From assembly GCA_902776725.1 (NCBI GenBank), contig CACYQX010000006.1, forward strand, positions 1 to 59,706: 59,706 nucleotides of DNA, in the 5' to 3' direction. Origin of the DNA: an uncultured Eubacteriales bacterium. Lineage in GTDB: Bacteria; Bacillota; Clostridia; Peptostreptococcales; Anaerovoracaceae. Positions 1 through 59,706 of this stretch are shown one piece after another; the first letter of the stretch is position 1; each line of letters starts with the position of its first letter. Under the pieces are notes generated by a model, which was not told where the DNA came from, searched no databases, and saw only the letters and a program-made list of their open reading frames with translations. The position numbers and the translations under genes are program-made.

Positions 1-80
1 CGATAGAAGGTAAGGACTTGGATGCCATTAAGGAAATGGCTGAAGACTTGGCGGCGCTCATAAGCCGTAAATACAGCTAA
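1..80 (+). CDS. glmM: Phosphoglucosamine mutase, C-terminal end (partial)
   Basis: Only the last 25 codons are in the window; the frame runs in from the left edge and stops at TAA 78-80. The tail has the acidic/hydrophobic helix pattern (IEGKDLDAIKEMAEDLAALI) seen at the end of the phosphohexomutase C-terminal domain of GlmM. GlmM interconverts glucosamine-6-phosphate and glucosamine-1-phosphate in UDP-GlcNAc synthesis. glmS, the enzyme that supplies its substrate, starts 41 bases later, and glmM-glmS adjacency is common in Clostridia. The assignment rests on this short tail plus context, so another mutase of the family is possible. Confidence 0.6.
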   Translation, partial: IEGKDLDAIKEMAEDLAALISRKYS

Positions 81-120
81 TCGTCTAAGGGGTAAGTTGA
101 AAGGGTAGATAAGGTCAGTT

Positions 121-1962
121 ATGTGTGGAATAGTTGGATATGTAGGCAATAATCAGGCGTGTGAGATCATCCTCGACGGACTCAAGAAGCTCGAGTACAG
201 GGGGTATGATTCTGCGGGAATTGCGGTTCAGGGTAAAAAAGGCATCGTGCTAAAGAAGAAGAAGGGCGAGATAAAAGACGGCCTTGAGAAACTCCTGGGA
301 AGCAATATGATTACGGGAACATGCGGAATTGGTCATACGAGATGGGCTACGCATGGTGTTCCTTCGGATGTCAATTCGCATCCGCATAAGGATTATTACG
401 ATGAGCTTGCAATAGTTCATAACGGCATAGTTGAGAACTACGCGGAACTAAAGGCAAATCTTTCTTCCAAATACGGAATCAAGTTCAAGAGCCAGACTGA
501 TACAGAAGTTATAGTCAATCTGATTTCCCTCGAATACAGGAAGAACGGAAGAGATCTCGAGAAGGCCGTTATGAAGGTGGCAAAGGATCTCAAGGGGGCA
601 TTTTCGATTGCGGTTATAGCAAAGGATGTGCCGCAGAAGATAGTTGCTTATAGGAAGAATGCTCCGCTCATCGTAGGTGCGGGAAGCAAATTCAATCTTC
701 TCGCCAGCGATATTCCTGCGCTTCTCAAGTATACGAACGATATCTACCTAATCGAGAACGACGAGATGGTGGTTATTACGCCGGACGAGGTTAGGATTGT
801 AAACAGCAAAGGCAAGCGCGTCGCAAGAGATACCATGAAGGTCACATGGAGCATGGAGGATGCCGAGAAGGGCGGATACGATCACTTTATGCTCAAGGAA
901 ATCTACGAGCAGCCCAATGCGGTCAAAGAAACCCTTATGAGAAGGCTTGATGCAAAGGGTAAGGTTAATCTGGACGGAATTTCCATAACAAAGGCCGATC
1001 TCAAGAAATACGACAAGGTATGCATAGTTGCTTGCGGAACCGCATATCACGCGGGTCTCGTAGGTAAATACGCAATAGAGAGAATTGCAAAAATTCCTGT
1101 CGAGATAGACGTTGCTTCAGAGTTCAGGTACAGAGATCCATTTGTTGATGATCATACGCTGTTCATCGCGATAAGCCAGTCGGGCGAAACGACGGATACC
1201 TTGGAGGCTCTGAGGGAGGCAAAGAGAAAAGGCGCACGCATACTCTCTGTTGTCAATGTTGTTGGTAGCTCAGTTGCTCGCGAATCCGACGATGTATTCT
1301 ATACGTGGGCGGGTCCCGAAATTGCGGTTGCATCGACCAAGGCATATACGACGCAGCTCGTATGCATGTATCTGATAGCGCTCTATCTTGCGGACAAGAA
1401 GGGTGTTATAAGCGCAGCAAAGTATAACAATCTTGTAAAGGAATTAAAGGCAATTCCGAAGAAGATGGAAGAAGTGCTGAAGACAGCCAAGGATATAGAA
1501 AAACTTGCAAAGCTGCTCTATAACAGAACGCAGATGTTCTTTATAGGACGCGGACTTGATTCGGCGGTTGCATACGAAGGTTCGCTAAAACTAAAGGAAA
1601 TTTCGTATATAAATTCATTTGCGATTGCGGCGGGTGAACTCAAGCACGGAACGATTGCGCTTATGGAACCTGAGACAATAGTAATTGCACTTGCCACTCA
1701 GGATGCGCTCTATGACAAGATGTTCTCGAATATCGAGGAAATCAAGGCGAGATATTCACATATAGTTGCAATTACCAAAGAATGGCATAAGGATATCAAG
1801 AAGAAGAGCAACGAGGTTATCTATATACCTAAATGCGATGATGACGTGACGCCAATCCTCTCGGTGGTTCCGCTTCAGCTCTTTGCTTATTACGTAGCAA
1901 AGGAAAACGGCGAAAACATCGATAAGCCGAGAAATCTCGCAAAGAGTGTAACGGTTGAATAG
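121..1962 (+). CDS. glmS: Glutamine--fructose-6-phosphate aminotransferase (isomerizing)
   Basis: GlmS makes glucosamine-6-phosphate from fructose-6-phosphate and glutamine, the committed step to cell-wall amino sugars, in the cytosol. The 613-residue protein has full family length. It begins MCGIVGYVG, so the N-terminal nucleophile Cys2 of the class II glutamine amidotransferase domain is in place after Met removal. The glutaminase half spans roughly residues 2-220 (GHTRWATHG and HNGIVENY motifs). Two SIS isomerase domains follow, including SQSGETTDTLEA and STKAYTTQ, and the protein ends KSVTVE as in typical GlmS. The gap to the upstream gene is only 40 bases, so there is no room for a glmS ribozyme; control probably comes from the upstream promoter. 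It reads on into the DUF436 gene 11 bases later. Confidence 0.98.
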   Translation: MCGIVGYVGNNQACEIILDGLKKLEYRGYDSAGIAVQGKKGIVLKKKKGEIKDGLEKLLGSNMITGTCGIGHTRWATHGVPSDVNSHPHKDYYDELAIVHNGIVENYAELKANLSSKYGIKFKSQTDTEVIVNLISLEYRKNGRDLEKAVMKVAKDLKGAFSIAVIAKDVPQKIVAYRKNAPLIVGAGSKFNLLASDIPALLKYTNDIYLIENDEMVVITPDEVRIVNSKGKRVARDTMKVTWSMEDAEKGGYDHFMLKEIYEQPNAVKETLMRRLDAKGKVNLDGISITKADLKKYDKVCIVACGTAYHAGLVGKYAIERIAKIPVEIDVASEFRYRDPFVDDHTLFIAISQSGETTDTLEALREAKRKGARILSVVNVVGSSVARESDDVFYTWAGPEIAVASTKAYTTQLVCMYLIALYLADKKGVISAAKYNNLVKELKAIPKKMEEVLKTAKDIEKLAKLLYNRTQMFFIGRGLDSAVAYEGSLKLKEISYINSFAIAAGELKHGTIALMEPETIVIALATQDALYDKMFSNIEEIKARYSHIVAITKEWHKDIKKKSNEVIYIPKCDDDVTPILSVVPLQLFAYYVAKENGENIDKPRNLAKSVTVE

Positions 1963-1973
1963 AAAGGTTTAAC

Positions 1974-2543
1974 ATGACTTACGAAGAAATCAAAGCTCAG
2001 GCAGAGAGCGCGATTAAAGAGCTCCTTGAAAAATCACATCTTGAAAAGGGCGATATATTTATCGTCGGCTGTTCATCCAGCGAAATCAAGGGAGAGCAAA
2101 TAGGAAAGGGTTCTGATATAGATGCCGCAAAGGCTGTTTTTGAGGCGATTAAGCCTGTTTTGGATGAGAAGGGAGTATTCCTTGCCGCGCAGTGCTGCGA
2201 GCATCTTAACAGGGCTGTTATAGTTGAGAGAGAGGCGCTTCTGCCGGGACAGGATATTGTCAATGTGGTCCCACAGCTTCATGCGGGTGGATCCTTTGCC
2301 GTAACAACCTATGAGAATCTTAAAGATCCCGTTGCCGTGGAATGCATACGCGCAGCGGCGGGAATGGATATAGGAGATACTCTGATAGGAATGCACCTAA
2401 AGCCGGTTGCGGTTCCGGTTAGAATAGCAACAAAGGAAATAGGATGCGCGCACGTGGTATGCGCGAGGACGCGTCCCAAATTTGTCGGCGGAAGCCGTGC
2501 GGTGTATGATGAACATCTTTCGGGTGGAGATATAGAGAGATAA
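1974..2543 (+). CDS. UPF0340 / DUF436 family protein (YwlG-like, TIGR01440)
   Basis: The 189-residue protein matches the YwlG/TIGR01440 family of unknown function, widespread in Firmicutes. Visible family features are the VGCSSSE segment near residue 32, the AAQCCEHLNRA segment near residue 76, and VVPQLHAGGSFA near residue 103. Several conserved Cys, His and Glu residues suggest an enzyme or metal site, but the biochemical function is not known. It lies 11 bases after glmS and 4 bases before nadE, so it is co-transcribed with amino-sugar and NAD synthesis genes. The start ATG follows an AAAGG-like site. Confidence 0.93.
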   Translation: MTYEEIKAQAESAIKELLEKSHLEKGDIFIVGCSSSEIKGEQIGKGSDIDAAKAVFEAIKPVLDEKGVFLAAQCCEHLNRAVIVEREALLPGQDIVNVVPQLHAGGSFAVTTYENLKDPVAVECIRAAAGMDIGDTLIGMHLKPVAVPVRIATKEIGCAHVVCARTRPKFVGGSRAVYDEHLSGGDIER

Positions 2544-2547
2544 AGCT

Positions 2548-3312
2548 ATGTACAGATTTGATGCAGAGAGAACAACAGGCGAGATAGTTCGCTGGATAAG
2601 GGATTTCTTCGAGAACAATGGCAAGGATTGTAATGCGGTCGTTGCAATAAGCGGAGGAAAGGACAGCTCTGTAACGGCCGCTCTATGCGTTGCCGCGCTT
2701 GGAGCGGACAGAGTATTCGGAGTGCTCCTTCCGCAGGGAGAACAAGGTGATATAGATAAATCGTATCTTTTGGTCAATCATCTCGGTATCGCTCACACGA
2801 CAATCAATATCAAGGATATGTACGATGCTGCAATTGCGGAGATGGAGAAAAATCTGGATGTCGAGATCAGCAAGCAGACGACGATTAATCTTCCGGCTCG
2901 CATAAGAATGGCAATGACATATGCCGTCTCGCAGTCTATGAACGGTCGCGTCGCAAATACAGGGAACCTCTCTGAAGACTGGGTAGGATATTCGACGAGA
3001 TACGGTGATGGTGCAGGGGACTTTAGTCCGCTTTCAAAGCTAACCGTTCAGGAAGTAAAGGCTGTCGGAAGAGTTCTCGGTCTTCCCGAAGAACTCGTCG
3101 AAAAAGTTCCAATCGATGGACTCACAGGGCTAACCGACGAAGACAACCTCGGCTTCACATACGCGGTCCTCGACGAGTATATCAGAACCGGCGTCTGCGA
3201 GGACGAAGATGTCAAGGCGTTGATTGACAACAAACACCGCTGGAACAAGTTTAAACTCGAACTCATGCCGTCGTTCCCATTCGACGCCCCCATAAAAGCT
3301 TGCGACGAATAA
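2548..3312 (+). CDS. nadE: NAD+ synthase (ammonia-dependent, short form)
   Basis: NadE converts deamido-NAD (nicotinate adenine dinucleotide) to NAD+ using ATP and ammonia. The 254-residue protein has the length of the stand-alone synthetase domain and no nitrilase (glutaminase) domain, so it should use free ammonia. The PP-loop ATP-binding motif SGGKDSS is at about residues 35-41. The substrate-binding segment NTGNLSEDWVGYSTRYGDG is near residues 136-154, followed by the family's regular C-terminal region. It is last in the glmM-glmS-ywlG-nadE run, starting 4 bases after the preceding stop. No clear terminator on the plus strand follows it. Confidence 0.96.
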   Translation: MYRFDAERTTGEIVRWIRDFFENNGKDCNAVVAISGGKDSSVTAALCVAALGADRVFGVLLPQGEQGDIDKSYLLVNHLGIAHTTINIKDMYDAAIAEMEKNLDVEISKQTTINLPARIRMAMTYAVSQSMNGRVANTGNLSEDWVGYSTRYGDGAGDFSPLSKLTVQEVKAVGRVLGLPEELVEKVPIDGLTGLTDEDNLGFTYAVLDEYIRTGVCEDEDVKALIDNKHRWNKFKLELMPSFPFDAPIKACDE

Positions 3313-3342
3313 GCGATTATTCTTTAGCGGAAAGGAGGACCC

Positions 3343-3426
3343 GTGAGAAAAACTCGCCATTGTTTTCGCCAAAAAGAAAAAGCGATGGGAGACACTCCAT
3401 CGCTTAGCTCTCGTATGTGTATTTAA
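3343..3426 (+). CDS. Possible 27-residue small ORF with GTG start
   Basis: An AAAGGAGG sequence at 3331-3338 sits four bases before a GTG at 3343, which opens a 27-codon frame ending TAA at 3424-3426. The product would be basic and hydrophilic, without a membrane segment. The frame overlaps the hairpin that serves as the minus-strand rpsT terminator, which argues against strong coding constraint. The good ribosome binding site is the only support. It may be a chance frame or a remnant. Confidence 0.15.
   Translation: MRKTRHCFRQKEKAMGDTPSLSSRMCI
3371..3404 (-). terminator. Rho-independent terminator of rpsT
   Basis: On the minus strand, AGCGATGG pairs with CCATCGCT (plus-strand positions 3381-3388 and 3397-3404), with a further partial GAG/CTC extension. 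It is followed by TTTTCTTTTT (plus strand 3371-3380). It lies about 50 bases after the rpsT stop codon. Confidence 0.8.
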
Positions 3427-3453
3427 CTTATACACTGGTGGGGACGGGTGAGC

Positions 3454-3726
3454 TTACTTTGCTGCCTTTGCAGCGTTGAATCTCTTTGTAAGACGACTTA
3501 CCTTGCGGGCAACGGCATGTTTGTTGAGAGTTCCCTTGCTAGCAGCCTGCTTAAGTTCCTTCTCAGCCGCAACCAGTTTTACGGAAGCTTCATCAAGATT
3601 ATCGGATGCCATAGCATCTTCAAATGCGCGAAGGCTTTCCTTTACATGGTCCTTGACACGCTTGTTACGAGCGGTCTTCTTGTCGATTACTTTGATTCTT
3701 TTCTTTGCTGATTTAATATTTGCCAC
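3454..3726 (-). CDS. rpsT: 30S ribosomal protein S20
   Basis: S20 binds 16S rRNA early in small-subunit assembly. The 90-residue, lysine-rich helical protein begins MANIKSAKKRIKV, the standard S20 N terminus. It ends with the conserved KHAVARKVSRLTKRFNAAKAA region. It is a single-gene unit on the minus strand between two plus-strand units, with its own promoter (3791-3819) and terminator (3371-3404). A GGGGTGATG-type site upstream of the ATG serves as ribosome binding site. Confidence 0.98.
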   Translation of the reverse strand: MANIKSAKKRIKVIDKKTARNKRVKDHVKESLRAFEDAMASDNLDEASVKLVAAEKELKQAASKGTLNKHAVARKVSRLTKRFNAAKAAK

Positions 3727-3790
3727 GATTCATCACCCCACTTTATAGATTCTCTGGCTTTTCATAATAGAAAATCAACGTGCAGAGAGA

Positions 3791-3819
3791 ATTATATATG
3801 AGAGCCCAAGAAAAATCAA
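3791..3819 (-). promoter_or_regulatory. Sigma-70-type promoter of rpsT
   Basis: Read on the minus strand this is TTGATT (3819-3814), 17 bases, then a perfect TATAAT (3796-3791). Transcription would start near 3784, giving a 5' leader of roughly 55-60 bases. Confidence 0.75.
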
Positions 3820-3860
3820 GAAAAAACTTGATAAATCAATGTTTTCTTTTGGTCTAATTG

Positions 3861-3869
3861 TGATATACT
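3861..3869 (+). promoter_or_regulatory. Extended -10 promoter of the metA-aspartokinase gene
   Basis: TGATATACT matches the extended -10 form (TGn followed by TATACT at 3864-3869). No good -35 is present at the usual distance. Start near 3876 gives a leader of about 43 bases, too short for a SAM riboswitch. Confidence 0.5.
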
Positions 3870-3918
3870 ATACGGAAATCGCTTTAGTGCGCTAATGAGA
3901 ACAAGAGAAGGTGAGAAT

Positions 3919-6183
3919 ATGCCTATTAAAGTACCAAACAATTTGCCGGCAGTCGAAATACTGACAAAGGAAAACGTATTTGTTATGACGGATACCCGTG
4001 CTATGACTCAGGATATCCGTCCGCTTCAGATACTCATTCTTAATCTTATGCCGACAAAGGTAGAAACGGAGACACAGCTTACGAGATTGCTCGGAAACTC
4101 GCCGCTTCAGGTCGAGCTGGAGCTGCTTCAGACAAGCACGCATAAGGCAAAGAATGTTTCCGAAGAGCATATGATTGCCTTTTACAAGACTTTTGATCAG
4201 GTCAGAAATAAATATTACGATGGAATGATTATAACCGGAGCGCCGGTAGAGATGATGGAGTTTGAAGAAGTTGAGTACTGGGATGAGCTCTGTGAAATTA
4301 TGGAGTGGTCCAAGACTCACGTTCACAGCACATTCTATATTTGCTGGGGCGCACAGGCGGGACTCTATTATCATTACGGAATAAAGAAGAAGGTTCTTCC
4401 AAAGAAGGCATTCGGAGTTTTCCTTCATACGCTCGAGTACAAGACGGGAATGCTCTTCCGTGGATTTGATGACGAATTCTATGTTCCGCATTCAAGATAT
4501 ACGGGTCTCGATGACGAGGCGGTTTTTGCGCATCCGGATTTGCGTGTAATTTCAACATCCCCGGACGTTGGAATATTTGCCCTTAAGTCTAATGACGATA
4601 AGCATATATTCATCACGGGACATTCGGAATACGATGGGGATACGCTGAGAAAAGAGTACCTCAGGGATATTGAAAACGGATTGGACCCAGAGGTTCCGTA
4701 CAATTATTTCCCGGACGACGATCCATCGAAGGAACCGCAGGTTTCATGGAGATCATGTGCGAACCTGCTTTATTCAAACTGGCTCAACTATTTTGTATAT
4801 CAGTCAACGCCGTTTGATCTCAACGATATCAAGACGGGAAATAAACCAAAGCACGAGCTGGTGACTGATGACTTTGATCTTATTACCGTTAAGTTTGGCG
4901 GAAGCTCGCTTGCGGATGCAGGGCAGTTCAGGAAGGTTGCCGAAATCGTTAAGTCTGACTCGAGAAGACGATTTGTCGTTGCGTCGGCACCGGGAAAGAG
5001 AAACTCTGACGATATTAAGATTACGGATTTGCTGCTAAAGTCGCAGGCGGCAGGAGATGGTGCGGACGAATATCTCAATCTGATTGAAGAAAGATATAGA
5101 GGAATTGCTGACGAGCTGAACGTCGAATTTGACGCCAAGGCGGAAGTTGACGCTATAAGAGAAAAACTTGCGAGTGAAACCGCAGAGGAACTCCTTGACT
5201 ATGTTCCGAGCAGGGGCGAATACATCGGCTCCAAGCTGCTTGCCAAATATATGGGATTTGACTTTATCGATGCGGGAGAGTTTATCAAATTTGACGCCGA
5301 AGGAAACTACGATAAGGAGACGACCGAAAAACTTCTTTCCGACGAACTCTTTAAGCACGAATTTGCAATCATTCCGGGATTCTACGGAAGCATGCCCGAC
5401 GGAAGGATAAAGACCTTTAGTCGCGGTGGTTCAGATATCACAGGTGCGATAGTTGCGGCATCGACCGGTTCTGACCTATACGAGAACTGGACGGATGTAT
5501 CGGGACTTCTGATGGCCGATCCGAGAATTGTTGAGAAGCCTGTCTCGGTTCCTTTAATTACGTATAGGGAGCTGAGGGAACTCTCGTATCTGGGCGCGGA
5601 GGTTCTCCATGCGGACACTGTATTCCAGGTTGCGAGCAAGGGCATTCCTATCAATATAAAGAATACGAATGCGCCGCTAGACGCAGGAACTCTCATAGTA
5701 AACAATGCGAGGTATTATAGCGACGCGCAGGATATCTCGGGACTCTCCGGAGCCAGGGGATATATGAATGTAACGGTGCAGCTTGCTCATCTAAACGAAA
5801 ACAGCGACCTGAGGGAAAAGGTTCTCGATGTATTCGCATCAAAGGGAATCAAAATCGAGACCATGATGACAGGGGTAGACTCCATGAGCTTCCTGGTTAA
5901 GGAATCCTTCAAGGATGCTGTGGAGGATGCCATATCCGAAATCAAGGGAAGCATGGATGGCGCAACGGCTGAGACGCTCGGTGGCCTAGCGATGATAGGT
6001 GTTGTCGGACGCGATATGGGAACATCTCCGAATATCGCAATCAAGATTCTGTCGGCGCTTGCGGCTCTTAAGATAAACATCAAATTCCTCGATCACGGGG
6101 CAGGGAATCTGCATATGATTTTGGCCGTCGATGAGAAGGATTACGAAAATGCCATCAAGGCCATATACCAGCAATTTGCATAG
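3919..6183 (+). CDS. Homoserine O-acetyltransferase (MetA type) fused to aspartate kinase
   Basis: One 754-residue frame carries two enzymes. Residues ~1-305 are MetA, which acylates homoserine for methionine synthesis. The catalytic Cys142 (YICWGAQAG), His235 and Glu237 (GHSEYD) fall at the family's exact numbers. Glu111 (TGAPVEMM) is the residue associated with acetyl-CoA rather than succinyl-CoA use, so acetyltransferase is expected. After a ~15-residue linker, KFGGSSLA at 325 opens a complete aspartate kinase (~322-754) ending in tandem ACT domains, probable allosteric amino-acid sites. The start is the ATG after AAGGTGAG, 24 bases inside the longest frame. No stop or frameshift interrupts the junction. 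Joining the first step of the aspartate pathway to the first committed methionine step is an unusual arrangement. A terminator follows at 6193. Confidence 0.93.
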
Positions 6184-6192
6184 GTGAAGCAT

Positions 6193-6226
6193 AGGAGGGT
6201 TGAAATTCAGCCCTCCTTATTTTTTA
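6193..6226 (+). terminator. Rho-independent terminator of the metA-aspartokinase gene
   Basis: AGGAGGG (6193-6199) pairs with CCCTCCT (6211-6217), with an inner TGA/TCA pairing, followed by TTATTTTTT. Confidence 0.88.
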
Positions 6227-6258
6227 CGTTAAATTGTCAGAAAAGTTGAAATAATCGC

Positions 6259-6287
6259 TTTACTTTTTGTGAATAAAGTGTTACAAT
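6259..6287 (+). promoter_or_regulatory. Promoter of the unassigned structured RNA
   Basis: TTTACT (6259-6264), 17-base spacer, TACAAT (6282-6287). Start is predicted near 6294, just before the purine-rich 5' end of the RNA described next. Confidence 0.6.
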
Positions 6288-6294
6288 ACAGTCA

Positions 6295-6531
6295 AAGAAA
6301 GGGACAGAAGAGCAGGGATGCCATGGGGGCATCCGGAAAATAACTTGATACCCTGAGAAGTATCAAGCCAAGATGGGAGGTGGATCCAAAGGAAGTAACA
6401 AAGAATTACACGAAATGATGTCGGTTGCAGTTAGAGGGTCAGTCGCGATAGTTGCCATACTTAGATTGGTGGCGAGCGAGGCCACGGCGCATGACGCGCA
6501 GGGGATAAGCAATCGGCATCATTTTTTTTGT
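6295..6531 (+). ncRNA. Unassigned structured RNA / leader upstream of phnD
   Basis: This 237-base stretch has a promoter in front and a terminator at its end but no credible coding frame. Hairpin 1 is GGATGCC/GGCATCC (6316-6322 with 6328-6334). Hairpin 2 is CTTGATAC/GTATCAAG (6344-6351 with 6360-6367), closing a CCTGAGAA loop. A 14-base stem pairs 6415-6428 with 6510-6523, including G-U pairs, and encloses smaller GC-rich hairpins such as GTGGC/GCCAC. It is followed directly by a run of T (6522-6529). I could not match it to TPP, SAM, lysine, cobalamin, FMN, glycine, M-box, c-di-GMP, 6S, SRP, tmRNA or RNase P consensus elements that I know. It could be a riboswitch with terminator for the phn transporter or an independent small RNA. 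Confidence 0.5.
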
Positions 6532-6586
6532 AAAAACAGAGTTGGTAAATTTGATTTTTCCTCTTCCTTTTGGTTTGCAATTGGTC

Positions 6587-6654
6587 TATAATCAAAGGGT
6601 ATTCCCATAAGAGGAAGAACACAAGATATATGGTGTTGCGAATTCTCGCAACAC
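6587..6654 (+). promoter_or_regulatory. Second promoter (-10) and 5' leader hairpin of phnD
   Basis: A perfect TATAAT at 6587-6592 lies about 95 bases before phnD; its -35 is poor. The leader then forms a 9-base-pair hairpin, GTGTTGCGA (6633-6641) with TCGCAACAC (6646-6654) around an ATTC loop. No T-run follows, so this looks like an mRNA 5' stabilising element rather than a terminator. The AATGGAGGATTAAG site before the ATG is free. Confidence 0.45.
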
Positions 6655-6688
6655 AAATAATTGTTTGTTAATGGAGGATTAAGAAAGC

Positions 6689-7783
6689 ATGAAGAAGAAA
6701 TTAATTGCAGTTCTCCTGGTGGTAGTTCTCGTTCTTACAGCTACAGCTTGTGCAAAGAGTGAAACACCGTCAGGCGGTGGTACAGATGCTGGTACAGACG
6801 CAGAAGCACAGCACATTGAAACACTTAAGATCGAATTTGTTCCTTCCAAGGACGCTGATGTTATCATCACAGGAACAAAGGGATTGGATAAGCTGATCAT
6901 CGACACAATGGCAACAAAGGGATACACCATTGATGCTGTTGAGGTTACTGTTGGTACAAACTACGACGCAACAGGCGAAGCACTTAGCGCAGGATCAATC
7001 GACCTCGGTTGGCTCCCGGGCGGTACATATGCTCTGTTCTCCGACGAAGTTGATGTAATACTTACAGCAACACGTAACGGTCTTTCAAATGACTCAACCA
7101 ATCCGGCTGACTGGAATGGTTCCGATAACGCAACAAAGAAAGATGGCCCACAGGTTACTTTCTATCGCGCACTTATCTATGCAACACCGTCTGAATATGG
7201 TAAAGAACTTGCTGCAAAGGTAAATGCGGGCGAAGCTCTTACATGGGAAGACCTCGACAAGGCTACATGGGAAGTTCAGAAGACATCCAGCTCCGCTGGT
7301 TACATCTATCCAACAATGTGGCTCATGGAAAACTACGATGGCAAGAAGCTCTCCGACCTTTCAAACGTTAAGCCGCTTGACAGTGGTTACGGTACAGCTT
7401 TTGCTGATGCTGCTGCTGAGCAGTGCGACATCATCGTATGCTATGCAGACGGAAGAAACGACTATGAAGATGCTTGGATGCTTCCTGTAGATCAGAAGGA
7501 TGCAACAGAAAAGCAGGGCATGGGACGAGAAGAGCCTATCTGGGATGAGCTCAATGTTATCGGCGTAACCGAAGGTATCTACAACGATACAGTAGCTATC
7601 ACAAAGGCTAACGAAAACGTTTACAATCCTGAATTCATTGCTGCTATGCAGGATGCTTTGATTGAAATCATCGGAACACCTGAAGGCGCTGCAATCTTTG
7701 ACGTATATTCGCACACAGGATATGCAAAGGCTACAGACGCTGATTATGATGGTGCAAGAAAGGCACTCGAAGCTACCAAATAA
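6689..7783 (+). CDS. phnD: PhnD-type phosphonate/organophosphate ABC transporter, substrate-binding lipoprotein
   Basis: The 364-residue protein starts with a lipoprotein signal (KKKLIAVLLVVVLVLTATAC), so it should be anchored outside the membrane at Cys21. The mature part has the PhnD fold signature: an N-terminal LKIEFVPSKDAD strand, then GSIDLGWLPGGTYA (binding lobe hinge) and SSSAGYIYPTMWLME (anion-binding Ser cluster). The cognate ATPase and two permeases follow. The substrate is not certain. No C-P lyase, phnW/X or other phosphonate-degrading gene is nearby, whereas a nucleotidase gene is, so a nucleotide or other organophosphate is possible. A terminator after the gene (7804-7836) should make phnD mRNA more abundant than phnCEE mRNA. 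Confidence 0.88.
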   Translation: MKKKLIAVLLVVVLVLTATACAKSETPSGGGTDAGTDAEAQHIETLKIEFVPSKDADVIITGTKGLDKLIIDTMATKGYTIDAVEVTVGTNYDATGEALSAGSIDLGWLPGGTYALFSDEVDVILTATRNGLSNDSTNPADWNGSDNATKKDGPQVTFYRALIYATPSEYGKELAAKVNAGEALTWEDLDKATWEVQKTSSSAGYIYPTMWLMENYDGKKLSDLSNVKPLDSGYGTAFADAAAEQCDIIVCYADGRNDYEDAWMLPVDQKDATEKQGMGREEPIWDELNVIGVTEGIYNDTVAITKANENVYNPEFIAAMQDALIEIIGTPEGAAIFDVYSHTGYAKATDADYDGARKALEATK

Positions 7784-7803
7784 TTAGCATTGTTATTCGA
7801 TAG

Positions 7804-7836
7804 AAAAAGCTCTATACTTGTTTATAGAGCTTTTTT
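7804..7836 (+). terminator. Intercistronic terminator between phnD and phnC
   Basis: AAAAAGCTCTATA (7804-7816) pairs with TATAGAGCTTTTTT (7823-7836), a strong stem followed by a T-run. It is positioned to reduce readthrough into the membrane components, a common way of over-producing binding proteins. Confidence 0.85.
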
Positions 7837-7882
7837 ATTACTTTTTAGTATAGTCGCCATAGGCTATATAGAGGAGCAATTT

Positions 7883-8677
7883 ATGATTGAATTTATAGAT
7901 GCATCAAAGACATACCCTAACGGAACAAAGGGTCTGCAGCACGTCAATCTAAAAATCGAGCAAGGCGAATTTGTTGCGATTATCGGATTGTCTGGTGCCG
8001 GCAAGTCAACACTGATAAGAACAATCAATAGGATGATCGATATCACGGAAGGTCAGTTGATTGTTGACGGAATAGATGTTATGACGCTAAAGGGAAAGGA
8101 CCTAAGGCGCTTCAGAAGAAAGATCGGAATGATCTTCCAATCCTTTAACTTGGTTACAAGAGCCAGCGTCATAAACAACGTGCTTACGAGTAATGTCCCG
8201 GATATGCCTTGGTACAAGGTTCTTTTGGGATACTATTCGCAGGAACAAAAACTTAAAGCGCTTGAGGCTTTGGATAAGGTCAATATTCTTGACAAGGCAT
8301 ACAGCCGCTGCGACGAGCTCTCCGGCGGACAGATGCAGAGAGTTGCACTTGCAAGAACTCTCAATCAGAATCCGTCGATTATTTTGGCGGATGAGCCGGT
8401 AGCATCTTTGGATCCGATTATTGCCGATGTTGTTATGTCGGACTTTGCTCGCATTAACAAAGAACTTAATATCAGCATCCTGCTGAATATCCACCATGTG
8501 GATCTCGCGCTCAAATATGCAACGAGAGTAATCGGAATAAGAGCCGGCGAGATCATATTTGATGGTCCGACGAGCGAAGTTACTCAAGAGGTGCTGAACC
8601 TCGTATATATGGGCAAGGCAGTTCCGAAATCCACGGATAAAATCGAAATCGAAGGTATGGTGATTAATAATGACTAA
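7883..8677 (+). CDS. phnC: Phosphonate-type ABC transporter ATP-binding protein
   Basis: This is the ATPase subunit that powers uptake through the PhnE permeases. The 264-residue protein has Walker A GLSGAGKST (about residue 34), the Q-loop MIFQSFNLV, signature LSGGQMQRVALART, Walker B IILADEPVASLD and the H-loop HHVDLA. The ATG at 7883 is chosen because GAGGAG lies just upstream; the frame is open further back but only through the terminator hairpin. The last 8 bases overlap the first permease gene, so translation is coupled. Confidence 0.93.
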   Translation: MIEFIDASKTYPNGTKGLQHVNLKIEQGEFVAIIGLSGAGKSTLIRTINRMIDITEGQLIVDGIDVMTLKGKDLRRFRRKIGMIFQSFNLVTRASVINNVLTSNVPDMPWYKVLLGYYSQEQKLKALEALDKVNILDKAYSRCDELSGGQMQRVALARTLNQNPSIILADEPVASLDPIIADVVMSDFARINKELNISILLNIHHVDLALKYATRVIGIRAGEIIFDGPTSEVTQEVLNLVYMGKAVPKSTDKIEIEGMVINND

Positions 8678-9542
8678 AACCGGAGATAAGAGAAAAGACA
8701 AAACGGAAATAGTCGAGAAGACCCCTTTGTTTGATCGTATATTCAAACCGGAAGTAATAGTTCTGGAAAACGGACATTCGGTGACGCGAGCCAAAAGCAG
8801 ATTGCCGCTCATCGCATTCTTTGTATGCATCGCATTGATTATCTCGGTCATAGTAACGGGATTTGATATAGGAATCATCATATCCAGAGGAAGAGAGTTC
8901 TTCGTCATACTGGGCAGGATTTTCCACCCGGACTTTAGCTATTTCGACAAGGTCTGGGGACCGCTGGTTGATACGGTAGAGATGTCTCTTCTCGGAACTA
9001 TTGTTGGATCACTTCTTGGACTTCCGTTTGCAATTTTGGCTTCTAGCAATATTAACAAAAACAAGCCTACGCTGCTTTTTGTTAGATTGATTCTGTCGGT
9101 TTTAAGATCTGTGCCGACGCTCATTATCGCATCCGCTTGTTCGCTCATATTTGGTCTCGGTACATTTGCCGGTACTGTTGCGATAACTATCTTTACCCTC
9201 GGTATCGTTGCAAAGATGCTTTTTGAAAGCATAGAGACAATAGATATGAAGCCTTACGAAGCTATGCAGTCGTTTGGCGGAAGCACTTTACAGTCATTCT
9301 GGGCAGCATGCATTCCGCAGATACTTCCGACATATCTCTCGCATTGCCTATATTGCTTTGAGATGAATGTGCGTGCAGCATCCATTCTCGGTTACGTAGG
9401 AGCCGGTGGACTTGGCATACTCATAAACGAACGTATAGGTTGGAGAGACTACGCGGGACTTGGAATGGTTCTTCTGTCGTTGTTTATTCTTGTTCTGATA
9501 ATCGACTTCTTGACCGATTATTTCAGATCCAAACTGTCTTAG
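8670..9542 (+). CDS. phnE: Phosphonate-type ABC transporter permease 1
   Basis: This is a 290-residue integral membrane subunit. An N-terminal cytoplasmic stretch of about 50 residues precedes a first membrane segment (LIAFFVCIALIISVIVTGF). After a periplasmic loop, VDTVEMSLLGTIVGSLLGLPFA starts the transport core. The EAA-type cytoplasmic loop that contacts the ATPase is visible as EAMQSFGGSTLQSFWAACIP. It overlaps phnC by 8 bases and precedes a second, different permease gene, so the channel is probably a heterodimer. Confidence 0.9.
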   Translation: MTKTGDKRKDKTEIVEKTPLFDRIFKPEVIVLENGHSVTRAKSRLPLIAFFVCIALIISVIVTGFDIGIIISRGREFFVILGRIFHPDFSYFDKVWGPLVDTVEMSLLGTIVGSLLGLPFAILASSNINKNKPTLLFVRLILSVLRSVPTLIIASACSLIFGLGTFAGTVAITIFTLGIVAKMLFESIETIDMKPYEAMQSFGGSTLQSFWAACIPQILPTYLSHCLYCFEMNVRAASILGYVGAGGLGILINERIGWRDYAGLGMVLLSLFILVLIIDFLTDYFRSKLS

Positions 9543-9559
9543 GGAGGAGGGGATAAATA

Positions 9560-10393
9560 ATGTCATTTTTAGAAGACTTCGATAAAAAAATAGTAGAGAC
9601 ATATGAAAATAGACCTAGGAAACTATGGCAAACCCTCCTTGTGATTTTTGTTCTGCTTGGACTTGTAATCTGGAGCTCGACCGGAATTAATTATAATGGT
9701 GTAACCCAAAAAGGAAGCGAAATTGCCTATGGTATTTTCCACGGTCTTACACATCCGAACTGGGACACGATATTTAATCTCACTACGGATGGTGTACCGT
9801 ATCTGATTGCGCAGACAATCGCGATTGCTGTTCTCGGAACATTCATCGGCGGAATCCTTGCTATACCGATTGCTTTTCTCGCAAGCACCAATATAGTTCC
9901 AAAGTGGCTCGCAAGAGTGTTTAGGGTATTTATCCTGTTTATCAGAACAATCCCTGCGCTTGTTTGGGCATTGGTTTGGATAAGGGTAACGGGGCCGGGA
10001 CCATTCTGCGGCGTCGTAACGCAGTCGATATGCTCGATAGGAATGATTTCCAAGATGTATATCACAGCGATAGAAGATCTGGACTCAGGGATTCTTGAGT
10101 CGCTCGACGCTTCGGGTTGCAATACATTTGAAAAGATACGTTGCGGAATACTTCCGCAGCTGGCCGCGAGCTTCATATCGACTATCATCTATAGATTTGA
10201 TATAAACCTAAAGGATGCAACAACGCTCGGTATTGTAGGAGCCGGTGGTATAGGTGCCGCAATGATTCAGTCAATCAACTCAAGACGTTGGGCACTAGTT
10301 GGATCCTTCCTGATAGTCCTGATTCTTCTCGTCGTTGTAATCGAATATGCATCGACTAAGATAAGAGCAAGACTGGCGCAAGGAAGACAATAG
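9560..10393 (+). CDS. phnE: Phosphonate-type ABC transporter permease 2
   Basis: The 277-residue membrane protein is homologous to the preceding gene product but clearly distinct. Its first membrane segment starts near residue 23 (LWQTLLVIFVLLGLVIW). The EAA loop reads ESLDASGCNTFEKIRCGILPQ. GIVGAGGIGAAMIQSI near the C terminus is typical of PhnE. The gene follows AGGGAGGAGGGG with its ATG 17 bases after the first permease. A GC-rich hairpin follows the gene. Confidence 0.9.
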   Translation: MSFLEDFDKKIVETYENRPRKLWQTLLVIFVLLGLVIWSSTGINYNGVTQKGSEIAYGIFHGLTHPNWDTIFNLTTDGVPYLIAQTIAIAVLGTFIGGILAIPIAFLASTNIVPKWLARVFRVFILFIRTIPALVWALVWIRVTGPGPFCGVVTQSICSIGMISKMYITAIEDLDSGILESLDASGCNTFEKIRCGILPQLAASFISTIIYRFDINLKDATTLGIVGAGGIGAAMIQSINSRRWALVGSFLIVLILLVVVIEYASTKIRARLAQGRQ

Positions 10394-10410
10394 ATAGAAT
10401 AAAAAGGAAA

Positions 10411-10438
10411 TGCGGCAGCCCATGAGTGGGCTGCCGCA
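10411..10438 (+). promoter_or_regulatory. Strong intercistronic hairpin between phnE2 and the nucleotidase gene
   Basis: TGCGGCAGCCC (10411-10421) pairs perfectly over 11 bases with GGGCTGCCGCA (10428-10438) around ATGAGT. It is followed by GATTTATTAC rather than a continuous T-run. It could be a weak terminator or a 3' stabiliser of the phn message; the nucleotidase gene begins 25 bases later. Confidence 0.6.
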
Positions 10439-10462
10439 GATTTATTACAAGGGTTACAGCAT

Positions 10463-12034
10463 ATGTCAGACAAAATAAGAATTATATCAACTTCAGATGT
10501 GCACGGAAAAGTATTTCCGCATGAATATAGCTATGAAAAAGCCTACGCCCTTGAATTTGAATATGGGTTTGCAAAGCTTGCGATGCTTGTAAAGAGCCTA
10601 AGAAATGACAAGAGTATTTCTGATAGCATTCTTATAGATAACGGAGATACGCTTGAGGGTTCGCCGCTCCAGTCGTTTTATTATAGGAACCTGGGGAATT
10701 GCGTAAGCGACGCTAAAGCAGGTGGTGCGTATAGATATCAGGCTTCTCCTGTTTCCTATGCGATGAGCCTTATGGGCTATGATTATATAAACATTGGAAA
10801 TCACGATTTTGATTTTGGGAGACCTGAACTCGCAAAACATATAGAGGCGTGCGGCGCCAAATGCATAAATCTTAATATTGGATATGATTACGACATCAAA
10901 GAGATTGCAGGATATAAATTTGCTTTCTTTGGTGTGCTCACTCACTTAACGACAAGATGGGAGTCCGCTGAAAAACTTGGGGATGCAACGTTCCCGGATG
11001 CATTCACTCTCGCCAAGGAAACAGTGAAGAAAATACAGGAGAAAGAAAACCCTGATTTTATAGTTTGCTGCTACCATGGTGGCCTTGAGAAAAACCCGGA
11101 AACCGGTATGGATCTCGGAAGAGATGATGGTGAAAACCAGGGATATAAAATGCTCTCGGAAATCGACGGGCTAGATGTGATTGTCATGGGTCATCAGCAT
11201 ACGCTTAGCGCAGGCGTCTATAATGGCAAGGCCTACTGCCAGCCGGGAGTTGACGGAACGCATATATCTGTAATAGATATTGACCCTGAAACGAGAGAGA
11301 TGGAGGTAAAACTCATTTCTCTTAGGGATGAAGAGATGCTTATGGACGGAGATATATGCATGGATCTCGCGAGGGTGGAAGATGCATGTCAGCAGTGGCT
11401 GGATAAACCAATAGGAACAAGCAAAATAGATCTCAGAATCTATAATGAAGACAAAGAGCGACTTGAAAAGTCTCAGTTCATTACTTTCATAAACAAAGTT
11501 CAGATGGATCGGCTTAATGGAGATATTTCTTCTACAAGCCTCTTTAAGGGCGCAACGGGATTTAAAAAGCACATTACGTTAAGGAATATAGTCGGCTCAT
11601 ACGCTTTTCCAAATACTCTAGTGAAAAAGAGAATAAGCGGAAAGGTGCTTAGGGAGTATATTGAAAAAACACTGGAGTTCTGGGACGTTGAAGATGGATA
11701 TATCATAATCTCGCAGGACTATTTGGAGCCCATTCCTCAGCATTTCAATTATGATATCTTTGATGGGATAGAATATGCTGCGGAAATTTCCAGACCAAAA
11801 GGTAGCCGTCTAACAAAGCTCAAAAGAAACGGAGTTACAATTAATGATGACGATGAGTTTGGCATAGTGATAAACAATTATAGAGCCGCTGGCGGCGGAA
11901 ATTATCCCATGCTCGCGGAACTTGAGATTCTTTCCGAGGATCTAACCAATATGGTCGATGTCATTGCTGAATATATAGAAGAGCATGGTGAAATAGATTT
12001 TGAGCCGGTATATAATGTAAGTATCAAGGTTTAA
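10463..12034 (+). CDS. Cytosolic 5'-nucleotidase / 2',3'-cyclic phosphodiesterase family protein
   Basis: The 523-residue protein has the two domains of the UshA/YfkN family. The N-terminal calcineurin-like metallophosphatase carries the metal ligands (TSDVHGK near residue 11, NGDTLEG, IGNHDFDFG, CYHGG, MGHQHT near residue 239). The C-terminal 5'-nucleotidase domain (about residues 330-505) contains the substrate-specificity part. Unlike most relatives it has no signal peptide or wall anchor, so it should work inside the cell. It starts 69 bases after the phnE2 stop with AAGGG before the ATG. Its place behind an organophosphate importer suggests that it removes phosphate from the imported compound; this is inference. 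Confidence 0.88.
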   Translation: MSDKIRIISTSDVHGKVFPHEYSYEKAYALEFEYGFAKLAMLVKSLRNDKSISDSILIDNGDTLEGSPLQSFYYRNLGNCVSDAKAGGAYRYQASPVSYAMSLMGYDYINIGNHDFDFGRPELAKHIEACGAKCINLNIGYDYDIKEIAGYKFAFFGVLTHLTTRWESAEKLGDATFPDAFTLAKETVKKIQEKENPDFIVCCYHGGLEKNPETGMDLGRDDGENQGYKMLSEIDGLDVIVMGHQHTLSAGVYNGKAYCQPGVDGTHISVIDIDPETREMEVKLISLRDEEMLMDGDICMDLARVEDACQQWLDKPIGTSKIDLRIYNEDKERLEKSQFITFINKVQMDRLNGDISSTSLFKGATGFKKHITLRNIVGSYAFPNTLVKKRISGKVLREYIEKTLEFWDVEDGYIIISQDYLEPIPQHFNYDIFDGIEYAAEISRPKGSRLTKLKRNGVTINDDDEFGIVINNYRAAGGGNYPMLAELEILSEDLTNMVDVIAEYIEEHGEIDFEPVYNVSIKV

Positions 12035-12087
12035 TAATGCGTAAAGCGTACAGATAGTAAGATCAATCACAAAAGAGAGGAATAATT

Positions 12088-13071
12088 ATGAAACCTGAAA
12101 GTGGAGTTTTTAAGACAGTACTTCTCGTGGCACTTCCCGCAAGTGGAAAATCAGAAGTAAGAAATTTTATGGCAAATATCGAGGGAGAGCGCCTAAAAAA
12201 GGAGTTCCACATCGGAGAGAATCTTCAACTCGATGATTTTCCTTATGTGCATTTTATGCGTCTCATAGACAACGCTCTGGAGAGAAAGGGTGAGCCGCGC
12301 ATATTCTATCAGTCGGACGAGGATCCATTCTTCAACGACTATGACTGGGGTACGCTCATCCAGCTTCTTAACGAGGACTATGATAGGCTAATGTCGAGGG
12401 AGGCAATCAATCCCGAGAGCTATGCCATGGAGCTCTTTGAGAGAATGGATAGAGCCGCAACGGTAGCCGGAATCGAACCGAGAATAGCCATGCTCGACGA
12501 TGAACTCATTGTTGAGCTCGCGGATGAGCTCGAGGAAGAGGCAAAGAAGATTACGCTCGCGACCGAGGTTCAATATGCGGATAGCTACGAGGGAAAGACG
12601 CTCGTAATAGAGTGCGCAAGGGGCGGCCCGGACGGATCGTCAATGCCGCTTACGGGTGGATACGGATATCAGTATTCGCTTCCCATGTTCTCCAAAGCAG
12701 TTCTCGATGACGCGGCAATTCTATATATCTGGGTAACTCCTGAAGAATCCAGAAGAAAGAATAACGAGAGAGCCAATCCGGACGATCCGGGTTCAAATCT
12801 CTTCCACGGTGTTCCGATGAACGTAATGCTCGGAGACTACGGATGCGACGATATGGAGTATCTGAGAGAGCACGCGGAGATTCCCGGAACGATTACCATA
12901 AAGAAGGACGGGGAGACGTGGAATGTTCCTATCGGAGTATTCGACAACAGAGTTGACAAGACTTCGTTCCTGAGGCAGGAAAAAGCCCTCTGGACTGAAG
13001 AAAACATAGCGGATATGACTGAATCCATAAGAGAGGCAACAGACGCTATGTGGAAGAATTATAAGGAATAA
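12088..13071 (+). CDS. Unrecognised P-loop protein
   Basis: I do not recognise a characterised family. The 327-residue soluble protein has a Walker A-like motif near its start, ALPASGKS at residues 15-22 ([AG]xxxxGKS), preceded by a hydrophobic strand. A central strand (TLVIECARGGPDGSS) resembles a nucleotide-kinase or NTPase core. A later strand (DDAAILYIWVTPEESRRKN) resembles the LID region of kinases such as adenylylsulfate or nucleoside kinases. No membrane segments or signal peptide are seen. GAGAGG before the ATG supports the start. It follows the nucleotidase by 53 bases and is the last gene before a bidirectional terminator, so it is probably in the same functional unit. A small-molecule kinase is my best guess, not more. 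Confidence 0.75.
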   Translation: MKPESGVFKTVLLVALPASGKSEVRNFMANIEGERLKKEFHIGENLQLDDFPYVHFMRLIDNALERKGEPRIFYQSDEDPFFNDYDWGTLIQLLNEDYDRLMSREAINPESYAMELFERMDRAATVAGIEPRIAMLDDELIVELADELEEEAKKITLATEVQYADSYEGKTLVIECARGGPDGSSMPLTGGYGYQYSLPMFSKAVLDDAAILYIWVTPEESRRKNNERANPDDPGSNLFHGVPMNVMLGDYGCDDMEYLREHAEIPGTITIKKDGETWNVPIGVFDNRVDKTSFLRQEKALWTEENIADMTESIREATDAMWKNYKE

Positions 13072-13083
13072 TAGCAATAAATA

Positions 13084-13124
13084 TAAAAGAGCCGCATCCT
13101 GCGAGGCGCAGGGTGCGGCTTTTG
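13084..13124. terminator. Bidirectional terminator between convergent genes
   Basis: AGCCGCATCCTGC and GCAGGGTGCGGCT form a long stem (about 13089-13120) around GAGGC. AAAAGA lies on the left and TTTTGT on the right, so it can end transcripts on both strands. Confidence 0.85.
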
Positions 13125-13126
13125 TA

Positions 13127-14074
13127 TTACAGATATATCGATGAAAGTATGCTTGCGACTATTGGTAGCGTCAGGAGAGACATAAGCGTCGTGAGTGCGA
13201 TTCCCTCGGAAGCGAGTGTTGCATTCTTGCCTTCCTTTGCCGCAACTCCGCCGATTATTACTGCGCAGGGGAAAGCCGATGTCCATACGAGCAGGAGCTT
13301 TACGTCGCTGGGAAGGAAGGGGAGCCAGTTGACCATCAGGAATGCGATGATCGGAATGATCAGCACATTGAAGACCGATGCTATGATGAGGTCTCTGTTT
13401 TTGATGATGTCGATGAATTTGCTGTTTGCCAGACGCATTCCCACAACTATCATTGATAGCGGTGTCGTGACGTTTCCGAGCATTCCCGTGACATCGAGAA
13501 GCGTATCAGGCATTTTGATTCCGGCAAAGAGTATAGCCATGCTTACGAGCGATACGACTACGCATGGGTTTAAAACAGATTTACCTATGCTCTTTATATC
13601 GAAGCTGCTCTTTTGTCCGTAATTCATCTGAAGTATGGATATCGAGAACAGATAAATATTAAGTACTATATTGTGGACCACGATGAGAAAAAAGAAGTGG
13701 TCTCCGAAGACTGCTTTTGTTATCGGGAAACCCATGAAACCGGCGTTGGCGGCAACCATGATCGTCATGAGCATGCCGATATCCTCGCGCGGAGTGCGGG
13801 TAAATATTCTTTTGCTTATGGGAATAACAAGAAGCGCCATGATGATGAAATAGGCGAAGGCGCTTATGAGAATCAAAGTGACCTTGCCGGATATCGAGTC
13901 ATCGAGCTCCTTGGTCACGATGGAACTAAAAATCATGCAAGGCGTGGTAATCATAATGAGCAGATTCACCATTGCCGGTTCTGCTTCGTGACTTAGTACT
14001 TTCAATTTGGTGGCAATATATCCAACAACGATGATTGCGAATATGCCGAGTATCTTGACAAGAACGGTTAACAT
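13127..14074 (-). CDS. AEC family (auxin efflux carrier type) permease
   Basis: The 315-residue protein is almost entirely hydrophobic, with about ten membrane segments in two five-helix halves. Family hallmarks are the N-terminal VLVKILGIFAIIVVGYIA helix, the NAGFMGFPI crossover segment around residue 111, and a second broken helix in the C-terminal half. Bacterial members export or import small organic acids such as malate; the substrate cannot be read from the sequence. It stands alone on the minus strand and converges with the phn/nucleotidase unit through the bidirectional terminator. Confidence 0.9.
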   Translation of the reverse strand: MLTVLVKILGIFAIIVVGYIATKLKVLSHEAEPAMVNLLIMITTPCMIFSSIVTKELDDSISGKVTLILISAFAYFIIMALLVIPISKRIFTRTPREDIGMLMTIMVAANAGFMGFPITKAVFGDHFFFLIVVHNIVLNIYLFSISILQMNYGQKSSFDIKSIGKSVLNPCVVVSLVSMAILFAGIKMPDTLLDVTGMLGNVTTPLSMIVVGMRLANSKFIDIIKNRDLIIASVFNVLIIPIIAFLMVNWLPFLPSDVKLLLVWTSAFPCAVIIGGVAAKEGKNATLASEGIALTTLMSLLTLPIVASILSSIYL

Positions 14075-14172
14075 TTAAAAACCTCGCAAATAAAACTGGC
14101 CATTATTGGCGCAAAGCAAAGTATATCACACAAATAATAGTAAAAAAAGACGATGTTAATTGGGTTTTCATG

Positions 14173-14181
14173 TGGTAGAAT
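14173..14181 (+). promoter_or_regulatory. Extended -10 promoter immediately before rdgB
   Basis: TGGTAGAAT (TGn plus TAGAAT at 14176-14181) has no good -35. A start 7-8 bases after the -10 would fall at 14188-14189, essentially at the ATG, which implies a leaderless mRNA. Confidence 0.5.
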
Positions 14182-14189
14182 ACATTGAT

Positions 14190-14789
14190 ATGGAAAAGAT
14201 TATAGCTGCGTCCGGCAATAAGGACAAAATTAAAGAAATAGAGGCAATCACAAGGCGCTTTGGCATGGTAGTGGTATCCATGAAGGAGGCCGGGATTCTC
14301 GTGGACGATATCGAGGAGAACGGCACCACTTTTGAGGAAAACTCATATATCAAAGCAAAGACAATATGGGATATCTCTCATAAGACCACGATTGCGGATG
14401 ACTCAGGGCTCGAAGTGGACTATCTCGACGGTGCCCCCGGAATTTATTCTGCGCGTTTTGCGGGAGAGGATTGCAATTATACAAGGAATAACGAAAAGCT
14501 TCTGGGGCTTCTCGAGGGAGTTCCTTGCGATGAGCGTACGGCGCGCTTTGTGACCGTAATCACTATGATACTCGAGGACGGAGAGGTCATTGTTGCCCGT
14601 GGAGAGTGCCCGGGTCATATAGCGGAGGACTTTTTGGGTGAGGGCGGATTTGGATATGATCCCGTCTTTGTTCCGGAAGGATATAGTGAATCCTTTGCTC
14701 AGATGGGGACGGATGCCAAAAACAGGATTGGGCATAGGGCGAGGGCTCTTGAAAAGCTTACGGAGCTACTTACGGAGCGCGGGCTCTAG
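14190..14789 (+). CDS. rdgB: XTP/dITP diphosphatase (RdgB/HAM1 family)
   Basis: This housekeeping enzyme hydrolyses non-canonical purine nucleoside triphosphates (XTP, ITP, dITP) to monophosphates and keeps them out of nucleic acids. The 199-residue protein has the family start IIAASGNKDKIKEI and the acid-rich catalytic segment TIADDSGLEVDYLDGAPGIY. FGYDPVF and KNRIGHRARAL follow near the C terminus. The ATG at 14190 aligns with the family N terminus. An upstream TTG at 14160 would add ten unrelated residues. No ribosome binding site is visible before the ATG. The yihY-like gene follows 22 bases later. Confidence 0.96.
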   Translation: MEKIIAASGNKDKIKEIEAITRRFGMVVVSMKEAGILVDDIEENGTTFEENSYIKAKTIWDISHKTTIADDSGLEVDYLDGAPGIYSARFAGEDCNYTRNNEKLLGLLEGVPCDERTARFVTVITMILEDGEVIVARGECPGHIAEDFLGEGGFGYDPVFVPEGYSESFAQMGTDAKNRIGHRARALEKLTELLTERGL

Positions 14790-14811
14790 TTTAGCAGTAG
14801 GGTAATGAAGA

Positions 14812-15654
14812 ATGGGTAAACGCTTTAAACAAATGATATATATGGGGTTCAAGCAGCTTCTGGACCCGTATTATCAGGGTATCGCGGCGCAGATAGCCTT
14901 CTTCTTTATGCTCTCGATAGTTCCGACGCTGATTCTGCTTTCGCAGCTTCTCAGCATGTTCCACTTTAGCCTGGACACGATAAATGCGTATTTGGATACG
15001 GAAATCGCACCGGAAATACTTACGAGCTTCCAGGAAAGCCTGTCCTTTGATCCTCAGCCCGGAACCAATATACTCCTTATGATTACGGCTATATGGGCGG
15101 CGTCTCGCCTGCAGTTTTCGCTCATGAGGATTACCAACTATACGCTTTCCGGAGGAAAGGACCCCGGAAGCTATTTTAAGGATAGGATAAGATCCATAGT
15201 TACGGTTATCCTGACGATTCTCGTTATGATGGCTATGGTAATAATCTTGGCTTACGGGCAGCTTGTGATGAACTTCCTCTCCAAGAAGTTCCTGATAAGC
15301 GATGAGCTCGACTGGGCCTGGGTTGTATTTAGATGGCCGGTTGCGGGAGCCTTGTTCCTGCTCTTGATCTCCTTTATTTACTATGTGCTTCCCGCAAACA
15401 AGAACAGGAGGCGCTTTAAGGAGATTCTTCCGGGGAGCATATTCTGCGCCATTGGAATGCTTCTTGTGACGATGGTCTATTCCAGCTATACGGCACATGC
15501 GGTTACCCAGAACGTGCTCTATGGCTCTATGGCTAGTATTGCGGCACTTATGTTCTGGTTCTATCTGATATCTTGGGTCATGTGCCTTGGAATCCTCGTG
15601 AACAAAGTATGGCTGGATACGAGTGCCGACAAGGTTGAAAAGGAAAGGCGATAG
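14812..15654 (+). CDS. YihY / BrkB family membrane protein (UPF0761)
   Basis: The 280-residue integral membrane protein has six probable membrane helices and the family's conserved segments. These are QIAFFFMLSIVPTLILL near residue 28, TAIWAASRLQFSLMRITNY near residue 92, and an FYYVLPANKNRRRFKEILPGS-like segment near residue 190. The family was once called ribonuclease BN in error; its function is unknown. It ends with a charged cytoplasmic tail. It follows rdgB closely and is followed by a terminator (15740-15799). Confidence 0.92.
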   Translation: MGKRFKQMIYMGFKQLLDPYYQGIAAQIAFFFMLSIVPTLILLSQLLSMFHFSLDTINAYLDTEIAPEILTSFQESLSFDPQPGTNILLMITAIWAASRLQFSLMRITNYTLSGGKDPGSYFKDRIRSIVTVILTILVMMAMVIILAYGQLVMNFLSKKFLISDELDWAWVVFRWPVAGALFLLLISFIYYVLPANKNRRRFKEILPGSIFCAIGMLLVTMVYSSYTAHAVTQNVLYGSMASIAALMFWFYLISWVMCLGILVNKVWLDTSADKVEKERR

Positions 15655-15672
15655 GTTATAGGTATATAGTCC

Positions 15673-15846
15673 ATTAAGAAACTTAAGAAACGGAGACTCT
15701 CTCTTAAGGAACGCTTAAGAAACGCTTGTGTAACAGTAAAAAATACCCTGATTTATGTATATATATTGCATATTTATCGGGGTATTTTCGTTTTTATTTA
15801 TAAATATACATGGGGAAAGCCAAATTCTTAAGAGATTTTAAGAAAT
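15673..15846 (+). promoter_or_regulatory. Cluster of CTTAAG-type direct repeats (candidate response-regulator sites)
   Basis: Six TTAAG half-sites on one strand occur in two groups. The first group is 15674, 15683, 15704 and 15715, where the full repeat is TTAAGRAAC. The second is 15828 and 15838. Within pairs they are spaced 9-11 bases, one helical turn. CTTAAG-GAACG-CTTAAG (15703-15719) has the N5 spacing of OmpR-family boxes, and CiaR of streptococci recognises a TTTAAG-N5-TTTAAG repeat. The likely target is the NlpC/P60 gene. The yihY terminator lies between the groups. Confidence 0.45.
15740..15799 (+). terminator. Terminator after the yihY-like gene
   Basis: AAAATACCCTGAT (15740-15752) pairs with ATCGGGGTATTTT (15776-15788), with one wobble, followed by CGTTTTTATTT. 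The 23-base loop is AT-rich. Confidence 0.7.
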
Positions 15847-15853
15847 TGAAATT

Positions 15854-16034
15854 GCTTATAAACATTGAAAATTCAATATTTATAGCGATTTTGCCATGTG
15901 AAATCTATGTGAAGAATTCAAAAAAGCATTGACATCGCTATGCATATAACCTACCATTGCACTTGCGACAAGCGAAAAGCCGATGTCGCAAGCCGCGTAA
16001 TGGGGCGCGGCTGGAAAGGTAGTTATAGCAATGG
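15854..16034 (+). promoter_or_regulatory. Structured leader with possible translational switch before the NlpC/P60 gene
   Basis: An AT-rich hairpin spans 15854-15886. A TTGACA at 15929-15934 with TACCAT 17 bases later is a possible promoter. The following RNA can fold as a three-way junction. P1 is ATAAC-TACC (15946-15955) with GGTAGTTAT (16018-16026). P2 is CTTGCGACA/TGTCGCAAG (15962-15970 with 15984-15992). P3 is CCGCG/CGCGG (15993-15997 with 16006-16010). CCATTGC (15954-15960) can instead pair with GTAATGG in the P3 loop or with GCAATGG at the start codon (16028-16034). P1 also covers the AAAGG ribosome binding site. If the promoter above is the true one, the 5' end would fall inside this fold, so an upstream start is needed for the full structure. 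Confidence 0.4.
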
Positions 16035-16870
16035 GTATTTTAAAGAGCGTTAAGCTCAAGGGAATTAGACTAGTTATCGCGGCGCTTATTATCACGGTGA
16101 TGGTAGCGGGAGCGACAGTAAACACATATGCGGCTCAGACTCATCACTCCGACGCGGGCGGATCGAACTCCTCCTCAGAATCGGAAAAGACGGTTGAGTA
16201 TACCGAAGAAAGAATCGAAGAGATTCCGTTTAAGACGTTTTACCAATATAGTTCGGACCTCGCAAGCGGTGAATCCGTAGTAGGCGTAGAGGGTGAAAAC
16301 GGCACCAAGAAGGTAGTGGGAAAGGTACTTACTGAGGACGGCAAAATCGTCGGAAGAAAGGAAGTCCTCACAACCGTTATCAAAGAAGCCGTTGATGAGA
16401 TTATTCTCATAGGAAGCCTCTGGGATCTTCCGGAAATGAACTATACGTTCGAGGATGGAATTCCGGCCATAGAGGCGGTCTACGACAAATCTGTCTATGT
16501 ATCTCTTCCCGATGAGAGCAAAGGCGGCAAGAGCGGACGAGAAATCGTAAACTTTGCACTTAAGTATATCGGTACGCCATACGTATGGGGCGGAACGAGT
16601 TTGACGGGCGGTTGCGACTGTTCAGGATTCGTGTATGCGGTATTCAATGCTTGCGGATATGATGTGCCGAGAAACGGATTCGAAGATTTCTATCCGATTT
16701 CCATGGATGAAATCATACCGGGAGATATCATCTCTTATCCGGACCACTATTCCATCTATATCGGTGGAGGTATGGAAATAAGCGCGCTTAACTGGAACTG
16801 TGGGGTGTGCATTACTCCTGTCGGCTATGTAAGCAGCTATTACAACGCGGTTAGAGTTATAACGGAATAA
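16031..16870 (+). CDS. Secreted G5-domain NlpC/P60 cell-wall hydrolase
   Basis: This is a 279-residue exported peptidoglycan endopeptidase. A signal peptide or N-terminal anchor (LVIAALIITVMVAGATVNTYA, cleavage near residue 34) is followed by a Ser-rich linker. A G5 domain spans about residues 55-125 (VEYTEERIEEIPFKT, then RKEVLTTVIKEAVDEIILIG). The NlpC/P60 domain begins near residue 166. The catalytic Cys197 lies in GGCDCSGFVY and His239 in DHYSIYIGGG. The domain order is the same as in clostridial resuscitation/wall-remodelling enzymes. The upstream region holds response-regulator-like repeats and a leader structure over the ribosome binding site, so expression is probably tightly controlled. 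Confidence 0.92.
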   Translation: MGILKSVKLKGIRLVIAALIITVMVAGATVNTYAAQTHHSDAGGSNSSSESEKTVEYTEERIEEIPFKTFYQYSSDLASGESVVGVEGENGTKKVVGKVLTEDGKIVGRKEVLTTVIKEAVDEIILIGSLWDLPEMNYTFEDGIPAIEAVYDKSVYVSLPDESKGGKSGREIVNFALKYIGTPYVWGGTSLTGGCDCSGFVYAVFNACGYDVPRNGFEDFYPISMDEIIPGDIISYPDHYSIYIGGGMEISALNWNCGVCITPVGYVSSYYNAVRVITE

Positions 16871-16897
16871 TCGCAAAACCTAAAAGGGGTTTAAAAT

Positions 16898-16932
16898 AGG
16901 GGACGGCAGTGACCGTCCCCTTATTGTTTTTT
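16898..16932 (+). terminator. Terminator of the NlpC/P60 gene
   Basis: AGGGGACGG (16898-16906) pairs with CCGTCCCCT (16913-16921) around CAGTGA, followed by TATTGTTTTTTT. Confidence 0.85.
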
Positions 16933-17006
16933 TGAAAACTGTTTATCGCGGCGCTTTATAATTCAAATTGCAAATGCCGTGGAAAATCCATGTGGTTGGC
17001 TTTGCG

Positions 17007-18161
17007 CTAGAATACGATTCTTGCCTTTGTGACGCCATCTGATGCCGGTACTTCCGCAATATCATCATCCGTTGCGATTAGTGCGTAGCCGTAGTCACCG
17101 CGTACGCCGGCGTTTACTGCCTTTACGGATACTCCCAGGAGGCTCTGTGCGAGACCCGCGGGATCCGAAACTCCCTTTGTGAGCACGGCAACTCTATGCT
17201 TGGAATCGGTGTCGAGCGTCACCCTCGGGAAGTTAACCGAGTTAACAATATTTCCTCTCTCGACGTAGTCCATAATCTCGTCAGCGGCCATGATTGCACA
17301 ATTGTCCTCCGCTTCGTCGGTTGAAGCCCCGAGATGAGGGGTTACCGTAACCTTGTCGTTTCCGAGTATTCCGTTTGTGGCAAAGTCCGTAACATACTTA
17401 CTGAGCTTGCCGCTTTCAAGGGCGGCCAGGATATCAGATTCAGCCACGAGCTTGTCTCTCGAGAAGTTTAGGAGAACAGCGCCGTCTTTGAAATGTCCGA
17501 GCGCGCCTGCGTTTATCATTCCTTCTGTGTCCTTTGTTGCAGGGAGGTGGAGGGTTACGTATTCGCAGTGCGGATACATTTCTTCCGTCGTCTGAACAAC
17601 TTGGATTGCAGGATTGAGTCTCTTTGCGGCCTCGGGTGAGAGGAATGGGTCGTAACCGTAAACCTTCATTCCGAGGTCAACGGCGGAGTTTGCGACCATG
17701 GCTCCGATTGCACCGAGTCCTACGACGCCGAGCGTCTTTCCGAGGATTTCGTGGCCTGCGAACATGCTCTTTCCTTTTTCTACGGCTTTGGCCATATCGT
17801 CTATGCTCGGGTCGTTCTTGAGGGAATTAACCCAGGCGATTGAACTGTCTATATTTCTTGCGGCGACAATCATTGAACCGAGTACGAGTTCCTTTACGGA
17901 GTTTGCGTTGGCACCCGGGGTATTGAAAACCACGATACCTTGGTCCGCGCATTTTTCGAGCGGAATATTGTTAACGCCCGCGCCTGCTCTTGCTATGGCA
18001 AGAAGGTCAGCATCAAACTCCATATCGTGCATTACCTGGCTTCTTACCAAAATACCGGTAGCACCGCTTACGCTTTCTCCTCCGTCAACGATTTCGTATT
18101 TGTCCGTGAATCTCTCTAGACCTACGGGAGAAATCTTGTTCAGTGTAGAAATCTTGTACAT
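17007..18161 (-). CDS. serA: D-3-phosphoglycerate dehydrogenase
   Basis: SerA oxidises 3-phosphoglycerate to phosphohydroxypyruvate with NAD+, the first step of serine synthesis. The 384-residue protein has the N-terminal substrate domain with ARAGAGVNNIPLEKC. The Rossmann domain has GKTLGVVGLGAIGAMVAN near residue 142 and the catalytic PHLGAST motif near residue 280. A C-terminal ACT-like domain starts near residue 318 and may bind serine. The start is the ATG at 18161, which has a perfect AGGAGG upstream; the frame stays open 36 bases further without another such site. It is transcribed divergently from serC, the next enzyme, from back-to-back promoters. Confidence 0.95.
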   Translation of the reverse strand: MYKISTLNKISPVGLERFTDKYEIVDGGESVSGATGILVRSQVMHDMEFDADLLAIARAGAGVNNIPLEKCADQGIVVFNTPGANANSVKELVLGSMIVAARNIDSSIAWVNSLKNDPSIDDMAKAVEKGKSMFAGHEILGKTLGVVGLGAIGAMVANSAVDLGMKVYGYDPFLSPEAAKRLNPAIQVVQTTEEMYPHCEYVTLHLPATKDTEGMINAGALGHFKDGAVLLNFSRDKLVAESDILAALESGKLSKYVTDFATNGILGNDKVTVTPHLGASTDEAEDNCAIMAADEIMDYVERGNIVNSVNFPRVTLDTDSKHRVAVLTKGVSDPAGLAQSLLGVSVKAVNAGVRGDYGYALIATDDDIAEVPASDGVTKARIVF

Positions 18162-18230
18162 CGATTGTCCTCCTAATAAACAGCTGTAAGGCTTCAAAAA
18201 ATGCTTGGGAAAAGGCTCCCTCGCGGCAAC

Positions 18231-18277
18231 ATTATAGCACCTGAAATCTTTACTTTCAATGCCTTAAGTGGTACACT
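18231..18277. promoter_or_regulatory. Back-to-back promoters of serA (minus) and serC (plus)
   Basis: Minus strand: TTGAAA (18259-18254), 17 bases, TATAAT (18236-18231) preceded by TGC, giving an extended -10. Plus strand: TTTACT (18249-18254), 17 bases, TACACT (18272-18277). The two -35 hexamers share a base, so the polymerases should compete or be controlled together by one regulator. Confidence 0.65.
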
Positions 18278-18326
18278 TTATTATGTATGTGAATTGATTT
18301 TATGTGTTTTGACAAAGGAGAAAGAA

Positions 18327-19418
18327 ATGTCCAAATACGATCGTGTTTTTAACTTCTCGGCAGGTCCATCGATGCTTCCTTTGGAGGTAATTGAAAAGGT
18401 TGCGGCAGACCTTCCAAACTACAATGGAACGGGTCAGTCCGTAATGGAAATGAGCCATAGATCGGCGGAGTTCCAGCAGATTATTGACGATGCTGAAGCC
18501 AACCTGAGAAAGCTCATGAACATTCCTGAAAACTATAAGGTTCTCTTCCTTCAGGGAGGCGGAACACTCCAGTTCTCGATGGTTCCGATCAATCTTCTTA
18601 GAAATTCAAAAAAGGCTGATTATATCATAACGGGACAGTGGTCCAAGAAGGCTGCCGACGAAGCAAAGAAGTTCGGTGACATCAGAATCGTTGCCGACTC
18701 AAGCGACGCGAACTTTACATATATACCAAAGTGCACGAGAGAGGACTTTAGACCTGATGCGGATTATGTATATATCTGCACCAACAATACGATCTTTGGT
18801 TCTCACTATCCATATGTTCCCGATACAGGCGACATTCCGCTAGTTGCCGATATGTCGAGCTGCATCCTCTCGGAAGAAGTTGACGTAAGCAAATACGGTC
18901 TCATCTGGGCGGGCGCTCAGAAGAACGTCGCTCCGGCAGGCGTAACGATTGTAATCATAAGAGAAGACCTCATTGGTTTTGCTCCTGAGGATACACCGAT
19001 TTACCTCAACTATAAGACACATGCGGACAACGGTTCGATGTACAATACTCCGCCGTGCTTTGCAATCTATGTTGCCGGCGAAGTATTCAAATACCTCGAG
19101 AGCATCGGAGGACTTCCGGCAATTCACGAATACGATCTCAAGAAGGCAAATCTTCTTTACGATTATATTGACGGAAGCGGATTCTATAAGGCTCCGGTCA
19201 ACAAAGAAGACCGCTCGCTCATGAACGTACCTTTTGTTATCGGAGATCCGGAAATAGAAAAGAAGTTCATCGCAGAAGCAAAGGAAAGAGGACTCTACAA
19301 TCTCAAGGGTTATAAGACTGTCGGCGGAATGCGCGCAAGCATCTACAATGCAGTTCCGCTCGAGGGTGTAGAAGCTTTGGTTGAGTTCATGGAAGAATTC
19401 AGAAAGGCCAATCAGTAG
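18327..19418 (+). CDS. serC: Phosphoserine aminotransferase
   Basis: SerC transaminates phosphohydroxypyruvate with glutamate to O-phosphoserine, using pyridoxal phosphate. The 363-residue protein starts YDRVFNFSAGPSMLPLEVIEK, the family signature. It has FLQGGGTLQFSMVP and the PLP lysine in WAGAQKNVAPAGVT (around Lys200), and it ends GMRASIYNAV, typical of SerC. The ATG at 18327 is chosen because AAAGGAG lies seven bases upstream; longer frames run into the promoter. No serB is present in the window. The carboxypeptidase-like gene starts 25 bases after its stop and is probably co-transcribed. Confidence 0.96.
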   Translation: MSKYDRVFNFSAGPSMLPLEVIEKVAADLPNYNGTGQSVMEMSHRSAEFQQIIDDAEANLRKLMNIPENYKVLFLQGGGTLQFSMVPINLLRNSKKADYIITGQWSKKAADEAKKFGDIRIVADSSDANFTYIPKCTREDFRPDADYVYICTNNTIFGSHYPYVPDTGDIPLVADMSSCILSEEVDVSKYGLIWAGAQKNVAPAGVTIVIIREDLIGFAPEDTPIYLNYKTHADNGSMYNTPPCFAIYVAGEVFKYLESIGGLPAIHEYDLKKANLLYDYIDGSGFYKAPVNKEDRSLMNVPFVIGDPEIEKKFIAEAKERGLYNLKGYKTVGGMRASIYNAVPLEGVEALVEFMEEFRKANQ

Positions 19419-19443
19419 GCGATATCCGAAAAGGGGAAGTAGG

Positions 19444-21072
19444 ATGAGAGCAGGGGATAGAAGAAAAACAGAATCAAAGAGAAGCCTAGGGTACCGTCTT
19501 TTGGTGCTTGGGCTTCTCTTATGCGTTTTTGTGAGCATGAGCGGTATTTCCGTCTTTGCAGAGGGTGAAGAGGAGTATTACGAAGAAGAATCCTACGAAG
19601 AGTCTTACGAGGAAGAATCGTACGAAGAGGAGTCCTACGAGGAGGAGACCTGGGAGGAAGAATCGTACGAAGAGGAGTCTTACGAGGAAGAGTCCTACGA
19701 AGAAGAGACATGGGAAGAGGATGAGTACAGCGGCGAGTATTACGAGGAACCCGAAACAAAGGAAGAGGAAGACGAGCGAGAGGAAGATCTCGATAAGGAT
19801 GGAAAACCAAAGCCTTATATAGATACGACAAAACCGCCAACGCTTTACTCTCGCAGTGCCGCTATATATTGCAGAAACACAGGAGAAATGGTGTTCACAA
19901 GAAACAGCGACAAGAGGATTTCTCCGTATTCAGTTACTCAGCTTTTGACTGCGCTTTTGGTTGTGCAGAGATTGCCTATGAGTCAGAAGGTTATAGTTTC
20001 TGCGGAAGCTGCGGCGCAAGGTGGAGCAACGATGGACCTCTACGAAGGAGAGGAACTTACGGTTGAGCAGCTCCTCTATGGGATGCTCGTGATGTCCGGA
20101 AACGATGCTGCCTATGCTTTGGGTGAAACCGTTTCAGGCGACATGGAAAGCTTTGTCAAGCTTATGAATGAGACGGCGGCAAATATGGGCTGCAGGAATA
20201 CGCATTTTAGCAATTGCAACGGACTCTCCAACGATTTGACTGAGAATTATACGACGGCAAAGGATATGATGGACATCTGCAAAGTTGCCTTTGCGAACGA
20301 GACGGTAAATAAAATAGCGGGCACGATCAAATACGAAATGCCCGAGACTAATATAAGCGATAAGCGCGTGATGGAGTCGCAGAATAATCTTTTGACAACC
20401 GCGGTACAGGGTTTCGTTTCCGGAAAAGGTGGATCGTGGGACGAGAAGCATGCGTCGGTAGCAATGAACTATAAGAAAGATGGTTTGGATCTCATAATAG
20501 TTCTCTTTGACTCGAATGAAGAAAGACGTTGGACCGATTGCGAAAACCTCGTAAAATATGCAGCCGCAAACATTCAGGGCGTAACAGTATTTCCTGCCGG
20601 AGAGATAATCGGCAAGGTGCGCGTAAGGCATGGTGCGGAGACGAGGGTAGATGCGATTACGGTATCTGAATGTGTAACGTATTTACCAAAGGCGGCTTCG
20701 GAGCAACTTATACGATGCGAAGCGGTTATGAATGATGATGTTACAGCTCCGATCAGAGAAGGCGATGTTGTCGGAAAGTACCAGGTCTATGTTGCGAACG
20801 AACTCGTGGACGAGGTCAATCTCGTTGCGGCAAAGGGTATCAAAGAAGGATGGCTTCCGTCGTATGTCGGCATTTCGAACAAGGCCACTTTGATCGGCGC
20901 AGGCGTGCTGCTCCTGCTGCTTATAATAATAATTACGCGAATAGTTGTCGGTATAAGAAACAGACGCATTCGAAGATTGGAGCATAGAGCAAGGGTGAGA
21001 GCGATGGCAAGAAAGCAACTCGAAGAAGAACAGGAAGAGTTCAACAAGCATCGCGGAAAATTCTATAGATAA
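19444..21072 (+). CDS. D-alanyl-D-alanine carboxypeptidase homologue lacking the SxxK lysine, with acidic repeat region
   Basis: A 542-residue exported protein of the DacF/PBP5 family. The signal peptide ends near residue 39 (GISVFA). Residues ~40-115 are almost entirely Glu and Tyr in ESYEE/ETWEE units built from tandem 15-base repeats. The penicillin-binding fold follows (~140-400), but the catalytic motifs are altered. SxxK reads S163-V-T-Q166 (codon CAG). SxN reads S218-G-N220 and is intact. KTG reads K328-G-G. Without the SxxK lysine, normal acyl-enzyme chemistry is not expected, so it may be a binding or scaffold protein. A C-terminal membrane helix (~490-512) and a basic tail replace the usual amphipathic anchor. 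The start follows AAAGGGGAAG. uvrC begins one base after its stop. Confidence 0.85.
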   Translation: MRAGDRRKTESKRSLGYRLLVLGLLLCVFVSMSGISVFAEGEEEYYEEESYEESYEEESYEEESYEEETWEEESYEEESYEEESYEEETWEEDEYSGEYYEEPETKEEEDEREEDLDKDGKPKPYIDTTKPPTLYSRSAAIYCRNTGEMVFTRNSDKRISPYSVTQLLTALLVVQRLPMSQKVIVSAEAAAQGGATMDLYEGEELTVEQLLYGMLVMSGNDAAYALGETVSGDMESFVKLMNETAANMGCRNTHFSNCNGLSNDLTENYTTAKDMMDICKVAFANETVNKIAGTIKYEMPETNISDKRVMESQNNLLTTAVQGFVSGKGGSWDEKHASVAMNYKKDGLDLIIVLFDSNEERRWTDCENLVKYAAANIQGVTVFPAGEIIGKVRVRHGAETRVDAITVSECVTYLPKAASEQLIRCEAVMNDDVTAPIREGDVVGKYQVYVANELVDEVNLVAAKGIKEGWLPSYVGISNKATLIGAGVLLLLLIIIITRIVVGIRNRRIRRLEHRARVRAMARKQLEEEQEEFNKHRGKFYR

Positions 21073-21073
21073 T

Positions 21074-22927
21074 ATGTTTGACATCAAAGAAAATCTAAAA
21101 AAACTCCCGGACCTTCCGGGAGTTTATATGCATAAAGACAGCCTTGGACAAGTGATTTATGTCGGGAAGGCTGTTTCTTTGCGCAATAGAGTCAGACAGT
21201 ATTTTCAAAGCTATGGGAAGTCGACGCCAAAGCTCGCCGCACTCACATCTCAGATAGCGGAATTCGAATATATAACCTGCGGTTCCGAGATGGAAGCCCT
21301 TGTTCTTGAATGCAATCTCATCAAAAAGTATCAGCCCAAATATAATGTGCTGCTGCGCGATGACAAAACCTATCCATATATTCTCGTAACTACTTCAGAA
21401 AAATATCCGAGAGTTCTCAAGACGAGAATCATTAAGAAGGATGGCAATAGATATTTTGGTCCGTACAGCGACGTCGGCGCAGTAAACTTGATAGTGGACC
21501 AGCTCAACGAAATGTACGGGCTTAAGCGCTGCAGTGCGGAAGACTTTCCCGATGGCTTTAGACCTTGTCTCAACTATCATATCGAGCAGTGCCAAGGGAT
21601 ATGTCGGGGTGACGTGGACGAGGAGGCCTACGGTAAGAAAATAGATGGAATCATATCCTTCCTTGCGGGCAGGAACAAAGAGTTTACGCGCGAGTTAAAG
21701 GCGGAGATGGAAACCGCGTCGGCAGAAATGCGATTTGAGGATGCGGCGAGGGCCAGGGACCTTCTCCTTTCTGCAGAGGCGCTTTCGCAGGCGCAGCGCG
21801 TAACCATGGTCTCGGGTCGAGATATGGATGTTGTCATCCCCGTGAAGGATGAGGAGAACTCGTTTGTGGTTCTGTTCACCGTAAGAGACGGTAAGCTTGT
21901 AGGACGCGAGACCTTTGATGTTGCCTCGCTTGATGGAGACGAAGAGAAGCTTCTTACGGCAGAATTTCTTAAGCAGTATTATGAGAAATGGGCGGATGTA
22001 CCGCACGACATACTCGTACCTGAACTCCCGGATGATGCCGAACTGATAGAGGAGTTTTTGGGACGCAATAAGCATAAGGTCAAAATTTCTGTTCCGAGAA
22101 AGGGCGAGCGCCTTGCTATAATGAAGCTTGCCAAGAAGGACGTAATTGAAATGCTGGGAACCATAAAGGATAGACAAAAATCCAGCAAAGAAAAGAGCGC
22201 CAACCTGAAGAAAGAGATGGATGGTGTTGTCAAATGCGCTTGCGAAGCGATGGGGCTTTCCGTTAAGGAGCAGAACAAATCATACCGTGTAGAATCATAC
22301 GATATATCCAATACAAACGGCGTTGACTCTGTGGGGGCCATGGTGGTGTTTGAAGGTGCAAGCAAGATAAGAAAGGATTATAGACGTTTCAAAATCAAGA
22401 CGGTTGAAGGACCCGATGATTATGCGAGTCTTCATGAGATGATTTACAGAAGGCTCGTTCGTGCCAATGAAGGAGACCCTGCGTTTAAGATTCTTCCCGA
22501 CATAATATTTATGGACGGAGGAATTGGCCAGGTTACTTCATGCCTTAAGGCTATGGATGATGCGGGTGTCAAACTCCCTGTCGTAGGACTGGCAAAGGAC
22601 GATAGCCACAGAACACGAGCGATAGTTTTTGCTGACGGCAAAGAACTGGATCTTAAGGAGCATCCGCTTCTCTTCAAATATGCCGGAACCATCCAGGAAG
22701 AAGTTCATAGGTTTGCAATCGAATACCACAGAAATCTTCGAGGAAAGCGTGCAATAACATCGGTTCTGGATGAAATACAGGGGATTGGGCCGGCCCGCAG
22801 AAATGCACTTTTGGCATATTTTGGCTCCGTTGATGCCATCAAAAATGCCGATGTCGAGGAACTCGCTCAAGTTAGCGGTATGAACCGCTCTGCGGCCGAA
22901 CATATAGTGGCGTTTTTTAAGAAATAA
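21074..22927 (+). CDS. uvrC: Excinuclease ABC subunit C
   Basis: UvrC makes both incisions in nucleotide excision repair. The 617-residue protein has all domains. The GIY-YIG nuclease is at residues ~13-95 (PGVYMHKD, GQVIYVGKA, LECNLIKKYQPKYN). A Cys-containing region around residues 150-180 (RPCLNYHIEQCQGIC) is followed by the UvrB-binding UVR motif near residue 205. The RNase H-like C-terminal endonuclease has SYDISNTNGVDSVGAMVVF and DIIFMDGGIGQV. Tandem helix-hairpin-helix motifs end the protein (IQGIGPARRNALLAYFGS, VSGMNRSAAEHIV). It begins one base after the previous stop without a strong binding site, so translation is probably coupled. Confidence 0.97.
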   Translation: MFDIKENLKKLPDLPGVYMHKDSLGQVIYVGKAVSLRNRVRQYFQSYGKSTPKLAALTSQIAEFEYITCGSEMEALVLECNLIKKYQPKYNVLLRDDKTYPYILVTTSEKYPRVLKTRIIKKDGNRYFGPYSDVGAVNLIVDQLNEMYGLKRCSAEDFPDGFRPCLNYHIEQCQGICRGDVDEEAYGKKIDGIISFLAGRNKEFTRELKAEMETASAEMRFEDAARARDLLLSAEALSQAQRVTMVSGRDMDVVIPVKDEENSFVVLFTVRDGKLVGRETFDVASLDGDEEKLLTAEFLKQYYEKWADVPHDILVPELPDDAELIEEFLGRNKHKVKISVPRKGERLAIMKLAKKDVIEMLGTIKDRQKSSKEKSANLKKEMDGVVKCACEAMGLSVKEQNKSYRVESYDISNTNGVDSVGAMVVFEGASKIRKDYRRFKIKTVEGPDDYASLHEMIYRRLVRANEGDPAFKILPDIIFMDGGIGQVTSCLKAMDDAGVKLPVVGLAKDDSHRTRAIVFADGKELDLKEHPLLFKYAGTIQEEVHRFAIEYHRNLRGKRAITSVLDEIQGIGPARRNALLAYFGSVDAIKNADVEELAQVSGMNRSAAEHIVAFFKK

Positions 22928-22971
22928 TGGTATAGTGTAAGTGTATTATTATTGATAATGGAGGAGATAAA

Positions 22972-23247
22972 ATGGCTGAAAATAAACAGGTTCAGAATGA
23001 AGAAGATATCATAACTCTGGAGTTTGATGACGGAGTCGATCTGGAATGTGAGATTATGGGAATTTTTGACTATGACGGAAACGAGTACATCGCACTCATT
23101 CCGCTCGATGATTCAGATGACGTTTATATCTACGGATATCGCGAAGTAGGAGAGGATGCATTTGAGATACTGGATATTCTCGATGATGAACTCTTTGGAA
23201 AGGTTGTTGCCGAATTTGAGGCGATAATGGCTGAGAGCGAAGAATAA
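22972..23247 (+). CDS. DUF1292 family protein (YrzB-like)
   Basis: A 91-residue, very acidic, soluble protein of the DUF1292 family, common in Firmicutes and of unknown function. The core DIITLEFDDGVDLECEIMGIF and YIALIPLDDSDDVYIYGY match the family pattern. In many Firmicutes such genes lie near yrrK/alaS or housekeeping operons; here it follows uvrC by 44 bases, with its own GGAGGAG site before the ATG. A terminator follows at 23306. Confidence 0.9.
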   Translation: MAENKQVQNEEDIITLEFDDGVDLECEIMGIFDYDGNEYIALIPLDDSDDVYIYGYREVGEDAFEILDILDDELFGKVVAEFEAIMAESEE

Positions 23248-23305
23248 AAAAATAGAAGCAAATTTGGTTCACGCAACAATGCCTGAACCGAAAACAAATC
23301 GCATG

Positions 23306-23336
23306 AAACCGTGGGTAAATCTCGCGGTTTTTTCTC
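23306..23336 (+). terminator. Terminator after the DUF1292 gene
   Basis: AAACCGTG (23306-23313) pairs with CGCGGTTT (23323-23330), including one wobble, and continues into TTTTTTC. Confidence 0.75.
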
Positions 23337-23369
23337 ATTTGAGGGACTTTTTCGTCACACAAATAGTAG

Positions 23370-23375
23370 TATAAT
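23370..23375 (+). promoter_or_regulatory. -10 element of the alcohol dehydrogenase gene
   Basis: A perfect TATAAT at 23370-23375 lies 47 bases before the ATG and after the preceding terminator. The -35 region (about 23347-23352, CTTTTT) is poor, so an activator may be needed. Confidence 0.4.
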
Positions 23376-23421
23376 GCATATGCAAAGTAAATGAACAGAT
23401 ATTAATGAAAGGAGTAGTTCA

Positions 23422-24480
23422 ATGAAAGGATTTGCAATGCTAAAAATCGGCGAGGTAGGTTGGATTGAGAAGGAACGTCCTACCTGTGGTCCAATGGACG
23501 CTATTTGCCGCCCACTGGCTATTGCTATCTGCACGTCGGACGTACATACTGTTTGGGAAGGTGCTGTTGGCGACCGCCACAACATGATCCTTGGACATGA
23601 AGGCTGCGCAGAGGTTGTTGAAGTTGGTGAATGCGTTAAGGATTTTAAGCCGGGCGATAAGGTTCTGGTTCCTGCAATTACACCGGATTGGAATTCACTC
23701 GAAGCACAGGGTGGATATTCAATGCACTCGGGCGGAATGCTCGCTGGCTGGAAGTTCTCCAACTTTAAAGATGGTCTCGATTCAGAATTCTTCCACGTAA
23801 ACGACGCTGACGGAAACCTTGCACATCTGCCTGAGAATATCAACACGGTCGATGCTTGCATGCTATCCGATATGGTGCCTACTGGATTCCACGGCGTAGA
23901 ACTTGCTGACGTTCAGTTCGGCGATGAAGTTCTCGTTATCGGAATCGGTCCTGTAGGACTTATGTCAGTAGCCGGAGCTCATATGAGAGGCGCATCCAGA
24001 ATCCTCGCAGTAGGCACACGTCCTAAATGCGTAGAGGTTGCCAAGTTCTACGGCGCAGATGAATTCATCAGCTATAAGAACGGATCAATCGAGGAGCAGG
24101 TTCTCGATATGACAGGCGGCAAGGGTGTTGACAAGGTTATCATCGCTGGCGGTGACGTAGATACATTTGACTCCGCCGTAAAGGCTCTGAAGCCGGGCGG
24201 AAAGATCGGAAACGTAAACTATCTCGGAAGCGGCGACATGATTTCCATCCCAAGAGTTGAATGGGGTGTAGGTATGGGTCACAAGCAAATCGTTGGCGGA
24301 CTTATGCCTGGCGGACGTCTCCGCATGGAGAAGCTCGGTGCTCTCGTAGCATCCGGAAAGCTTGATGTTAGCCCGCTCGCAACTCATGTATTTGAAGGTT
24401 GGGATTATATTCCTGAAGCTCTTCAGCTCATGAAGGATAAGCCGGCAGAACTCATTAAGCCGGTAGTTAAGCTCGACTAA
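23422..24480 (+). CDS. NADP-dependent secondary alcohol dehydrogenase, zinc type
   Basis: This medium-chain dehydrogenase interconverts secondary alcohols and ketones (for example isopropanol and acetone) with NADP(H). The 352-residue protein is closely like the clostridial/Thermoanaerobacter enzyme, starting MKGFAMLKIGEVGWIEKERP. The catalytic zinc ligands fall at the known numbers: Cys37, His59 (with Glu60) and Asp150. The nucleotide motif GIGPVGL is near residue 175. The NADP-selecting residues Gly198, Arg200 and Tyr218 are kept, with Thr199 in place of Ser199. The four-Cys structural zinc loop is absent, as in this subfamily. A GGAG site precedes the ATG. A CobW-type GTPase gene starts 6 bases after the stop. 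Confidence 0.95.
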   Translation: MKGFAMLKIGEVGWIEKERPTCGPMDAICRPLAIAICTSDVHTVWEGAVGDRHNMILGHEGCAEVVEVGECVKDFKPGDKVLVPAITPDWNSLEAQGGYSMHSGGMLAGWKFSNFKDGLDSEFFHVNDADGNLAHLPENINTVDACMLSDMVPTGFHGVELADVQFGDEVLVIGIGPVGLMSVAGAHMRGASRILAVGTRPKCVEVAKFYGADEFISYKNGSIEEQVLDMTGGKGVDKVIIAGGDVDTFDSAVKALKPGGKIGNVNYLGSGDMISIPRVEWGVGMGHKQIVGGLMPGGRLRMEKLGALVASGKLDVSPLATHVFEGWDYIPEALQLMKDKPAELIKPVVKLD

Positions 24481-24486
24481 TCAATA

Positions 24487-25431
24487 ATGAAAGTACTGAT
24501 AGTCTCCGGTTTCCTAGGAGCCGGAAAAACAACATTCATCAAAGAACTCATAAGGAAGACCGCTGTTAATCCCGTGGTTCTTGAAAACGAATACGGGGAT
24601 AACGATTTGGATAAGAGGGATCTTGCGGGCTCAGCCCCGGGAGAACTCAAAATCCTGGAGTTTATGGAGGGATGTGTCTGCTGTACCAAGAAAGACACAT
24701 TTAGAAACTCTATACTTGCCGTATCCTCATCATTGGATCCAGAGTACTTAATTGTGGAACCGACGGGAGTAGGCAAACTCGGTAATATACTTGAGAACGT
24801 CCGCGCTGTCGTGTACGACAGAATTGAACTCCTCCCGCCTGTGGTTGTTCTCTGCCCTCAGAGTTTTAATGAATACGTTAATGACTATCCGGAGATTTAC
24901 AGAAACCAAATTGAAAATGCCGGGATTGTCGTATTCTCAAAACATGAGAATGCCGATCCCGGCTTTCTCTCTTTGATCGAAGCGGAGATTCACAAGATTA
25001 GACCTGACCTTGAGATTCAGAGCGAACATTATTCCAATATGGATAAGGCGTGGTTTATGAATCTTTTGGAAGCGGAAGAAGAGACATCCAGAGAAATTGT
25101 AGCGGGTGAAGCGGAGGAGAACCCCTTGGATGAAGTTAGCCTCCGCGGAATGAGTTTTGATTCTCCGGGAGCATTGGTGTCATTTCTCCAGGCGATTCTT
25201 ATGGGCCGCTTTGGAAATATAGTGAGAGCAAAGGGCATAGTCAGGGCAGGCGATGAACTCCTAAGATTTGATGTTGCCGACAGTACATATGCGATAAAAG
25301 AGGAAGATGTCGACTCAGCTGTAATCCAGGCTGTCTTCATTGGTCGCGACTTAAACGGCGAAGCGCTAAAAACTGCAGGTGGTGTAAAATCATCATCGAA
25401 CATCGCAGCGCTCTTAAGCAAAAGACGATAA
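24487..25431 (+). CDS. CobW/COG0523 family G3E GTPase (metal chaperone)
   Basis: The 314-residue GTPase has Walker A GFLGAGKTT at residues 8-16 and the family's metal-binding CxCC motif at Cys63, Cys65 and Cys66 (EGCVCCT). The Walker B-like segment IVEPTGVGK follows, and the guanine-specificity position reads SKHE instead of the usual NKxD. The C-terminal CobW_C-like domain is present (~200-300). COG0523 proteins load metals, in several cases zinc, into client enzymes. It begins 6 bases after the zinc alcohol dehydrogenase gene with no separate promoter. The most direct reading is that it supplies zinc to that enzyme; this is inference. Confidence 0.88.
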   Translation: MKVLIVSGFLGAGKTTFIKELIRKTAVNPVVLENEYGDNDLDKRDLAGSAPGELKILEFMEGCVCCTKKDTFRNSILAVSSSLDPEYLIVEPTGVGKLGNILENVRAVVYDRIELLPPVVVLCPQSFNEYVNDYPEIYRNQIENAGIVVFSKHENADPGFLSLIEAEIHKIRPDLEIQSEHYSNMDKAWFMNLLEAEEETSREIVAGEAEENPLDEVSLRGMSFDSPGALVSFLQAILMGRFGNIVRAKGIVRAGDELLRFDVADSTYAIKEEDVDSAVIQAVFIGRDLNGEALKTAGGVKSSSNIAALLSKRR

Positions 25432-25462
25432 ACGCGTATTGAATATTAAAAAGATAAAGATC

Positions 25463-25490
25463 AATGGCAATTATGCGTTGCCATTTTTTT
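25463..25490 (+). terminator. Terminator after the alcohol dehydrogenase/CobW unit
   Basis: AATGGCAA (25463-25470) pairs with TTGCCATT (25478-25485) around TTATGCG, followed by TTTTT. Its 3' arm also supplies the -35 of the next promoter. Confidence 0.8.
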
Positions 25491-25505
25491 ATACTGTGAT
25501 ATAAT
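25478..25505 (+). promoter_or_regulatory. Promoter of the MATE exporter gene (possible leaderless start)
   Basis: TTGCCA (25478-25483), 16 bases, TATAAT (25500-25505) preceded by TGA, an extended -10. The expected start (25511-25513) is only 2-4 bases before the ATG at 25515, and no ribosome binding site is visible. Confidence 0.65.
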
Positions 25506-25514
25506 TCCTTAGTT

Positions 25515-26927
25515 ATGAAAATTGCAAATTTATTTACAGCAAACGATATGACGCAGGGTACTCCCTGGAAAACAATTGCCCGATTTGCATTCCCAATGCT
25601 TATCGGGAATTTTGCGCAGCAACTCTATAATACGGTTGATGCCGTAGTTGTTGGGCGAAGTCATTGGGGATATACGGCTTTGGCATCTGTTGGAACGGCA
25701 CTTCCGATTCTAAACCTCTTGCTTGCACTCTTTATAGGCATCGCAACAGGCGCGGGAATCCTCGTAGCGCAGTATTACGGAGCAAAGGACAGAGAACGCC
25801 TTGAGAAGACGATTGGCTCGTGCATATTCCTTTGCTTTGTGGCAACGGTTGTGATAATGACGGTTGGTCCGCTTCTTACGGGACCGATGCTTCGTGCGGT
25901 AAATACGCTTCCGGAACTCTATGAGGCAAGCCATAACTACTTAAGCGTTTTCTTTATCGGCATAGCGGGATTCATGTTCTATAATATTTTTGCCGGAATT
26001 ATGAGAGGACTCGGTGACTCGTTCTCGGCGCTTTTATTCTTGATTATCTGCGCGACATTAAACGTAATCGGAGATCTTCTTTTGGTCGAGAAGCTTGGCG
26101 TTATGGGTGTCGCAATCGCTACGGTGGCATCTCAAATCATCTCCGCAATTCTCTGCTTTCTTAAACTCAGAAGAATGAAAGATGTATTCACACTTAAACT
26201 TGAATACATAAAACCGCAAAAGGAATTCATAAGAAATATCATAAGACTCGGAGTTCCATCGGGTATAACCCAGGCAATCATGAGTGCGAGCATGATGTTC
26301 GTTCAGGCTCTCATCAACAGCTTTGGCGATGCTATGTTTGTGGCTGCAAATATAATGGTAATGAGGGTTGACGGATATGCTATGCTGCCGAACTTCAGTT
26401 TTGGTCAGGCTATGGGTACATTCGCCGGACAGAATGTCGGTGCAGGAAGATTGGATAGACTAAAGACAGGAACGAGGCAGGGTACAGCGATGACGGTTAT
26501 AACGTCATTGATACTGGTACCGCTGATAATACTTGCGGGACCGTACCTCATGGATTTATTTGCACCTGGAAATACGGAACTTATAAATCTTGCGATGGGG
26601 ATGCTCTACATCCTTGCCTTTGGATATATAGCGGTAGGTGTGACGCAGTCGCTTCAGGGAGTTATCCGTGGAGCGGGCGATACCATGACACCGATGTGGA
26701 TAACGATTCTGAACACGGTATTCTTGCGCATTCCGCTAGCCTACGGTTTGGTTGCGCTTGCAAAGCATCTCGGTGCAAATGTGATTATGCAGGAGAGAAT
26801 GATTTTTGTTTCGCTCCTAGTTATTTGGGTGAATGGTGCAATTGTGTCCACCATCGTCTATTTTAAAGGCCGCTGGCGTAAGAAGATTCAAGACGCACCA
26901 CAACTTCAATCTCGGCGCCTTCCATAG
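25515..26927 (+). CDS. MATE family multidrug/metabolite efflux protein
   Basis: This cation-coupled exporter has 470 residues and twelve predicted membrane helices in two related halves. The N-terminal segment MTQGTPWKTIARFAFPMLIGNFAQQLYN is the classic MATE start. AVVVGRSHWGYTALASVG and the central GVPSGITQAIMSASMM (start of the second half) also fit. It belongs to the DinF/NorM-like bacterial branch; the substrate cannot be predicted. Its last 65 bases overlap the end of the convergent AraC-type gene on the other strand, so the two coding ends are antisense to each other. Confidence 0.93.
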   Translation: MKIANLFTANDMTQGTPWKTIARFAFPMLIGNFAQQLYNTVDAVVVGRSHWGYTALASVGTALPILNLLLALFIGIATGAGILVAQYYGAKDRERLEKTIGSCIFLCFVATVVIMTVGPLLTGPMLRAVNTLPELYEASHNYLSVFFIGIAGFMFYNIFAGIMRGLGDSFSALLFLIICATLNVIGDLLLVEKLGVMGVAIATVASQIISAILCFLKLRRMKDVFTLKLEYIKPQKEFIRNIIRLGVPSGITQAIMSASMMFVQALINSFGDAMFVAANIMVMRVDGYAMLPNFSFGQAMGTFAGQNVGAGRLDRLKTGTRQGTAMTVITSLILVPLIILAGPYLMDLFAPGNTELINLAMGMLYILAFGYIAVGVTQSLQGVIRGAGDTMTPMWITILNTVFLRIPLAYGLVALAKHLGANVIMQERMIFVSLLVIWVNGAIVSTIVYFKGRWRKKIQDAPQLQSRRLP

Positions 26928-28005
26928 TGAATTCAACTGAGGTATCGCCGAGCGGGTTTCCGTTTTCATCGGTGACTTTGATAAACAGTTGCTTTGGCAT
27001 TTCGGAATGGTTTTCTTCGGAGAAATCCAAGAAGACTATTCCTTTTTCTTTTGATGTAAGTTCGTTCTCCGCATCCGAACTCAGTCCGTAAAGCATACCT
27101 CTGATGCTTTTAATGGCGTGTGAAATCGGGCAGTCGTCAATCTGTTCGGGGTTAACGATGCTCATGACGAGAGGCTGGTAATTCTCGCGATGATCTTCGG
27201 GGGAGAGCCCATACCATTTCTTGAAATACTTTTCGTAATAAGCCGTGGTGGAGAATCCTACGTCCTTGGCTATCCTGGAAATCTTTTTATTGGTATCAAG
27301 AAGGGGGATTTCCGAACGTTCGACTCTTGCAAAGCAGAGAAAGTCTCTGAAACTCATCCCTGTATATTTTCTGATCAGATGCGAGAGATGGAAGGTTGAG
27401 AGGTGCTCCATCTCGGCAATATTCTCAAGACTGATTTTGTTTGGGTAGTTCTCGTAAATATAACTTATGATACGCGAAAGCCGCTCTATCGTGAGCGGGT
27501 TTTCCTCTCTTACCGAAACGGGGATTTGGTTTTCGATGACAAAGACGTTAAAATTCTGATTGAGATATTTAATCAAATCCACCGTGCCGCTTATGCATTC
27601 GCTCTTATAGTTGGGACCTTTACGCATATATTGGAGAAGAATTTTGAGGACGAGCTTTCTGAGATCGTCCTGCTTGGAGTCGGTGGCGCGTATGGCATTT
27701 GTTCTATATGCGCTCTTTCTGAGGTCGGGAAAGTATTTCTCAAAGAACTCATTGCTTATCTGAATTACAGCTACTATGTTTTCGCTTTCCGTTTCGGATA
27801 GGGAATGAATCTCGTTTCCGTTGTTGGTAAAGATATCGCCCTCGGAGAGTATGAACTTTCCGTAGCTGTTTGTTAGGTTGATTTTGCCGGAAAGAACAAA
27901 GATAAACTCGATATCGCTGTGATAATGCAGCGGAATATTCTTTATCCTGGCAATCCTGATGTTTACCGGAAAATCCACCGGATAGTTTATGTTCTGAAGA
28001 AGCAT
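26863..28005 (-). CDS. AraC family transcriptional regulator with C-terminal extension
   Basis: The 380-residue protein has an N-terminal cupin sensor domain (residues ~1-110; ARIKNIPLHYHSDIEFIFVLSG is its typical opening). The AraC DNA-binding domain is at ~175-275, with two helix-turn-helix motifs (LENIAEMEHLSTFHLSHLIRK and ISRIAKDVGFSTTAYYEKYFKK). About 100 further residues follow the DNA-binding domain, ending in a beta-rich part (ENGNPLGDTSVEFTMEG). Regulators of this class normally stop soon after the second motif, so the tail is unusual. The gene is divergent from the glycyl radical enzyme gene and is its likely regulator; 12-base direct repeats sit in the shared promoter region. AGGAGG precedes the ATG. 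Confidence 0.92.
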   Translation of the reverse strand: MLLQNINYPVDFPVNIRIARIKNIPLHYHSDIEFIFVLSGKINLTNSYGKFILSEGDIFTNNGNEIHSLSETESENIVAVIQISNEFFEKYFPDLRKSAYRTNAIRATDSKQDDLRKLVLKILLQYMRKGPNYKSECISGTVDLIKYLNQNFNVFVIENQIPVSVREENPLTIERLSRIISYIYENYPNKISLENIAEMEHLSTFHLSHLIRKYTGMSFRDFLCFARVERSEIPLLDTNKKISRIAKDVGFSTTAYYEKYFKKWYGLSPEDHRENYQPLVMSIVNPEQIDDCPISHAIKSIRGMLYGLSSDAENELTSKEKGIVFLDFSEENHSEMPKQLFIKVTDENGNPLGDTSVEFTMEGAEIEVVVRLESSYASGL

Positions 28006-28090
28006 GGTCGTCCTCCTAAATATGCTGATTGTTATAATATCGGCCCATCGTGATGGCAGTATCTCAGCAAGATAATTATATTATTTAGCA

Positions 28091-28137
28091 ACTTAATTAT
28101 TGCACGAAATCCCCAAAAAATCTATACTTAATTATTG
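28091..28137 (+). promoter_or_regulatory. Promoter of the glycyl radical locus with 12-base direct repeats (candidate AraC operator)
   Basis: ACTTAATTATTG occurs twice on the same strand, at 28091-28102 and 28126-28137, 35 bases apart. TTGCAC (28100-28105), 17 bases, TATACT (28123-28128) forms a good promoter. The first repeat overlaps the -35 and the second overlaps the -10 and start region. Direct repeats touching the -35 are the usual AraC-family arrangement. A short CTGCC/GGCAG hairpin with a T-run follows in the leader (28156-28173). Confidence 0.55.
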
Positions 28138-28189
28138 AAAACAACGCATTTATAGGCTGCCAAAGGCAGATTTTTATAAGGAGGATAAG

Positions 28190-30574
28190 ATGCTTACACC
28201 CAGAGTCGCCAAAATGAGAGAAAAAGTTATTTCGACTCGTCCCAGCATTACGGCAGAAAGGCTGGTTCTTGCAACCGAAGCATATCAGAAATTTGCGGGA
28301 GAAGCGGTTCCGATTTTCCGCGCCAAGGTAACAAATTACGTCATGGAAAATATGACTACGCTCATTCTCGATGACGAGCTTATTGTTGGTACCGCAACGA
28401 ATAAGTTCAAGGGTGCGAGCCTCTTCCCGGAGTTTCAGTCGAGCACCAAATTCTATCTCGAAGAGCTCGACGAGTTCCCCGTGAGAACAAAGGATCCATA
28501 CGACATATCTCCTGCGGACAGAGAGCTCATCCTGAAGACTCTTCCTTATTGGGAAGGTAAGGCGATGCAGGATATAGCAAAGCCCTCGCTTCCGCCGCAT
28601 ACGGTAGAGTGCATGAACGACGATATCATTACCGTGGGTCTTACCAACGGAGTTTCGGGCGAAACAACATGTGATCACGAAAAACTCCTTACCATCGGTC
28701 TCAAGGGCTATATGGAAGAATGTCAGGAGAATATCAACAAGACCATGCCAAAATGCCAGCTCGACGAAGAGAAGATTAACTTCTGGCAGGCTTGTATCAT
28801 TCAGTCGCAGGGACTTATTACCTATGCTCATAGAATGGCGGATGAGGCTGAGCGCCAGGCTGCCGAGTGCAAGAGCAAAAAGCGTAAGAAGGAACTTCTT
28901 CAGATTGCCGAGAACTGCCGCGTAGTTCCGGAGAATCCGCCAAAGACATTCCAGCAGGCACTCCAGATGGTTTGGTTTGCTCACGTATATTTCCACATCG
29001 AGGTTTGCACCACTGCTAACGGCTTTGGTCGCTTTGACCAGTATATGTGGCCTTATTACAAGAAGGACGTAATCGACGAAAAGAATATCACTGAAGAAGA
29101 GGCTCTAGAGATGCTCGAATGCCTATATCTTAAGGCTTGCGAAGTATTTGAGGTTAGAGATCGTTGGTATGCGACATCGTTTGCGGGATATCCGATGTGG
29201 GAGATTCTCGTTGTCGGCGGACAGACACCTGACGGGAAAGATGCGACCAATGAACTTTCGTATGTATGTCTCGAAGCTGCGAATCAGCTCAAGACAACTC
29301 AGCCAGTAATGGCGGTAAGAGTTTGGGAAGAGACGCCCGAAGCTCTTATCAGAAAAGGTTGCGAGATGATTCAGGACGGACAGGCGAATCCGGGATTCTT
29401 TAATGACAACGCCGCGATGAAGATGGCGCTCGGCAAAGGCTGCACAATAGAAGAAGCCAGAGATTGGACAATCGTTGGATGCATTCAGCCGGGTCCGGGA
29501 GGTGGAGCGACGGACGGATCGCCGGATGCCGGCTATGTAAATATGGGCAAGATGCTGGGCTTTGTACTGCATAACGGAATCGATCCGGATACAGGAAAGA
29601 AGATGGGACTCGAGACGGGTGACCCGAGAGAGTTCAAGAATATAGAAGAATTCAAGGATGCTCTCAAGAAGCAGATTCTTCACCATTACAGAATGGTCTG
29701 CGACGGATACAATATCATGCAGAGCATGCATCAGACGAGATATCCGGTTATATTTGCAGGAATGCTCACAAAGGGCTGCGTTGAGAGCGGACGCTCGGTT
29801 CAGCACGGCGGTGCCAAATATACGACGGCGGGACTTTATATAACGGGTGCTGCAAATCTTGCGGACTCGATTGCCGCTATTGAGAAATGTGTGTTTGAAG
29901 ATAGAGATATCACGATGGACGAGCTCATTAATGCGCTCGACAAGAACTTTGAGGGCGAAGAGAGAATGCGTCAGCTGCTTCTCAACAAGCCACCAAAGTT
30001 CGGAAACGACGACGAGTATGTTGACGGAATCTATCGTGAGATGATGCAGTTCATCGCGGAGAACGTTCAGGAATGGCCCGATGCGAGAGGCGGAAAGTAT
30101 TCCTTCAACGTTCACTCTCAGACTGTAAACGTATCGCATGGTCTTGTTACGGGTGCGACTCCGGACGGAAGACTTGCGGGCGATCCTTTCTGCGACAATG
30201 CATCTCCGATGATGGGTCGTGACGTGAGCGGTCCGACGGCGACAGTAAAATCCGTTGCCTCCATGGGACAGGAAAACTTCCACGACGGTGCGCTCTTCAA
30301 TCTCAGATTCGATCCAAAGGGCGTAGCGGGAGAGAAGGGTCTTGCGAGTATCGAAGGAGTAATCAAGACTTATTTCAAGCACGGCGGGGAGCATATTCAG
30401 ATCAACGTTGTGGATGACAAAACGCTCAAGGCTGCGCAGAAGAATCCTGAAAAGTATCGCGGACTCATGGTAAGAGTTGCGGGATATATGGCGTATTTCA
30501 CGGAACTCGACAAGTCTGCACAGGATACGATTATTTACAGAACAACTCATTTCAAAGAAGCCGATATGGCATAA
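28190..30574 (+). CDS. Glycyl radical enzyme of unassigned substrate (PFL-like family)
   Basis: This is a 794-residue, oxygen-sensitive radical enzyme. The glycyl radical site is Gly765 in RVAGYMAYF, 29 residues from the end, as in the family. The thiyl radical cysteine is Cys431 in VGCIQPGPGGG. In known diol, choline and hydroxyproline enzymes the motif is usually GCVEP, with Glu as general base. Here the equivalent position is Gln433, and pyruvate formate-lyase has a Cys-Cys pair instead. Overall length and the N-terminal TERI-like PSITAERLVLATEAYQ segment place it with the dehydratase/decarboxylase branch, but I cannot name the reaction. The activase gene follows 46 bases later. No microcompartment shell genes are present. 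AAGGAGG precedes the ATG, and the divergent AraC gene is the likely regulator. Confidence 0.92.
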   Translation: MLTPRVAKMREKVISTRPSITAERLVLATEAYQKFAGEAVPIFRAKVTNYVMENMTTLILDDELIVGTATNKFKGASLFPEFQSSTKFYLEELDEFPVRTKDPYDISPADRELILKTLPYWEGKAMQDIAKPSLPPHTVECMNDDIITVGLTNGVSGETTCDHEKLLTIGLKGYMEECQENINKTMPKCQLDEEKINFWQACIIQSQGLITYAHRMADEAERQAAECKSKKRKKELLQIAENCRVVPENPPKTFQQALQMVWFAHVYFHIEVCTTANGFGRFDQYMWPYYKKDVIDEKNITEEEALEMLECLYLKACEVFEVRDRWYATSFAGYPMWEILVVGGQTPDGKDATNELSYVCLEAANQLKTTQPVMAVRVWEETPEALIRKGCEMIQDGQANPGFFNDNAAMKMALGKGCTIEEARDWTIVGCIQPGPGGGATDGSPDAGYVNMGKMLGFVLHNGIDPDTGKKMGLETGDPREFKNIEEFKDALKKQILHHYRMVCDGYNIMQSMHQTRYPVIFAGMLTKGCVESGRSVQHGGAKYTTAGLYITGAANLADSIAAIEKCVFEDRDITMDELINALDKNFEGEERMRQLLLNKPPKFGNDDEYVDGIYREMMQFIAENVQEWPDARGGKYSFNVHSQTVNVSHGLVTGATPDGRLAGDPFCDNASPMMGRDVSGPTATVKSVASMGQENFHDGALFNLRFDPKGVAGEKGLASIEGVIKTYFKHGGEHIQINVVDDKTLKAAQKNPEKYRGLMVRVAGYMAYFTELDKSAQDTIIYRTTHFKEADMA

Positions 30575-30620
30575 GTGATATCAAAGGGGAGAAGCGGATT
30601 ATTTCGACTAAGGAGATGGA

Positions 30621-31553
30621 ATGTCAGAAAAAATGACTGCGCTGGTTGGCGGAATACAGAAATTCTCCACCGAGGACGGCCCGGGTATCAGAACGACAGT
30701 ATTTCTGAAGGGCTGTCCGCTTCACTGTGCTTGGTGCCATAATCCTGAACTCATAAATTTTGAGCAGGAGCTTATTCAAATGCCAAACAATTGCATCAAA
30801 TGTGGATATTGCATAAGCAAATGTCCGCAGGATGCAATTTTTTTTGATGAAGAGAATAAGATTGCAATCGACAGAAGTAAATGCGATCGCTGTATGATAT
30901 GCGTTAATGCATGCACTGCAAATGCGCTGAGAACAGTAGCGACTGAGATGACGGCAGAGGAGATCATAAAGAAGGTCGAGCAGGATAAAGAGTTCTATGA
31001 GCACACCGGAGGTGGTATGACCATAAGCGGTGGTGAAATGCTCGCACATCCGGACTTTGTTCGTCAGCTTATAGAACTTGCGGGAGAGAAGGGGATAAAC
31101 GTATGCCTGGATACGTCAGGGCACGGAGATGGAAACGTGCTCGCGGAGCTTGCGGCATATCCGAATGTTACGGACATCCTCTACGATATGAAGGCTATAG
31201 ATTCCGCTGTTCACAAATCATATACGGGTGTCGACAACGAACTGATTCTTTCAAACCTCGAGAAGCTGGCAAAGGACGAAAAACTTGCGCCCAAGATTCT
31301 CATGCGCATGCCCCTCATTAACGGAATTAACGACGGAGATGCTATAATAAAGAGGACGGCTGAGTTTTATAAGGAACTCGGTGTAAAGAGGGTTACGCTT
31401 CTTCCGTACCATATACTCGGCATTTCAAAGAAGCGTCATATAGGCGGAACGCCGCTCGAGTTTAAGGCACCGCCCGACGAGAGAATTGACAATATCAAAA
31501 AGACGATAGAGAAAGTATCCGGAGCTTCAGTGGAAGTGATGGGAAGAGTTTAA
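30621..31553 (+). CDS. Glycyl radical enzyme activase (radical SAM)
   Basis: This enzyme uses S-adenosylmethionine and a 4Fe-4S cluster to generate the glycyl radical on its partner. The 310-residue protein has the radical SAM triad Cys32, Cys36 and Cys39 (GCPLHCAWC). A ferredoxin-like insert with two cluster motifs follows: Cys58-61-64-68 and Cys88-91-94-98. The TISGGE motif is at about residue 135. The two-cluster insert is typical of activases for dehydratase-type enzymes and absent from the PFL activase. A GGAG-type site precedes the ATG, and the gene follows the glycyl radical enzyme in the same transcript. Confidence 0.95.
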   Translation: MSEKMTALVGGIQKFSTEDGPGIRTTVFLKGCPLHCAWCHNPELINFEQELIQMPNNCIKCGYCISKCPQDAIFFDEENKIAIDRSKCDRCMICVNACTANALRTVATEMTAEEIIKKVEQDKEFYEHTGGGMTISGGEMLAHPDFVRQLIELAGEKGINVCLDTSGHGDGNVLAELAAYPNVTDILYDMKAIDSAVHKSYTGVDNELILSNLEKLAKDEKLAPKILMRMPLINGINDGDAIIKRTAEFYKELGVKRVTLLPYHILGISKKRHIGGTPLEFKAPPDERIDNIKKTIEKVSGASVEVMGRV

Positions 31554-31568
31554 TTGCAGGAGGTTTAG

Positions 31569-32732
31569 ATGAAGAGCATAAGTGAACGCGTGGATGTACT
31601 GCGTGATGAGGCAAGACAAATAGCGCACGAGATTCATGAACATCCGGAACTCGGAAACGAAGAGTTTCATTCCGTTGAGCTGCTGACAGAATTCATTATG
31701 AAGCACGGCTTTAGCGTGGCGACGGGTCAATGCGATATGCCGACAGCGTTTATAGGAACATATAAGGGTGATAAGCCCGGACCTGTCATAGGCTTTCTCG
31801 CAGAGTACGATGCTCTTCGCGGAATGGGGCACGCCTGCGGACATAATATGATCGGAACTCTCGCGTGTGTGGCTGCGATTGCACTGAAAGATGCCGTTGA
31901 CGAATACGGTGGAGAGATAAGAGTAATAGGAGCGCCAGCGGAAGAGACCATGGGCGGAAAATGCGCTTTGGCGGAAGCCGGTTATTATGACGATCTCGCG
32001 GTTGCAATCATGGGACATCCGGCGAGCGTTCATGCGGCTAGCAGCAATATGATGGCAATCGACTCTCAGAAGTTCGAGTTCTTTGGCAAGGCCGCGCATG
32101 CCGCTGCGAGTCCCGATAAAGGAATAAACGCGTTAAATGCTGTGCTCTTTACATTCAGAAGCATAGATGCGCTCAGACAGCATACCGTAGATTCCGCACG
32201 TGTTCACGGGATAATAAGAGATGGCGGACAGGCTGCGAATATAGTTCCGGATTATGCGAGCTGTGAATTCTATATAAGGGCCGAGGACTCCAAATACTGT
32301 CTCGAGTTCAGCGATCGCGTCAAGAATTGCGCGAGAGCCGCTGCGCTTGCGACCGGTGCGGAACTCAAGATAACAAATTTCGAAGGTTTCTACGATAACC
32401 TTGCAACCAACGAGACTCTTTCAAAGAGAAATATCGAGCACACTTATGAATTTGGTGTGACTCAGGAGATAACAAAGAGGGAGCATACAGGCTCGTCCGA
32501 TATTGGTAATGTAAGTTATAGATGTCCTTGCATACATCAGTGGTTTGATGTAGTGGGTGATCCCAATGTTCCACTTCATACCGAGGAACTTTGTGCCGGT
32601 GCGGATTCTGATTACGGATATGAGCAGATGTTTATAGTTGCTAAGGCATTTGTTGCGACTGCGGAAGATGTCCTTACCCAGCCGGAATTCCTTGCTGAGA
32701 TAAGGGCGGAGTTCGACAGGCTTGAACGTTAA
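31569..32732 (+). CDS. M20 family amidohydrolase (AbgB-like), first copy
   Basis: This zinc/manganese-dependent amidohydrolase cleaves an amide bond, as in N-acyl amino acids or p-aminobenzoyl-glutamate. The 387-residue protein carries the family features: HEHPELGNEEFHS near residue 21, the metal-binding GHACGHNMIGT near residue 88, and the catalytic Glu region APAEET near residue 122. A dimerisation domain follows from about residue 170. It begins 15 bases after the activase stop with GGAGG upstream, so it belongs to the glycyl radical transcript. A paralogue with the same motifs lies at 36331-37518, at the other end of the redox gene block. The substrate is unknown. Confidence 0.93.
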   Translation: MKSISERVDVLRDEARQIAHEIHEHPELGNEEFHSVELLTEFIMKHGFSVATGQCDMPTAFIGTYKGDKPGPVIGFLAEYDALRGMGHACGHNMIGTLACVAAIALKDAVDEYGGEIRVIGAPAEETMGGKCALAEAGYYDDLAVAIMGHPASVHAASSNMMAIDSQKFEFFGKAAHAAASPDKGINALNAVLFTFRSIDALRQHTVDSARVHGIIRDGGQAANIVPDYASCEFYIRAEDSKYCLEFSDRVKNCARAAALATGAELKITNFEGFYDNLATNETLSKRNIEHTYEFGVTQEITKREHTGSSDIGNVSYRCPCIHQWFDVVGDPNVPLHTEELCAGADSDYGYEQMFIVAKAFVATAEDVLTQPEFLAEIRAEFDRLER

Positions 32733-32801
32733 CTGATGCGCAGGAATTTTTATATGTAAGTCATGTAGATAAATTGTTTTACGATTGTGAGAGGTGAAAA
32801 A

Positions 32802-34502
32802 ATGAAACTTGTTGTAATAGGCGGAGTGACGGGCGGTGCATCGACTGCCGCAAGAGTAAGAAGGCTTGATCCCAATGCGGAAATTGTTCTTTTTGAGAGA
32901 GGAAGGGATGTATCGTTCTCCAACTGTGCGCTTCCATATAGATTGTCGGATGTCGTCAAGAGCAGCGACTCGCTCATTCTTATGGATCCTGTCGATTTCA
33001 AAGAGCGCCATAACATAGAGGTTAAAACCAGACATGAGGTCACCAAGATAGACAGAAAGAATAAAACTGTTAGCGTAAAGAATCTGAATACGGGAAAAGA
33101 AAGAAAAGTAAAATACGATAAACTGATGCTCGCTCCGGGTGCATCCCCGATTCTTCCAAAGAGCATCAAGGGAATCGATTCACCCCACGTATTTACTGTA
33201 AGGAACGTAGAGGACATCGAGAGACTTAAAGCATATATCGACATGGAAGGAATCAGCGATGTAGCCATAGTCGGCGGCGGCTTTATCGGTATAGAGGTTG
33301 CCGAGAATATCGCTGAGGCTGGAAAGAAGGTAAGGCTCATAGAAGGCATGCCGCAGATTCTTGCGCCCTTTGATGATGATATGGTGCAGATGCTCCATAA
33401 GGAACTCTTGGATAATGGCGTAGAACTCTATCTCTCGCATACGGTAAAGGAAATCGCAAAGGCTCATGTCGTTGCTGAGAATGACGGAAAGAAAGTCAAG
33501 GTTCCCGCGCAGGCAGTTGTAATGGCTGTTGGCGTTATGCCGGAGACAAAACTTGCGCGAGATGCCGGTCTTGAAATAGGTGAGACCGGATGCATCAAAG
33601 TGAATCACAATTATCAGACCTCGGATCCTGACATCTATGCCGTCGGTGATGCTGTAGAAATATATAATGCACTCGCGCATAAGCCCGGTAAGCTCGCGCT
33701 CGCAGGACCTGCGCAGCGTCAGGCACGCCAAGCCGCAGATCATATGTATGGAATACATAATGACAATAAGGGTTATATAGGATCATCGTGTCTAAAGGTG
33801 TTTTCAATGAACGCAGCATCGACGGGGCTTAATGAAAGAGCCGCTGCCGCCGCAGGATATAATTATGATTCTGTTCTTCTATATCCAAACGACCACGTGG
33901 GGGTTATTCCGGGAAGCAATTATGTCGCTTTTAAGCTCGTATTTGAAGTTCCGAGCGGAAAGATCCTAGGTGCGCAATCGATAAGCCGAGGCGAGGCAGT
34001 AAAGCGAGCAGATGTAATCGCAACCATGATTACTATGGGCGGAACGCTTGAGGATCTCAAGGAGCTCGAACTCTGCTATTCGCCGATCTATGGTACGGCA
34101 AAGGATATAGTTAATATGGCAGCTCTCGTAGGTCTAAATATTCTATATGAGAGCTTCAAGCAGGTTCACGTAAGCGAAGTAAGAGGCCTGGTAGAAAAGA
34201 AGGCATTTATTCTGGATGTAAGAGAGCCGGGTGAATATAAGGCGGGACACATCAAAAGTTCCGTTAACATTCCGCTTTCGCAGCTTTGGGAGCGCATGAA
34301 GGAGATTCCCAAGAACAAGACCATATACATTCATTGCAGGTCGGGACAGAGAAGCTATTATGCTCTTAAATATCTTGCGGGTCACGGCTATAAGGACCTC
34401 TACAATGTGAGCGGAGGATTTCTCGGCATAAGCTATTATGAATACTTCCGCGATCAGACAGAAGGAAGAAAGCCGATATTGGATAAGTATAATTTCAGAT
34501 AA
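32802..34502 (+). CDS. CoA-disulfide reductase with C-terminal rhodanese domain
   Basis: A 566-residue FAD-dependent pyridine nucleotide-disulfide oxidoreductase of the CoADR/NADH peroxidase group. N-terminal FAD binding is seen in VVIGGVTGGASTAARVRR. The single redox Cys42 lies in SFSNCALPY, and a second nucleotide fold has DVAIVGGGFIGIEVAEN. The C-terminal 105 residues are a rhodanese with DVREPGEYKAGHI and the persulfide Cys in HCRSGQRSY. Such fusions reduce CoA disulfides, CoA persulfide or polysulfide. The ATG at 32802 is chosen for its GAGAGGTG site, 15 bases inside the longest frame. It sits in the glycyl radical transcript and is followed 18 bases later by a small Cys-rich protein gene. 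Confidence 0.93.
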   Translation: MKLVVIGGVTGGASTAARVRRLDPNAEIVLFERGRDVSFSNCALPYRLSDVVKSSDSLILMDPVDFKERHNIEVKTRHEVTKIDRKNKTVSVKNLNTGKERKVKYDKLMLAPGASPILPKSIKGIDSPHVFTVRNVEDIERLKAYIDMEGISDVAIVGGGFIGIEVAENIAEAGKKVRLIEGMPQILAPFDDDMVQMLHKELLDNGVELYLSHTVKEIAKAHVVAENDGKKVKVPAQAVVMAVGVMPETKLARDAGLEIGETGCIKVNHNYQTSDPDIYAVGDAVEIYNALAHKPGKLALAGPAQRQARQAADHMYGIHNDNKGYIGSSCLKVFSMNAASTGLNERAAAAAGYNYDSVLLYPNDHVGVIPGSNYVAFKLVFEVPSGKILGAQSISRGEAVKRADVIATMITMGGTLEDLKELELCYSPIYGTAKDIVNMAALVGLNILYESFKQVHVSEVRGLVEKKAFILDVREPGEYKAGHIKSSVNIPLSQLWERMKEIPKNKTIYIHCRSGQRSYYALKYLAGHGYKDLYNVSGGFLGISYYEYFRDQTEGRKPILDKYNFR

Positions 34503-34520
34503 GAGGTTTTGGAGGCTGCT

Positions 34521-34952
34521 ATGAACAAGATGACTGAAGAAAAAGCAAAGGAATTAATGAGCGTCGGCTATCACTGTTCGCAGGTGCTCGCTTATCATAT
34601 CGCGGATAAGCTCGGTCTCGATAAGGATGAATGGCTAAAGATTACATCGGGACTCGGCGGTGGCTGCAATCACGGAGATACATGCGGTGCAATAACGGGA
34701 GCCATTATTGGACTCGGTGCCGCTTACGGATATAGCGAAGAAAATCCCGGAGAGAAAGATGACATCATCAAAGGAAAAGCGAGGAGGCTCCAGGAACTGT
34801 TTATAGAAAAGCACGGTTCGGTTCTCTGCAGAGATCTGCTCGACGGATATGACAATGCGGATCCGAATAGAGTAAGCAAAGACGATACCTGGGCTAACTG
34901 TGGCAAATACTGCGAAGATGCCGCGGCTATATTCGACGAATTGCTCGACTAG
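34521..34952 (+). CDS. C_GCAxxG_C_C family protein
   Basis: A 143-residue soluble protein of the C_GCAxxG_C_C family (redox/metal protein of unknown function). Conserved cysteines appear in YHCSQVL near residue 17, GGGCNHGDTCGAITGA near residue 50, VLCRDLL near residue 96 and NCGKYCEDAA near the end. The spacing fits metal or disulfide chemistry. The ATG at 34521 follows GGAGG. An in-frame TTG 12 bases earlier would place the start over the binding site. It follows the CoA-disulfide reductase and may work with it in sulfur or thiol redox; this is inference. Confidence 0.88.
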   Translation: MNKMTEEKAKELMSVGYHCSQVLAYHIADKLGLDKDEWLKITSGLGGGCNHGDTCGAITGAIIGLGAAYGYSEENPGEKDDIIKGKARRLQELFIEKHGSVLCRDLLDGYDNADPNRVSKDDTWANCGKYCEDAAAIFDELLD

Positions 34953-35012
34953 AATTCGAATGAAAATAATCGTTTAAAAGATATTCGGTTTTAATTTATG
35001 GGAGGTTTACGG

Positions 35013-35768
35013 ATGAGCGAGCGTAAGGTTTGTGTAATAACGGGTGCCACCGGTGGAATAGGCGCCGCAATGGTTAAGAAATTCTATGATAACGGCTTTG
35101 ATGTTGTTATGTTGGACATCAAAGAAGAAGTTCTCGCAGGACTTGCCGAAAGAGAAGGATATGAAAAGGAGCGCGTAAGCTGGTACGAAATTGATGTTTC
35201 CAGCGAAGAAAGCGTCAAGGAAACAATAGAAAACATAAAAGAAAGCAAGGGCAGAATCGATGCGCTTGTAAATGCCGCGGGAATACTTGGTACGTACAAT
35301 ACGACCGCGGAATATGGCTTTGATAATTTCAAAAAGATTTATTCAATCAACGTATTTGGACCATTCCTAACTATGATGTATACGCTACCGATTATGAAGG
35401 AGCAGGGGAGTGGTGCAATCGTCAACTTTGCTTCAGTATCGGGAATGACGGGCTATACATATGAAATCGGTTACGGCTCCAGTAAATGGGCGGTAATAGG
35501 AATGACCAAGAACGTGGCCAACGAATACGGCGAGTTTGGAATACGTGCAAACTCCGTAGCGCCGGGCTGGGTTAATACCGGTATGTTCAAGAAGTCACTC
35601 GAGGACTATGCTGCGCAGTTCGGCAAGGGAGAGGTTACGCTTGGGCCTATGGGAAGACCCGCAGAACCACAGGAAATCGCCAATGTGGTTTACTTCCTTT
35701 GCACTGACGAAGCTTCATATATAAACGGCTCCAATATCCTGGTAGACGGTGGAATGATGCTCGGATAA
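35013..35768 (+). CDS. Short-chain dehydrogenase/reductase
   Basis: A 251-residue classical SDR, acting on an alcohol or ketone with NAD(P). It has the cofactor motif TGATGGIG (about residues 10-17), NAAG near residue 90, and the catalytic Ser around residue 141 (NFASVSG). The YxxxK motif is YGSSK near residue 154, followed by PGWVNTG and the C-terminal GSNILVDGGMM typical of FabG-like enzymes. The ATG at 35013 is preceded by GGGAGG. In this transcript it could act on the product of the glycyl radical enzyme, for example a ketone or aldehyde; that is a guess from order only. Confidence 0.92.
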   Translation: MSERKVCVITGATGGIGAAMVKKFYDNGFDVVMLDIKEEVLAGLAEREGYEKERVSWYEIDVSSEESVKETIENIKESKGRIDALVNAAGILGTYNTTAEYGFDNFKKIYSINVFGPFLTMMYTLPIMKEQGSGAIVNFASVSGMTGYTYEIGYGSSKWAVIGMTKNVANEYGEFGIRANSVAPGWVNTGMFKKSLEDYAAQFGKGEVTLGPMGRPAEPQEIANVVYFLCTDEASYINGSNILVDGGMMLG

Positions 35769-35772
35769 ATGC

Positions 35773-35778
35773 TATAAT
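35773..35778 (+). promoter_or_regulatory. -10 element before the small membrane protein gene
   Basis: A TATAAT hexamer lies directly after the SDR stop codon, about 35 bases before the TTG start. No good -35 is seen, as it would lie within the SDR gene. Confidence 0.35.
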
Positions 35779-35810
35779 CTATATGAAATACATATGATTG
35801 GAGAAGCGTT

Positions 35811-36314
35811 TTGAAGCAAAAAGAAGTTAAACAGATTGATAGAGTTCTTATTCACAGAATAACCGATGAGAATATCGTCTCAGCGCCGGTTTTAAAGAGC
35901 ATGCGTCAGTTTGAAGAGAATTCAAAACTCTGGAAGGGCGCGTTCTTTACATTTCTTGTTGCACTGGCTGCGAGGTTTTTGATAGGTCTTTTGTTTGGAG
36001 AGAGTTTCGCGGGAGGTTTTGAGAATTCTCGACTTGCTCTCTTTCTTGCGATGGTGGCGATAGTCTGCTTTATCGCATTTGCCGCGTTATTCATCAGAGA
36101 GAAGACGTTCCTAAAGAATAAATGTGCATGCCCGAACTGCAAGGAAGGCTTTGCATATTATCTTTACAGCTCAAACGGAGACGGACAGTGTGGCAGAAAA
36201 TATTTCCTGGACGATTGCAATACAGTGGGAATAAAGCAGGGAATGGTCACTTGGAGTCCGTTTGTGCTCCCAAAGAACTGTCCAAACTGTGAAGAAAAGA
36301 TTTGGAAAGAATAA
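35811..36314 (+). CDS. Unrecognised membrane protein with zinc-ribbon-like tail
   Basis: I do not recognise a family. The 167-residue protein would start at a TTG preceded by TTGGAGAAG. Residues ~1-40 are soluble. Two membrane helices follow (FFTFLVALAARFLIGLLFG and LFLAMVAIVCFIAFAALFI). The C-terminal 60 residues contain CACPNC and CPNCEEK, two knuckles 37 residues apart that look like a zinc ribbon, with a third CG in between. The topology suggests the ribbon is cytoplasmic. It lies between the SDR and the second M20 gene, 16 bases before the latter's ATG. Confidence 0.75.
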   Translation: MKQKEVKQIDRVLIHRITDENIVSAPVLKSMRQFEENSKLWKGAFFTFLVALAARFLIGLLFGESFAGGFENSRLALFLAMVAIVCFIAFAALFIREKTFLKNKCACPNCKEGFAYYLYSSNGDGQCGRKYFLDDCNTVGIKQGMVTWSPFVLPKNCPNCEEKIWKE

Positions 36315-36330
36315 GAAAGGAGTAATGCAT

Positions 36331-37518
36331 ATGGAAAAAGCTTTGATTGAAAGAGTAGAAAAGACGGTTGAAGCTCTGAAGCCTGAGTTAAAGGAACTCA
36401 CGCTGAATATTCACAGCAATCCCGAACTTGGTAATCAGGAACATAAGGCCTATGCTTGGCAACTGGAACTTCTCAAGAAATATGGCTTTGACATCACCGA
36501 GCATTACTGTGATATAGAGACTGCATATAAGGCTGTCTATAAGGGGGCAAAGCCGGGACCAAAGATCGCTATGCTCGCTGAATACGACGCTCTTCCAAAA
36601 CTCGGACACGGATGCGGACATAATTTGATCTGCATGATGTCCGTGGGTTCAGGAATTGCGATGAGGGAATATGTCGATGAATTCGGTGGCGAGATTTATG
36701 TAATAGGTACGCCGGCCGAAGAGACAGAAGGTGCCAAGGTCGCAATGTCTAACGCCGGAGCGTTTGATGAAATGGATGTAGTTATGATGGCACATCCGGC
36801 ATATGAAGATGCGAGTTCTTGGAATACAATGGCTATGATCTGCAGAAGCTATGAGTTCTTTGGAAGAAACGCACACGCTGCGTCAGCGCCGGAAGAGGGA
36901 CTCAATGCTCTGGATGCTATGATTAACTTCTTCAACCTTATAAATGCTATGAGACAGCAGACAAAGGACGGAACGAGAATCCACGGAGTTATCTCGCACG
37001 GTGGAGAAGCTCCGAATATAATTCCAGACTATACGAGAGCGCTCTTCTATATCAGATCGCCTAAATGGGCACAGCTTGAAGAACTTGAAAAGAGGGTAGA
37101 GGCTTGTGCTGCCGGAGCTGCTATGGCAACCGGAACCACATATAAATGGAACTACGAAGAAGTTGACTTCATGGATACCAACAGCAATATGTATCTAAAC
37201 AGACTTGCTTGCGATACCATGGAAGAACTGGGTGTTCCTATGACATGGATGGGAGCCGAGACGTCGATGGGATCTTCGGACCTCGGAAACGTAAGCTATA
37301 GATGTCCGTCGATTCAGATCACAAATTCGCTCGGCGTTCATCCGAGTGGAAAGAAATACGTTGCTCATACGACGGAGTTCGCGGAACTCGCTTGCACGGA
37401 TTGGGCGATAGAGCATGCATTCAAATTCATCGAAGGCTTCGTCCTCACGGCTTGCAAGCTCATGACTGAGCCGGAACACATCGCGGCCATCAAAGAGGAG
37501 TTCAGTAATATGAAATAA
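36331..37518 (+). CDS. M20 family amidohydrolase (AbgB-like), second copy
   Basis: A 395-residue metal-dependent amidohydrolase paralogous to the 31569-32732 product. The matching landmarks are NIHSNPELGNQEHKA, YKGAKPGPKIAMLAEYDAL, GHGCGHNLICM and GTPAEETEGAK. Their spacing is nearly the same as in the first copy, so the two probably arose by duplication and act on related substrates. The ATG at 36331 is eight bases from AAGGAG; an ATG six bases earlier is too close. The gene's stop is followed at once by a long inverted repeat that separates it from a convergent gene. Confidence 0.92.
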   Translation: MEKALIERVEKTVEALKPELKELTLNIHSNPELGNQEHKAYAWQLELLKKYGFDITEHYCDIETAYKAVYKGAKPGPKIAMLAEYDALPKLGHGCGHNLICMMSVGSGIAMREYVDEFGGEIYVIGTPAEETEGAKVAMSNAGAFDEMDVVMMAHPAYEDASSWNTMAMICRSYEFFGRNAHAASAPEEGLNALDAMINFFNLINAMRQQTKDGTRIHGVISHGGEAPNIIPDYTRALFYIRSPKWAQLEELEKRVEACAAGAAMATGTTYKWNYEEVDFMDTNSNMYLNRLACDTMEELGVPMTWMGAETSMGSSDLGNVSYRCPSIQITNSLGVHPSGKKYVAHTTEFAELACTDWAIEHAFKFIEGFVLTACKLMTEPEHIAAIKEEFSNMK

Positions 37519-37526
37519 CCCGCGTT

Positions 37527-37709
37527 ACCGTGGGTGTGTGTTCGAGCTTAGCGTCGAAGGAATAGCAATTACACGAAAACGAGAAAGAAGGACCTTTGTG
37601 AAGTTGGCAGCGGGTAGAATACCTTCGCGCAACTTCCAAAGGTCTTTTCGAGTTTTCGTATGTAATTGCATGACTGAGGTAAGCAAGTGAGAACATACAG
37701 CCGCGGTAA
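37527..37709. repeat. Long imperfect inverted repeat filling the gap between convergent M20 genes
   Basis: Outer arms: TTACCGTGGGTGTGTGTTC (from 37525) matches the complement of the segment ending at 37709, differing at few positions. Middle: GCAATTACA (37565-37573) pairs with TGTAATTGC (37661-37669). Inner: GACCTTTGTGAAGTTG (37591-37606) pairs with CAACTTCCAAAGGTC (37630-37644), flanked by CGAAAACGAG and CGAGTTTTCG. The tip holds GGTAGAATACC. Together this is a hairpin-like structure of about 183 bases that reaches nearly from one stop codon to the other. No transposase or T-run terminator is seen. It could be a miniature mobile element, a large transcription barrier or a processed double-stranded RNA. 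Confidence 0.75.
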
Positions 37710-38852
37710 TTATTTCATAAGCAGTCTCCTGATGAGGTTTGCGATGAGGTCGTAGCGCTTTTCAACCGTATCGAGAAGGAAGTACTCGTTCTCGTTGTGG
37801 AGATTGTCGCCGTGCGGACCGCATGCATCGATTATCGGCGTTCCGCCTCCCGAAACAAAGCTTGCGTCCGACGCACCGCCTGAACTCTCGAAATCGAATT
37901 CGTAATCCATCTTTGCGGCTTCTTCCTTTAGAATCTCAACCATCATCTTTGTTTCATCCGTGAATCTCATAGGCGGCATATCGCTGTATTTGATATATTC
38001 GCTCTTTATTCTCTCGTCAAACGGATTGGCTACAAGCTCATTAAACGCGGCTTCCACAACTTCTGCCTGGCTATAGTCCATGATTCTTACGTCTATCTTC
38101 ATATGCGTATGCTCAGGAACTACGTTTGAAGCTGTTCCGCCGTTTATTACGCCGACATTGACGGTGAGCCCGGGGAGGCTCTTATGAAGCTTACTGCAGC
38201 AGTCGATCCATCGGCCTGCTTCTCTTATAGAACTTGCGCCTTTGTCAGGGTAACTTCCCGCATGCGATGCTACTCCGTGGATATCAACCCAGTATTCGAG
38301 CGAACCTTTTCTTTCGTGAACAAAATTGCCGGTTATTCTTCCGGGCTCCATATCGAGAGCGTATTTCGCGTTCTTTGCAAGCTCTAGTAGGAGTTCTCCG
38401 CTGTAAGGCGATCCGAGTTCTTCGTCGCCGTTGTTTACTATCGCAAAGCATTTGTCCGGAAACTCGTTCCTCAGTTCCCTTATTAGGTGGAGTGCCATTA
38501 AGTCTCCGGCCTTCATATCGGCTGCACCGGGACCTTTGACATAGTTTCCGTCGATGGAGAAGGGTCTTTCGGCCACTGTTCCGGCCGGGAAGACGGTATC
38601 GATATGTCCGATGAACATGATGTCCCAGGGCTTATCTTTACCATCCAATTCTTTCATATCGTGAGTAGTTGCGACGAGGTGAGGGTGACCTTCCGTTTCC
38701 AGCTGTCTCCTTGTGACAAAGAGACCGTCATTCTTATACATCTCCTCGAGCGCATCGGCCATCTTATTAAGACCTTCCACATCGTAGCTTCCGCTATCGA
38801 TATTGACCAATACTTCGAGCTCCTCGAGATACTTTTTAAGATCGATTCCCAT
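37710..38852 (-). CDS. M20 family peptidase (carboxypeptidase G2-like)
   Basis: A 380-residue metallopeptidase of the ArgE/DapE/CPG2 branch, clearly different from the two AbgB-like proteins. It has IMFIGHIDTVFPAG (first metal His and Asp, residues ~79-92) and GPGAADMKAGDLMAL (bridging Asp near residue 112). NNGDEELGSPYSG carries the catalytic Glu near residue 145, and GPHGDNLHNENEYF carries the last metal His near residue 350. CPG2-type enzymes remove C-terminal glutamate from folate-like or peptide substrates. AAAGGAAG precedes the ATG. It lies 70 bases downstream of the amidohydrolase gene on the same strand. Confidence 0.92.
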   Translation of the reverse strand: MGIDLKKYLEELEVLVNIDSGSYDVEGLNKMADALEEMYKNDGLFVTRRQLETEGHPHLVATTHDMKELDGKDKPWDIMFIGHIDTVFPAGTVAERPFSIDGNYVKGPGAADMKAGDLMALHLIRELRNEFPDKCFAIVNNGDEELGSPYSGELLLELAKNAKYALDMEPGRITGNFVHERKGSLEYWVDIHGVASHAGSYPDKGASSIREAGRWIDCCSKLHKSLPGLTVNVGVINGGTASNVVPEHTHMKIDVRIMDYSQAEVVEAAFNELVANPFDERIKSEYIKYSDMPPMRFTDETKMMVEILKEEAAKMDYEFDFESSGGASDASFVSGGGTPIIDACGPHGDNLHNENEYFLLDTVEKRYDLIANLIRRLLMK

Positions 38853-38922
38853 AACGCTTCCTTTCTTATTAAACAGTGGATTTTAATTTACTTTAGTAAG
38901 CTGATTCGGTGCTTGTCGATTA

Positions 38923-40311
38923 TTATTTATTGCCTTGGTATGGAATGAATTTTCCGAGCCTGTCGTCAATGATTATTCCGTTGTCTAGGGCAAGTTTTCC
39001 TCCGTTATATACACGAACAATTCCCGCGGGTGCTTCCAAATGCGAGAAATCGGCTTTGTCGATTATGGTATTCGGGTTGAATACTGTTAAGTCCGCATCG
39101 CATCCCTCGAGGATTCGCCCTTTGTTTTTTAAGTTCATGCGCTCCGCCGGCTCAAGCGTAATTTTGCGCAATGCGTCGATAAGTGGCAGGGCGTTTTCTT
39201 CTCTTACATACTTTCCGAGGACTCTCGGGAAGGTTCCCGCAATTCTCGGGTGGCCGTGTCCCGATGCCATGATTCCGTCGGATGCCACCATACCGTTGGG
39301 ATTGACAATGGCTTCTCTTATTTCGTCCTCCCTCATAACAAAGGCGACGGCGAGCATCGTAGGATGATTCTCCCTTGCGTCGTGGAAGATCTTCTCGTCA
39401 CAGAAGACATTTTTATATGGATCCGCCGTGAGCATTATCTTGTCGTAGTCGACGCCCCAGGTCTCGAGACATCCGTCCTCGAATACGGCGGAGCCTATAT
39501 ATGTTGAGAAGGCATCGTATGGATAGGTATCGTAGTTCAAAGTCTCGTCGACGTCCATCGCTTTGTTTATATGTTCCAGGCATTCTGTCATTGCGCCATA
39601 GGCGGAGCAACTTGAAAGATGAGAAATCTGGAATTTTGGCTTGATGGCTGCCGAGAACCTTATCATTTCGTCAACGTTATCTATATTCTCGTGGCATTCG
39701 TCCCTGTAGTGGGCGCTAACTATATAGTTCGGGTCTTCGAGTCTGCTTACCGCAAATAGCATCTCGTCAAATGTCATCGCCGGGTCGTATTCGATTCCAA
39801 ATGATATTCCGCACGCGCCTTGCTCGATTTCATTCATGAGCTTATCTCTAAGGATTACGCGCTGACCGGTGGAGGAGGGGGCATGACGACCGATCCCCAT
39901 TTCTGTTCTGAAGAAATTGTATCCGGACTGAATCATATAGTTTACGGGTGCGCCGCCGAGTTCGTCCAGAACTCCTTTGAAAACATCAAGAGGCTGCCTT
40001 TGGGTTCCGCAGTTTCCTCCGACAGCTGTGGTGACGCCCATCTCGAGCATGCACTTGGAGGCATAGAACTTCTTGCCTTCCGTGAGGAAGCGCTCCTCGT
40101 GCATATGGATGTCTATAAATCCGGGGGAGACGATTAAGCCTTCCGCATCAAACAAAGAAGCTGCTTCGGGTTCGCTTTCTCCGATGTAATCGATTTTTCC
40201 GTCCTTTATTCCTATATTTGCTTTCTTTAGTGAAGCGCCTGAATTGGCCTTACCCGTCTGATAATTTCCAAAGTCGGGATAAAGAGCATTGACTATAAGA
40301 AGATCCAACAT
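38923..40311 (-). CDS. Amidohydrolase family protein, N-acyl-D-amino-acid deacylase-like
   Basis: A 462-residue TIM-barrel metal-dependent hydrolase. The N-terminal beta-sandwich strand with GLIVSPGFIDIHMHEER supplies the HxH metal ligands at about residues 68-70. Further ligand positions include VSAHYRDE and FQISHLSSCSAYG (His near 230), with Asp in MVASDGIMASGHGHPR near residue 345. The last segment closely resembles D-aminoacylase and DUF3604-like deacylases, which remove acyl groups from N-acyl-D-amino acids. AGGAGGTTTTTATG supports the start. It is co-oriented with the M20 peptidase and divergent from the urea transporter gene. Confidence 0.9.
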   Translation of the reverse strand: MLDLLIVNALYPDFGNYQTGKANSGASLKKANIGIKDGKIDYIGESEPEAASLFDAEGLIVSPGFIDIHMHEERFLTEGKKFYASKCMLEMGVTTAVGGNCGTQRQPLDVFKGVLDELGGAPVNYMIQSGYNFFRTEMGIGRHAPSSTGQRVILRDKLMNEIEQGACGISFGIEYDPAMTFDEMLFAVSRLEDPNYIVSAHYRDECHENIDNVDEMIRFSAAIKPKFQISHLSSCSAYGAMTECLEHINKAMDVDETLNYDTYPYDAFSTYIGSAVFEDGCLETWGVDYDKIMLTADPYKNVFCDEKIFHDARENHPTMLAVAFVMREDEIREAIVNPNGMVASDGIMASGHGHPRIAGTFPRVLGKYVREENALPLIDALRKITLEPAERMNLKNKGRILEGCDADLTVFNPNTIIDKADFSHLEAPAGIVRVYNGGKLALDNGIIIDDRLGKFIPYQGNK

Positions 40312-40464
40312 AAAAACCTCCTATAAAAAGAACACTACTTTCTACATTATATTATGTATTATACCACAGAATAATGCCTAGAAAGGTGTATATACTATTG
40401 CATTGTCATGTGTATTGTGGCAAAATGTCTCTGTAAACTTTAGCTCGGTTTGTAGGAGGGTGAA

Positions 40465-41535
40465 ATGGGGGCACTTGCTTCATGTGATTTTCCGCTTTTG
40501 AATAAGTGGAAGGATGTAGTGGACGCAAACAAGGTACTTGGATTTATTGATGCGGTTCTATGTGCGTTTGCGCAGATTATCTTCTCGGACAATTCGTTTT
40601 CGGGACTCGTACTTCTCATAGCCAGTTTCTTGGTGTCGCCTCAGGTAGGCATAGCTGGACTCTGGTCGGCGATAGTATCGGTTGCCTTTTGCAAGATAGT
40701 TGAGGCGCCTCCCGTTGTTACCAGGATGGGGGTTCATTCGTTCTGCTCGACTCTTTCCGGAATCATTATGGGCGGACTTGTATTTGTAGATGGAATAGAT
40801 GTGAGATTCTTTATATTCTTTACGCTCTCGTCGATTTTCTGCACGATTACCGTTCTTGCATGCAGTCATATCTTTTCAACATGGAATGCATCTGCGCTGG
40901 GACTTCCGTTTGGATTTACGACTCTCGTGTTTATGGGCGCTGCTCAGAATATGGGATTTGTTTCTCAGTCGGAAACAATAGTCGCGCATGCCGCGTCCAA
41001 TTTATCTCCTCAGGATATTCTTCCGTGGGGAAGCGGAGAAATAATTCAGGCGATATATTCCGGCATCAGCGAACTTCTCGGAGGAACCGAATGGATCATA
41101 GCGGCGCTTATCGGAGTTGCGCTTTTGATGTCATCAAGGATAGATTTTATATCTGCTATACTCGGTGCTGCGATTGGAGCATTGACCGCGATGTTTTTCG
41201 GTGTACCCAATATACCTGTGCTGATCGGTCTCTATGGATATAACGGAATGCTTCTCATGTTCGTTCTTAACGGCAGGGCATTTAAGATTACTCCGAAGTC
41301 ATATATACTCAATCTGATTCTTGCGGGCATGACTTCTATACTCGCTGCGTGGATGTCCGTAAGCTTTGGTTTGGTAGGTGCTGTATGCACTGCGTTTCCG
41401 TTCTCGATCATATGCTGCCTGATGATGATTGCAGCGCCGAATATGGACCTCGAATACAGGCCTGCAATCTACTGGGGTGTGCCCGAAACAGTAGGTAAAA
41501 TCAAGGCCAAGGCAGAGGCTGAGAACAACGCTTAA
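40465..41535 (+). CDS. Urea transporter (UT family)
   Basis: A 356-residue membrane channel of the UT family, passing urea down its gradient. Ten hydrophobic segments in two repeated halves are visible. Family landmarks are AQIIFSDNSFSGLVLLIASFLVSPQ (half one, residues ~37-61) and NASALGLPFGFTTLVFMG. The second-half repeat begins FFGVPNIPVLIGLYGYNGMLL. AGGAGG precedes the ATG. No urease genes are seen in the window, so urea uptake for hydrolysis here is unproven; a related small amide is possible. It is divergent from the amidohydrolase gene, with 153 bases between. Confidence 0.9.
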   Translation: MGALASCDFPLLNKWKDVVDANKVLGFIDAVLCAFAQIIFSDNSFSGLVLLIASFLVSPQVGIAGLWSAIVSVAFCKIVEAPPVVTRMGVHSFCSTLSGIIMGGLVFVDGIDVRFFIFFTLSSIFCTITVLACSHIFSTWNASALGLPFGFTTLVFMGAAQNMGFVSQSETIVAHAASNLSPQDILPWGSGEIIQAIYSGISELLGGTEWIIAALIGVALLMSSRIDFISAILGAAIGALTAMFFGVPNIPVLIGLYGYNGMLLMFVLNGRAFKITPKSYILNLILAGMTSILAAWMSVSFGLVGAVCTAFPFSIICCLMMIAAPNMDLEYRPAIYWGVPETVGKIKAKAEAENNA

Positions 41536-41545
41536 TGGGTTTATC

Positions 41546-41760
41546 AAAAAACAAAAAGTGTAAAACGAAAATCAAAAAGTAAAAAGAAAAGCGTAGACAA
41601 AAATCGAAAAGCAAAAAACGAAAAGCAAAAATCGAAAACAAAAAACAAAAAGTGAAAATGCAAATTGCGTTTGCGAATCGAAAACAAAAACCAAAATAAA
41701 AAAACAAAACCGAAAAGCAAAAAACGAAGTGCAAAAAACGTTTTAAAAAAATGCAAGAAA
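41546..41760. repeat. A-rich, T-poor low-complexity tract with phased A-runs
   Basis: About 215 bases consist mainly of runs of 4-7 A separated by one to three C, G or T bases, in degenerate units such as AAAATCG, AAAAGC and AAAACG. T is rare on this strand. The runs recur at roughly 6-11 bases, so parts are in helical phase and should bend the DNA. It ends directly upstream of the -35 of the histone-like gene and could act as a curved region or UP element. No credible gene is seen in it. Confidence 0.75.
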
Positions 41761-41764
41761 ACTC

Positions 41765-41828
41765 TTGAAATTTGAAACACGCGTGGTATTATTAATTCGT
41801 AAGTTATTATAAGTATACTTATATAACT
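41765..41828 (+). promoter_or_regulatory. Promoter and 27-base palindrome of the histone H1-like gene
   Basis: TTGAAA (41765-41770), 16 bases, TATTAT (41787-41792) preceded by TGG, an extended -10. Just past the predicted start lies a near-perfect palindrome. Its core ATAAGTATACTTAT (41809-41822) is flanked by AGTTAT (41802-41807) and ATAACT (41823-41828), with one unpaired T. It could be an operator or a leader hairpin. Confidence 0.55.
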
Positions 41829-41888
41829 GTAAAAAGTTTTTTGAGAAGGGGTAAAGAAAACTCCGCAATCGTAAAGGAAGGCGAAAAA

Positions 41889-42335
41889 ATGGCAACAGCA
41901 AAGAAACCAGCAGCAAAGAAACCAGCTGCAAAGAAACCGGCTGCTAAGAAGGCAGTAGCTAAGAAGGCTCCAGCTAAGAAGGCAGCAGCTAAGAAGACAA
42001 CAGCTAAGAAGGCAGTTGCAAAGAAAGCTCCGGCTAAGAAGGCAGCAGCTAAGAAGACAACAGCTAAGAAGGCAGTTGCAAAGAAAGCTCCGGCTAAGAA
42101 GGCAGTAGCTAAGAAGGCTCCAGCTAAGAAGGCAGTAGCTAAGAAGGCTCCAGCTAAGAAGGCAGCAGCTAAGAAGACAGTTAAGAAGGCAGTAGCTAAG
42201 AAGGCTCCAGCAAAGAAGACTGTTAAGAAGGCAGTAGCGAAGAAAGCTCCAGCAAAGAAGGCTCCAGCAAAGAAGACTGTTAAGAAGGCAGTAGCTAAGA
42301 AGCCGGCTAAGAAAGCTCCAGCTAAGAAGAAATAA
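41889..42335 (+). CDS. Histone H1-like Lys/Ala-rich repeat protein
   Basis: A 148-residue protein made almost only of Lys, Ala, Pro, Val and Thr in repeats such as [16 protein letters not shown] and KKTTAKKA. It resembles the C-terminal tail of eukaryotic histone H1 and bacterial HctA/AlgP-type proteins. It has no other domain. Such proteins bind DNA or RNA through charge and condense the chromosome. The gene itself is a chain of 12- to 24-base tandem repeats, so its length can vary by recombination. AAGGAAGG precedes the ATG at 41889, which is inside a longer frame. It has its own promoter next to an A-rich tract and precedes the peptide transporter by 47 bases. Confidence 0.9.
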
Positions 42336-42382
42336 GTCTTAAATAAAAAATTAATATCGGAGCCATAAGGAGAAACACCGAA

Positions 42383-43930
42383 ATGAAAAAGAAATTAATC
42401 GTTATGGTTTTGGCAGTGGTGATGGTGATTACACTTTGTGCATGCAAGGGTAATACGCCGAAGGAACCTACGGATCCCACCACTAATCCTGATGGATCCG
42501 GTGAACCTACCTACGGTGGCGAACTGATCGTGGGTATTCAAACTGATTTGGAAGCAAGTCTTGACCCACACGTATCATCGTCGTCGGCAGGAACTAGGGA
42601 AATCCTATTCAATGTATTCGAAGGGCTTGTTAAGCCTGACTCGGATGGAAATCTCATCCCCGCTATAGCCGAGAGTTACGTTGTGAACGATCAAGCGGAC
42701 GAATATACCTTTACACTTCGTGAAGGTGTCCTCTTCCACAACGGAAATCCGGTTACTGTCGGGGATGTTGTTTATTCTCTCTCGAGAGCAGCAGGCCTTG
42801 ATACGGGAACACCCCTTGTATCCGACGTCGCAGGAATCGCTTCCGTTGAAGCAGTGGATGATAAGACTGTAGTAGTTAAACTTGCAAGTCCCGACACGGA
42901 GTTCCTTGCACATGTTACTACAGCGATTATCCCCGAAGGTTTGGATCACAATACCGAAATAGTAGGAACCGGTCCATTTAAACTGACATCGAGAAAAGTT
43001 CAGGAGAGCGTAGTTCTTGAAAAGTTCGAGGACTATTGGGGCGAACCTGCGTATCTCGACAAGGTTACGCTGAAACTCATAGACAGTGCCGAGACTTTGG
43101 TCATGAGCCTTAAGTCCGGTGCCATAGATATGGCAGGGCATCTGATTTCAAGTCAGATAAGCGAACTTGACAATATGAATGTTCTGGAGGGAAGCAGCAA
43201 TGCCGTTCAGGCTATGTATCTGAACAATGCGTTTGAGCCGTTCCAGGATGTTAGAGTTCGTCAGGCTCTATGCTACGGTATCGACAAGCAGGCGATTTTG
43301 GATTTGGCATTTGACGGACATGGAAGTCTGCTCGGAAGCAGTATGTTCCCGGCGTTCGGAAAATACTTCATGGAAGAACTTACGAACTATTATGAGTATG
43401 ATCCGAACAAAGCAAAGGAGCTCCTGAAGGAAGCGGGTTATGATGGAACGCTCGAGTTCACTATCACCGTTCCGTCTTCGTATCAGCAGCATGTTGATAC
43501 GGCTCAGGTAATCGTGGAGCAACTCAAAGCTATAGGAGTTACTGCGGAAATCAATCAGGTTGAATGGGCTACCTGGTACGACGAGACCTATAAGGGAAGA
43601 AACTTCGAAGCTACAATCATAAGCTTTGACTCCCACGGTGTTGCCGCATCGGATCTTCTTGCAAGATTCCAGAGCGCGCATGGAAAGAATATGATAAACT
43701 TCAACAGCGCCGCTTACGATGCAAAGTATCAGGAGGCAGTTTCCACTACGGACGATGCCGCTCAGACTGCGGCATTCAAGGAGTGCGAGCGCATCCTCAC
43801 AGAAGAAGCTGCAAACGTATATATCCAGGATGTTGCGTCATTTGTGGCTCTTGGTAAGGGCTTTGGTGGATATGAATTCTATCCGCTGTATGTCTGCGAC
43901 TTTGCCAAGATATATAAGATAGCAGAATAA
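42383..43930 (+). CDS. Peptide/nickel-type ABC transporter substrate-binding lipoprotein (SBP family 5)
   Basis: The 515-residue protein begins with a lipoprotein signal ending LCAC (lipidated Cys near residue 20). The mature part matches the DppA/OppA family: [19 protein letters not shown]-like opening, [22 protein letters not shown] near residue 110, and [16 protein letters not shown] near residue 290. Binding proteins of this family capture di- or oligopeptides, nickel chelates or other solutes. Two permeases and two ATPases follow, so this is a complete importer. AAGGAG precedes the ATG. A 9-base-pair GC hairpin after the gene probably raises its mRNA level relative to the membrane subunits. 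Confidence 0.93.
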
Positions 43931-43941
43931 TGTTTGATATG

Positions 43942-43963
43942 CGGCGCGGCTAATGCCGCGCCG
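43942..43963 (+). promoter_or_regulatory. Intercistronic hairpin after the binding-protein gene
   Basis: CGGCGCGGC (43942-43950) pairs perfectly with GCCGCGCCG (43955-43963) around TAAT. There is no T-run. This fits a 3' mRNA stabiliser between the binding protein and permease genes. Confidence 0.65.
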
Positions 43964-43983
43964 TAAGCAATATGCGAGAGTAA

Positions 43984-44925
43984 ATGAAATACGTACTAAA
44001 GAAAACGGGGATACTCATAATTACTTTGATTATGATATCCCTGCTGGCCTTTTTGGCTTTTCAGATCATACCCGGCGACCCGACTACCAAGATTCTCGGT
44101 ACGGACTATACGCCTGAGAGGGCAGAGGCGCTGAGGGAAGAACTTGGTCTGAATGAAAACTGGATAATCAGATATGGAAAGTGGCTTACAGGACTCATAA
44201 CTGGCGATCTCGGAACCAGCTATAGTTATTTTATGCCGGTATCGGAGGTCATGGAGGGTAAGCTTACCGTCACGTTTACGCTGGCGCTGTTATCGTGGAT
44301 AATAGTGACAGCTATAAGTATTCCAATTGGAATTGCGATGGCCAGATACCAGAGTGGGGCGATAGATAAGTTTAACGTCGTTTCCAATCAGGTATTTATG
44401 GCTATACCGCCGTTCTTCCTGGGGATACTTTTTGTTTATATCTTTGGGCAGGTCCTCAGGTGGTTTATGCCGGGGAGATTCATAGGATTCGAAGAAAGCT
44501 TTTGGGGAGCTGTGGCATCTCTAATCCTGCCGGCGCTCGCCATCTCAATACCCAAGGCGGCTAAGGTTGCAAAGCTGCTTAGGGCATCCATACTAAATGA
44601 AATGAAAAACGATTACGTGAGAACAGCTTACAGCAGGGGAAATTCACGCTGGGCTGTAATCAGAAATCACGTACTTAGAAACGCAATCATCCCTGCGATT
44701 ACATATATAGCGATGACGCTATCCGATATAGTTGCGGGTTCTATTATAGTTGAGCAGGTATTTGCTCTTCCGGGTCTCGGAAGGCTTTTGATATCGAGTA
44801 TAGGAAACAGAGATTATCCTGTTGCGCAATGCATCGTCGTAATAATAGCGTTTGTTGTTGTCTTCATGAACTATCTTGCTGACATCATCACGCAGTACGT
44901 GGATCCGAGAGTGAGGTTGGCATAA
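43984..44925 (+). CDS. DppB-type ABC transporter permease
   Basis: A 313-residue membrane subunit of the peptide-type importer. It has the family start (VLKKTGILIITLIMISLLAFLAFQIIPGDP) and the extracytoplasmic LREELGLNENWIIRYGKWL region. The EAA loop lies near residue 215 (RTAYSRGNSRWAVIRNHVLRN), and EQVFALPGLGRLLISSI near residue 258 is typical of DppB. Six membrane helices are expected. Its stop overlaps the start of the second permease by one base (TAATG). Confidence 0.93.
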   Translation: MKYVLKKTGILIITLIMISLLAFLAFQIIPGDPTTKILGTDYTPERAEALREELGLNENWIIRYGKWLTGLITGDLGTSYSYFMPVSEVMEGKLTVTFTLALLSWIIVTAISIPIGIAMARYQSGAIDKFNVVSNQVFMAIPPFFLGILFVYIFGQVLRWFMPGRFIGFEESFWGAVASLILPALAISIPKAAKVAKLLRASILNEMKNDYVRTAYSRGNSRWAVIRNHVLRNAIIPAITYIAMTLSDIVAGSIIVEQVFALPGLGRLLISSIGNRDYPVAQCIVVIIAFVVVFMNYLADIITQYVDPRVRLA

Positions 44926-45731
44926 TGATTAACAAAAGAGACACTCACTTTAGGGCAGGAGCCATTATAACGGGAATCATGGTGCTGATTATACTAATCG
45001 GTATCTTTTGGACGCCGTATGATCCAAATGCCATGGATGGAACGGCAAAGATGCAGGCGCCGAGCATGAGTCATATACTCGGTACGGATAATTTTGGCCG
45101 CGATATTTTTTCGCGAGTTGTCCAGGGCGCCGGCTCGACCTTCTTAATTGCTGCCGCGACGGTCGCAATAGGCCTCGTGATTGGTATTCTGCTTGGTTCA
45201 ATCACGGGATACTACGGAGGATGGATGGATGAGGTCCTGATGCGTATAAACGACAGTATTCTGGCATTCCCGAGCATTCTTTTGGTCCTCGTCTTGATAG
45301 CCATTATAGGCCCGGGAAAATACAATATCATAGCGGCTCTCGGAATACTGTTTATTCCGAGCTTTGCGCGTATCGTGAGAACTGAAGTCGCGAAGCAAAA
45401 GAATACGGATTATGTGAGGAGTGCCAAGCTCATGGGAGCGAGCGATATGAGAATACTTCTTCTTCATATACTTCCCAATATTGTTCCGGTGCTTCTTTCT
45501 TCAATTGCAATAGGTTTCAACAACGCAGTGCTTGCGGAAGCATCAATGAGTTATCTGGGAGTTGGCGTTCAGCCGCCTGATCCGAGCCTTGGAAGAATGC
45601 TTAGCGAAGCTCAGGGATTTCTTTCGGGTGCGCCATGGTATGCAATTTCCGTTGGCGTTGCTATTATATTCCTGATTTTGGGCTTTGGTCTTTTGAGCGA
45701 AGGACTTGGAGGTGATGACAGTGCAAGATAA
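44925..45731 (+). CDS. DppC-type ABC transporter permease
   Basis: A 268-residue partner permease. The segment [24 protein letters not shown] near residue 45 is the DppC hallmark. The EAA loop [21 protein letters not shown] is near residue 162, and [20 protein letters not shown] near residue 210 completes the pattern. It starts within the stop of the first permease gene and overlaps the start of the first ATPase gene by about 11 bases, so the unit is translationally coupled throughout. Confidence 0.93.
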
Positions 45732-46548
45732 TAATCAAAGAAAGTCATCCGAGGTTTTGCTCGAAGTGAAGGATCTAAAGGTTAAATTCCTCTCGACGGG
45801 GAAGGAAGCTGTTCACGGGATTAACCTCACTATGAATGCCGGCGAGAGGCTAGGCCTTGTGGGTGAATCCGGAAGCGGTAAAACAGTAACCGCGATGGCG
45901 ATATCGGGACTGATAGAAAAGAATAACGTCGAGATGAGCGGAAATATTATCTTTGACGGGGTAGATATTTGGAATTGCTCTCGTGAAGAACTGAGATCCG
46001 TTCAGGGCAGGGAGATAGGAGTGGTTTTCCAGGAACCGATGACCAGCCTTAATCCTCTCATGAAGATAGGTTATCAGGTTGAGGAGACCCTCAGAATTCA
46101 TACCAAAGCGTCGCCGGAAAAACGCAAGGAACTTGCGATTATGGCTCTTGAAAAGGTGGGAATACCTGAACCAGAGGTGGCATATGACAAGTATCCGCAT
46201 CAGCTTTCGGGTGGACAGAGGCAACGTGCCATGATAGCGTCGGCAATGGTAATCAAACCGAAACTCTTAATCTGTGACGAACCGACTACGGCACTCGACG
46301 TGCGAGTCCAAGCGCAGATACTCAAGCTCCTAAAAGAGGTGAGCGACGAATTTGAAGTAGGAATACTCTTGATTAGCCACGACCTCAGGGTAATACGACA
46401 GCTCTGCGATAAGGTGGCGGTCATGTATAGGGGAGATATCGTTGAAGAAGGCGATACCGAAGAGGTATTCAACAATCCTCAGCATGAATATACCAAGAGG
46501 CTGATAGACGCAATTCCAAAGAGAGAAAAACAGACGGCCAAAAAGTAG
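45721..46548 (+). CDS. DppD-type ABC transporter ATPase
   Basis: A peptide-importer ATPase of about 275 residues with Walker [10 protein letters not shown]-loop [10 protein letters not shown], signature [12 protein letters not shown], Walker [13 protein letters not shown] and switch His in LLISHDL. I chose GTG at 45721 because GGAGGTG ends seven bases before it. The ATG at 45715 touches that site and is a possible alternative. The C-terminal oligopeptide extension is short ([16 protein letters not shown]) and lacks the Cys-rich iron-sulfur region found in many DppD proteins. Confidence 0.92.
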
Positions 46549-46556
46549 AGGGAAAG

Positions 46557-47336
46557 ATGGGAAATAATACTTCCATAATTAAAACCGTAATAGAAGATAC
46601 ATCAAAGGTTCTCGAAGTAAAGGATCTATCTTTGACATACAATGATTCGACTATTTTTGGAAAAACGAGCAGCTATGATGCTTTGCATAATGTCAATCTG
46701 CACATAGATAATGGAGAGATACTCGGAATCGTAGGTGAGTCGGGCTGTGGTAAGTCTACGCTTGCAAAGGCGGTGCTTGGAATGATTGAGGGAGCAGAGC
46801 TAAGCGGTGAAATCATTCATTATACAAAGAGGCCGCAGATGGTGTTTCAGGACCCTGCGGGCAGCCTAAATCCGGCAAAGACTATTGAATGGATCATGGA
46901 GGAACCTCTTCGCATCTTCGGAAAATACGATGAAAGCGAGAGAAAAAAGAGAGTCTACGACATGATGGAAAGGGTTGGACTTGAGCGAGAACTCGCAAGT
47001 CATAAGCCCAGAGAGCTTTCCGGCGGACAGAAACAAAGAGTTTCGATTGCGACGGCGCTCATTCAGAGACCAAGGTTTATCATAGCGGATGAGCCGGTAT
47101 CGGCGCTCGACGTATCTATTCAGGGACAGATACTCCATCTGCTCCTTGAGCTTAGAGACGAACTCGACCTATCCTATATGTTCATAACGCACGACCTAAA
47201 CGTCTGCTATTCGATCTGCGACAGAGTTGTGGTTATGTATCACGGCGAAGTTGTCGAGGAAGGAGCGGTCGAGGATGTATACAACAATCCTCAGCACGAC
47301 TACACCAAAAAGCTTCTCGAAGCAGCTTTAATTTAA
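46557..47336 (+). CDS. DppF-type ABC transporter ATPase
   Basis: A 259-residue second ATPase. It has Walker [11 protein letters not shown]-loop [15 protein letters not shown], signature [12 protein letters not shown], Walker [15 protein letters not shown] and FITHDLNV. At 259 residues it is shorter than the usual DppF (about 320) because the C-terminal extension stops after [11 protein letters not shown]. It forms the asymmetric ATPase pair with the preceding gene product. It is last in the importer unit; no strong terminator follows, only a weak AGCA/TGCT pairing. Confidence 0.92.
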
Positions 47337-47359
47337 CGATAAAAAGAGCAGATTGCTTA

Positions 47360-47368
47360 TGATATAAT
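47360..47368 (+). promoter_or_regulatory. Extended -10 promoter of the aldo/keto reductase gene
   Basis: TGATATAAT (TGn plus TATAAT at 47363-47368) is perfect for an extended -10. No -35 is recognisable. Start near 47375 gives a short leader with AAAGGAG before the ATG. Confidence 0.55.
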
Positions 47369-47395
47369 AGAGATATATTGATGAAAGGAGCGTTT

Positions 47396-48526
47396 ATGAG
47401 CGATATTTTTAACGGTGCCAAAAAACTCGGTTTTGGCCTCATGAGGCTTCCTAGGTTAGACGATAATAAAGAAGTTATAGATGTTGAGCAGACAAAGACG
47501 ATGGTCGATCTGTTCATGCAGAATGGCTTTACTTATTTTGATACTGCATGGGTGTATGACGGATCTGAAGAAGCGACGCGCGAAGCTCTCGTTGAACGTT
47601 ATCCCAGAGATAGCTTTACGATTGCGAGCAAGCTTGCGCCGTGGGTTGATAAAAAGGACAGAGAAACTGCGATTGCTCAGTTTGATACGTCATGCAAGCG
47701 TCTCGGAGTCGACTATATAGACTACTATCTCATGCATAATCTCGGTGATAAGAGGACGGCAGTTTTTGATGAGTTCGGCATCTGGGAATATGCACGCGAG
47801 CTCAAGGAAGAGGGCAAGATCAAGCATCTCGGTTTCTCCTTCCACGACAAGGCTGAAGTGCTGGAACCGATACTTGAGGCTCATCCCGAAGCGGAGTTCG
47901 TTCAACTCCAGATAAACTATGCGGATTGGGAAGATGCCTTTATTCAATCCAAACTCTGCTATGAGACGGCGCGTAAATACAATAAGCCGATCATAGTTAT
48001 GGAGCCGGTAAAGGGCGGCATGCTTGCGAATCCGCCTGAGGTTGTGACAAATGTTTTTGATGCGGCCAATCCGGCTGTGTCATATGCTTCATGGGCTATA
48101 AGGTTTGCGGCTAGCTTAGATGGAGTTAGCATGGTTCTGTCAGGCATGAGCAATATCGAGCAGATGGAAGACAATATTTCGTTTATGAAGGACTTTGTTC
48201 CGCTAAGCGATGAGGAGCAGCTTGTTATGAAGGATGCCGCGGACGCAATCAATAGCATTCCGCTCATCCCATGCACAAAATGCAATTATTGTGCGGAGGT
48301 TTGCCCGATGAATATAGGGATTTCCGGAACATTCATGGCGGTGAACCATTATAAGGTTTATCAGAACCTCGATGCGGCAAAGGGAAGAGAATCCTGGAAC
48401 GTGAAGAGTCAGGGCAAGGGAAGGGCGAACGAGTGCATCAAATGCGCTTCCTGCGAAGGTGCATGCCCGCAGCATATAGAGATTGTCAGCGAACTCGAAA
48501 AGGCTGCTGAGCTCTTTGGTTTATAA
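47396..48526 (+). CDS. Aldo/keto reductase with C-terminal 4Fe-4S ferredoxin domain
   Basis: A 376-residue oxidoreductase. The N-terminal TIM barrel (~1-280) carries the tetrad positions in YFDTAWVYDGSEEATREAL (Asp and Tyr) and YYLMHNLGD (His). The C-terminal part has two cluster motifs, CTKCNYCAEVCPMNIGI and CIKCASCEGACPQHIEI, making a bacterial ferredoxin domain. This type is common in anaerobic Firmicutes and probably passes electrons between clusters and a carbonyl substrate; the substrate is unknown. The ATG at 47396 follows AAAGGAG; upstream in-frame ATGs lack a site. It is a single-gene unit with its own promoter. Confidence 0.93.
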   Translation: MSDIFNGAKKLGFGLMRLPRLDDNKEVIDVEQTKTMVDLFMQNGFTYFDTAWVYDGSEEATREALVERYPRDSFTIASKLAPWVDKKDRETAIAQFDTSCKRLGVDYIDYYLMHNLGDKRTAVFDEFGIWEYARELKEEGKIKHLGFSFHDKAEVLEPILEAHPEAEFVQLQINYADWEDAFIQSKLCYETARKYNKPIIVMEPVKGGMLANPPEVVTNVFDAANPAVSYASWAIRFAASLDGVSMVLSGMSNIEQMEDNISFMKDFVPLSDEEQLVMKDAADAINSIPLIPCTKCNYCAEVCPMNIGISGTFMAVNHYKVYQNLDAAKGRESWNVKSQGKGRANECIKCASCEGACPQHIEIVSELEKAAELFGL

Positions 48527-48541
48527 TACGAGTTTGAAAGG

Positions 48542-48567
48542 AGAGGCTTTCGTTTGAAAGCCTCTTT
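48542..48567 (+). terminator. Hairpin after the aldo/keto reductase gene
   Basis: AGAGGCTTTC (48542-48551) pairs perfectly with GAAAGCCTCT (48556-48565) around GTTT, followed by only two T bases. It may be a weak terminator. It also holds the only GGAGAGG sequence upstream of the next gene, so it could affect that gene's translation. Confidence 0.5.
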
Positions 48568-48578
48568 AGGTATACGAT

Positions 48579-49664
48579 ATGTTAGTATTCCCGACAATTA
48601 CAATTTCAGAGAAGACTCCTTTTAAGCGTGGAGAGAGCTACGGTAGCCAGGCTTCACCGCTTGTTTCTATGTGCATCGACACATATAAAACAAGGTTTGC
48701 GCGAGCCGGACTCAAATGGGAAATAGCGCAGGAAGTTGCGATGCGCTATCTCAAATGGGCAGAGGAAAATGAAAACATGCCCGATATGGTTGAGGAAATC
48801 AAAGGAATCGCGGCCGGTGCAGGAAGGGACATAATGGATATTGCGGCAATAAACTGCGCCTATGAACTGCTGCATTTTCCCAACGAATGCACAGCCTTTG
48901 CACTTAAAAGGGAAGCTACGCTGGAAGGTCATGTGATCTTGGGTCAAAACTGGGATCAGGATCCGACCTTTGGTGCGCACGCGGTACTCCTTGATATTCT
49001 TGAGAAGGAGACGGGCAATCATATCTTTGGTCTCTCCGAGGCAGGACAGCTCATCAAGAGTGGTATATGCATTCACAAGGACGATTCCGCAACCGCGGTA
49101 TGCGGTAACAGCATTTTAAGCAATCTTGATAAGGTGGGAATAGGCTGTCCTACGAGCGTACTGAGGAGAAAGACTCTTACGTTTGGACGCATGGAAAACA
49201 TACTAAACCTGATTACAGGTTCGGCAAGAAGCGTCTCTTCCAACATAAATGTTGCAACGACGGAAAACGAAATATGTGCGATAGAGCTTCTTCCGGAAGT
49301 TGTGGATAGGGAGAACAGTCTACTCGTCGATCCTTATTACATAATAGAACCGATGAGCGGAGCTGTTACCCACGATAACAGCATCAAATCCGTTCCACAG
49401 GTAGATATGTACAGGCACGGACATCCGCGCGGAACTCATCTCAAGATACTGTTCTCTGAGGCTACGGGCAGAATCGATTTGGACTATATAAAAAGATGCC
49501 TCTCGGACCACGAAGGGTATCCTGGAAGCATCTGTTCGCACGGCTGTGATGAAAACGACAATTGGCAGACAATCGCATCCGTAATCTATGATCTCGATGC
49601 GCGCACGGCGCATATATGCTGTGGCGCTCCGTGCACAAACGATTACATAGAGTTCACGCTGTAG
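48579..49664 (+). CDS. C45 family autoproteolytic acyltransferase/hydrolase (penicillin acyltransferase-like)
   Basis: A 361-residue N-terminal-nucleophile hydrolase of the isopenicillin N acyltransferase family. Proenzyme cleavage before Cys104 (FPNECTAFAL) would expose the catalytic cysteine. HVILGQNWDQDP follows at the spacing seen in the family. The core continues with GLSEAGQLIKSGI and ATTENEICAIELLP. Bacterial members cleave or transfer acyl groups on amides such as acyl-amino acids. The ATG at 48579 has only a weak AGG eight bases upstream, so the exact start is uncertain. Its stop TAG (49662-49664) abuts the stop of the convergent permease gene with no bases between. Confidence 0.88.
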   Translation: MLVFPTITISEKTPFKRGESYGSQASPLVSMCIDTYKTRFARAGLKWEIAQEVAMRYLKWAEENENMPDMVEEIKGIAAGAGRDIMDIAAINCAYELLHFPNECTAFALKREATLEGHVILGQNWDQDPTFGAHAVLLDILEKETGNHIFGLSEAGQLIKSGICIHKDDSATAVCGNSILSNLDKVGIGCPTSVLRRKTLTFGRMENILNLITGSARSVSSNINVATTENEICAIELLPEVVDRENSLLVDPYYIIEPMSGAVTHDNSIKSVPQVDMYRHGHPRGTHLKILFSEATGRIDLDYIKRCLSDHEGYPGSICSHGCDENDNWQTIASVIYDLDARTAHICCGAPCTNDYIEFTL

Positions 49665-50912
49665 TTATTCGTGCCTCAGAGCCTCGATAGGATCCAGGTT
49701 TGCGGCCTTTCTTGAGGGGAGAAGACCAAAGACGATTCCTATTGCCATAGAGAATACGACGGCTATGATTGTTGCCGGCCAGCTGATGGCGACAGGAGCG
49801 CCGTTAAGCTGAGATATAAATTCGGCAAGTATCACTCCTATTATTACACCGAGCACGCCTCCGATGGAGGTGAGGGCAACTGCCTCTGTGAGGAACTGAG
49901 CCATTATTGCACTCTTTGGTGCACCGATGGCTTTTTTTAGTCCTATCTCGCTGGTTCTCTCGGTTACGGAAACTAGCATAATATTCATTACGCCGATTCC
50001 TCCTACGAGTAGCGATATCGCAGCAATCCAGATAAGCATTTGGTTGGTGCTCTGGCTGAGTTGCTGAATCTGACGAGCCTGCTCGAGAAGATCCTGTGCT
50101 TTATATGAGAATTCATCGGAACTGAGAATAGAAGCCGCCATGATGTTCTCTGCATCTTTTCCGACCTGCGTCATATCGTTGGTGCTTGCGGTTCTCAGTA
50201 GAACATTCTCGGGTTCGTCGTACTGATAAACGGAAGGCCATGTCGTAATCGGTATATAGACTTTTCCGGCTTTGTCCTGTCTGAATGTGTAATAATCCTC
50301 GATTGAGGTTATAGTAGGTTCAAAGCTCTGTTTCTCTGCGAGTATTCCGATTACAACAAAGGGTTCGCCTTTGATTTCGACTGTCTTGCCGACAGCATCT
50401 GCGCCCTGGAAGAGCGATTCGTAGCTGTTTTCGTCGAGGAGACAGACCTTGTGGAAACCATCGAGATCGTTCTGAGATATACCGCGTCCCTTTGATACGG
50501 TGAGACCGGCAGTCGATATATAATTTGTGTCAACTCCATAGATATATCCGCCGCTGAGCGAATTGCTTAGGTAATAGACGCCGTCGTAGTCTTGCCTTCT
50601 GTTATAGATGGCGGCGCTCTCGACATTGTTTATATTTCTAAGCTCTTCGTACTGCTCGTCTGTTATGGTGCGAACTCCGCTTGGGACTCCATTGTAGAAT
50701 TCGTAAGTCCAGTCGCCTTGCATCAGTTGCACGTTAACGTTGTTTACGCCGGAACCGATGAGGTTCTTTTTGATTTGTTCGTTTGTTCCCTGAATCGTCG
50801 AAACGATCGCTATTATGGCGGCGATTCCTATGATGATACCAAGCATGGTGAGGATGGATCTCATCTTATGCGAGAATATGCCACGAAGGGAAAGTCTAAT
50901 GTTCTCTCTCAT
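49665..50912 (-). CDS. MacB-like ABC transporter permease (FtsX family)
   Basis: A 415-residue permease of an efflux or lipoprotein-type ABC exporter. It has an N-terminal membrane helix (MRSILTMLGIIIGIAAIIAIVST), a long extracytoplasmic MacB-type domain (~45-285), and three C-terminal helices. These include GIGVMNIMLVSVTERTSEIGLKKAIGA, the FtsX/MacB signature. Its N terminus lacks a fused ATPase; the ATPase is encoded separately at 52862-53545. It is the last gene of the minus-strand efflux unit and directly abuts the convergent C45 hydrolase gene. Confidence 0.92.
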   Translation of the reverse strand: MRENIRLSLRGIFSHKMRSILTMLGIIIGIAAIIAIVSTIQGTNEQIKKNLIGSGVNNVNVQLMQGDWTYEFYNGVPSGVRTITDEQYEELRNINNVESAAIYNRRQDYDGVYYLSNSLSGGYIYGVDTNYISTAGLTVSKGRGISQNDLDGFHKVCLLDENSYESLFQGADAVGKTVEIKGEPFVVIGILAEKQSFEPTITSIEDYYTFRQDKAGKVYIPITTWPSVYQYDEPENVLLRTASTNDMTQVGKDAENIMAASILSSDEFSYKAQDLLEQARQIQQLSQSTNQMLIWIAAISLLVGGIGVMNIMLVSVTERTSEIGLKKAIGAPKSAIMAQFLTEAVALTSIGGVLGVIIGVILAEFISQLNGAPVAISWPATIIAVVFSMAIGIVFGLLPSRKAANLDPIEALRHE

Positions 50913-50924
50913 GAAAAACCTCCT

Positions 50925-52859
50925 CTACCAATAATATGTGTCTTCATTTACCACGGTCTTGGCTCCTTCAACGGCGCCGTTTCCGTAGGGGAATGCTATA
51001 TGGTCTTCGAGGCTGATTCCCTCAAGTATCTGGACGTATTCTCCGTACCAGGTCTTGCCGCAGCGCACGTATTGTTTTGCCAGTTTTCCGTCAACATCCA
51101 TCATTACGTATTTACCGGAAGGATCGCTTCTGACGTATGCGGTTGGAAGGTGAATCGAAGACTCGTCAGAAGAATTGGATGGCAGCTTCAGCTGAATCCA
51201 AGCCCAAGGATCCAGGTCACCCATATCCTCAAAATAGGCGAGGAAGCCATAGGTGGACGAATTGGGGTTTCCGCCGTAGTAGTAATAATTGTTATCCATC
51301 GGATATTCGTCGATTGAAGAAATGGTTCCGCTGTACATCTGGCCGGTTTCCCAAACGTAGGCCGTGACTTCCTGTCCGACGCTGAATTGATCAAGGAGGA
51401 GTTCTGAGATGCCTCCCTGTATAACCATTCCGTTTCCGGCTTCGACCTTTAAGAAGGCTGAACCATCCTTAGGCATATTGTTTGGATCGCCGAGGACAGT
51501 AACCGTACCGTCTCTTTTTGCTCTTACGATGCCATCGGCCATTTGTTCTTTGTGCATATTAAGATTTAGTCGACTTCTCCTTAAGGCGAGATCGAGATCT
51601 TTAATAAGTCGCTGCTGTTGATATATTGCTGCGGCAAGTTCCGCGGCAGTATATCCGTCTTGGTATTCAAAACTGTCGTCAGTGATGCCGTTCAAATCGT
51701 CGAGACTTGATGTGTCGTCCTCGAGTGGACGCATTGCGACGGACCAACTTGCATCGGGGTCCTGCTCCGTGAGGAGACTCGTATAAAGCGTCCAAGAGGC
51801 GAGAAGGGGACCTGATGTTTTGTTTTCGCTCCTTACTTCTATCACTACGTAAGTGTTCGGTTTCTCTTCGCGAAGTTTATTGAGGAAGGAACCGTATATT
51901 CTTCCGTCTTCAGCGACAAGGTATCTGAGCGGATTGTAAAGAGTGCCCGCGTCCGGAACTACGATAGGATCGGGTGTCGGAGCAGGGGCTGGCGTCGGCT
52001 GTGGATTCGGGTCTGGTGTCGGCTGTGGATCGGGGTCGGTGCCCGAACCTTCGCCTGTGCCTGAGCCTTCGCCTGAGCCCGAACCTTCGCCTGTGCCTGA
52101 GCCTTCGCCTGAGCCCGAACCTTCGCCTGAGCCTGAGCCTTCGCCCGTGCCAGAGCCTTCGCCTGTGCCTGTGCCTTCGCCTGTGCCTGTGCCTTCGCCG
52201 GTTCCTGAGCCTTCGCCGGTTCCTGAACCTTCGCCGGTTCCTGTGCTATCACCGCCGGAACTATCGCCTTCGTTGCTTTCAGCATTGCTGCTATCCGGTT
52301 CGCTGTCTTCAGGCTTCAGGATGATAGGCGAAAGATAATAGAATTCCAAATCGCCGTTCTCACCGTCGAGATAATTCCATGCATCTATTACCTTTGATTT
52401 CGCAGGTTTTACGGGTGTGGGATCGGGTTCGGGCTCCGGTTCCGGCATAGGTTGCGGATCCGGGATAGGGGTTGTATTTTGAAGTCTTCTCAGTTCTGTG
52501 TATGCGTTGTCGAGATCGTTTTCCGCGCGAAGAACGGACAGCTCCATCAACTGAAGAGTTATCTCTTGTCCGGTCATATCAAAACCGATCAAAGGGTCTC
52601 CGGCTTTAACTTCCTGGCCTTTTGTTACATATATGTCGGTGATTATCTGCGTGCTGCTTACGTAGACTTGTTGGCTGTCGGAATCATAGACGGATCCATC
52701 AAGTGAAACTTCCTCGTCGAACCAATTCATATTGATCGTGGAAACGGGGACCACATCAGCAGTTGCCGTTGTGCTCCTAAATGCCCTCGCGCCAAAAAAC
52801 GCAGCAACGAGCAGGGCGAGTATGATTATAGGTATCAGTATCTTTTTATAAGCCTTCAT
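50925..52859 (-). CDS. Periplasmic adaptor-like (HlyD/MacA family) protein with Gly-Glu-Ser repeat insert
   Basis: A 644-residue membrane-fusion adaptor. One N-terminal membrane helix ([21 protein letters not shown]) is followed by a biotinyl-lipoyl half motif ([11 protein letters not shown]) and helical hairpin sequence. A ~90-residue repeat of [12 protein letters not shown] units (nucleotides ~52040-52250) then leads into Pro/Asp-rich PDPQPTPDP segments. The second lipoyl half ([25 protein letters not shown]) and beta-barrel domains follow. The insert is coded by tandem 18-base repeats and looks like a flexible spacer crossing the wall. It partners the permease 12 bases downstream. A second, normal-sized adaptor is encoded in the same unit. 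Confidence 0.88.
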
Positions 52860-52861
52860 AG

Positions 52862-53545
52862 TTATGCACCTATACCTTCATCGTCAAAAAGTTTTCCGTC
52901 TATAATATTTACGATACGACGTGCATAAGATGCTACATTTGCATCGTGCGTAATCATTAGAATCGTCGTGCCTTCTTCGTTTAGCTTTTGGAAGAGCTCC
53001 ATGACCTGCTTTCCGCTGGTCTGATCAAGTGCCCCCGTAGGTTCGTCTGCGAGAAGAATGCTGGGCGAGTTTATCATTGCGCGAGCAATTGCGACGCGCT
53101 GTTTTTGTCCGCCGGAAAGCTGAGTGGGGAGGAAGGTTGTTCTGTCCTCGAGCCCCACGCGCTTAAGAGATTCGTATGCTCTATCGGTTCTTTCCTGCTT
53201 GCTTACGCCCGCATAAATCAAAGGGAGGGCGACATTGTCGAGTGCCGTCTCCTGCGGAAGAAGCTGAAAGGTCTGGAATACGAATCCGATTTTATTAAGT
53301 CTGACATCGGAAAGCTGTTTCTCGCTGAGGTTGGAAATATCTTCGCCTTCGAGATAATAGGTTCCGGATGTTGCTCTGTCCAAGCAGCCTATGATGTTCA
53401 TCAAAGTTGATTTTCCCGATCCGCTCGGTCCCATAACGGCAAGGTATTCTTGCTCGTTAACTTTGAGATTTACATCCTTAAGTACGGGGACCTCGAGTTG
53501 ATCCTGACCATAGGTTTTGCAGATATCTCTTAAGTCAAGTATCAT
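52862..53545 (-). CDS. MacB/LolD-type ABC transporter ATPase
   Basis: A 227-residue ATPase of the MacB/LolD class with Walker [11 protein letters not shown]-loop [11 protein letters not shown], signature [14 protein letters not shown], Walker [13 protein letters not shown] and the switch MITHD. These drive FtsX-type permeases. The ATG at 53545 is chosen because GGAGG lies upstream; the frame remains open much further but through the end of the preceding gene. Start and upstream stop overlap as ATGA, showing translational coupling to the first adaptor gene. The next gene begins 2 bases after its stop. Confidence 0.94.
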
Positions 53546-54657
53546 TCCCAAACCTCCGATATATCTACGGCCTTCATTCCTTCCGTAAGCGTTTCGTCGG
53601 GCCAGGTTATGAGACTGTCTTCTGTTAGTCCGCTCAAGATTTCGATGGTATATGTATCCTCGTCGAGTTCTCCGAGTTCGACAAATACCTTGACTGTCTT
53701 TCCGCGTTCTGCGGACCAAACAAATGGATTTCCGTTATCGTCGTATGTTATGAAACTCATATCGAGCCAGAGTCCATCCTTCTTTTCTGTTTCGCCTTGA
53801 CCATAGTCGGGTTCGATGAACACGTGTTGACCCAGCATAAGGCCTTCGGTATTTTCGAGTTGGACATAGAAGGGGTAGCTTGACGATTTTTCGCCGGAGC
53901 TCTCATCGTAGAAATAGCCGTTATTGTTTTCGTTTGCGGGTTCTGTTTCTATATTGCTGATTTTTCCCGGCCAGGTGACGCTTTCGTCAACGCGGGAGCG
54001 GATGATTACTTCCATGCCCGGATATATGCTGCCGATGGTTTGCTCGGTAACCTTTCCTTTGATTCTGAATTCTCCGGTTTCGGTTACCGCAACAACCGGA
54101 AGGTCGCTTCCCATGGAATCCGTTCCTCCGTCAGGGTTTACGGCCTTTACGACACCGTCGATTGTGGAGAGAACCTCGGACTGTTCGATTTCCTGTTGAT
54201 AACGTTCGAGTTCCGCCTGTTTCTGTCTTATCTCCAGTTGTCTTTCACTTATCTGAAGTTGGATTTCGGTTGAGCCTCCGGCTGCGCGAAGGACTTCGAT
54301 TTCGTTGTTCAGACCTTCTATATCAAGATTGATGCTTGATATGCTGTTTTCCGCGCTGCGCACGTCATATCTAAAGAGGGGGGTTCCTATTTTGACCTCC
54401 TGTCCTACTGTTACATAGATTTCTTCGACAGTTCTTTCGCCGTCGCGCTTATAGCTCTGCGTTTTCTGCGCTTCGACAACGCCTGAATATCGGTCGACTG
54501 TGAAACCGTAGTTTTGGAAGTCGGATATCTTCTGCATATATACTGCGTCTTCCATTGAAGCTGCCGATCCGCCCCATTTCATCCAAGCAAAAAATGCCGC
54601 AGCGGCGATTATCGCTATGAGGCATATTGCGAGAATTATTTTCTTAGTCTTGGTCAT
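53542..54657 (-). CDS. Periplasmic adaptor-like (HlyD/MacA family) protein, first copy
   Basis: A 371-residue membrane-fusion adaptor of normal length. It has an N-terminal membrane helix (KIILAICLIAIIAAAAFFAW), a lipoyl half (VTVGQEVKIGTPLFRYD), and a coiled-coil hairpin (~95-150; QLQISERQLEIRQKQAELERY). The second lipoyl half is STIDGVVKAVNPDGG, with beta-barrel domains after it. It heads the minus-strand efflux unit and overlaps the ATPase start by four bases. Having two adaptors for one permease suggests either a mixed complex or alternative partners. Confidence 0.92.
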   Translation of the reverse strand: MTKTKKIILAICLIAIIAAAAFFAWMKWGGSAASMEDAVYMQKISDFQNYGFTVDRYSGVVEAQKTQSYKRDGERTVEEIYVTVGQEVKIGTPLFRYDVRSAENSISSINLDIEGLNNEIEVLRAAGGSTEIQLQISERQLEIRQKQAELERYQQEIEQSEVLSTIDGVVKAVNPDGGTDSMGSDLPVVAVTETGEFRIKGKVTEQTIGSIYPGMEVIIRSRVDESVTWPGKISNIETEPANENNNGYFYDESSGEKSSSYPFYVQLENTEGLMLGQHVFIEPDYGQGETEKKDGLWLDMSFITYDDNGNPFVWSAERGKTVKVFVELGELDEDTYTIEILSGLTEDSLITWPDETLTEGMKAVDISEVWE

Positions 54658-54691
54658 ACATTTCCGCCTTTCTCTTTCTTAGACCATTCAA

Positions 54692-56545
54692 TTATATCAT
54701 ATTGCTGTCGACTTTTTTAAGGGAAACGATGGCCTTGAAGAGATCGCCATCGATGGAAATATCAAAGTTTCCGCCCATGAGTGCGGTGAGGTCGCTCGCT
54801 ATTGCAAGGCCGAGGCCGCTTCCTTCTGTATTTCTGGAATCGTCGCCGCGTTTAAATCTCTCGAGGAGTTCCTGAGAACTTATATTGAGCTGATCGCGGG
54901 ACATATTCTTTACTTCGAGGATTATCTGATCGTCCTTTTCAAAAATGTCCATATATGCTCTAGTACCGCTTAAGGAGTATTTGGTCACATTTGTAAGGAT
55001 GTTTTCTATAACTCTCCAGAGGAGTTTTCCGTCGGCATAGACCATGGTATTATCCGTCTGCTTGCTGAGAACCACGTCTATATTATTCCTGTTTATGCTT
55101 TCGTCGAGCTCTGCAAGGGCCTGCTCTACCATCGCGTGCATATCCAGCTTTTCGATGGTGACGGGGATATCGCCGCTTGCGGCCTTTGCTGCCTCAAAAA
55201 GGTCATCCGTTAGCTTTTGGAGCCTCTCGGTTTTTTCGGAGATTATCCTTACGTATTCCGGAGCCTGAGGGCTGTCCAGTCCTTCCTTCTTCAGGAGGTC
55301 TACATAGGAACTCATAGATGTAAGCGGAGTTCTTATATCGTGCGAAACGTTGGAGATGAGCTCGGTGCGAAGCCTCTGGCTCTTGAGTTCCTTCTGAATT
55401 GCGAGGTCCTGCGCTTCGGAGATTGAGTTTACGGAGCTTGCAAGACGTCCGAGCTCGCCGTTACCGAGGTCGGGAACCTTATATGTGAAATTGCCCTTTT
55501 GAAGTTCGCTGATTCCGGTTCTTACCTTTTCGTATTTTCCTATCTGCTTAGGTACAAAGATGCAGATCAAAGCTATCATTACTAGTGCACCGATTCCGAT
55601 TAGGATTACGGATTCATAGCCGAGGAGTCCTATTGCGATTGCTGCCGCAATGAACATCAGTGCCACGGCGCCGATCAGAGTCCCGAGAACCTTGCCTTTG
55701 AGCGCGGGGCTTGAGGCTGCGTTCTCAATTACGTTGCATGCGATGTAACCGAGTATGGTGGTGCGCAAGAAGCTCCTTGCCTTGATTCTTCTGACGATTG
55801 AGAGTAGGGCAATCAAATCGATCGAGACGATTGCGAGTGTGCCTATGCTTGCGATTACGAGAAGGATCCATCTTGGTTCAAAGGCATAGTCGAGAATACG
55901 CAAACCAAAGGAGTAGTCCATCCAATTTCTTATCGTTTCAAAATTTGGGTTGTTATTCAGGAGAGTCAAGAAAAGGTTTTCGCCGTAATTGCTCTTGAAG
56001 AGCCATGTCTGTGCCAGTAGGAATACAAAATATAAACCGATTGTGGCAGCTGCGGCTACGATTATATCGACCTCGACAAAGATTCTGTCGAACCAGCCAA
56101 GTTTAACATTTCCGTTTTCGTCCTTCGGTCCTGTCTTTGCTATTGCCAGTGCCAGAGAGAGAAGGGAGACTATAATGGCTGCTATCTCGATGAGCCATAG
56201 TTTGCCCATATAATCACGGTAAATATTATCGTTAAACTTGATGTCGAAGAATTTGGTTTCGGCTTTGTATTTGGCAAATTCCTCGGGGTTCTCGGCGGAT
56301 AAATCATAGCTGTAGTAGTAGACATCGTAGTGATAGGAATTATACTCTACAACTTCACCCTCGTAGGTAAGATATGTATACCCATAGGAGTTAAGGGTTT
56401 CGGTACTGCTTTTGACGCTTGTAAGCCAGATTATTCCGCATAGTACGAGAAGGGCGACGGTAGCCGCCACAACAAAAAGAAAGCCCGCAGAAATCGTGGT
56501 GCTGCGCCTTGCCAGATTCTTTGTGGAAATTGCTGTTTTGTCCAT
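54692..56545 (-). CDS. Membrane sensor histidine kinase (orphan)
   Basis: A 617-residue kinase. The N-terminal half has seven or so membrane helices with one larger extracytoplasmic loop near residues 50-110. A HAMP-like segment (FVPKQIGKYEKVRTGISELQKGNFTYKVPD) is followed by the DHp domain with the phospho-acceptor His in NVSHDIRTPLTSMSSYVDLL. The catalytic ATPase domain has N box VIENILTNVTKYSL and GSGLGLAIA. The ATG at 56545 follows AAGGAG. No response regulator gene is next to it on either side, so its partner must be elsewhere. It lies 34 bases upstream of the efflux unit on the same strand and may control it; this is inference. Confidence 0.92.
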   Translation of the reverse strand: MDKTAISTKNLARRSTTISAGFLFVVAATVALLVLCGIIWLTSVKSSTETLNSYGYTYLTYEGEVVEYNSYHYDVYYYSYDLSAENPEEFAKYKAETKFFDIKFNDNIYRDYMGKLWLIEIAAIIVSLLSLALAIAKTGPKDENGNVKLGWFDRIFVEVDIIVAAAATIGLYFVFLLAQTWLFKSNYGENLFLTLLNNNPNFETIRNWMDYSFGLRILDYAFEPRWILLVIASIGTLAIVSIDLIALLSIVRRIKARSFLRTTILGYIACNVIENAASSPALKGKVLGTLIGAVALMFIAAAIAIGLLGYESVILIGIGALVMIALICIFVPKQIGKYEKVRTGISELQKGNFTYKVPDLGNGELGRLASSVNSISEAQDLAIQKELKSQRLRTELISNVSHDIRTPLTSMSSYVDLLKKEGLDSPQAPEYVRIISEKTERLQKLTDDLFEAAKAASGDIPVTIEKLDMHAMVEQALAELDESINRNNIDVVLSKQTDNTMVYADGKLLWRVIENILTNVTKYSLSGTRAYMDIFEKDDQIILEVKNMSRDQLNISSQELLERFKRGDDSRNTEGSGLGLAIASDLTALMGGNFDISIDGDLFKAIVSLKKVDSNMI

Positions 56546-56623
56546 GTTTTTTCTCCTTAATACAGGAATAATGTAGCATACCAATATTAAGGAAAAAGTG
56601 GGCAAATTCTTATGAATTTCTTA

Positions 56624-57400
56624 CTATTTGTTTTTTGAAATGAATGTCCTGATTACAAAGGTCACTAAGAGCATGTACACAGCCAGAATCAGGATGCATG
56701 GAAGTGCATAGAGGAAAGGACAGGGGATGTATTTATAGAACAACTCCAGTATCGGATTTCCTTCGGTTTGCATTAGGAAGAAATAGTTCGGATTTGGGCA
56801 TAGCTTAAAGAATTTAAGAATAAGGTTTATTCCAAATACGATGGTTGCGACGATTAATAGCATAAGTGCCGCGCCGGGAAGATCCTTGTATTCCGGTTTA
56901 TAGAAGTCGAGGGTATAAAGGGCGATGGCTTCCATTATTATGATGATATGTATTCCGTAGAAGCCGAGTATTCTCGGAAGAAGAATCGAATAACCGGAGA
57001 AACCGAGTGCCGGCATCAAAATAGCCATGAGAGCGCCTAGCGGTGCGACAAAGAAGCAGAAGCTCAGGAGGGAGCGTTTCTTTGTTGCAACGGCAATGGG
57101 CATAAGCATCATATGGATATTGCAAAGGTGAAGCGGGAGCTCCTGCCACCAGTTGAATCCGCCGTATTTGTCTGCGACGATATCGTATTCCGTATCGAGG
57201 GAGAGTGCGTATTTATAGCAAAAGAAACCTGCGATTGTCAAAAGGCAGATTGCTATATAAACACCCCTTTTAGCACCTTCGGTTGCGCCCTTTAGTATCT
57301 TTGTCATAACCCAGAGAAGAATAATTCCGAGAAGGAACAGGGCTATGAACATCGGGCTAAGGGGTTTAACTATCAGTAATTTGTTGATTAAATTAGCCAT
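56624..57400 (-). CDS. YwaF family integral membrane protein (TIGR02206)
   Basis: A 258-residue membrane protein with six to seven helices matching the YwaF/TIGR02206 family. The recognisable conserved parts are WWQELPLHLCNIHMML (residues ~84-99) and NYFFLMQTEGNPILELFYKYIP near residue 205. The function is unknown in bacteria; distant eukaryotic relatives (TMEM164) are acyltransferases in lipid metabolism, with His and Cys at the first motif. It is the first gene of the minus-strand run, 78 bases upstream of the sensor kinase start. Confidence 0.88.
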   Translation of the reverse strand: MANLINKLLIVKPLSPMFIALFLLGIILLWVMTKILKGATEGAKRGVYIAICLLTIAGFFCYKYALSLDTEYDIVADKYGGFNWWQELPLHLCNIHMMLMPIAVATKKRSLLSFCFFVAPLGALMAILMPALGFSGYSILLPRILGFYGIHIIIIMEAIALYTLDFYKPEYKDLPGAALMLLIVATIVFGINLILKFFKLCPNPNYFFLMQTEGNPILELFYKYIPCPFLYALPCILILAVYMLLVTFVIRTFISKNK

Positions 57401-57479
57401 ATCATTATTTTACACGACTTTCGGAGAGAGTTGCCTTAATTATTTCTTAAATCTTTTGGTGTACGCATTGATTTTGCGC

Positions 57480-57508
57480 TTGACAGAGTTAAAGTGCGGG
57501 TGTAAGAT
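57480..57508 (+). promoter_or_regulatory. Promoter of the T-box/trpB unit
   Basis: TTGACA (57480-57485), 17 bases, TAAGAT (57503-57508), with a predicted start near 57515 just before the T-box leader. Confidence 0.65.
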
Positions 57509-57514
57509 TACCTA

Positions 57515-57786
57515 AATTCAATAACAAACCTTTGAGGGAGAGTAGTAGCAGATGACGCTTAGGAAGAGAGAGCCGCGGACGGTGGAAGCGCGGACCAAAA
57601 GGCTTCTGTGAATGGACTCCTGAGGGCAAACCGAACGGACTGAAGTTTTAGTAGGGGAGACGGAGTGATTCTCCGTAATCAAAGTCAGCGTATGTCAGTA
57701 CGCGTATGAGTGGGCGCATTAGCGTCAAGCCGGGTGGCACCGCAGGAAATCATCTCCTGTCCCAGCATCAGGGACGGGAGTTTTTT
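57515..57786 (+). promoter_or_regulatory. Tryptophan T-box leader with terminator
   Basis: The leader senses uncharged tRNA. The conserved T-box GGGTGGCACCGC is at 57732-57743. The terminator stem CTCCTGTCCC (57754-57763) pairs with GGGACGGGAG (57771-57780) and is followed by six T bases (57781-57786). In Stem I, AGTAG-type sequence near 57541 and a specifier loop reading GAATGGACTCC place TGG (57613-57615), followed by A, as the tryptophan specifier codon. The downstream gene is a tryptophan synthase beta homologue, which agrees. Uncharged tRNA-Trp would favour antitermination and trpB expression. Confidence 0.9.
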
Positions 57787-57881
57787 ATTAGTCTCCTGTC
57801 TGAACTCAACGCGAGCCAAATGGCAAGGATGCGGAGCGCGAAATGGGCACATGCGTTTCCGCGAAAGAAAGGAGATATGAG

Positions 57882-59252
57882 ATGCCTAACGAAAAAATAC
57901 CTTATAAAATATACCTCGAAGAAAGTGAGATGCCGACGCATTATTATAATCTGCGTGCGGATATGGAGAAGAAACCTGCACCCTTACTACATCCGGGAAC
58001 GGGTGAACCTTTGAAGTTTGAGGATATGCAGGCTATATTCTGCGATGAACTGATAAAACAGGAACTCGATGAGGAAACCAGATATATACCAATCCCGGAT
58101 GAAATCAGGGATTTCTATAAGATGTATAGGCCGTCGCCGCTCGTAAGGGCATACTGCCTAGAGGAGAGGCTCGGAACGCCGGCAAAGATCTATTATAAAT
58201 TCGAAGGTAATAATACGAGCGGCTCCCATAAGTTAAACTCCGCAATTGCTCAGGCGTATTATGCCAAGAAGCAAGGATTAAAGGGCGTTACCACTGAGAC
58301 CGGAGCGGGGCAGTGGGGAACTGCGCTATCCATGGCTTGCAGTTATTTTGAACTCGACTGCAAAGTCTTTATGGTAAAGGTTAGCTACGAGCAAAAACCT
58401 TTCAGAAGAGAGGTAATGAGGACCTATGGCGCGAGTGTTACACCTTCTCCGTCTGAGACTACAAACGTCGGAAGAAAGATTCTCGAGGAATTCCCGGGAA
58501 CCGGCGGCTCGCTCGGATGCGCTATATCAGAAGCCGTTGAAGCGGCTACGAGCACAGAAGGATATAGATATGTTCTCGGAAGCGTGCTCAACCAGGTGCT
58601 TCTCCACCAGAGCGTAATCGGCCTCGAGGCAAAGACCGCGATGGATAAATACGGAATAAAACCCGATGTTATAATAGGTTCTGCAGGCGGAGGATCAAAC
58701 CTCGGAGGACTAATCGCCCCGTTTATGGGCGAGAAGCTTAGAGGTGAGGCGGACTACGAAATCATCGCGGTTGAACCAGCATCCTGCCCGAGCTTCACGC
58801 GTGGTAAATACGCTTACGACTTTGCGGATACCGGAAAGGTATGCCCGCTTGCAAAGATGTATACGCTTGGATCGGGATTTATGCCTGCACCAAATCATGC
58901 GGGAGGCCTGAGATACCACGGAATGAGCCCGGTTCTCTCTGAACTCTACGATCAGGGAATGATGAAGGCCGTTACGGCGTTTCAGACGGATGTCTTTGAC
59001 GCTGCAGAGGAATTTGCAAGAGTAGAAGGAATACTTCCTGCGCCTGAATCGGGACATGCCATCAAGGCTGCCCTTGACGAAGCAAAGAAATGCATAGAGA
59101 CCGGAGAAGAAAAGACGATACTCTTTGGTCTTACGGGCACGGGATACTTTGATCTTACTGCGTACAAGAATTTTAACGACGGAACGATGACGGATCAAGA
59201 ACCGACGGATGAGGAACTTGCGAAGAGCCTCGCAGCACTTCCAAAGTTTTAA
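57882..59252 (+). CDS. trpB: Tryptophan synthase beta chain-like PLP enzyme (TrpB2 type)
   Basis: The enzyme joins indole and serine to tryptophan, using pyridoxal phosphate. The 456-residue protein is the longer TrpB2 form (TIGR01415). It has an N-terminal extension (PYKIYLEESEMPTHYYNLRAD), the PLP lysine in NTSGSHKLNSA near residue 110, ETGAGQWGTALS near residue 131, and the phosphate-binding GSAGGGSNLGG near residue 280. The ATG at 57882 follows AAAGGAG at eight bases. No trpA or other trp genes are nearby, and TrpB2 enzymes can use free indole, so a salvage role is likely. The Trp T-box controls it, and a terminator follows. Confidence 0.95.
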   Translation: MPNEKIPYKIYLEESEMPTHYYNLRADMEKKPAPLLHPGTGEPLKFEDMQAIFCDELIKQELDEETRYIPIPDEIRDFYKMYRPSPLVRAYCLEERLGTPAKIYYKFEGNNTSGSHKLNSAIAQAYYAKKQGLKGVTTETGAGQWGTALSMACSYFELDCKVFMVKVSYEQKPFRREVMRTYGASVTPSPSETTNVGRKILEEFPGTGGSLGCAISEAVEAATSTEGYRYVLGSVLNQVLLHQSVIGLEAKTAMDKYGIKPDVIIGSAGGGSNLGGLIAPFMGEKLRGEADYEIIAVEPASCPSFTRGKYAYDFADTGKVCPLAKMYTLGSGFMPAPNHAGGLRYHGMSPVLSELYDQGMMKAVTAFQTDVFDAAEEFARVEGILPAPESGHAIKAALDEAKKCIETGEEKTILFGLTGTGYFDLTAYKNFNDGTMTDQEPTDEELAKSLAALPKF

Positions 59253-59263
59253 ATCGGATAATC

Positions 59264-59300
59264 AAAGAGGACTGCCGAGATAGGCAGTCCTCTTTTTTTT
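59264..59300. terminator. Terminator between trpB and the convergent thiolase gene
   Basis: AAAGAGGACTGCC (59264-59276) pairs with GGCAGTCCTCTTT (59283-59295) around GAGATA, followed by TTTTT on the plus strand. On the minus strand the stem is followed by only TTTGAT, so it works best for trpB. Confidence 0.88.
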
Positions 59301-59311
59301 ATCGGGTTTGA

Positions 59312-59706
59312 TTAGATTTCGCGCGTCCAGAGCGAGGCCATCGCGGGACCTCCGCCTACGCAGAGCGATGCACATCCGATCTTATAATCCTCGTGAATCA
59401 TTTCGTAAATCAAGCTTACGATGATGCGGAGTGCGGTGCAGCCGACGGGGTGTCCGAGGGCTATGCCCGAACCGTTTACATTGCAGCGATCCATCGGAAG
59501 ATCAAATCCGTAGTCTTCCTTGAGCTTTCTTCCTACGCCCAGGAACTGTGCCGCAAAGGCTTCGTTGATTTCCCAATAATCGACATCGTCAAATGTAAGA
59601 CCGGCACCCTTTAGACATTTTGGAATTACGGCGGCAGGACCGAGACCCATGACGTGAGGTTCAACGCCTTCCGCGCAGATATAGAGCATCTTTGCGAGAG
59701 GCTTGA
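59312..59706 (-). CDS. Acetyl-CoA C-acetyltransferase (thiolase), C-terminal part (partial)
   Basis: The frame enters from the right edge (no start in the window) and ends at 59312, covering about 131 residues of a thiolase C-terminal domain. Thiolase condenses or cleaves acetoacetyl-CoA. Visible motifs are KPLAKM, GLGPAAVIPKCLKGAGL, WEINEAFAAQ, NVNGSGIALGHPVGCTALRI (catalytic His) and CASLCVGGGPAMA (catalytic Cys). All active-site residues expected in this half are present. It converges with trpB. Butyrate or acetoacetate metabolism would fit the anaerobic setting. Confidence 0.95.
   Translation of the reverse strand, partial: KPLAKMLYICAEGVEPHVMGLGPAAVIPKCLKGAGLTFDDVDYWEINEAFAAQFLGVGRKLKEDYGFDLPMDRCNVNGSGIALGHPVGCTALRIIVSLIYEMIHEDYKIGCASLCVGGGPAMASLWTREI

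Follow-up and report, generated by a model that had tools for sequence, protein, structure and literature searches.

A clade of glycyl radical enzymes with glutamine in place of the eliminase glutamate, encoded beside carbonyl reductases and, often, relatives of cationic amino acid transporters

Introduction

The described glycyl radical enzymes (GREs) that come closest to the enzyme considered here are eliminases. HplG is a C-N lyase of hydroxy-D-proline (trans-4-hydroxy-D-proline), whose chemistry proceeds through a ketyl radical, after which the neighboring C-N bond is lost. In glycerol dehydratase (GD), residues Glu435, His164 and Ser282 have functional roles, and HypD has amino-acid-like substrates. 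The choline TMA-lyase CutC is a C-N lyase of an amino alcohol and, according to an excerpt of PMC12451663, uses Glu491 as its catalytic base. With regard to assignment by homology, an excerpt of PMC11528403, whose subject family numbers over 25,000 GREs, places 40–50% identity below the threshold that separates most functionally distinct GREs.

Here, we have analyzed a GRE locus in a 59,706-nucleotide stretch of DNA (the window) from an uncultured Eubacteriales bacterium (assembly GCA_902776725.1, contig CACYQX010000006.1), and compared the enzyme and its neighborhood with characterized GREs and with orthologous loci in other genomes. An earlier note, made from the window alone, had described a GRE with a non-standard active-site motif and two paralogous amidohydrolases.

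Results

Organization of the locus

The locus consists of a divergent regulator gene and eight genes on the opposite strand:

26863..28005, minus strand: cupin/AraC-type regulator, divergent, 380 aa (HTH_18, Cupin_2)
28190..30574, plus strand: GRE, 794 aa, complete, with Cys431, Gln433, Glu158 and Gly765
30621..31553, plus strand: radical SAM GRE activase with a ferredoxin-like insert (TIGR02494, 299.6 bits, cut-off 174.35; Radical_SAM, Fer4)
31569..32732, plus strand: M20a metallohydrolase, HmrA/Xaa-Arg-dipeptidase-like (TIGR01891, 228 bits)
32787..34502, plus strand: CoA-disulfide-reductase-like flavoprotein with a C-terminal rhodanese domain (TIGR03385, 424 bits, below the cut-off of 578.8; Pyr_redox_2, Rhodanese)
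34509..34952, plus strand: C_GCAxxG_C_C putative redox protein (PF09719, 94.5 bits)
34998..35768, plus strand: short-chain dehydrogenase/reductase (SDR), presumed carbonyl reductase (adh_short_C2, 196 bits)
35811..36314, plus strand: 167-aa protein without a Pfam match, its N-terminal part membrane-like by eye
36331..37518, plus strand: M20b metallohydrolase, paralog of M20a (TIGR01891, 184 bits)

The positions and families of these genes were as the earlier note had given them, and Pfam and NCBIfam bore out the families. In line with its remark that shell proteins, aldehyde dehydrogenase and CoA ligase are missing, none of these families, and no microcompartment gene, was found among the ten proteins scanned with Pfam. 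The start of M20b is placed at the ATG at 36331, the listed start being a TTG at 36262. The AraC-type regulator, 380 aa long in the window, has a form of ∼620 aa in many other loci.

Active site and comparison with characterized GREs

The enzyme matched the PFL-like domain (PF02901, 651 bits) and the glycyl radical domain (PF01228, 108 bits) and carries the RVxGY motif. Its membership in the GRE family is also seen in the active-site Cys431 and in the adjacent radical SAM activase, which scored above the TIGR02494 cut-off. Cys431 and Gly765, both reported previously, were present and were invariant in a 23-sequence alignment. Since the radical residue is Gly765, the protein is not an aminoacyl radical enzyme, a family described in an excerpt of PMC11528403 in which Ala, Ser or Thr replaces Gly.

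The earlier reading of Gln433 as a substitute for Glu was borne out by the alignment, in which this residue shares its column with Glu435 of GD, Glu429 of HplG, the Glu of a HypD gene and Glu491 of CutC (for CutC, construct positions 795 and 520 were converted to Glu491 and Asp216 with the offset of 304 between Cys793 and Cys489). Glu158 falls in the same column as Asp216 of CutC and His164 of GD, in a region (around residues 150–160) where the alignment contains gaps. It was kept in 41 of 41 near members of the clade described below as well as in L091 and L102, and His was found instead in L103 and L106. Because Glu158 is conserved in the near clade, a carboxylate is still available there elsewhere in the site, and it may bind an ammonium group or serve as a base.

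Among the matches listed, the closest solved GRE was HplG (39% identity). HypD, CutC, the propanediol and glycerol dehydratases, two N-methyl-4-hydroxyproline dehydratases, YbiW with 1,5-anhydroglucitol-6-phosphate, IseG/IslA, HpsG and succinate synthases were also among these matches. All seven function-specific NCBIfam GRE models scored below their cut-offs (344–603 bits versus 1000–1150), and the broad PFL2-3 subfamily model was narrowly missed (673.7 versus 678.2 bits).

Comparison with the nearest enzymes argued against identity with each of them. HplG has Glu429 and Asn156 at the columns where the window clade has Gln433 and Glu158, and the Glu two residues past the Cys is thus absent from the window enzyme. 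Compared with the glycerol/1,2-propanediol dehydratases (1r8w, 5i2g and 9rco), Glu435, His164, His281 and Ser282 of GD correspond to Gln, Glu, Thr and Ala, respectively; a dehydratase of this type was rejected on the replacement of Glu435, His164 and Ser282 by Gln433, Glu158 and Ala276. CutC was 34% identical over the 596 residues used, and was rejected on the Gln at the column of Glu491 and on the score of its model (TIGR04394, 534.2 bits versus a cut-off of 1050). HypD has the fold in common with the window GRE, but the two are 33–34% identical, the aligned HypD genes retain Glu, and the HypD model NF043068 reached 603.3 bits versus a cut-off of 1100. This cut-off was exceeded by 24 genes in 78 genomes of the order (1396–1545 bits). 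The GRE therefore falls outside every characterized group that could be tested with the solved structures and NCBIfam models compared, in support of the reading in the earlier note.

Distribution of Gln433

Relatives were sought among 84,980 species, each represented by a single genome. Among the best 80 of 113 relatives, a near clade of 41 loci (L002–L042) was 73–97% identical to the window GRE, and the next best relative was 36% identical. Three of the near loci (L011, L040 and L042) came from one MAG. We also aligned 106 GREs (the query plus four PDB chains, the remainder being loci from genome searches) after dropping duplicates, reading frames of <560 codons and matched stretches of <500 residues. 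The residue at position 433 was Gln in 45 rows, Glu in 56, Val in 3 and Asn in 2. The Gln rows were 41 near members (the window being counted twice, as query and as L001), L091 and L102 (52–54%), and L103 and L106 (44–45%).

A FastTree phylogeny was built from 63 of the 106 rows, leaving out those that were short or >90% identical to a kept row and retaining the CutC fragment. The 28 Gln tips were monophyletic (support 1.0), and the next node joined them to a sister group of L105, L107 and HplG (support 0.935). Both L105 and L107 carry Glu at position 433. The simplest account is a single Glu/Gln change beside the HplG branch that was thereafter retained. Gln433 is a trait of the clade and not a lone mutation: the tree did not show it in a characterized clade, the outcome that would have spoken against the earlier note, but throughout a separate one. 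The window GRE belongs to an unnamed clade of probable GRE eliminases whose catalytic base would be relocated or missing.

Conservation of the gene neighborhood

We searched 45 orthologous loci (the window, L002–L042, L104, L113 and L114), using as queries the window proteins and, from the surroundings of the orthologs, aldo/keto reductase (AKR), transporter and M20 proteins. We counted genes in those 23 loci whose flanks reached 4 kb or more on each side, and left out 22 loci with short flanks. The AraC regulator and the activase each accompanied the GRE in 21 of the 23 loci, which are not independent because they come from related bacteria. A carbonyl reductase was present in 19 loci, either the SDR (12) or an AKR (7), with both together in none. 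Transporters were of the ArcD/NhaC-like (7), LysP-like (4) or YfcC-like (3) type. The constant core of the locus comprises the regulator, GRE, activase and carbonyl reductase, to which 14 of the 23 loci add one of these transporters related to cationic carriers (15 if a second NhaC type is counted). Because no transporter of the cationic amino acid type was found near the GRE in the window, the earlier note was blind to this part of the neighborhood.

Other genes were less frequent, including the CoA-disulfide reductase (9/23), EamA and DUF2284 (8/23 each), M20 proteins of the M20a, M20b or L104 type (6/23) and the C_GCAxxG protein (4/23). Among the other 44 loci, the 167-aa protein was present in L002–L004 only. 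The GREs of L007 and L012 had no activase, reductase or other searched partner adjoining, and none of the searched partners was found in the 10 kb downstream of the GRE in L011. The gene set of the window, whose conservation the earlier note had left to be checked, recurs in full in two loci, L002 and L003, and lacks only M20b in L004, but is not general; the loss of neighbors that would have told against the earlier note is thus half borne out. Since the M20, C_GCAxxG and CoA-disulfide reductase genes are patchy across the 23 loci, the pathway proposed at that time, hydrolysis of an amide followed by radical chemistry, would be lineage-specific; it fits some lineages but not the clade as a whole.

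As controls, we used 49 loci around other GREs, 19 of which had at least 4 kb on both flanks; six of these 19 (L109, L110 and L117–L120) were from the order of the window. At the same thresholds, an activase match was found in 13 control loci and a further GRE match in 6. None of the other neighbor genes (regulator, reductase, transporter, M20 and so on) was found in the 19 loci, although this comparison is not blind and favors the orthologous loci, because they supplied the queries for the transporters, the AKR and one M20 protein. Control locus L109 contains SDRs at 36–37%, just below the 40% threshold.

On the ortholog tree, which is shallow, the reductase type switched 6 times over 24 labelled tips (shuffled mean 7.4) and the transporter type 5 times over 18 tips (shuffled mean 9.7). 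Because the SDR and AKR never occur together and six switches were counted, these two unrelated reductases replace each other. Nothing else speaks as strongly as their repeated exchange for the making or use of a carbonyl compound at the locus.

M20 hydrolases, transporters and host genomes

The two M20 proteins, which are 41% identical, had been called AbgB-like; comparison with solved structures placed HmrA and the Xaa-Arg dipeptidase PM20D2 ahead of AbgB (E 1e-58 to 1e-73). The best solved relatives were PDB 3ram (E 2.6e-73) and 7yh4 (E 9.9e-63) for M20a, and 3ram (E 5.9e-69) and Xaa-Arg dipeptidase (E 1.4e-58) for M20b. AbgB matched M20a at E 4.5e-15 and gave no match to M20b at 1e-10. The pair may cleave dipeptides that end in a basic residue; the title of a cited reference names PM20D2 a beta-alanyl-lysine dipeptidase.

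The LysP-like transporter was close to a solved lysine permease (E 1.3e-145), and its best NCBIfam match, an amino acid permease subfamily, was below the cut-off (548 versus 735). For the NhaC/ArcD-like transporter, the NhaC model was barely passed (377 versus 370) and the ArcD model scored below its cut-off (325 versus 650). The YfcC-like transporter reached 346 bits with the 'putative basic amino acid antiporter' model (cut-off 500). With scores below or barely at the cut-offs, the ArcD/NhaC-like and YfcC-like transporters could carry other solutes.

In the window genome (85% complete), this GRE is the sole PFL-like gene. LysP had no match in that genome and NhaC a 36% match, and a YfcC copy (82% identical) lies away from the GRE locus, next to a gene that by eye is isoaspartyl-dipeptidase-like. 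The genome encodes a lysine 5,6-aminomutase (PF09043, 894 bits) and has a second, weaker PF09043 match (148 bits), which we take to be ornithine aminomutase; because of these aminomutases, the host, a gut bacterium, probably ferments basic amino acids. Lysine aminomutase was frequent in relatives (28 of 37 genomes), and was found in 20 of 29 relatives without this GRE. The clade GRE is present in two cultured species, Emergencia timonensis and Aminicella lysinilytica, and many carriers are of ruminant origin.

Discussion

Tentatively, and with slightly less than even confidence, we read the GRE as an uncharacterized C-N or C-O eliminase with a lysine- or ornithine-like cationic amino acid as candidate substrate and a carbonyl product that would then be reduced. 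The evidence from transporters, M20 hydrolases and hosts, taken together, points with moderate strength to cationic amino acids as the substrate class. The reading is further favored by the sister position of HplG, itself a C-N lyase of a hydroxy amino acid, by the mutually exclusive reductases and by the lack of these neighbors in the 19 control loci; the bare GREs of L007 and L012, the empty downstream flank of L011 and the lack of a cationic-type transporter near the window GRE count against it. As follows from the GRE family, the activase would generate the radical on Gly765, and a thiyl radical on Cys431 would take a hydrogen atom from the substrate carbon next to the leaving group. The C-N (or C-O) bond would then break, and the SDR or AKR would reduce the carbonyl product, consuming NAD(P)H. 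With Glu lost at position 433, Glu158 may hold the ammonium group of the substrate or act as a base. In the lineage of the window, M20a and M20b may initially release this amino acid from an N-acyl derivative or a dipeptide.

It is possible, if somewhat unlikely, that the enzyme is instead an eliminase whose substrate, as with HplG and the dehydratases, is a small neutral hydroxy compound or a relative of hydroxyproline, and that the transporter and M20 neighbors only reflect a lifestyle based on amino acids and peptides. Propanediol/glycerol dehydratase and HplG are the closest folds, tied at Z 48.3–49.0, HplG is in the sister group, NhaC-type carriers can serve many solutes, and lysine aminomutase is also common in the relatives without the GRE. 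The SDRs of control locus L109 add slightly to its likelihood. However, the Glu common to those enzymes is Gln in 45 of 45 aligned clade members, and the same transporters and M20 proteins were not found in the 19 control loci, including the six from the same order.

Distinctly unlikely, in our view, is a different radical reaction that needs no base, be it an addition, a decarboxylation or the breaking of an N-O or C-C bond, in which Gln433 would hydrogen-bond a carboxylate or carbonyl. Gln is unable to be a base in the way that Glu491 of CutC is in the excerpt of PMC12451663, and a carbonyl reductase would also suit an aldehyde from beta-scission, but sequence and tree place the GRE among the eliminases, the solved decarboxylases and succinate synthases are more distant (24–29% identity among the matches listed), and Glu158 may provide the missing carboxylate. 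The loss of a residue with the catalytic role given to Glu491 in that excerpt could even mean a decaying paralog without catalytic use, its reaction killed by Gln433, and the MAG with three GRE-bearing contigs and an ortholog with a flagged stop would fit such decay. We find this scarcely credible, as GRE identity is 73–97% over the 41 loci versus only 56–80% for the activase, no row of the 23-sequence alignment departs from the Cys or the radical Gly, and 21 of 23 loci have kept the regulator and as many the activase.

For an eliminase acting on a cationic amino acid, the boldest substrate candidate would be 5-hydroxylysine, whose vicinal OH and NH3+ groups suit HplG- or CutC-like chemistry. 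By this analogy, the GRE would be a radical 5-hydroxylysine ammonia-lyase (or dehydratase), through which lysine fermenters would eat hydroxylysine and also gain protection from it; we consider this proposal improbable. It draws on the suicide inactivation of lysine 5,6-aminomutase, an enzyme encoded in the window genome, upon inhibition by 5-hydroxylysine, as described in an excerpt of PMC12429584. The product would be 2-amino-5-oxohexanoate, one carbon longer than the HplG product, which the SDR or AKR would reduce, and Glu158 would replace the missing Glu at position 433. Many carriers, however, come from ruminants, whose plant feed is not known as a rich source of hydroxylysine.

The Glu that is absent from this clade is the base in CutC, as given in the excerpt of PMC12451663, and the other solved eliminases in the alignment retain it. 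A conserved and apparently functional family without it would imply either a relocated base or a base-free reaction. The neighborhood narrows the search for substrates to the cationic amino acids and to dipeptides containing them. The clade is directly testable because Emergencia timonensis and Aminicella lysinilytica are cultured gut bacteria. If the hydroxylysine proposal were true, it would provide a gut-bacterial route for this collagen amino acid and would explain how lysine fermenters guard their B12 enzyme against it.

Genes flanking the glycyl radical enzyme cluster

The glycyl radical enzyme (GRE) cluster of the window is bordered by the following genes, and a YfcC-like carrier is encoded elsewhere in the same genome:

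25515-26927, + strand, MATE transporter, its end overlapped by the 3' end of the next gene
26863-28005, - strand, AraC regulator (380 aa)
37710-41535, three genes: M20 hydrolase, D-aminoacylase relative and urea-transporter-like membrane protein
41841-42335, repetitive Lys/Ala-rich protein, similar by eye to a histone-H1-like protein
L128 (contig 4 of the window genome, G000), 93403-96127, YfcC-like carrier locus

The length of the AraC regulator varied among loci, from 380 aa in the window and 375 aa in L003, one of the two nearest orthologous loci, to approximately 620 aa in many others. Downstream of the cluster, the M20 hydrolase is divergent and of the glutamate-carboxypeptidase type, and the best solved match of the D-aminoacylase relative was N-acyl-D-glutamate deacylase; both genes also adjoin the GRE cluster in the two nearest loci, L002 and L003. 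The membrane protein, which by eye looks like a urea transporter, also adjoins the cluster in L003. The YfcC-like carrier was 82% identical to the copy located near the GRE in the orthologous locus L036, and is adjoined by an isoaspartyl-dipeptidase-like gene.

GREs in other loci

Gln-type GREs, which have Gln in the column where the solved eliminases aligned have the catalytic Glu, were also found in other settings. Locus L102 (1966-11581) contains a tandem pair (52% and 54% identical to the window enzyme), each adjoined by an AraC-type regulator and an activase; beyond the pair lie an SDR gene and one for an NhaC-like carrier. In locus L106 (5237-11349), the Gln-type GRE starts 15 bases past a 2-hydroxyacid-dehydrogenase-like gene, and genes upstream look by eye like those of a glutamate mutase system. 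Outside the Gln clade, the catalytic Glu column is occupied by Val in three GREs (L098, L099 and L108; motif CVVPH) and by Asn in two (L053 and L054).

Among orthologous GREs, those of L007 and L012 (10001-12367; 86-87% identical) had no activase found alongside, and by eye were flanked by surface-protein/sortase-like genes on one side versus a peptidase-like gene on the other. One in-frame TAA was flagged by genome search in the orthologue of L086 (G004 contig 238). In the MAG of isolate RUI514, the GRE was present on three contigs (L011, L040 and L042), which represent either multiple copies or fragments of mixed strains.
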